Positions 1-24,675 of a stretch of DNA of 24,675 nt are shown in pieces. The stretch comes from a virus. Below the pieces are notes generated by a model, which was not told the origin of the DNA, ran no database searches, and was given only the letters and a program-made list of their open reading frames with translations. The position numbers and the translations under genes were made by a program. The DNA lies in the IMG/VR virus record IMGVR_UViG_3300049810_001172, positions 1 through 24,675 of that record; one strand, given 5' to 3'. The number at the start of each line of letters is the position of its first letter. The first letter of the stretch is position 1.

Positions 1-1
1 T

Positions 2-694
2 TACACTTTAGAATTAAATGAGAGTTATGTCGGTTTAAGATATGATACAGTATTTAGCGGAGTCACAACTTCTAATATTAAATTCTATCAAGATGATGTT
101 CAAAAAGTCATAGATGGATTAACAGGCAAATTAATAATTAAATATTATCCTACTCGTGCTGCTTCAGTAAATACTTTGGCTGCTCATCTAAAACAGATGG
201 AAATACAGGAAATCAAACCTGATGTTGTTATAGTTGATTATGCTGATATTCTAAAACCAACTACATTCTATAAAGAGAAGAGGCATGCTACTGGTGAGAC
301 ATATGAAAATCTTCGTGGTATGGCTGGTGAATTTAATATTCCAGTATGGACAGCATCACAGGCTAATCGTAGTTCATTGGAAGAAGAAGTGATTGATGCT
401 AGTAAAGTATCAGAGGATTATTCTAAGGTAATGACTGCTGACTTTGTTATGTCTGTAAGTCGTAAAGTAGAAGATAAGATTGCAAATACAGGTAGGTTTC
501 ACGTAATTAAAAATAGGTTTGGTGTAGATGGAATTACATTTCCAGCTAACATTAATACAAATACAGGTTTGATACAAGTGCATGAGGCTTCTACTGTTAG
601 TGGTAAAGTAGCTCAAGGCAAGATGGATAACTCAGAAGAATATCTGCGAAAAACTTTATCTCAGAAATATAATGATATGGGCGGATTTGAGTAA
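2..694 (+). CDS. 41: DnaB-type replicative DNA helicase, C-terminal part (T4 gp41-like), cut by window start
   Basis: The frame is open from base 2, so the gene begins before the window; 230 residues are visible. This is the RecA-like motor domain of a hexameric replicative helicase, which unwinds DNA 5'-3' at the phage fork and works with primase. The Walker B region reads PDVVIVDYADIL. It is followed by TGETYENLRGMAGEFNIPVW and TASQANRSS, the DnaB/gp41 pattern in which a glutamine contacts the nucleotide and a downstream arginine acts near the subunit interface. The Walker A motif lies outside the window. The tail (about 30 residues rich in Lys, Ser and Glu) looks flexible. The in-frame TTG at 176 is internal, since homology continues upstream of it. 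The next gene follows after a 70-base gap containing a promoter-like element. Confidence 0.88.
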   Translation, partial: YTLELNESYVGLRYDTVFSGVTTSNIKFYQDDVQKVIDGLTGKLIIKYYPTRAASVNTLAAHLKQMEIQEIKPDVVIVDYADILKPTTFYKEKRHATGETYENLRGMAGEFNIPVWTASQANRSSLEEEVIDASKVSEDYSKVMTADFVMSVSRKVEDKIANTGRFHVIKNRFGVDGITFPANINTNTGLIQVHEASTVSGKVAQGKMDNSEEYLRKTLSQKYNDMGGFE

Positions 695-726
695 ATAAGA
701 TCTTGTATATATTATATTTAATATAG
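687..726 (+). promoter_or_regulatory. Putative promoter for the reductase-receptor unit
   Basis: TATATTTA at 713-720, continuing as ATATAG to 726, closely matches the -10/-7 region of the promoter-like elements at 5656 and 12222 (TAWATTTAAACATAG, here one base shorter). A TTTG lies at 686-689, but the spacing to TATATTTA (23 bases from TTG) is longer than in the other two copies, so the upstream box is weak. It lies in the only gap before the reductase gene. A purine-rich stretch with AAGGGA at 754-759 precedes the ATG at 765. Confidence 0.4.
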
Positions 727-764
727 TGGAAGATAAAAAAAAATAATAAGATAAGGGAAAAACT

Positions 765-2774
765 ATGGAAAAATTTACATTAACGGATACATTTATAAAT
801 AAATACAAAAGAAAAAAAGCTCCGTTTGGTTTTAATGGTTTGGGTGAATTGGTTTATATGAGAACCTACTCAAGAATCAAAGAAGATGGAAAAAATGAAA
901 GATGGTGGGAAACTGTAAGAAGAGTCGTAGAGGGAACATACTCTATGCAAAAAAATCACATTGATGGACATCAATTAGGGTGGAATCCGTGGCAAGCTCA
1001 AAAATCAGCACAAGAGATGTATGAGCGTATCTTCAATATGAAGTTCTTGCCACCTGGTCGTGGACTTTGGGCTATGGGAACAGCCATAACCGAAGAACGA
1101 GGCTTATACGCTGCCCTAAACAATTGTGCATTTGTATCAACTAAAACAATAAAAGAAGATTATGCTAAACCATTCTGTTTCCTTATGGATGCTAGTATGT
1201 TAGGTGTTGGCGTTGGGTTTGATACAAAAGGTGCTGGTGAGATAGTAGTTAAAGGTGTAAATAAAGATAGAGATATTACTATATTTGAAGTGCCTGATGA
1301 TAGAGAGGGTTGGGTTGAATCACTAAAGGTTCTGTTAGAAAGTTATTTTCACGGAACTGCTTCTGTAAAATTTGACTATAGTAAAGTCAGAAAGGCAGGA
1401 GAACCTATAACAGGTTTTGGTGGAGTCAGCAGTGGACACGAACCTCTTGCAGAAGTGCATGAGAGTATAAGAGAAGTATTAGAAAAGAATAGCGGAGAAC
1501 CAATTACAATCACAACAATCGTAGACATAATGAATCTAATTGGTAAGTGTGTTGTAGCTGGTAATGTTAGAAGAACAGCAGAAATCGTATTCGGTGATCC
1601 CCACTCAGAAGAGTATTTAGATTTAAAAAATTACAAAGTAAATCCACATAGAGAACAATATGGATGGACATCTAATAATAGTATATTCGCAGAATTGGGT
1701 ATGGATTATACTGCCGCTGCCGAACGAATTGGTGATAATGGCGAGCCTGGATTTGCATGGTTGGATAATATGAGACAATACTCTCGTATGAAAAATGGTG
1801 GGGATAACAAAGACCATAGAGTTATGGGTGGTAATCCTTGTTTAGAACAATCATTAGAATCATACGAACTATGTTGTTTAGTTGAAACATTTCCTGATAA
1901 TCACGATTCATTAGAAGATTATCAAAGAACGTTAAAATATGCTTATCTGTATGCTAAAACAGTAACATTAGGTAGAACTCATTGGAGTGATACCAATAGA
2001 GTTATGTTGAGAAACAGAAGAATAGGATGTTCAGTAAGTGGTGTTGCTCAGTTCATTACTAACAGAGGATTAGATGAATTAAAGACTTGGCTGAACAGTG
2101 GATATGATGTAATCCAACAATGGGATGATATGTATTCAGATTGGTTTGCTGTTCCTAACTCTATCAAAACTACTTCGGTTAAACCAAGTGGAACGGTATC
2201 ACTATTAGCTGGTGCTACTCCGGGTTTACATTATCCCGAAAGTAGATTTTATATAAGAAGAATGAGGTTATCAAAACATTCAGAATTATTAGAACCATTG
2301 AAGAAGGCTAATTATAAATTAGAACCAGCCTTTGGTTCAGAAGATACAACGATGGTTGTTGAGGTGCCGGTTGATGTTGGTGAGGGGATAAGAACAGCAG
2401 CTGAACTTTCGATTTGGGAACAATTCAGTTTAGCTGCTTTCTTACAAAGACATTGGGCTGATAACCAAGTCAGTTGCACAGTTACATTTGATCCTGAAAC
2501 AGAAAAGAGTCAAATTGCTCCTGCTCTAAACTACTATCAATATCATTTGAAAGGTATTAGTTTATTACCGAGGCATGACTATGGTGCTTATCAACAAATG
2601 CCATATGAAGCTATTGAAGAAGAAACTTACCATAAAGAAGTTAAGAAGTTAGGTAAGTTATCTTTTGGTGTAATCAAAAACGAAGAAGCAGAAGTAGATA
2701 AATTCTGTAACAATGATTCGTGTGAGATAATTCCTCAAACAGGCGACAATGATGACCAGGAATATGCAAATTAA
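765..2774 (+). CDS. nrdJ: Adenosylcobalamin-dependent ribonucleoside-triphosphate reductase (class II, monomeric RTPR)
   Basis: 669 residues, slightly shorter than the roughly 740 of the Lactobacillus leichmannii enzyme. It reduces ribonucleoside triphosphates to deoxy forms using coenzyme B12 as radical source, without oxygen or a separate radical subunit, and so supplies dNTPs for phage replication. Family landmarks: RTYSR and RWWETVRRVV (33-55); the reducing cysteine in NNCAFVST (C121); NPCLEQSLESYELCC with the thiyl-radical cysteine C359, E361 and second reducing cysteine C370 (spacing identical to C408/E410/C419 of the L. leichmannii enzyme); PSGTVSLLAGATPG; and the C-terminal shuttle pair C648-X4-C653. 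All redox residues are present, so the enzyme looks active. T4 itself uses a class I NrdAB enzyme; class II enzymes are common in marine phages. No terminator separates it from the receptor gene 78 bases downstream. Confidence 0.95.
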   Translation: MEKFTLTDTFINKYKRKKAPFGFNGLGELVYMRTYSRIKEDGKNERWWETVRRVVEGTYSMQKNHIDGHQLGWNPWQAQKSAQEMYERIFNMKFLPPGRGLWAMGTAITEERGLYAALNNCAFVSTKTIKEDYAKPFCFLMDASMLGVGVGFDTKGAGEIVVKGVNKDRDITIFEVPDDREGWVESLKVLLESYFHGTASVKFDYSKVRKAGEPITGFGGVSSGHEPLAEVHESIREVLEKNSGEPITITTIVDIMNLIGKCVVAGNVRRTAEIVFGDPHSEEYLDLKNYKVNPHREQYGWTSNNSIFAELGMDYTAAAERIGDNGEPGFAWLDNMRQYSRMKNGGDNKDHRVMGGNPCLEQSLESYELCCLVETFPDNHDSLEDYQRTLKYAYLYAKTVTLGRTHWSDTNRVMLRNRRIGCSVSGVAQFITNRGLDELKTWLNSGYDVIQQWDDMYSDWFAVPNSIKTTSVKPSGTVSLLAGATPGLHYPESRFYIRRMRLSKHSELLEPLKKANYKLEPAFGSEDTTMVVEVPVDVGEGIRTAAELSIWEQFSLAAFLQRHWADNQVSCTVTFDPETEKSQIAPALNYYQYHLKGISLLPRHDYGAYQQMPYEAIEEETYHKEVKKLGKLSFGVIKNEEAEVDKFCNNDSCEIIPQTGDNDDQEYAN

Positions 2775-2799
2775 ACTTAACAAAAGCGGACAGGCAGCT

Positions 2800-2823
2800 G
2801 ACGCACCTGTGAAAAAATGCGTC
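2800..2823 (+). other. Inverted repeat between reductase and receptor genes
   Basis: GACGCA (2800-2805) and TGCGTC (2818-2823) form a perfect 6-bp inverted repeat around a 12-base loop rich in A. A competing pair, ACAGG (2790-2794) with CCTGT (2806-2810), overlaps it, so two alternative folds are possible. No T-tract follows, so this is not a normal terminator. It lies 30 to 50 bases upstream of the receptor start and could protect or regulate the downstream message. The gap is far too short for a cobalamin riboswitch. Confidence 0.35.
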
Positions 2824-2852
2824 TTAACAATAACAAACATGGAGATCGTTTT

Positions 2853-5582
2853 ATGAAAAACAAACGTAATCTAGTAACACTACTTATGATGATGACAGGA
2901 TTGTTTGCTCAATCTATTTCAGGAGTCGTAGGTGGTGAAAATCCACTTCAAGGAGCAAATGTCGTAGTAGTAGGAACAGAACTTGGTTCAGTTTCAAACG
3001 GCGAAGGTAGTTATCTTATCAAAGATGTACCTGCTGGAACATACGATATTACTGCTTCTTTTATTGGTTATTCTTCAAAGACTATAAGTGTAGTCGTTGG
3101 AGAAGATGATGCTGTTGTTGACTTTACACTTAAAGTTGATGCGGTATCAATGTCAGCATTAGAAGTTCTTGCTTCTAGGGCTGATGAAACTACACCTGTA
3201 GCTTACACTACGATAAATAAAGCTGAAATGGAAGTTCGTCTTGGTTCACAAGATATTCCAATGATTCTTAATACTACTCCTAGTGTATATGCAACTGGTC
3301 AAGGTGGTGGTGCGGGTGATGCTCGTATCAACGTAAGAGGTTTCAACCAAAGAAATGTGGCAGTTATGATAAACGGTGTTCCCCAAAACGATATGGAGAA
3401 TGGATGGGTTTATTGGTCTAATTGGGATGGGGTAGGTGATGCTACTTCTTCCATTCAGATGCAAAGAGGTCTATCAGCTGTAAATCTTGCTACACCATCT
3501 ATTGGTGGAACTATGAACATTATTACCGATCCTGCTGCTCAAGAGAAAGGTGGTAAGTTCAAACAAGAAGCTGGAGCTGGTGGTTTTCTAAAAACTACTT
3601 TAAACTATAATTCAGGTTTAATCGCTGACAAACTAGCACTTAGTGGAACGATAGTTCGTAAAACTGGTGAAGGTCTTATCGATGGAACTTGGACAGATGC
3701 TTGGGCTTACTATGCTGGTGCTAGTTACGCCATAAGTGACAAACAAAGAGTCGAACTATATGGTATCGGCGCTCCCCAAAGACACGGACAGAACTTATAC
3801 AAACAAAATATTGCTACCTACTCACAAGAGTTAGCTGGAAGTATTGACGGGTATAATGATTCTGCTTATGTAGCTGGTGAGAAGTTTGAAACTGAAGCTG
3901 GTAGGTTCTACAATCAGAATTGGGCTCCTGTTGATCCTTCTTATAAAGGTAAACAATACTTTTATATGTATGGTGATAAAACACAGGATAGACATAGTTC
4001 TGATTTCTTAAATGAAAGAGAGAACTTTTTTCACAAACCGTTAGTTAACTTAAATCATTTCTATGATGTAAATGACCAAGTTAGACTAAGTTCCGTTGCT
4101 TATTGGAGTGGTGGTTCAGGTGGTGGAACTGGAACTTATGGTAGTGTTTCAAGAGCTCCTGCTATTGAAGGAAACTCTTGGTATGCAAGTTCACCTTGGA
4201 TATGGGATTGGAATGCTGAGATTGCTCAAAACTCCGATAACATAGATGAAGAGTTTTCAGCTGATGAAAACCGTTCAACAGGTATTCTTCGTAACTCAAT
4301 CAATAGACAAAATACACTTGGTTTAATTTCTAAGTTAAACTATGAAGTTAGTGATGACTTAGAGGTTCAAGTTGGTATTGATTGGCGAAGCGCTGGAATA
4401 GAACATGCTAGAGAAGTTCGTGATTTACTTGGTGGAGACTACTATGTAGATTTTGCTGATGACAATGCTCCTGATGGTAAGAAAGTTGGGTTAGGTGATA
4501 TTATCGCTTACCACAACGAAACCACAGTTGATTGGTTCGGTGCTTTTCTACAAGGTAAGTATGACATCGCTAAGTTCAACTTATATGGTATGGGTGGAAT
4601 ATCTACTATTGGATATACTTACCAAGACCATTTCTCAGTTGATAAAGAAGTTGTTAAGGCTGATGCTATTACTACTTTCCAAGTGAAAGGTGGTGGTAGA
4701 TATAACCTTGATGATAGACTATCAGCATTTGCTAATATTGGGTATGTTGAGAAACCACCAATCTTAGACAATGTGATTGATAATGATGGTAATGTTTCAC
4801 AGAATCCAGATAACGAGAAATTTATTTCTAACGAAATAGGTGGAGAGTATAAAAGTGAGTTAGTTGCTATCAAAGGTAGTTACTACAACACTCAATGGAA
4901 AGATAGAAACCTTACTAAATCTGTTCAAACAGGTCAAGGTGACTCTGGCGACACAGACATCATTTATCTAACTGGTGTAAATCAAAGTCATAGTGGTTTT
5001 GAAATCGAAACTAAAGTTGCTCTTCACGAAATGGTATCATTAGATGTTGCTATTAGTGCTGGTAATTGGTATTTCGGTGGAGATGCTAATGGTGATTATA
5101 CAGAGTTAGAATATAATGATGATAATCAAGTCATTGGACAAACTTCTACAGAGTATGAATATGCTCTTAAAGACTTAAAAGTTGGTGATATGCCACAGAC
5201 AGCATATGTCGGTGGATTAACTATCAAACCAATCAAAGGTCTAAATGTCCAAGGTCTTTACAGATGGTATGACAATCACTATGCTGATTGGAGTCCTGAT
5301 TCTCGTGAGGTTAGTGGTGATGCTGACAGAGCTCAAGTATGGAAAACTCCATCCTACGGCAAGTTAGATTTCCATCTATCTTACAAACTACCAGAATTTG
5401 CTGGTTTAAACATGACAGTTAGTGGTCATGTATTTAACGCTCTTGATGAAGTATATGTTCAAGATGCGGTTGACAATAGTAAGTATAATGGGTATGGTGA
5501 CAAAGTTCACGCTTCTCATAATGCTGAAGTATTTCTTGGAACACCAAGAAACTTTAACTTAGGACTATCTGTCAATTTCTAA
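2853..5582 (+). CDS. TonB-dependent outer-membrane receptor with CarboxypepD-regulatory-like N-terminal domain
   Basis: 909 residues, apparently full length. Start ATG 2853 is chosen over the in-frame ATG at 2817 because GGAG (2841-2844) lies 8 bases upstream and translation then opens with a normal signal peptide (MKNKRNLVTLLMMMTGLFA, cleavage near residue 19). Order: regulatory-like beta-sandwich (about 21-95; GANVVVVGTELGSVSNGEGS, DVPAGTYDITASFIGY); TonB-box-like ALEVLASR (about 102-109); plug (about 113-235; DIPMILNTTPSVYATG, ARINVRGFNQRNVAVMINGV, MENGWVYWSNWDG, RGLSAVNLATPSIGGTMN); a 22-strand-type barrel; and a C-terminal LGLSVNF ending in Phe, the usual barrel-assembly signal. Such proteins import siderophores, cobalamin, glycans or peptides using host TonB-ExbBD. 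The type is typical of Bacteroidota/FCB bacteria and very unusual in a phage replication region. No SusD partner is present. Base composition resembles its neighbours by eye. The substrate cannot be read from sequence. Confidence 0.93.
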   Translation: MKNKRNLVTLLMMMTGLFAQSISGVVGGENPLQGANVVVVGTELGSVSNGEGSYLIKDVPAGTYDITASFIGYSSKTISVVVGEDDAVVDFTLKVDAVSMSALEVLASRADETTPVAYTTINKAEMEVRLGSQDIPMILNTTPSVYATGQGGGAGDARINVRGFNQRNVAVMINGVPQNDMENGWVYWSNWDGVGDATSSIQMQRGLSAVNLATPSIGGTMNIITDPAAQEKGGKFKQEAGAGGFLKTTLNYNSGLIADKLALSGTIVRKTGEGLIDGTWTDAWAYYAGASYAISDKQRVELYGIGAPQRHGQNLYKQNIATYSQELAGSIDGYNDSAYVAGEKFETEAGRFYNQNWAPVDPSYKGKQYFYMYGDKTQDRHSSDFLNERENFFHKPLVNLNHFYDVNDQVRLSSVAYWSGGSGGGTGTYGSVSRAPAIEGNSWYASSPWIWDWNAEIAQNSDNIDEEFSADENRSTGILRNSINRQNTLGLISKLNYEVSDDLEVQVGIDWRSAGIEHAREVRDLLGGDYYVDFADDNAPDGKKVGLGDIIAYHNETTVDWFGAFLQGKYDIAKFNLYGMGGISTIGYTYQDHFSVDKEVVKADAITTFQVKGGGRYNLDDRLSAFANIGYVEKPPILDNVIDNDGNVSQNPDNEKFISNEIGGEYKSELVAIKGSYYNTQWKDRNLTKSVQTGQGDSGDTDIIYLTGVNQSHSGFEIETKVALHEMVSLDVAISAGNWYFGGDANGDYTELEYNDDNQVIGQTSTEYEYALKDLKVGDMPQTAYVGGLTIKPIKGLNVQGLYRWYDNHYADWSPDSREVSGDADRAQVWKTPSYGKLDFHLSYKLPEFAGLNMTVSGHVFNALDEVYVQDAVDNSKYNGYGDKVHASHNAEVFLGTPRNFNLGLSVNF

Positions 5583-5593
5583 AATGGTGATTT

Positions 5594-5620
5594 GGGGGCT
5601 TGAAATATAGCCCCCTTTTA
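5594..5620 (+). terminator. Rho-independent terminator after the receptor gene
   Basis: GGGGGCT (5594-5600) pairs perfectly with AGCCCCC (5609-5615) across an 8-base loop and is followed at once by TTTTA. It starts 12 bases after the receptor stop codon. This is the clearest terminator in the window and closes the reductase-receptor unit. Confidence 0.88.
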
Positions 5621-5624
5621 TCAA

Positions 5625-5650
5625 AAAACCCTTGACTTGTATAGGGTTTT
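5625..5650. promoter_or_regulatory. 8-bp inverted repeat overlapping the polymerase promoter -35 box
   Basis: AAAACCCT (5625-5632) and AGGGTTTT (5643-5650) are perfectly complementary with a 10-base centre. The TTGACT box begins at the last base of the left arm and lies in the centre. It could be a second, weak or bidirectional terminator (A-tract before, T-tract after), or an operator occluding the promoter. The sequence alone does not decide. Confidence 0.45.
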
Positions 5651-5670
5651 AGTTGTATATTTAAACATAG
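5632..5670 (+). promoter_or_regulatory. Promoter for DNA polymerase gene
   Basis: TTGACT (5632-5637), an 18-base spacer and TATATT (5656-5661), followed by TAAACATAG. Read as a Bacteroidota-type promoter it is TTG, 21 bases, TATATTTA, which fits TTG-N19-21-TAnnTTTG except for the last base. Bases 5655-5682 match 12221-12248 upstream of the Nmad1 gene at 26 of 28 positions, the best evidence that this is a real conserved promoter/leader element. It sits directly downstream of a strong terminator. Confidence 0.65.
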
Positions 5671-5676
5671 AAAATG

Positions 5677-5704
5677 AGGATTTTATATCCTATAACAATC
5701 GGAG
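5677..5704 (+). promoter_or_regulatory. Polymerase mRNA leader: SD-sequestering hairpin and downstream ribosome-binding site
   Basis: AGGAT (5677-5681) and ATCCT (5687-5691) form a perfect 5-bp hairpin with loop TTTAT. In the near-identical leader of the Nmad1 gene the same GAGGA is the Shine-Dalgarno site just before the ATG; here it is base-paired and no start codon follows. A second site, GGAG (5701-5704), lies 6 bases before the ATA proposed as polymerase start. In T4, gp43 represses its own translation by binding a hairpin near its ribosome-binding site; this hairpin is a candidate functional analogue, though it does not share the T4 loop sequence by eye. Confidence 0.4.
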
Positions 5705-5710
5705 TTAGTT

Positions 5711-8206
5711 ATATACCAAAACATTTATTACGACAGAAAGAAAGCAAAGGTTCATATTTGGGATGATGAGCTTGGGTATTATACACTTCCTTATAAAAGA
5801 TATGCATATGTAAGAGATAGAGCTGGAACTCATATATCTTTATATGGAGACAAGTTAAGAAAAGTTTTTAAGTTTGATAATGAGACTCCGAATTTATTTG
5901 AATCAGACGTTCCGCCTGAAACGAGAGTTTTGGTTGACCAATATACAGAGTCGGAAGAACTATCAAAAAATCATCGTATTATGATGATTGATATTGAGGT
6001 TGAAGTTACAGAAGGATTTCCAGAACCATCGGAAGCTAAAAATAAAATTACATCTATAGCTATACATGATTCAAAGGATGACATATACTATGCTTTTGCT
6101 TTAGATGAAAAAAGCCGATTGACATTAGAATCAAAGGATAATATAGTTATAAAAAGGTTTGATGATGAATTCAGCTTACTTCAATCATTCTTCCAAACGT
6201 ATTTACAGATTAAACCAACTATATTAACCGGTTGGAATATGGATTCATTTGATATGCCTTACCTATATAATAGAGCTTGTAAAGTTGTTGGTAGTAATGT
6301 TGCTGATATGCTGTCTCCGATTCAAGAGGTTCATTGGAATAAACATAGAGGTAGATATCTATTCGCTGGTGTTAGTTGTTTAGATTACTTAGGTTTATAT
6401 AAGCTATTTACTTACACTCAGCTATCATCTTACAGATTAGATGCTGTTGCTGAATTTGAATTAGGTGAGAATAAGATAGAATATAGCGGAACATTGACAG
6501 ATTTATATGAAAATGATTTAAACAAATACATAGAATATAACATTCATGATGTCAGGTTGGTAAAGAGAATGCATGACAAATTAGACTTTATCGATATGGC
6601 TAGAGGTGTATGTCATGTAGGTCATGTTCCTTATGAGGATGTATTCTTTTCTTCTCGATACTTAGAAGGTGCTATTTTAGTTTATCTAAAAAACTTAGGT
6701 ATAGTTGCACCAAACAAACCAACAAGACCAAAAATGGATAGTGATGAAAAGTTTATTGGTGCTTATGTTCAGCCGCCACAAAGAGGAAAGCATGATTGGG
6801 TATTTGATTTAGATATTACATCTATGTATCCATCTGTTATTATGTCTTTAAATATATCACCTGAAACTAAGATGGGTAAGTTGAATGGATGGGATGCAGA
6901 AGAGTTTATGAGAGGAACGAAAAAAACCTACACTCTTATATCAGGCGAAAAAGAGATGGGTAAACTTACAGAAACAGAACTAAAAGATTTCTTTGAGAAT
7001 AACAAAGTTTCAGTATCTTCTAATGGTGTTCTATATCGTAGTGATAAGAAAGGATTGATTCCAGCCCTATTAGAAAAGTGGTTCGATACTCGTGTGGAGT
7101 ATAGAAAGTTGATGAAGAAGTTTGGTGATGCTGGTGATAATGAAAAATATACATATTTCAAAAGTCGCCAGTTGATTCAGAAGGTGGTGCTAAACTCTCT
7201 CTATGGTGTATTGGGTTTACCTGTATTTCGTTTCTATGACTTAGATAATGCTGAGGCTACAACACTTACAGGTCAAGAACTAATTAAATTTACCAAAAAG
7301 CTAGGTAATCATTTTTACAACAAAGAGCTTGGAGATGATAAGGACTATTGTATCTATATCGATACAGATTCAGTATTCTATTCAGCGCTTCCGTTAGTTA
7401 AGAAGAGATTTCCTACTATGGACTTCGATAGTGAGACTATGATGAGTAAGAGGATATTAGATGTTGCTGATGAAATGCAAGCATTTCTAAACAAATCATA
7501 CGATTACTTTGCTAAGAGATTTCTAAACTTAGACATTCACAGATTTGAAATAAAGCAGGAGTTGATAGCTAAATCAGGTTTGTTCATTGTGAAGAAAAGA
7601 TATGGTATGAAGATTATCAATGACAATGGAGTAAAGGTAAACAAACTGCATGTAAAAGGTTTGGACTTAGTTCGCAGTAACTTTCCAAAGGCTATGGGCG
7701 AGTTGTTGAAAAGTGTATTGGAAGATATTCTGGCTACTGTTCCAAAGGATAAGATAGATGAGAGGATTATAAACTTTAAAGAGTCTATGAAACTATTAAA
7801 CTTTGATAGGATAGCTATGCCGACAGGTGTAAAAAATCTAAAGAAGTATTCAGATGGTAAGAAGGGTAAGTTTACAAATTTTGCTAAGGGTTCGCCTGCG
7901 CACGTTAAAGCTGCTATAACCTATAATGATTTGATTAGTTATTTTGGATTGACTAAAAGGTATGAAAAGATAACTTCATCAGAAAAGATAAGATGGGTTT
8001 ATCTTAGACAAAATGAATTGGGATTGGATTCTTGTGGGTATAAAGGTTATGAAGATCCACCACAAATAATAGATTTTATTAAAAAGCATATTGATTATAA
8101 AAAGATGTATGCTCAGATGTTAGAGAAAAAAATTATGATGTTTTATGAAACTCTAAAATGGGATGAGCCGGTAAATAAAAAAACATCAATGGAAAGATTT
8201 TTTTGA
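5711..8206 (+). CDS. 43: Family-B replicative DNA polymerase (T4 gp43-like), apparent ATA start
   Basis: 831 residues if begun at ATA 5711. It copies phage DNA with 3'-5' proofreading, held by the clamp encoded next. Exonuclease motifs: DIE (D94, E96), GWNMDSFD (about N176-D181), YNIHD (about 276-280). Polymerase motifs: A, DITSMYPS (about 368-375); B, KVVLNSLYG (491-499); C, IDTDS with D551 and D553. NISPET also matches T4 gp43. Start: the first ATG/GTG/TTG-type codon in frame is TTG 5930, but the 73 codons before it read like a genuine N-terminus (YQNIYYDRKKAKVHIWDDE and onward to ETRVLV) and run straight into the exonuclease domain. The frame is open only from 5696 (stop TAA at 5693-5695) and contains no canonical start before 5930. 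GGAG at 5701-5704 is correctly spaced for ATA 5711. Product very sure, start uncertain. Confidence 0.93.
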   Translation: MYQNIYYDRKKAKVHIWDDELGYYTLPYKRYAYVRDRAGTHISLYGDKLRKVFKFDNETPNLFESDVPPETRVLVDQYTESEELSKNHRIMMIDIEVEVTEGFPEPSEAKNKITSIAIHDSKDDIYYAFALDEKSRLTLESKDNIVIKRFDDEFSLLQSFFQTYLQIKPTILTGWNMDSFDMPYLYNRACKVVGSNVADMLSPIQEVHWNKHRGRYLFAGVSCLDYLGLYKLFTYTQLSSYRLDAVAEFELGENKIEYSGTLTDLYENDLNKYIEYNIHDVRLVKRMHDKLDFIDMARGVCHVGHVPYEDVFFSSRYLEGAILVYLKNLGIVAPNKPTRPKMDSDEKFIGAYVQPPQRGKHDWVFDLDITSMYPSVIMSLNISPETKMGKLNGWDAEEFMRGTKKTYTLISGEKEMGKLTETELKDFFENNKVSVSSNGVLYRSDKKGLIPALLEKWFDTRVEYRKLMKKFGDAGDNEKYTYFKSRQLIQKVVLNSLYGVLGLPVFRFYDLDNAEATTLTGQELIKFTKKLGNHFYNKELGDDKDYCIYIDTDSVFYSALPLVKKRFPTMDFDSETMMSKRILDVADEMQAFLNKSYDYFAKRFLNLDIHRFEIKQELIAKSGLFIVKKRYGMKIINDNGVKVNKLHVKGLDLVRSNFPKAMGELLKSVLEDILATVPKDKIDERIINFKESMKLLNFDRIAMPTGVKNLKKYSDGKKGKFTNFAKGSPAHVKAAITYNDLISYFGLTKRYEKITSSEKIRWVYLRQNELGLDSCGYKGYEDPPQIIDFIKKHIDYKKMYAQMLEKKIMMFYETLKWDEPVNKKTSMERFF

Positions 8207-8225
8207 TTTTGAGAATAATCGTAGA

Positions 8226-8256
8226 TATATATGTATATACTACTTAACATAAGGAG
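8226..8256 (+). promoter_or_regulatory. AT-rich gap with possible -10 element and strong RBS before the clamp gene
   Basis: The 59-base gap holds alternating TATATATGTATATACT, with TATACT at 8236-8241 as a -10-like hexamer but no well-spaced -35 box, then AAGGAG at 8251-8256, nine bases before the clamp ATG. The 14457-14494 gap contains a similar AT alternation before a strong SD, so this may be a phage-specific promoter class. The evidence is weak. Confidence 0.25.
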
Positions 8257-8265
8257 AATGGTTAT

Positions 8266-8982
8266 ATGAATAAACATTCATTAAATAGGTTTATTGACAA
8301 ATACTATTTAGGTGGGAACTGCTCGTCAGTTGTGCTTAAAAGTGATGGAGATAAATTAACTACACGTTTTATCACAGGCGATAAGAATTTGCTTGGTGAA
8401 CTAACAATGACAGATTGGAAATTTGACTCAGCTGAGTTAGGTGTTTACAATACAGAACAATTAGTAAAGCTACTTTCAGTTATGTCTGAAAATATCTCAA
8501 TGGACTTAACAAAGGCTGGAGATAAAGTTGTTTCTCTAAAGATATCAGATAGTGCATCAGATGTAAACTATATGCTTTCTGATTTATCAGTTATAAATAC
8601 TCCACCAAAACTAAAACAAATACCTGAATTTGAAGTAAAGATTAAGGTTGATAGATCTTTTATGTCAAAGTTTGTTGCCGGTAAAGGTGCTCTAGCTGAT
8701 ACTGATAATTTTACAGTATTAACTGATGATGATGGCGTTAAAGTTGTAATTGGTTATGCAGAAATTAATACCAATCGTGTTACACTTCCTGTAGAAACAG
8801 AATCTTATGATAAAATTGATTATGTTTCTTTCAATGCTAACCTATTCAGAGATGTTTTGGTTGCTAATAAAGAATGTGAAAGTGCAACATTAGAGGTTAG
8901 TTCTGGCGGATTGGCTCGTATCAATTTTAAGATTGATGAATACGATGCTACTTACTATTTGGTTGCTGAACAAGACGTATAA
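8266..8982 (+). CDS. 45: DNA polymerase sliding clamp (T4 gp45-like)
   Basis: 238 residues against 228 in T4 gp45. The protein forms a trimeric ring that tethers the polymerase to DNA; in T4 it also activates late transcription. It has the expected beta-rich, acidic two-domain layout, with an N-terminal segment containing ELTMTDWKFDSAELGVYNTEQLVKLLS cut by short strands and a central proline-rich linker (INTPPKLKQIPEF) before the second domain. Sequence identity to T4 gp45 is low, as is usual for distant members; position between polymerase and clamp-loader genes supports the call. ATG 8266 follows AAGGAG at 8251-8256. The stop overlaps the next start as TAATG, so the two are probably translationally coupled. 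Confidence 0.82.
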   Translation: MNKHSLNRFIDKYYLGGNCSSVVLKSDGDKLTTRFITGDKNLLGELTMTDWKFDSAELGVYNTEQLVKLLSVMSENISMDLTKAGDKVVSLKISDSASDVNYMLSDLSVINTPPKLKQIPEFEVKIKVDRSFMSKFVAGKGALADTDNFTVLTDDDGVKVVIGYAEINTNRVTLPVETESYDKIDYVSFNANLFRDVLVANKECESATLEVSSGGLARINFKIDEYDATYYLVAEQDV

Positions 8983-9746
8983 TGGAAGAGTATGTAGATA
9001 AGTCTAGAGTTTCTGTTCGTCCAATATATAAACCATTGGCTCGTGATATAATAGAGAAAAACCACTATAGTGGTAGGCTTTCTTCTTGTAGGTATCCGCT
9101 TGGAATTTTTTATCAAACCGATAATGAACATAAATTCTTTGCGGAACCTGAAGAGAAATTAATTGGAGTCGCTTGTTATGGGTTTCCTGTTGGTAGAAGA
9201 GTTTTAGGTTCTATCTTCTCAGAAGAAATCTTAGAGAATAGAAACATATTAGAACTTACGAGACTCTTTATATTTGATGGTTATGGTAAGAACATTGAGT
9301 CTTTGGCATTAGGTCTTACATTCAAATGGATGAAAGAGAATGCTAAAAGCATTAAGGTTCTGATATCATATGCTGATCCTGAACAATCACATGATGGTGC
9401 TATCTATCAAGCTACAAATTGGATATACCAAGGTTGTGGTGATTTTCAGCTAGCACCAACATACTCTCTCAGACTTACAGAAGATGGAGAGTGGATGCAT
9501 AGTCGTAGTGTGTATTCAAAGTTCGGTTCAGCTGCACCTGAAAAGATGAAGAAGGCTATAGGTCATACATTTTGGTTGAAGAAGGAAGCTAGCAAACATA
9601 GATACATATACTTCTTAGGTAACAAAAAAGAGAATAGGAAATTTCATAGCGTGATGAAACATCCACAAATGAAGTATCCTAAAAACTATAAACACGATAT
9701 TGAAATAAGAAAAGTAGAGGTTGAGGACGATAAATGGAAACAGTAA
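8982..9746 (+). CDS. Mom-like DNA-modification protein (GNAT-related), copy 1
   Basis: 254 residues. Resembles phage Mu Mom, which converts adenines in phage DNA to a methylcarbamoyl/acetamido form and blocks many restriction enzymes. Motifs shared with the second copy at 11586: EKNHYS (25-30), ELTRL (91-95), SYADPEQSHDGAIYQATN (129-146), MHSRS (172-176) and a closing RYIYFLGNK block. The helix between ELTRL and SYAD, carrying LALGLTFKWMKEN, fits the cofactor-binding part of a GNAT fold. The gene starts at the stop of the clamp gene (TAATG) and overlaps the clamp-loader ATPase gene by 13 bases, so it is embedded in the replisome operon. The C-terminus from about 205 is basic and may contact DNA. 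The family call rests on remembered motif patterns; the exact chemistry is unknown. Confidence 0.72.
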   Translation: MEEYVDKSRVSVRPIYKPLARDIIEKNHYSGRLSSCRYPLGIFYQTDNEHKFFAEPEEKLIGVACYGFPVGRRVLGSIFSEEILENRNILELTRLFIFDGYGKNIESLALGLTFKWMKENAKSIKVLISYADPEQSHDGAIYQATNWIYQGCGDFQLAPTYSLRLTEDGEWMHSRSVYSKFGSAAPEKMKKAIGHTFWLKKEASKHRYIYFLGNKKENRKFHSVMKHPQMKYPKNYKHDIEIRKVEVEDDKWKQ

Positions 9747-10672
9747 ACAATACACTTTGGGTTGAGAAGTATCGCCCGAATGAATTAGATTCTTACATAG
9801 GTAATGATCACTTAAAGAAAAAGATAGCAGTTTATTTAAAGAGTGGGGATTTACCTCATCTACTATTGTATGGTAGAGCTGGAACAGGTAAAACTACATT
9901 GGCTAAACTATTGGTTAATAATATAGAATGTGACCATATGTATATAAACGCTTCTGATGAAAATAGTGTAGATACAGTCCGTAATAAGGTTCGTGGATTC
10001 GCTTCCACTATCGGATTTAAAGATATGAAGGTGGTTATATTAGATGAGTGTGATTACATTACACCTAATGCACAAGCCGCTCTTCGTAACCTTATGGAAA
10101 CTTTCTCAAAACATACGAGGTTTATACTAACCTGTAACTATGTAGAGAGAATTATCGATCCAATACAGAGTCGTTGCCAACCATTTCAGATAGTTCCGCC
10201 ATCGAGAAAAGAGGTTGCTGTTCATCTAAATAATATTCTTAAAGAAGAAGAGGTTGATTTTAAGATGGATGATGTAGCTACATTAGTCAACGGTGGATAT
10301 CCTGATATTCGTAGAGTTATTAACTTTGCACAGCGTCAGATAGTCGATGGTAAGTTGGCTATCGAACAGGATAATTTATTGGCTATTGATTTGAATATCA
10401 ATGTGTTTTGTTCTCAATTAGTAAATGTATTAAAGACTCAGAATAAGAAAGATGCTTTTGTAACCGTAAGAAAAATGTTGGCTGATAATCAAATGTCAGA
10501 TTTTGCTGAACTATTTCGTTTACTGTATGATGAAGTTGATGATTATGGTAGAGGACATATTGCAGAGTGTATCTTAACTATTGCTAAGTATCAAGCATCA
10601 GATGCGCAAGTTGTTGATAAAGAAATCAATGCTATGGCTATGATAATTGAAATGTTGAATATATTAAAATAG
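9734..10672 (+). CDS. 44: Clamp loader ATPase subunit (T4 gp44-like, RFC-type AAA+)
   Basis: 312 residues against 319 in T4 gp44. Together with gp62 it opens the sliding clamp and loads it on primed DNA using ATP. Motifs in order: WVEKYRP (9-15), as in RFC small subunits; Walker A GRAGTGKT (47-54); Walker B VILDECD (101-107; the residue after DE is Cys rather than the common Ala); sensor 1 FILTCN (130-135); SRC arginine-finger motif S146-R147-C148; sensor 2 region around GYPDIRRVIN. The C-terminal collar helices (about 225-312) are present. The gene overlaps the end of the Mom-like gene by 13 bases and is followed 8 bases later by a small gene with GGAG before its start. Confidence 0.95.
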   Translation: METVNNTLWVEKYRPNELDSYIGNDHLKKKIAVYLKSGDLPHLLLYGRAGTGKTTLAKLLVNNIECDHMYINASDENSVDTVRNKVRGFASTIGFKDMKVVILDECDYITPNAQAALRNLMETFSKHTRFILTCNYVERIIDPIQSRCQPFQIVPPSRKEVAVHLNNILKEEEVDFKMDDVATLVNGGYPDIRRVINFAQRQIVDGKLAIEQDNLLAIDLNINVFCSQLVNVLKTQNKKDAFVTVRKMLADNQMSDFAELFRLLYDEVDDYGRGHIAECILTIAKYQASDAQVVDKEINAMAMIIEMLNILK

Positions 10673-10680
10673 GAGTTATT

Positions 10681-10896
10681 ATGTATTATGAAGTAGCAGT
10701 TGTATTTACAGAAGAAATACAAACAAAGAATGGTGTAAGAGAAAAAAAAGTTACTAAGAATTATTTAGTAGAATGTTTTGCTGTTACAGCAGCTGAAGCT
10801 AAAATTTCAGAGTATCTTAAAGATAGTCCTTACGGGTGGGAAGTTAAAGCTGTTAAGCAATCTAAAATATTAGATGTTATCTTAGAGAGCAACTAA
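10681..10896 (+). CDS. Small DUF4494-like protein
   Basis: 71 residues. The pattern MYYEVAVVF, then a charged turn, KKVTKNYLVECFAVTAAEA and a C-terminal VKAVKQSKILDVI agrees with DUF4494, a small beta-alpha-beta family common in Bacteroidota and their phages (the typical form has YEV, a VTEPYLVDALSFTEAEARI stretch and DIKR). Its function is unknown. AGGAG (10672-10676) precedes ATG 10681. The stop overlaps the next ATG as TAATG. The call rests on remembered family pattern; its link to Bacteroidota is one clue to the host. Confidence 0.6.
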   Translation: MYYEVAVVFTEEIQTKNGVREKKVTKNYLVECFAVTAAEAKISEYLKDSPYGWEVKAVKQSKILDVILESN

Positions 10897-11129
10897 TGAA
10901 TATGAAAGCACAAAAACCTTTAACAAAGCCAAAGCAACAAATTGATTTATCTGAGACAGAAAGTATAAAGTGTGAAGAGTGTGGTAATTACTCTTTTATA
11001 CAGACTTACTTCTTAAAAAGAATATCACCTCTACTATCTCCTACAGGCGAAGAGGCTATAGTTCCTATTCAGGTATTTAGTTGTGGGAATTGTGGCGCTG
11101 TTCCGAAGAAGATGATGCCTGATGGCTAA
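10896..11129 (+). CDS. Small zinc-ribbon protein
   Basis: 77 residues with two CXXC knuckles, C26-X2-C29 (KCEECGN) and C63-X2-C66 (SCGNCG), separated by a 33-residue beta-rich arm: a zinc ribbon. Similar short zinc-ribbon proteins lie next to clamp-loader genes in marine T4-like phages, but no function is established to my knowledge. The N-terminal 20 residues are basic and proline-rich. It starts at the previous stop (TAATG) and overlaps gp62 by 8 bases, so it is made with the clamp loader. Candidate roles are nucleic-acid binding or a replisome accessory role. Confidence 0.65.
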   Translation: MNMKAQKPLTKPKQQIDLSETESIKCEECGNYSFIQTYFLKRISPLLSPTGEEAIVPIQVFSCGNCGAVPKKMMPDG

Positions 11130-11586
11130 ACCTAAAGGAATAAAAAAGAAAAGTTTATTTGACCATATTCAAGCAGTAACATCTCAACAAAGTCCTAATT
11201 ATTGGGAAGAGATATCTGATGATGATAAAAAGTCGTGGTCAAATTTTATGGTTAATAGGTTTCTTTCAATGAAGCCTGAATGGATAGATCTTGTAAATGA
11301 GGTTCAAAAATATCCATTGAAACCAAAAGAGTTATACAAAGTATACGCAGATATTTTACCAAAGAAAAAACAATGGTTAAAATATATAAAAGGAGATAAA
11401 CAAATGAAACATCCAAAATGGTTATATGAAATTGTAGCTAAACATTTACAATGTAGTATAAGAGAGGCTAGTGATGCCGTAGAGATGTATGAAATATCAG
11501 CCGGTGGACAAGCAGAGTTAGCTGATATATTAGGAAAGTATGGAGTTGAACAGAAAGAAATCCGGAAGCTCGGTCTTATTAGTTAA
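11122..11586 (+). CDS. 62: Clamp loader small subunit (T4 gp62-like)
   Basis: 154 residues, slightly shorter than T4 gp62 (187). It is the non-ATPase partner that completes the clamp-loader pentamer with four gp44 subunits. SLFDHIQAVTSQQSPNYWEE, KKSWSNFMVNRFLSM, LVNEVQKYPL and LPKKKQWLKYIKG match the marine T4-like gp62 pattern, and SNFMVNRFLSM corresponds to the SKFMVENALS region of T4. The C-terminal half is helical (IVAKHLQCSIREASDAVEMY) and ends in EIRKLGL. Position downstream of gp44 supports the assignment. Unlike in T4, two small genes separate 44 and 62. The stop overlaps the second Mom-like gene as TAATG. Confidence 0.8.
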   Translation: MAKPKGIKKKSLFDHIQAVTSQQSPNYWEEISDDDKKSWSNFMVNRFLSMKPEWIDLVNEVQKYPLKPKELYKVYADILPKKKQWLKYIKGDKQMKHPKWLYEIVAKHLQCSIREASDAVEMYEISAGGQAELADILGKYGVEQKEIRKLGLIS

Positions 11587-12224
11587 TGTCAATAAACTTT
11601 ACAATAGAAGAAATTCCTCGTAAAGCAGTTAAAAGTTTCATAGAAAAACATCACTACTCAAAAAGCGTAAATGGTATCCAAAGTTATTACCACTTCGGTT
11701 TATATACCGAAGGTAACTTTGGGTTACCTAAAATGATAGGTGCTATGTTATATGGAATACCATCTATGCCAGACACAGCGGCTAAATACAATCCTATAAA
11801 TCCTAAGAGGTGTATGGAGTTAAGAAGGTTATGCTGTATCGATGATACACCTAAGAATACAGAAAGTTACTTTATTGCACAGACTCTTAAATGGTTAAAA
11901 CAAAATACAGATATAGAGGTAGTTCTTTCTTTTGCTGACCAACATTATAATCATGCGGGCACTATCTATAAGGCTAGTAACTTTCATTATTTAGGAGAAA
12001 CTGCAAAGAGTAGGATATTAATGGTAGATGGAAAAGAAGTGCATAGTAGGTCTTTAAATCAAACTCAACGACCATATGGTAGAGAGTTGAAAAAAAGATA
12101 TGATGCAGGAGATGAAAATATATTTTTTGTTGCTAGAAAACCAAAGCATATTTATACATACTATTTGAATAAAAGAATTAAAAGACAAATAAAAAAGCTT
12201 GACTTATACAATAAAAATGTGTAA
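11586..12224 (+). CDS. Mom-like DNA-modification protein (GNAT-related), copy 2
   Basis: 212 residues, a diverged paralogue of the protein at 8982. The same motifs occur in the same order and spacing: EKHHYS (20-25), ELRRL (78-82), SFADQHYNHAGTIYKASN (115-132), VHSRS (152-156) and a terminal TYYLNK. It lacks the roughly 40-residue C-terminal extension of copy 1 and has a different loop after the first strand (NGIQSYYHFGLYTEGN). Two copies could recognise different sites or make different modifications, or one could regulate the other. The gene starts at the stop of gp62 (TAATG) and its end contains the promoter of the next gene. Catalysis is inferred from the family only. Confidence 0.7.
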   Translation: MSINFTIEEIPRKAVKSFIEKHHYSKSVNGIQSYYHFGLYTEGNFGLPKMIGAMLYGIPSMPDTAAKYNPINPKRCMELRRLCCIDDTPKNTESYFIAQTLKWLKQNTDIEVVLSFADQHYNHAGTIYKASNFHYLGETAKSRILMVDGKEVHSRSLNQTQRPYGRELKKRYDAGDENIFFVARKPKHIYTYYLNKRIKRQIKKLDLYNKNV

Positions 12225-12235
12225 ATTTAAACATA
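12199..12235 (+). promoter_or_regulatory. Promoter for the Nmad1-nuclease operon, embedded in the end of the Mom-like gene
   Basis: TTGACT (12199-12204), a 17-base spacer and TAAATT (12222-12227); read as Bacteroidota type it is TTG, 20 bases, TAAATTTA. The stop codon TAA of the previous gene lies within the -10 element. The following AAACATAGAAAA and GAGGATT (to 12248) repeat the polymerase leader; 26 of 28 bases agree with 5655-5682. Here GAGGA (12242-12246) is a normal Shine-Dalgarno site four bases before ATG 12251. Confidence 0.65.
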
Positions 12236-12250
12236 GAAAAAGAGGATTAT

Positions 12251-12643
12251 ATGAGTAATATAAAAGAATCAAAAACCAAATTAGAGTATACAGATGTAGC
12301 CATACATCCAATTGTAGAGCAGATGGAGAAAGAATGGCCTGAGATGACCAAAGAATTTCGTAGGTTACAAAAAGAACAATACGAATTATTTCTTAAAAAA
12401 CAACATGACTATGGTCCTGGTAATATTTCTGTAGGAACGCAACTACAGACAGAAGAAGAAGTTCATCTATCACTTACTGGTTTATGGTTTCGTATGAATG
12501 ATAAGATACAAAGGCTAAAGACTTTACTAATGAGTGGTAGGGATAATGCAGTGCAAGGTGAACCAATGGAAGATGCTTACTTAGATGTGAGTAACTATGG
12601 TATTATGGCTACTATTGTAAAGAATGGTAAGTGGGGTAAGTAA
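12251..12643 (+). CDS. DUF1599 / nucleotide-modification-associated domain 1 (Nmad1) protein
   Basis: 130 residues. EFRRLQKEQYELFLKKQHDY, GPGNIS, LTGLWFRMNDKIQRLKTLL, GEPMEDAYLDVSNYGIM and KNGKW match the DUF1599/Nmad1 pattern found in many phages: conserved HDYG, an Arg-rich KIxRLxxL helix and an acidic DAYxDxxNY helix. The domain was linked by comparative genomics to pathways that alter nucleotides or bases in phage DNA; its all-helical layout with acidic helices recalls MazG-like nucleotide hydrolases. A catalytic activity is not proven. It is the first gene of a unit with its own promoter and lies immediately after a Mom-like gene, fitting a role in DNA modification. It ends in TAATG with the next small gene. 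Confidence 0.7.
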   Translation: MSNIKESKTKLEYTDVAIHPIVEQMEKEWPEMTKEFRRLQKEQYELFLKKQHDYGPGNISVGTQLQTEEEVHLSLTGLWFRMNDKIQRLKTLLMSGRDNAVQGEPMEDAYLDVSNYGIMATIVKNGKWGK

Positions 12644-12777
12644 TGAGTTACAAGCCTAAATACAAATTAGAGGTAGAAGAAGGATATTATGAGAATGATA
12701 ATCTTTTACTTCTTTTTGCTCAAGTAATACTACATAGATTTTGGCATTTAATAAAGCACGGAAAGTGGACAGATTAA
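12643..12777 (+). CDS. 44-residue protein of unknown function
   Basis: The frame opens at the ATG of a TAATG junction with the Nmad1 gene and ends in another TAATG junction with the nuclease gene, so it fits the tiling of this operon exactly. The product begins MSYKPKYKLEVEEGYYENDN, then has a hydrophobic stretch LLLLFAQVIL and a basic, aromatic end (HRFWHLIKHGKWTD). The hydrophobic segment is short (about 10-12 residues) and more likely an amphipathic helix than a membrane span. I recognise no family. Confidence 0.55.
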   Translation: MSYKPKYKLEVEEGYYENDNLLLLFAQVILHRFWHLIKHGKWTD

Positions 12778-13643
12778 TGAAGAAAATAAGTTATAGTCAG
12801 TATTCAATGTGGGCTCAATGCCCTTATAGATGGAAGTTAGCATATGTAGAAGGTAAGCGCGAATTTACAGAATCGATACATACGCTCTTTGGAACATCAA
12901 TGCACGAAGTGATACAAACATTTCTAACTGTGATGTATGAGGATACAGCAAAAGCTGCTGACGCTTTACCATTAGAAGAGATGTTAAGAATTAGAATGAA
13001 ACGTAATTATGAAAATGCTATGTCAAAGAATGGTGGAGTTGAGTTTTGCACACAAGCAGATATGGTTGAGTTTTATGATCATGGGTTACTTATATTAGAC
13101 TTTATCAAAAAGAGAAGAGCTCAATACTTCAGTAAGAAAGGTTATGAACTTATCGGCATAGAAGTTCCACTTGATTATGACTTACCTAATGGTATTAAGT
13201 TTATAGGTTATTTGGATGTGGTTATAAGAGATACAGTTAGAGATGTAATCAAAATATATGATATCAAAACATCTACTATGGGCTGGAACAAATGGCAGAA
13301 GGCTGATAAATTGAAGAGTGACCAATTATTATTATACAAACAATTCTACTCAAAACAATTCAATCATCCGTTAGATAAGATAGAAGTTGAATACTTTATC
13401 GTGAAACGAAAGTTATACGAGAACTTAGACTTTCCACAAAAGAGAGTTCAGAAGTTTGTTCCTGCTAACGGTAAACCATCAATCAACCAGGTAACAAAAA
13501 GATTGTCAGAATTTATGGAAGAATGCTTTGATTCCGAAGGAGAATATAATATCGAACATACTTATAGTAAACAGGCATCTAAGAAAAATTGTAGATATTG
13601 TGATTTCAATCAAACAGAATTCTGTGATGAAGGAGTTAAATAA
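12777..13643 (+). CDS. PD-(D/E)XK nuclease, Cas4/RecB-like, probable Fe-S cluster
   Basis: 288 residues from ATG 12777, preferred over the in-frame TTG at 12741 because it forms a TAATG junction and gives the normal family N-terminus (ISYSQYSMWAQCPYRWKL). Nuclease motifs: GTSMHEVIQ (H43), IGYLDVVIRD (D147), IYDIKTS (D162, K164), and QLLLYKQF (Q183) as the motif IV Gln-Tyr helix. Four cysteines, C15 at the N-terminus and C272, C275, C283 at the C-terminus (CRYCDFNQTEFC), match the split cysteine arrangement that holds a 4Fe-4S cluster in AddB- and Cas4-type nucleases. It probably processes single-stranded or flap DNA in recombination or host DNA degradation. Its position after Nmad1 may reflect a recombination/repair role or a link to DNA modification; the sequence does not say which. 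Confidence 0.85.
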   Translation: MKKISYSQYSMWAQCPYRWKLAYVEGKREFTESIHTLFGTSMHEVIQTFLTVMYEDTAKAADALPLEEMLRIRMKRNYENAMSKNGGVEFCTQADMVEFYDHGLLILDFIKKRRAQYFSKKGYELIGIEVPLDYDLPNGIKFIGYLDVVIRDTVRDVIKIYDIKTSTMGWNKWQKADKLKSDQLLLYKQFYSKQFNHPLDKIEVEYFIVKRKLYENLDFPQKRVQKFVPANGKPSINQVTKRLSEFMEECFDSEGEYNIEHTYSKQASKKNCRYCDFNQTEFCDEGVK

Positions 13644-14077
13644 TGGTAAAAATAATACTGAGAATGAATTTAGCCGACTTTATAAATACTAAATATGAAT
13701 CGGATGTGATTGATAGGCTTGATCTCATTTTTAAAGACTCGATACAATTTTACTTAAAGCTATGGTATGTAGATGGCACATTGAAAGCTAGTGAATTAAA
13801 AGACTTTTTATTAAAATACGAAAGTAGGCTACACTTTAAAACAAACATAAAAGTCGGCAGTGATTTAGGAATAAATGATTTTGTTTGGTTTGACATCCTT
13901 AATAAAAATAGTATATCCAATAGCAACAGAGTTAGATTTCAATATGCTTATAATCATAATTCAGATATTTTAAATGGTCTTAGCGAATTTCGTAAGTGTG
14001 CTAAATTTTGCACATCAGACAAACCACCTAAAAGAATACAGAAAAGGAATGATAATGAAAGTAGCAATCATAGGTAG
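13643..14077 (+). CDS. Protein of unknown function
   Basis: 144 residues, starting at the TAATG junction with the nuclease gene and overlapping the SLOG gene by 23 bases. I recognise no family. It has an N-terminal strand (MVKIILRMNLADFIN), a helical part (DVIDRLDLIFKDSIQFYLKLWYV cut by short turns), a mixed middle with FVWFDILNKN, and a basic, disordered-looking end (PPKRIQKRNDNESSNHR). There is no signal peptide, membrane segment or catalytic motif. The last 30 residues overlap the next gene's ribosome-binding site and may be constrained by it. Confidence 0.6.
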   Translation: MVKIILRMNLADFINTKYESDVIDRLDLIFKDSIQFYLKLWYVDGTLKASELKDFLLKYESRLHFKTNIKVGSDLGINDFVWFDILNKNSISNSNRVRFQYAYNHNSDILNGLSEFRKCAKFCTSDKPPKRIQKRNDNESSNHR

Positions 14078-14456
14078 TAGGAGATATGAAAATAGGAGAA
14101 GGATACAAGAATTCGTATTTAAGTTAAAAAATAAATATGGTGAAGAGTTAGAGATAGTAAGTGGTGGTCAAAAAGATGGGGCTGATGGTTTTGCAAAGAA
14201 ATATGCTTTAGAATTTGATATAAAATATTCAGAGTTCCCGCCTGCTCACTATTCATTTAATCAGCATTGTGTAAGAGAAAGTTATAGGTATGGTCGTCCA
14301 TATGCTGCATGGCACTACCACGATAGAAATAAACATTTGATTGAATACTCTGATGTGGTTGTTGCATTTACTTTGAAAGAAGAAATGACTTCTGGCACAG
14401 AAAGTGCTTTAAAAGAAGCAATAAAAAAAGAAAAAAAATATGTAATAATAAATTAG
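14055..14456 (+). CDS. SLOG-superfamily (YspA/YAcAr-like) nucleotide-binding protein
   Basis: 133 residues from ATG 14055, chosen because AAAAGG (14042-14047) is well spaced and the product then starts with the first Rossmann strand (MKVAIIGSRRYENRR). SGGQKDGAD (36-44) is the SLOG loop (GGxxGxD) that holds a nucleotide or nucleotide-like ligand. The end carries the second signature, SDVVVAF followed by SGTESALKEA, as in DprA/LOG/YspA relatives. A WHYHDRNKHLIEYSD segment sits between them. Family members bind or process nucleotides and are frequent in phages, but the role here is unknown. It is the last gene of the Nmad1 operon; a 38-base AT-rich gap follows. Confidence 0.75.
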   Translation: MKVAIIGSRRYENRRRIQEFVFKLKNKYGEELEIVSGGQKDGADGFAKKYALEFDIKYSEFPPAHYSFNQHCVRESYRYGRPYAAWHYHDRNKHLIEYSDVVVAFTLKEEMTSGTESALKEAIKKEKKYVIIN

Positions 14457-14463
14457 TTTTTAC

Positions 14464-14487
14464 TATTTATATACATATATACGGAGG
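14464..14487 (+). promoter_or_regulatory. AT-alternating gap with strong RBS, possible promoter
   Basis: The 38-base gap holds TATTTATATACATATATAC (14464-14482), resembling the TATATATGTATATAC stretch before the clamp gene, then GGAGG at 14483-14487, seven bases before ATG 14495. On the minus strand the first part reads TATAAATA, the T4 late-promoter -10 box, but no minus-strand gene is present, so I treat that as chance. Confidence 0.25.
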
Positions 14488-14494
14488 AAATGTT

Positions 14495-14683
14495 ATGTTG
14501 AAATTAACATCCGTAAAGTTATTAGACAATCTTTACAAAAAATTCAAAATAAGTAATTTAGATGATAACTTTACATTACAAAAGCTAATCAATCGTTCAA
14601 TGGACTTATACATCAATGACAACGATTTTAGAAATCAAATAAGTGAATACAAAAACCTTATACCAAGCGGAAGTTCTCTGTGA
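14495..14683 (+). CDS. Small ribbon-helix-helix-like protein
   Basis: 62 residues with a strong Shine-Dalgarno site. A short strand (LKLTSVKL) followed by helix LDNLYKKFKIS, a turn, and helix FTLQKLINRSMDLYI is the size and order of a ribbon-helix-helix (CopG/Arc-like) DNA-binding domain. The first strand is where such proteins contact DNA as dimers. It could be a phage transcription regulator, or an RNA-binding regulator in the place of T4 RegA; neither is proven. The stop overlaps the next start (GTGA). Confidence 0.5.
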   Translation: MLKLTSVKLLDNLYKKFKISNLDDNFTLQKLINRSMDLYINDNDFRNQISEYKNLIPSGSSL

Positions 14684-14913
14684 GAAAAGATATTTTAAAT
14701 GCGAGTAAACTTCATTTTGAAGCTCATATCGAAAAGCATAAAGTGAACGTAAACAACTTACTGAGAAATACTGTCGGTGTCGCTGAGCATTCTGATATTA
14801 TGGATACGATAGAAAAAGAGCTGGCAATTATAGCTGAATATGATGATAAGCTAAATGTATTAGAAAAATATTTTATGAAAGGTGAAAATAAAAAAGAGGT
14901 TATAAATGGTTAA
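14680..14913 (+). CDS. Small helical protein of unknown function
   Basis: 77 residues, starting with GTG 14680 in a GTGA overlap with the previous stop. The sequence is predicted all-helical and charged, with ASKLHFEAHIEKHKVNVNNL, then RNTVGVAEHSDIMDTIEKEL and a final YDDKLNVLEKYF coiled-coil-like segment. It resembles short conserved proteins of marine T4-like phages that I cannot assign a function. It overlaps the first glycosyltransferase gene by 8 bases and so is co-expressed with the glycan operon. Confidence 0.65.
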   Translation: MRKDILNASKLHFEAHIEKHKVNVNNLLRNTVGVAEHSDIMDTIEKELAIIAEYDDKLNVLEKYFMKGENKKEVING

Positions 14914-16309
14914 GAAAAAGATTTTACTATTATCAGATGATCTAAGAATGTCATCTGGTGTGGGAACAATGTCTCGTGAATTTGTTATGGGGACATTAAA
15001 AGATTTTGATTGGGTTCAAGTTGCTGGTGCTATTAAACATCCTGAAGCTGGTAAATTTATAGATATGAATGATGCTGTTCGTCAAGAAACTGGTATAAAA
15101 GATGCTTGTCTAAAAATAATTCCTACTGATGGTTATGGTAATCCTGGCTTAATAAGGCACGTAATTGCTACAGAAAAGCCAGATGCTATATTACATTATA
15201 CAGACCCTAGATTTTGGGAATGGTTGTATCAGATGGAGCACGAGATAAGAATGCAAATTCCAATTTTTTACTATAATATATGGGATGATTTACCTTATCC
15301 AATGTGGAACGAACCATTTTATGAGAGTTGTGATTTGATTATGAATATATCGAAACAAACTCATAATATCGTTACGAATGTTCGCAAGAATGTTCCTACA
15401 AATGATTGGAATAATACTTATGTGCCGCATGGTATAAATGAAAATAGCTATTATCCTATTAGATGGGATCATAAAGAGTATAAAGAAATGCTAGAGTTCA
15501 GAAAAGGCATGTTAGATAATGCTGATAAGGATTTTGTTGTATTTTGGAATAACAGAAACATCAGAAGAAAGTTACCCGGTGATGTAATACTGGCTTATAA
15601 ACTTTTTTGTGATATGTTGCCAAAAGAAAAGGCTGATAAATGTGTTTTAATAATGCATACTCAACCAATAGATCCGAATGGAACTGATTTACCAAAAGTT
15701 GTAGAGGCTGTATGTCCTGAGTATGATGTTGTATTTTCAACAGTAAAGTTAGACGATAAGAAACTTAACTTTTTATATAATATAGGAGATGTTCAACTTA
15801 ATATGGCTTCTAATGAAGGATTTGGTTTAACAACTTGTGAAGCTTTAATGGCTGGAACGCCGGTATCAGTTAATGTTACAGGTGGGTTACAGGATCAATG
15901 TGGCTTCAAATACAAAGGAGAGTTTTTAACATATAAAGATTATAGTTGGGTTCATTCACTACACGATGATAAAAAGTGGAAGGATAACGAAGATTTGACT
16001 TGGGGTGATTGGGTTAAGCCCGTCTGGCCATCTAATAGAAGTTTGCAAGGTTCTGTTCCTACACCATATATTTTTGATGACAGGCCTCGTGCTGAAGATT
16101 TTGCTGATGCTTTGAAAGAGTGGTATGATATTGGTGATGATAAGAGAAAAGAATGTGGCGACTTAGGTCATGAGTTTGTAATGAGCGATGATGCTATGAT
16201 GAGTGCTAAAGCTATGAGTAAAAACTTCACAGATCATATGACTACAGCATTAGAAAAATGGACAAAAAGAAAACGATTTACAATTTTTAATACTTCGGAG
16301 GCAATATGA
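14906..16309 (+). CDS. Glycosyltransferase, GT-B fold, GT4-like (1)
   Basis: 467 residues. The N-terminal Rossmann domain opens with KKILLLSDDLRMSSGVGTMS (glycine loop for the acceptor side). The C-terminal nucleotide-sugar domain carries NEGFGLTTCEALMAGTPV (303-320), the EX7E motif of GT4 with E304 and E312 in the expected places. The insert HYTDPRFWEWLYQMEHEIRM and VPHGINEN fit marine T4-phage glycosyltransferases. It transfers a sugar from an activated donor; donor and acceptor are unknown. The product should be cytoplasmic (no signal or membrane segment). Overlaps 8 bases with the gene before and 4 with the gene after. Confidence 0.87.
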   Translation: MVKKKILLLSDDLRMSSGVGTMSREFVMGTLKDFDWVQVAGAIKHPEAGKFIDMNDAVRQETGIKDACLKIIPTDGYGNPGLIRHVIATEKPDAILHYTDPRFWEWLYQMEHEIRMQIPIFYYNIWDDLPYPMWNEPFYESCDLIMNISKQTHNIVTNVRKNVPTNDWNNTYVPHGINENSYYPIRWDHKEYKEMLEFRKGMLDNADKDFVVFWNNRNIRRKLPGDVILAYKLFCDMLPKEKADKCVLIMHTQPIDPNGTDLPKVVEAVCPEYDVVFSTVKLDDKKLNFLYNIGDVQLNMASNEGFGLTTCEALMAGTPVSVNVTGGLQDQCGFKYKGEFLTYKDYSWVHSLHDDKKWKDNEDLTWGDWVKPVWPSNRSLQGSVPTPYIFDDRPRAEDFADALKEWYDIGDDKRKECGDLGHEFVMSDDAMMSAKAMSKNFTDHMTTALEKWTKRKRFTIFNTSEAI

Positions 16310-17643
16310 AGCCGTTATTGTTAGTTACAGGACCACCAGCAACCAGAAGTGGTTATGGTGCACATACAAGAGATTTAATTCATTCTTTACTTGATATGAA
16401 TAAATTTGATATTAAAATAAATTCATTGCCGTGGGGTAATTGTCCAATGAATGCTTTAAATGAACAGAATCCTAAAGATAAGCTAATAATCGACAGATTT
16501 GTGATTGATGGTAGAATAGAAAGGCAGCCTGAAATACACATTCAAGTTAGTGTTCCAAATGAATTCAATCCAATAGGAAAATACAATATTGGTATTACTG
16601 CTGGTATGGAAAGCACAGTGCCAGTTGCTTCGTGGATAGATGGTTTAAATAGAATGAACCTAAATATAGTTCCATCTAACTTCGTAAAACAAACATTTAA
16701 AAACGTATCATATGATAAGATAAATGAAATTACGAAAGAGCCTGTAGGTCAATTAAGAGTAGAAAGGCCTATGGAAGTTTTATTTGAAGGCGCTGATTTA
16801 AATATATATAAAAAAACCAAAGAGTTTTCTAAGGAATTGGTAAATGAAATCGATAAGATTTCTGAAAAGTTCGCATTTCTTTATACTGGTCATTGGTTGC
16901 AAGGAAAATTAGGTCATGACAGGAAAGATACAGGTATGTTAGTCAAGACTTTTTTAGAAACATTTAAGAATAAAAAGAATCCACCAGCATTACTTATGAA
17001 AACAAGCGGTGCCACATTTTCTGTAATAGATAGAAATGAAATACTGAGTAAGATTGAAAGTATTAAGGAAACTGTTTCTTATAAAACCTTACCTAATATT
17101 TATGTATTGCATGGTGACTTAGAGGACGATGAGATGAATGAATTGTATAATCATCCAAAAGTAAAAGCACATGTTACGTTTACGCATGGAGAAGGTTTTG
17201 GTCGTCCTTTATTAGAAGCTACTTTATCTGAAAAGCCAATTATTGCTCCTAATTGGAGTGGTCATATAGACTTTCTCAGTAAAGGTAATTCTGTATTATT
17301 ACCAGGAACATTGATTGATGTAGACAAATCTTCTATACCAAAGGATATGTTACAAGAGGGTGCTAAATGGTTTGGTGTAAACTATCAATATGCTGGTCAG
17401 ATGTTAATGAAGGTGTTAAAAGAAAATAAAAAGTATACTTTAAATGCTAAAAAAATGGCTATGTTTAATAGATCTAAATTTTCATTAGATAGTATGACTA
17501 AAGAATTTGAAAATATCTTAGACAAACATCTACCAAATTTTGAAGAACAGCCTCAAGCAGTTAATTTAAAGTTGCCTAAACTAAAAAAAGTTGGACAAAC
17601 TGCTCCATCTAAAATTAAATTACCTAAACTAAAGAAGGTGTAA
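16306..17643 (+). CDS. Glycosyltransferase, GT-B fold, GT4-like (2), with duplicated basic C-terminal motif
   Basis: 445 residues. The opening LLLVTGPPATRSGYGAHTRD is the acceptor-domain glycine loop. HGEGFGRPLLEATLSEKPI (294-312) is the EX7E donor motif (E296, E304), followed by WSGHIDFL. FLYTGHWLQGK at 191-201 begins the second Rossmann domain. The last 25 residues form a basic tail carrying KLPKLKKV twice (422-429 and 438-445). The two copies differ at five synonymous third bases and at no amino acid. Start ATG 16306 has GGAGG upstream (16297-16301) and overlaps the previous stop. It probably acts in the same pathway as its neighbour; the tail may be a docking or membrane-surface motif. 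Confidence 0.87.
   Translation: MKPLLLVTGPPATRSGYGAHTRDLIHSLLDMNKFDIKINSLPWGNCPMNALNEQNPKDKLIIDRFVIDGRIERQPEIHIQVSVPNEFNPIGKYNIGITAGMESTVPVASWIDGLNRMNLNIVPSNFVKQTFKNVSYDKINEITKEPVGQLRVERPMEVLFEGADLNIYKKTKEFSKELVNEIDKISEKFAFLYTGHWLQGKLGHDRKDTGMLVKTFLETFKNKKNPPALLMKTSGATFSVIDRNEILSKIESIKETVSYKTLPNIYVLHGDLEDDEMNELYNHPKVKAHVTFTHGEGFGRPLLEATLSEKPIIAPNWSGHIDFLSKGNSVLLPGTLIDVDKSSIPKDMLQEGAKWFGVNYQYAGQMLMKVLKENKKYTLNAKKMAMFNRSKFSLDSMTKEFENILDKHLPNFEEQPQAVNLKLPKLKKVGQTAPSKIKLPKLKKV
17569..17640 (+). repeat. Duplicated KLPKLKKV coding repeat
   Basis: Two 24-base units (17569-17592 and 17617-17640) encode the same octapeptide at the end of the second glycosyltransferase. Five of eight codons differ, all silently, so the peptide rather than the DNA seems to be conserved. 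Confidence 0.75.
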
Positions 17644-17644
17644 T

Positions 17645-18106
17645 ATGGCTGAAAAGAAAACAGATTGTCCTTTATGTAAGGATTTACATAATAATTGTTT
17701 TGTAGAAACTACAGAAGTTGAAGGTTTACCATTTGAATCCTATATGTGCTTCGGATGTGGTATGACTACAAACTCTTATTTCGCTGTGGATAGTGAAAAG
17801 TTAGAAGAGATGACTAAGAATAATTCTCAGCTAATGAATGATTTAAAAATAATTGATGACGAGAGAGGTTTAGTGTGGTATCCATCTGTGGTTAATATGG
17901 GAGAGAAAGGTATAATATTTCCTGATGGTTTGATTAATGACTGGCACTGGAATTATGCTAAGGTAATTGATGTTCCTGAAGATCAAAGAGAACATTTTGA
18001 TGGTCATGATAAAAGATTAGATATAGAAGGAGCTGAGAAGTTCGGTCAGTTTGAATTTATGGATGCCTGTAAGTCTATGGGAATAATACTAGACGCAGAT
18101 GCCTAA
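17645..18106 (+). CDS. Zinc-knuckle protein of unknown function
   Basis: 153 residues. The N-terminus has C8-X2-C11 (DCPLCKD) and a second CFGCG pair (C35, C38) about 24 residues on: a small zinc ribbon. The remainder is acidic, with WYPSVVNMGEKGIIFPDG and WHWNYAKVIDVPEDQREHFDG. Proteins of this make-up occur beside glycosyltransferases in marine T4-like phages as conserved hypotheticals; I know of no tested function. It follows the glycosyltransferase stop by one base and overlaps the next gene by 8 bases. Confidence 0.65.
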   Translation: MAEKKTDCPLCKDLHNNCFVETTEVEGLPFESYMCFGCGMTTNSYFAVDSEKLEEMTKNNSQLMNDLKIIDDERGLVWYPSVVNMGEKGIIFPDGLINDWHWNYAKVIDVPEDQREHFDGHDKRLDIEGAEKFGQFEFMDACKSMGIILDADA

Positions 18107-18512
18107 GATAAATTATAATTGGTCTAAAGTTGTAGCGGGTGATATAATTTCATTCGTATATAAAAATAAAAAAGGTAGTAGACTCCGTAGAACTATACTT
18201 GTATTAGATCCAAAAAGAGATAATTTATTGCACGGAATACAATTAGAAGTGTCTAATATTCCAACCAATCCAGAGATAAAAAAGATATTGAAAACCGCTG
18301 GTGATACTAAGATAGTAGATGAAAATAAGAAGGTGTATAGAGTGGCTTTAGATGGAAGTGCAAAAGATACTTACAAAAAGTTAAAGTCTTTGATAAAAAG
18401 ACACGGAATTTACAGAACTTATAAATACGATGTAGCTAGAAAGAGTCAAGTATCTTTAGAAGATTTAAAATTACCAATAGGTTTTATAAAAGAGATAAAA
18501 AATGAAAATTAG
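18099..18512 (+). CDS. Protein of unknown function, possible SH3-like barrel
   Basis: 137 residues. VVAGDIISFVYKNKKGSRLR, RTILVLDPKRDNLLHGIQLE and a basic helical part (DTYKKLKSLIKRHGIYRTYK) suggest a small beta barrel of the SH3/PemK-MazF shape followed by helices; this is a resemblance only. Strongly basic, so nucleic acid binding is possible. It lies between a zinc-ribbon gene and a GT2 gene with overlaps on both sides (8 and 11 bases), which argues that it is a real, co-translated gene. Confidence 0.6.
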   Translation: MPKINYNWSKVVAGDIISFVYKNKKGSRLRRTILVLDPKRDNLLHGIQLEVSNIPTNPEIKKILKTAGDTKIVDENKKVYRVALDGSAKDTYKKLKSLIKRHGIYRTYKYDVARKSQVSLEDLKLPIGFIKEIKNEN

Positions 18513-19155
18513 TTATGGTATTACAGTCCACAACGAAGCAGAAGAACTACAAAAGTTATTAGAAGTATTGAATAAGAATATAGATAAAGAAGATGAGATA
18601 GTAGTTTGTGTAGATGGAGATGACGAAAAAGTAGAAGCTGTTTTGGGTGAATCGTTGGATAGTCGGCATACCGATATTGTTTACAAAAGAAAGTTAGAAG
18701 GTGACTTTTCAGCTCAAAAAAATTCAGTTATAGAAAAGGCGAGCGGTGATTATATCTTTCATATTGATGCTGATGAATATCCACATAGACTATTATTACT
18801 ACAGATTAAAAGAATAATAGAAATGAATGATAATGTTGATTTAATTTGGATACCACGAGTTAATACAATTGATGGTATGGAACAAAAACACATTCAAAAA
18901 TGGGGCTGGAAAGTTTCAGATAAAGATTGGGTAAACTATCCTGATTATCAAGCTCGTGTATTTCGTAATCATAAAGATATAAGATGGACTAGACCATTAC
19001 ACGAATATATAAGCGGATGCAAAACTTATGCTCATTTGCCACCACAAGAAGAGCTAAGTTTATATCATCCAAAAACAATAGAAAAGCAAGAAAAACAAAA
19101 TATGTTTTACAATCAAAACTTTAGTAGAGAAATGAATAGTCGGAGTAGCTTGTGA
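18502..19155 (+). CDS. Glycosyltransferase family 2-like (GT-A fold)
   Basis: 217 residues, short for the family, so essentially the catalytic domain. KISYGITVHNEAEELQKLL is the donor-binding first strand; VVCVDGDDE (34-42) and FHIDADEYP (86-94) supply the DXD-type metal site at D89-A90-D91. LHEYI and the YQARVFRN segment match GT2 proteins that act on glycan chains. It is cytoplasmic. It overlaps its neighbours by 11 and 4 bases. The C-terminus ends abruptly after the acceptor helix, as in other phage GT2 proteins. Confidence 0.85.
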   Translation: MKISYGITVHNEAEELQKLLEVLNKNIDKEDEIVVCVDGDDEKVEAVLGESLDSRHTDIVYKRKLEGDFSAQKNSVIEKASGDYIFHIDADEYPHRLLLLQIKRIIEMNDNVDLIWIPRVNTIDGMEQKHIQKWGWKVSDKDWVNYPDYQARVFRNHKDIRWTRPLHEYISGCKTYAHLPPQEELSLYHPKTIEKQEKQNMFYNQNFSREMNSRSSL

Positions 19156-20078
19156 TATTTTGGAGAGTATTGGATAATAAGTTATATACAGTTGGTGAAG
19201 TTGACAGGTTAGGATTTGAAGATTCAGAAGGGCTGCGGGTGTCTGATGATTACATAGCTCAGAGAGAGTTTACAATTATGAGAACTGCTCATGGTGTGGG
19301 TGATTGGGGAATAATATCTGCTATGCCAAAACTGATTAAGAAAAAATACCCAAACAGCAAAGTTTACATTCCCTCTCCGAAGTTTCTTGAAAAATTATTT
19401 GGTGATATGAAATCAAATTGGGGTAATTGGAATAATCCCTTTGAAAATGTTAAGTATATCTTTGATAATAATCCATATGTAGATGGATATAAAGATTATA
19501 TTTTAGGAGAAATATATCACGATCATTATAGGATATATGATAAAGGTAATAAGGCAATACCATTAACTAAACAGATGTTAAAATTTTGGCAATTCAATGA
19601 AAGCGAATATGATGATTGTTCTCCTGAGTTATACTTTTCAGACGAAGAGAAATCTATTGGCGATGATATAATAAAAAGATTTGCTGGCGATACTGAATTT
19701 GGTGGTTTGCTTATAACCAACAGATTTGAAAGTAGTGGTGGTAGGTATGATGAAGAAAGTAATAAAATGTTGATTAACGCTCTCTTAGAAAAATGCGGAG
19801 ACTTGCCATTCTTTTACTGGACATATAAAAAGCCCGATGAACTACCCATAATTTTCAACAAATGTTTTGATATGAGAAATGTTCCTACTAGAATACAGCT
19901 ATATATAAGAACAAAAGCTAAGTTAAATATTGGCACTCATTGTGGATTTTTAGATTGTGTCGCAAGATACTCAAAAGTTTTTCAGATACAACGAGTATTC
20001 CCGCTAAATCAGAATATCGTAGAGGATGAATATTATATTAATAAGGATAACTATAAGGAAAAATTAGAATATGTTTAA
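19152..20078 (+). CDS. GT9/heptosyltransferase-like protein
   Basis: 308 residues from GTG 19152, in a GTGA overlap with the previous stop and with CGGAG six bases upstream. RTAHGVGDWGIISAMPKLIK followed by KKYPNSKVYIPSP resembles the first strand, glycine loop and helix of ADP-heptose/GT9 transferases (GDxxxxxPxLxxLKxxxP). GTHCGFLDCVARYSK near the C-terminus resembles the GT9 donor loop (GxHSGxxHxA). The middle (residues about 110-200) is unlike bacterial heptosyltransferases. It probably transfers a sugar in the same pathway. The assignment is moderate: the two signature regions fit but are diverged. Confidence 0.55.
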   Translation: MIFWRVLDNKLYTVGEVDRLGFEDSEGLRVSDDYIAQREFTIMRTAHGVGDWGIISAMPKLIKKKYPNSKVYIPSPKFLEKLFGDMKSNWGNWNNPFENVKYIFDNNPYVDGYKDYILGEIYHDHYRIYDKGNKAIPLTKQMLKFWQFNESEYDDCSPELYFSDEEKSIGDDIIKRFAGDTEFGGLLITNRFESSGGRYDEESNKMLINALLEKCGDLPFFYWTYKKPDELPIIFNKCFDMRNVPTRIQLYIRTKAKLNIGTHCGFLDCVARYSKVFQIQRVFPLNQNIVEDEYYINKDNYKEKLEYV

Positions 20079-21255
20079 AGAATTTTTAGATTTAGGTAGA
20101 CATCCTATTGCAAATGCATTTTTGCAAAAAGAAGATTTTGATAATGAGTTTTTATTTGATTTAAAAGTTTGTTGGGATGATGATTCAAAGCTGGTATCGA
20201 TAAAGAATTTCGTAGAGCCTGAAAGAATTTTTAATGAAGATTATCCTTATAATACTTCAAATTCTTTTCCAATGATAAAACACTTCTTTGATACTGCTGA
20301 AATGTTAAATAAAAGATTTGAACCAAAGAATGTATTGGAAATAGGTTCTAACTCAGGACCTTTCATTGAAAATTTTAGTAAAGAGGATTCTATTTGTGTA
20401 GAGCCTTGTGATAACTTTGCTAAAGTCACAGGTGATATGGGATACAAAACTTACACAGAGTTTTGGACAACCGAACTATCGAAGAAGATTAAAGAAGTAA
20501 GCGGTAAAAGAGATTTAATATATGCTGCTAATTGTATATGTCACATTCACGACTTAGATGACGCATTTTCAGCAGTAAGGGATTTACTTACCGATGATGG
20601 TGTATTTGTATTTGAAGATCCCTCATTACTTAAAATTTTAGAAAGAGGTTCTTACGATCAGATATATGATGAGCACCCTCATATATTTTCTGTAACTGCT
20701 TTAGGTAATATATTAAAGAGAAATGGATTGGTTATATTTGATGTGGATAATTTGTCAGTTCATGGCGGTTCAAATAGAATCTATGCAAAGAAGCCAAATA
20801 TACCATCTAATAATACTATTAGTGGTAATGTTTTACAAAACCTAAGAAAAGAAGATGAGTTTGGGATAAACAGTTTTGAAACCTACGAGGTATTTGCCAA
20901 AAGAGTTCAATTTTCAAAGGAAGAGTTATTGAGATGTTTAGGAAACCTAAGACACAATGGTAAAAAGATTATGTGTATAGGTGCTACTGCAAAATCTACT
21001 ACTGTATTTAATTATTGTGGAATTGGAACAGATTTAATCGATGTAATTACAGATACCACTATAGATAAGCAACACACATTTGCTCCAGGTTCTCATATTC
21101 CTATTTTACCTCCTGATGAGGTCAATTTAAATGATTATGATTATATTTTCTTAGGAGCTTGGAATTTTAAAGATGTGATAATGAAAAACGAAGAAGAGTT
21201 CGTGAATAACGGTGGTAAGTTTATAACTCATGTGCCGGAAGTAACAACTTTCTAA
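20071..21255 (+). CDS. SAM-dependent C-methyltransferase (deoxysugar type)
   Basis: 394 residues with the three-part build of TylC3/NovU/EvaC enzymes, which methylate a carbon of a dTDP-4-keto-deoxysugar: an N-terminal part with LDLGRHPIANAFL (7-18) and FNEDYPYNTSNS; a SAM-binding domain with VLEIGSNSGPF (88-98), DEHPHIFSVTAL (200-211) and VHGGSNRIYA (230-239); and a C-terminal Rossmann part beginning KIMCIGATAKSTTVFNYCGI, corresponding to GYGAxxKgxxxLny. The N-terminal zinc cysteines of the family (CXXC...CXXC) are mostly missing: the protein starts after the first pair and LKVCWDDDSKLV keeps only one of the second, so the metal site is probably lost. It overlaps 8 bases with the gene before and forms TAATG with the next. 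Confidence 0.85.
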   Translation: MFKEFLDLGRHPIANAFLQKEDFDNEFLFDLKVCWDDDSKLVSIKNFVEPERIFNEDYPYNTSNSFPMIKHFFDTAEMLNKRFEPKNVLEIGSNSGPFIENFSKEDSICVEPCDNFAKVTGDMGYKTYTEFWTTELSKKIKEVSGKRDLIYAANCICHIHDLDDAFSAVRDLLTDDGVFVFEDPSLLKILERGSYDQIYDEHPHIFSVTALGNILKRNGLVIFDVDNLSVHGGSNRIYAKKPNIPSNNTISGNVLQNLRKEDEFGINSFETYEVFAKRVQFSKEELLRCLGNLRHNGKKIMCIGATAKSTTVFNYCGIGTDLIDVITDTTIDKQHTFAPGSHIPILPPDEVNLNDYDYIFLGAWNFKDVIMKNEEEFVNNGGKFITHVPEVTTF

Positions 21256-21953
21256 TGATATTAGTCAGCGGCAGTGGTAAGTTAGCTAAAGAGTTAGAGA
21301 AACTTTCTACTGATTCTTTATTTATAAAAATGTTATCACGAAGGGATATGGATATTACTAATGAATATGAAGTATCCGATGTAATAAAGGATTTGATGAT
21401 GAAGCCGGATTATCCTAAATACTTTATTCATACAGCGGCTTTGACTAAGCCAATGGAAGTAAATGATATAAATCCAATAATGAGCTTAGATACTAATATA
21501 GTGGGAACTGCTAATGTAGCTAAGATATGTAACAAATATGGAATTAAATTTATATACATATCAACTGATTTTGTATATGATAATGCCGAATCATCAAATG
21601 AAGAAAGCGCACTAAATCCTTTAAATAATTATGGTTGGTCTAAATTAGGCGGGGAATGTGTTGCTAAATTGATTCCTAACTCATTAATTTTGAGATGCGC
21701 TTTGTGTGATATACCATTTAGACATAAGGTTGCTTTTGATGATGTTTTTAGAAACTCAATAACTCATAAAGATGTTGCTGATATAATTTTAAAGATTAAA
21801 GAAGAGGTTGGTGTTATAAACATAGGCGGTAAAAATCAAAGTGTTTATGACTTTGTATCAAAGCATCAATCTATAGAAAAGAAAAGTGGATTGCATATAG
21901 CACCTACTTTATTGTTAAATACTGATAAGCTGAAGAGTATTATAAATGAATAA
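21255..21953 (+). CDS. RmlD-like sugar-nucleotide reductase/epimerase (extended SDR)
   Basis: 232 residues, shorter than the usual 290-300. ILVSGSGKLAKEL (2-14) is the NAD(P)-binding glycine loop; FIHTAALTKPMEV, NIVGTANVAKIC, IYISTDFVYDN (100-110) and YGWSKLGGE (126-134, catalytic Y126 and K130) match dTDP-4-dehydrorhamnose reductase and related enzymes. The C-terminal substrate domain is reduced (about 95 residues from FRNSITHKDVADIIL). With the C-methyltransferase upstream it could build an unusual deoxysugar, though no RmlA/RmlB-type gene is in the window; precursors may come from the host. Confidence 0.82.
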   Translation: MILVSGSGKLAKELEKLSTDSLFIKMLSRRDMDITNEYEVSDVIKDLMMKPDYPKYFIHTAALTKPMEVNDINPIMSLDTNIVGTANVAKICNKYGIKFIYISTDFVYDNAESSNEESALNPLNNYGWSKLGGECVAKLIPNSLILRCALCDIPFRHKVAFDDVFRNSITHKDVADIILKIKEEVGVINIGGKNQSVYDFVSKHQSIEKKSGLHIAPTLLLNTDKLKSIINE

Positions 21954-23628
21954 AAAAGTAATATATACATCCGTGTTTGGTAGTTCAGAAGAAAACAACT
22001 ACCATTTACATGCTCCGGATATCGCATTAGATGGTTGGGATTTAATATGCTTTACAGACGATCCCAATTTTAAATCTGATGTTTGGAAAGTTAAATTGGT
22101 AAAGCCACTTTACGATGATGGTGCTAGAAATGCTAAGCGATATAAGTTAAAGCCTCATATATATTTAAAAGATTACGATGTTAGTATTTGGCACGATATA
22201 GAAGTTAAGATTACGAAAGATGTTGATAGCTTAGTAGAAGAGATGTTAAAAGATAGTAATTTAGCAATATTAAATCACGAACTATGTGGAAGAACTGTAT
22301 CGGGAAATTTAAATGTAAGAAAGTGTGTCTATGAAGAGGCTAGATTTATACAATGGTTAGGTGATAATAATCCTAAGAAGAAATATAAAGACAATATGGA
22401 TATTATAAATTCTCAGATAGATAGATATAAAAAAGAAGGTTATCCTAAAAATAATGGTCTTGCTAGAACAACTGTTATAATTATGAGGCATAACGAAGAT
22501 GATGTCAAACTTCAAATGAATACTTGGTGGGAAGAAATGAAGTATGGAAGTAGAAGAGATCAGATAAGTTTTAATTATAGTGCTTGGAAAAATAGTTTTA
22601 AATTTAGTTACATACAAGAAGATATAGATGACAATCCATACTTTTTGTATATGAAGAAGTGGAGACAAATTAAACGTAAAGAAAAGAGAAACAATTATAT
22701 TGAATATCAGCCGATTAGTTTAAATTATTTTTTAAATATGGAATTTGCTGGTGGGCGTGGTGGTAAAGAAATTATCACTAAAGACTTATCTCTCCGAACT
22801 GTAAATGATGTTTTAGAATACTATTCAAATTCAGAAAATTTAGATAAAGAAAAAGCTAATTTAAATCCTGATAACTGGCAGTATTTTAATTGTATGGTGG
22901 CTGAATTTAGAAAAGATGTAGGTGATCATCACGAATTAGGTTGGGATAAAATGACGGAAGAATATTATTCAAATTTAGAACTTATGTCTGATAAAGAATT
23001 AGAATTATTTTTAAAAAGCAATCCTATAGAATTTGAAAATGGATTTATAAAACATAGTTATCACAGAGCTTGTGCTATGATCGGTAGATTGATTAGCGGT
23101 AAGAAGTATATACCTTTTTATATGAGAAAGTCTCAGATATATGACCAGCCTAGAAAAAGTGATAATATACATAGAGTTAAACCTTTAATTAATAACATAA
23201 GAGGTTTGTCGGAAATATCAATGCCTGCTGGTGAGTTTACAATTTGCCAATCGGGTATATTAGCTCTGATGGGTATCAGACAGAACGATGACATTGATGT
23301 AATAATATCCTCAGAGGCTAGAGCACAATTATTCAATGGAAATACTAATTTTATTAGAGAGCGTGGGGTTGAAATATTCGAGCCAAACAGAGGAAAATTT
23401 AGATACTTTAATGCACAAGGTGATGATGATTTAATTGAAAACTATAGTTTTAGTGTTAATGGTTACAACTTCTTAGAACCTAGATTCTACTTCAGCAGAA
23501 AGAATAAAGATACTGATAGAGATAAATCGGATTGGCATGGTATACGAGAATTTTTTAGGTTAGGTGGACACAAAGGTTATCCTTTTAATCAATTGTCAGA
23601 CGAACAATGGGGAGTAGAATTTTTGTGA
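21946..23628 (+). CDS. DUF616/TOD1-like glycosyltransferase fused to a nucleotidyltransferase-like domain
   Basis: 560 residues in two parts. Residues 1 to about 230 match the DUF616/TOD1-MUCI70 glycosyltransferase-like pattern: KVIYTSVFG (4-12), WDLICFTDDP (31-40), ARNAKRYKLKPH (60-71), SIWHDIEV (80-87) and EEMKYGSRRDQISFNY (196-211). Residues about 300-560 are a different domain with ENGFIKHSYHRACAMIGRLI (364-383) and FTICQSGILALMGIRQNDDI leading into DVIIS (431-455). The DDIDVI run with a preceding SGxxAL helix recalls nucleotidyltransferase-fold proteins that use a DxD pair. The second half is not confidently assigned. Overlaps of 8 bases before and 4 after place it in the glycan operon. 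Confidence 0.68.
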   Translation: MNKKVIYTSVFGSSEENNYHLHAPDIALDGWDLICFTDDPNFKSDVWKVKLVKPLYDDGARNAKRYKLKPHIYLKDYDVSIWHDIEVKITKDVDSLVEEMLKDSNLAILNHELCGRTVSGNLNVRKCVYEEARFIQWLGDNNPKKKYKDNMDIINSQIDRYKKEGYPKNNGLARTTVIIMRHNEDDVKLQMNTWWEEMKYGSRRDQISFNYSAWKNSFKFSYIQEDIDDNPYFLYMKKWRQIKRKEKRNNYIEYQPISLNYFLNMEFAGGRGGKEIITKDLSLRTVNDVLEYYSNSENLDKEKANLNPDNWQYFNCMVAEFRKDVGDHHELGWDKMTEEYYSNLELMSDKELELFLKSNPIEFENGFIKHSYHRACAMIGRLISGKKYIPFYMRKSQIYDQPRKSDNIHRVKPLINNIRGLSEISMPAGEFTICQSGILALMGIRQNDDIDVIISSEARAQLFNGNTNFIRERGVEIFEPNRGKFRYFNAQGDDDLIENYSFSVNGYNFLEPRFYFSRKNKDTDRDKSDWHGIREFFRLGGHKGYPFNQLSDEQWGVEFL

Positions 23629-24392
23629 AGAATATAGTATTTATTCCAAATATAGATTTAGGTAATGGTAGAAGCGATAATTATTCTTATTGTATTAATA
23701 GCTGGAAATATTGGTGCGATAAAAATAATTGTGAACTTTTATTATTAGAAGATTTGCTTCTACCTGTAAAGCAAATGAGAATAACTTGGCAACGTTACTA
23801 TGTGTTTGATATTTTAGATAATAATAATATTGATTATGACCAAGTTCTTGTTGTTGATGCCGATACAATCGTTCACCCTGATTGTCCTAACTTCTTTAAT
23901 GAAACAGAGGGTAAGTATGCTGGCGTAATGAATGATGGTGATTATGAATGGGTAAATAAAAGTATATCTCAATATGGTATTAAATTTTTTAATAGAGATA
24001 CATTTCCTGTTTGGAGATATGTAAACGGCGGATTTCAAATATTTAATAAAAATCATAAAGACTATCTAAAGGGATTATTAGATTGGTATAACAAAAATAT
24101 TACAGAATTAAATAAGGTATTTGGAAAGTGGAATTCTACAGATCAAACTTGCATAAATCTTTACAGAGAAGAAAAAAAATTAGATATGACTATTTTGCCT
24201 GTGTGTTATAATTTGCAGGATTTGTATAGAAAGAATCTACTTTATTGTCACCCACAACAATGGTGGAGCGATGAGTTACATTTCTTAAAAAATGGTTGGG
24301 TTTATCACTTCAATGCGATACCCCCTAATCCGATGAATAGAGATGCTAACTATTGGATAGAAAGAACGTATAAGGAATTATATAATGTGTAG
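23625..24392 (+). CDS. GT8-like glycosyltransferase (GT-A fold)
   Basis: 255 residues if begun at GTG 23625, which forms a GTGA overlap like two other genes here. An in-frame ATG at 23607 gives six more residues and cannot be excluded; GGGGAG (23609-23614) is 10 bases before the GTG. ITWQRYYVFDIL, VLVVDADTIVHPD (metal-binding D78-A79-D80) and YVNGGFQIFNKNHKDYLK match GT8/galactosyltransferase-type proteins; NSTDQTCINLYRE and WVYHFN fit the C-terminal acceptor and metal-histidine positions. It is cytoplasmic, with no membrane segment. It overlaps the AsnB-like gene by 8 bases. Confidence 0.78.
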   Translation: MKNIVFIPNIDLGNGRSDNYSYCINSWKYWCDKNNCELLLLEDLLLPVKQMRITWQRYYVFDILDNNNIDYDQVLVVDADTIVHPDCPNFFNETEGKYAGVMNDGDYEWVNKSISQYGIKFFNRDTFPVWRYVNGGFQIFNKNHKDYLKGLLDWYNKNITELNKVFGKWNSTDQTCINLYREEKKLDMTILPVCYNLQDLYRKNLLYCHPQQWWSDELHFLKNGWVYHFNAIPPNPMNRDANYWIERTYKELYNV

Positions 24393-24675
24393 TATATTAT
24401 GTAGTAATAAAGATATAAAAGATCATGATGATGCTAATTACTATTTACAGTTTAGAGGACCAGATGGAACTTCTATAGTAAAGGATGAAGTTAATAACTT
24501 TACATTCTTACATAACTTACTAAGTATGACCGGAGAAATCACCCAACAGCCATTTCAGGATGATGGTATTATTTGTTTATATAATGGTGAAATTTACAAC
24601 TATAAAGATTTCGGTGATTATAAAAGTGATGGTTATTGTATTACAGACTTATATAAAAAGTATGGTGTTGATTTT
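24385..24675 (+). CDS. asnB: Asparagine synthetase-like glutamine amidotransferase, N-terminal part, cut by window end
   Basis: 97 residues visible, frame open to the window end. The nucleophile cysteine follows the initiator Met (MCSIL). FRGPDG (23-28), FLHNLLSMTGE, TQQPF, and LYNGEIYNYKDF and SDGYCITDLYKKYG match the class II glutamine amidotransferase domain of AsnB. The first loop is short compared with bacterial AsnB, as in other phage versions. The synthetase domain would lie beyond the window. With sugar-modifying genes upstream it may amidate a sugar acid or amino sugar (as WbpS/AsnB-like enzymes do for O-antigens) rather than make asparagine. AAGGA at 24372-24376 precedes ATG 24385, which lies inside the previous gene's end. 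Confidence 0.85.
   Translation, partial: MCSILCSNKDIKDHDDANYYLQFRGPDGTSIVKDEVNNFTFLHNLLSMTGEITQQPFQDDGIICLYNGEIYNYKDFGDYKSDGYCITDLYKKYGVDF

Follow-up and report, generated by a model that had tools for sequence, protein, structure and literature searches.

Why would a phage keep the gene for a complete outer-membrane receptor among the genes that replicate its DNA? The question is raised by an IMG/VR virus record of 24,675 bases, analyzed here over its whole length (the window), whose T4-like replication module lies on the + strand. The genes run in the order DnaB helicase end, class II ribonucleotide reductase (RNR), TonB-dependent receptor (TBDR), family-B DNA polymerase (polB), sliding clamp, Mom-like protein, and clamp loader, followed by glycosyltransferases and others. 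A preliminary description of the sequence had called the TBDR full-length, from signal peptide and regulatory-like domain through plug and barrel to a terminal Phe, and had placed it between a phage RNR and DNA polymerase. Both statements are borne out by the gene calls, by the matches to PF13715 and PF07715, and by the fold of the barrel (Table 1).

Table 1. Positions of the TBDR gene, its parts, and the flanking elements in the window.
Feature	Position	Strand	Basis or remark
Class II (adenosylcobalamin-dependent) RNR, RTPR type; conserved upstream neighbor	765..2774	+	TIGR02505, PDB 1l1l, cysteine motifs
Shine-Dalgarno-like GGAG	2841..2844	+	Sequence; 8 nt before ATG 2853
TBDR gene	2853..5582	+	909 aa, intact ORF, stop 5580-5582
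Signal peptide MKNKRNLVTLLMMMTGLFAQ	2853..2912	+	From the sequence; helix predicted at aa 2-13
N-terminal carboxypeptidase-regulatory-like domain	2919..3158	+	Pfam PF13715 (CarbopepD_reg_2), aa 23-102, 2e-16
TonB-box-like segment VLASRADETTPVAYT, before plug	3165..3206	+	aa 105-118; assigned by position
Plug domain	3186..3512	+	aa 112-220; Pfam PF07715, E 6.6e-13, 49.5 bits against a cut-off of 23.9
Aromatic plug motif W-V-Y-W-S-N-W	3405..3425	+	aa 185-191; invariant in all 50 aligned phage and cellular sequences
Beta-barrel, ending in Phe	3543..5579	+	aa 231-909; predicted strands and fold matches
Intrinsic terminator GGGGGCTTGAAATATAGCCCCC-TTTT, ends TBDR unit	5594..5625	+	Hairpin in the corresponding position in 12/12 relatives shown
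Sigma70-like promoter, TTGACT-18-TATATT, upstream of polB	5632..5661	+	Such matches no commoner than in shuffles
Family-B DNA polymerase; conserved downstream neighbor	5711..8206	+	phrog_262, E 9e-188; start-codon comparison

The TBDR protein and its neighbors

The preferred start of the TBDR is the ATG at 2853, with a further in-frame ATG upstream at 2817, and the same signal-peptide pattern is seen in 16 phage homologues. Over aa 105-118, the consensus share is 0.95 in phages, 0.88 in Fidelibacterota, and 0.77 in other FCB bacteria. The phage and Fidelibacterota consensus sequences agree at 86% of positions in this TonB-box region and at 94% of aa 112-230 in the plug. The likeness of the plug to FCB-group bacteria, remarked upon earlier, can be narrowed by sequence comparison and trees, which make it specifically Fidelibacterota-like. 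Within the plug, the aromatic motif is a candidate ligand-facing loop and may take part in ligand contact. Beyond aa 230, 24 strands of at least six residues are predicted, an uncertain count to be set beside the 22 expected of a TBDR, and the protein ends in ...GLSVNF, its terminal aromatic residue being kept in the family.

AlphaFold modeling, which the preliminary description had proposed, gave a barrel from a 50-sequence alignment (mean pLDDT 75, pTM 0.74), with parts of the plug at low confidence. The best PDB fold matches of the model are all TBDRs, including Fiu, PqqU, FhuA, FecA, and BtuB (E 1e-34 to 1e-29), and the search points to no single substrate. By sequence, the PDB gave matches in the plug and N-terminal domains only. 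Membership in the SusC/RagA subfamily was rejected, with no SusC/RagA match in NCBIfam and no SusD partner in the gene list of the window. A PHROG of unknown function, phrog_5687, aligns with aa 132-909 of the TBDR and probably represents a family of TBDRs.

The upstream RNR scores 350.7 bits against the TIGR02505 equivalog (cut-off 340.05), which assigns it to RTPR class II. Its best PDB match is 1l1l (E 4e-96), and the cysteine motifs NNC 119, NPCLE 357, LCC 370, and CNNDSC 648 are present; the class I small subunit, nrdB, was found in none of 15 long relative records. Downstream, sequence similar to the promoter in front of polB occupies the same place in most TBDR-bearing relatives and in TBDR-less ones. 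The polymerase probably starts at AUA (5711-5713), with GGAG at 5701-5704, and its first start of the ATG/GTG/TTG type is TTG 5930. Relatives have ATG (25), TTG (5), ATA (5), or ATT (3) in the corresponding place, an uncommon range for start codons. Farther along the window, two Mom-like DNA-modification genes (8982-9746 and 11586-12224) lie within one replication module. A long run of glycosyltransferases, with methyltransferase-like and epimerase-like genes and an asparagine-synthase-like start (14906-24675), may serve DNA or surface-sugar modification.

Occurrence in viruses, exchange, and ancestry

A receptor gene in such a place could be the product of an assembly chimera or of stray host DNA, but nothing in favor of either was found. 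A scan of IMG/VR found at least 323 viral stretches that encode relatives of the TBDR, and the best 80 of these 323 were retained for analysis. RNR lies upstream in 119 of the 119 TBDR loci with more than 1.8 kb of upstream sequence, some of these loci coming from the same contig. A separate IMG/VR record (L002) repeats the order dnaB-RNR-TBDR-polB-clamp with 100% identity at both junctions, and each of two others (L001 and L162) shares one of the junctions. Every retrieved copy has an intact ORF, one of them running off its contig, and all copies with the 3' end present finish in ...VNF, VSF, VTF, or VYF. At 0.22, the GC3 of the TBDR is like that of the neighboring phage genes, and the viral clade has a support of 100. 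Because the junctions are replicated across independent contigs and the gene order is conserved, an assembly chimera is rejected, and a chimeric or stray origin retains next to no probability. The earlier judgment that an assembly error was unlikely thus stands. The preliminary description would also have been contradicted by a tree in which no other viral contig had a relative in this position; in fact, many contigs carry a TBDR in the RNR-polB interval. These phages are a widespread T4-like group from environmental metagenomes. Two human-gut records named 'Bacteriophage sp.' (MT837399 and MT837128) also hold a full-length TBDR, 30% identical, and may be bacterial fragments.

Among distinct RNR-polB intervals, 65 contain the TBDR, 13 are short and empty, and 4 hold other cargo only. 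In TBDR-less phages, RNR is followed by polB within about 80 bases and the hairpin terminator is absent. The exception is one contig (L220/L276) in which only the last TBDR codons and the terminator are left after the RNR stop; this looks like a natural deletion scar, and could also be an assembly join. No TBDR was found elsewhere in the longer TBDR-less records, which are incomplete. Across 45 phages, TBDR identity and polB identity are nearly uncorrelated (Spearman rho 0.19): the window and L064 share 94% in the polymerase and 78% in the TBDR, whereas the window and L003 share 56% and 94%, respectively. Since TBDR identity hardly tracks that of the polymerase, alleles have been swapped among phages, and leader, TBDR, and terminator make up an exchangeable cassette.

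The interval is also an insertion hotspot. Its cargo in relatives includes glutamine synthetase, frequent at 12 copies, along with dUTPase, thymidylate synthase, a peroxiredoxin-like protein, a polynucleotide-kinase-type phosphatase, and a small lipoprotein. Examples are L057:12820-13842, L014:12839-13357, L018:1494-2066, and L078:12893-13765 (glutamine synthetase, dUTPase, peroxiredoxin-like, and thymidylate synthase genes). The small lipoprotein, which has a lipobox, is encoded shortly downstream of the TBDR in some of the phages (L022:12792-13295, L030:10657-11157, L017:3196-3735, and L039:10025-10525); it has no Pfam or PHROG match and is a possible partner of the receptor.

The closest cellular sequences belong to Neomarinimicrobiota (now Fidelibacterota; Marinimicrobia/SAR406), at 58-67% identity, followed by other FCB phyla at 45-52%. 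In a tree of 151 rows, a clade with a support of 100, nested within Fidelibacterota, unites 65 viral rows with a single row from that phylum (L082). A 65-row IQ-TREE agrees, with an SH-aLRT of 100, Fidelibacterota as the sister group, and L082 inside the viral clade. By these trees, the donor of the phage TBDR is a Fidelibacterota bacterium. The single bacterial member of the viral clade, a TBDR from a Fidelibacterota MAG (L082:986-3736, 67%), may reflect transfer from virus to host, which is put as a possibility because it sits on a long branch. Fidelibacterota are also the probable hosts, as judged from gene ancestry. The polymerase of the phage group was found in none of 120 Fidelibacterota genomes, and an RNR search over 245 host genomes gave remote or fragmentary matches only (best 48%). 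The median dN/dS of the TBDR is 0.136 over 17 pairs (RNR and polymerase, 0.077 each), with no excess of replacements, and a value of about 0.14 indicates purifying selection. By computation, then, the gene has the marks of an auxiliary metabolic gene, namely an origin in the host lineage, a viral clade, and purifying selection.

Proposed transport and candidate substrates

The preliminary description had offered three functions for the receptor without choosing among them; of these, import is now favored, and masking or exclusion less so. In superinfection exclusion or receptor replacement, an altered receptor copy would mask, dilute, or swap the receptor by which rival phages enter. TBDRs are common phage receptors, and allele swapping, together with the small lipoprotein after the TBDR in some phages, recalls receptor blocking of the T5 Llp-FhuA kind. 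However, a decoy would need no TonB box, yet this region is conserved, as is the plug. The extracellular loops, as delimited from predicted strands, are more conserved in phages than in Fidelibacterota at equal plug conservation (0.84 versus 0.53 for loop 431-476), the opposite of what receptor escape would produce. An additional functional receptor would tend to open more routes of entry, and the dN/dS noted above speaks against exclusion as well. The conserved TonB-box region, plug, and loops therefore favor a functional transporter whose ligand has not changed, rather than a decoy, and exclusion appears quite unlikely.

Computation thus supports an intact protein, the donor phylum, the behavior of a cassette, purifying selection, and conserved transport parts. 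From these, an ancestral phage would have taken the TBDR gene from a Fidelibacterota bacterium, and the cassette would then have moved between phages in the RNR-polB interval. During infection, after export and insertion into the outer membrane, the TBDR would draw its power from the TonB-ExbBD of the host, a system that known TBDRs require. With it, the infected cell would take up more of some scarce nutrient, the likeliest substrate being a nucleotide-like or other phosphoester compound that would feed nucleotide and dNTP synthesis by the phage.

The suggestion of such a substrate comes from the cellular orthologs. A type I phosphodiesterase/nucleotide pyrophosphatase (PF01663, E 3e-95) is encoded one or two genes after the ortholog in 17 cellular loci from several FCB phyla. 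In a control of 61 genomes sampled around Gracilimonas, PF01663 follows 3/3 new orthologs (43-47% identity) and 0/37 other TBDRs, a result that, with so few orthologs, is supportive rather than conclusive. Within Fidelibacterota, a PF01663 gene adjoins the ortholog by coordinates in three genomes (G118, G068, and G076), and ortholog and phosphodiesterase co-occur (41/58 versus 23/62 genomes; Fisher p 0.0003 without phylogenetic correction). A few orthologs have a deoxynucleoside kinase nearby, and the dUTPase, thymidylate synthase, and glutamine synthetase of the phage interval were also counted for this reading. The phosphodiesterase beside the cellular orthologs suggests a nucleotide-like or phosphoester substrate, PF01663 itself spanning several phosphoesterase activities. 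The main weakness of this suggestion is that the closest orthologs (60-67%) are mostly without an adjacent phosphodiesterase, those behind it being only about 41-57% identical to the phage TBDR. Among 23 phage records, none was found to contain a PF01663 gene.

Two other kinds of substrate have to be weighed against phosphoesters. Cobalamin, which would supply B12 to the adjoining adenosylcobalamin-dependent enzyme, was first favored because the RNR is of class II, and no class I small subunit accompanies it in the relatives searched. RNR stands directly upstream in all 119 testable loci, and the barrel matches BtuB too. Cobalamin import was then lowered because the riboswitch and neighbor tests came out against it. 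Cobalamin riboswitches occur in 91/120 Fidelibacterota genomes, and in the genomes compared they lie on contigs other than that of the ortholog; several precede other carboxypeptidase-like-domain proteins that, from their sequence starts only, resemble TBDRs. None was found at 7 cellular ortholog loci or in the window, and an Rfam search of the window gave no match. Membership in BtuB was accordingly rejected, neither riboswitch control nor a B12 neighborhood being found at the 7 host orthologs or in the window. TBDR-less phages retain the same class II RNR, and the link seen at the cellular orthologs is with a phosphodiesterase, so that cobalamin now has poor odds. The import of a different nutrient, such as an iron complex, an oligopeptide, a carbohydrate, or an amino-nitrogen source, would fit the great variety of TBDR substrates and the 12 copies of glutamine synthetase in the same interval, and the TBDR of a marine megaphage has been read as serving SusC-type carbohydrate uptake (PMC9723777). 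Against it, the protein has no SusC/RagA match, the surroundings of the orthologs showed no genes for siderophore or peptide uptake, and their conserved partner is the phosphodiesterase; this reading is rather unlikely.

We therefore prefer to see the TBDR as a host-derived auxiliary metabolic gene that would actively import a nutrient, most likely a nucleotide-like or phosphoester compound, into the infected cell, and we put the probability of this reading at roughly one half. A fuller picture can be drawn only tentatively: T4-like phages of Fidelibacterota might build, from a gene next to their RNR, an energized importer in the outer membrane that takes up nucleotides or phosphoesters from outside the cell, with infected cells obtaining DNA building material in this way, while alleles circulate among phages and may pass back to the host.

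Relation to known systems and implications

A TBDR is likewise found in the megaphage Mar_Mega_1 (and LR745206), where it was proposed to aid the acquisition of nutrients and was given a SusC-type carbohydrate reading (PMC9723777). That megaphage exceeds 650 kb and such cases are single reports, whereas the TBDR described here belongs to a cassette conserved between RNR and polB in hundreds of T4-like contigs. Viral structure predictions contain one other full-length TBDR only, the SusC-type A0A8D9FQQ5 from an uncultured marine phage, which is about 12% identical to the present protein over the structural alignment. In the searchable papers, a scope outside which subscription literature and preprints fall, no description of a conserved phage TBDR family was found, Mar_Mega_1 being the sole precedent, and TonB is absent from the main text of a global ocean catalogue of auxiliary metabolic genes.

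A cellular parallel is provided by the PusC/PUS loci of Flavobacterium, where TBDRs with phosphodiesterases serve organic-P uptake; as with the cellular orthologs described here, an FCB TBDR is paired with a phosphodiesterase (PMC8115612). PusC differs in being partnered by the lipoprotein PusD and regulated by phosphate (PMC8115612), and the likeness drawn here is one of gene pairing. The chromosomal orthologs of Fidelibacterota resemble the phage TBDR in full-length identity (58-67%), domains, and a near-identical plug. They differ from it in usually being single chromosomal genes with house-keeping surroundings, in lacking the phage terminator cassette, and in having more variable loops. 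Among phage genes, cyanophage PstS is a host-derived transport gene that is kept by phages and presumably supports DNA synthesis. PstS is a periplasmic binding protein, whereas the phage TBDR is predicted to be an energized outer-membrane transporter. The TBDR would thus be a host-derived phage metabolic gene in the form of an energized outer-membrane importer, with a presumed benefit from the substrate that it would carry.

To our knowledge, the nutrient-uptake genes of phages have so far been mainly those of the periplasm or cytoplasm. Fidelibacterota (SAR406) are for the most part uncultured, and the family described here gives a concrete, testable handle on their phages, besides a likely label for phrog_5687. 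Close phage relatives that differ in having or lacking the TBDR gene offer a natural comparison. Ultimately, that a phage lineage repeatedly keeps a full outer-membrane importer implies that the infected cell would alter its uptake from the surroundings.
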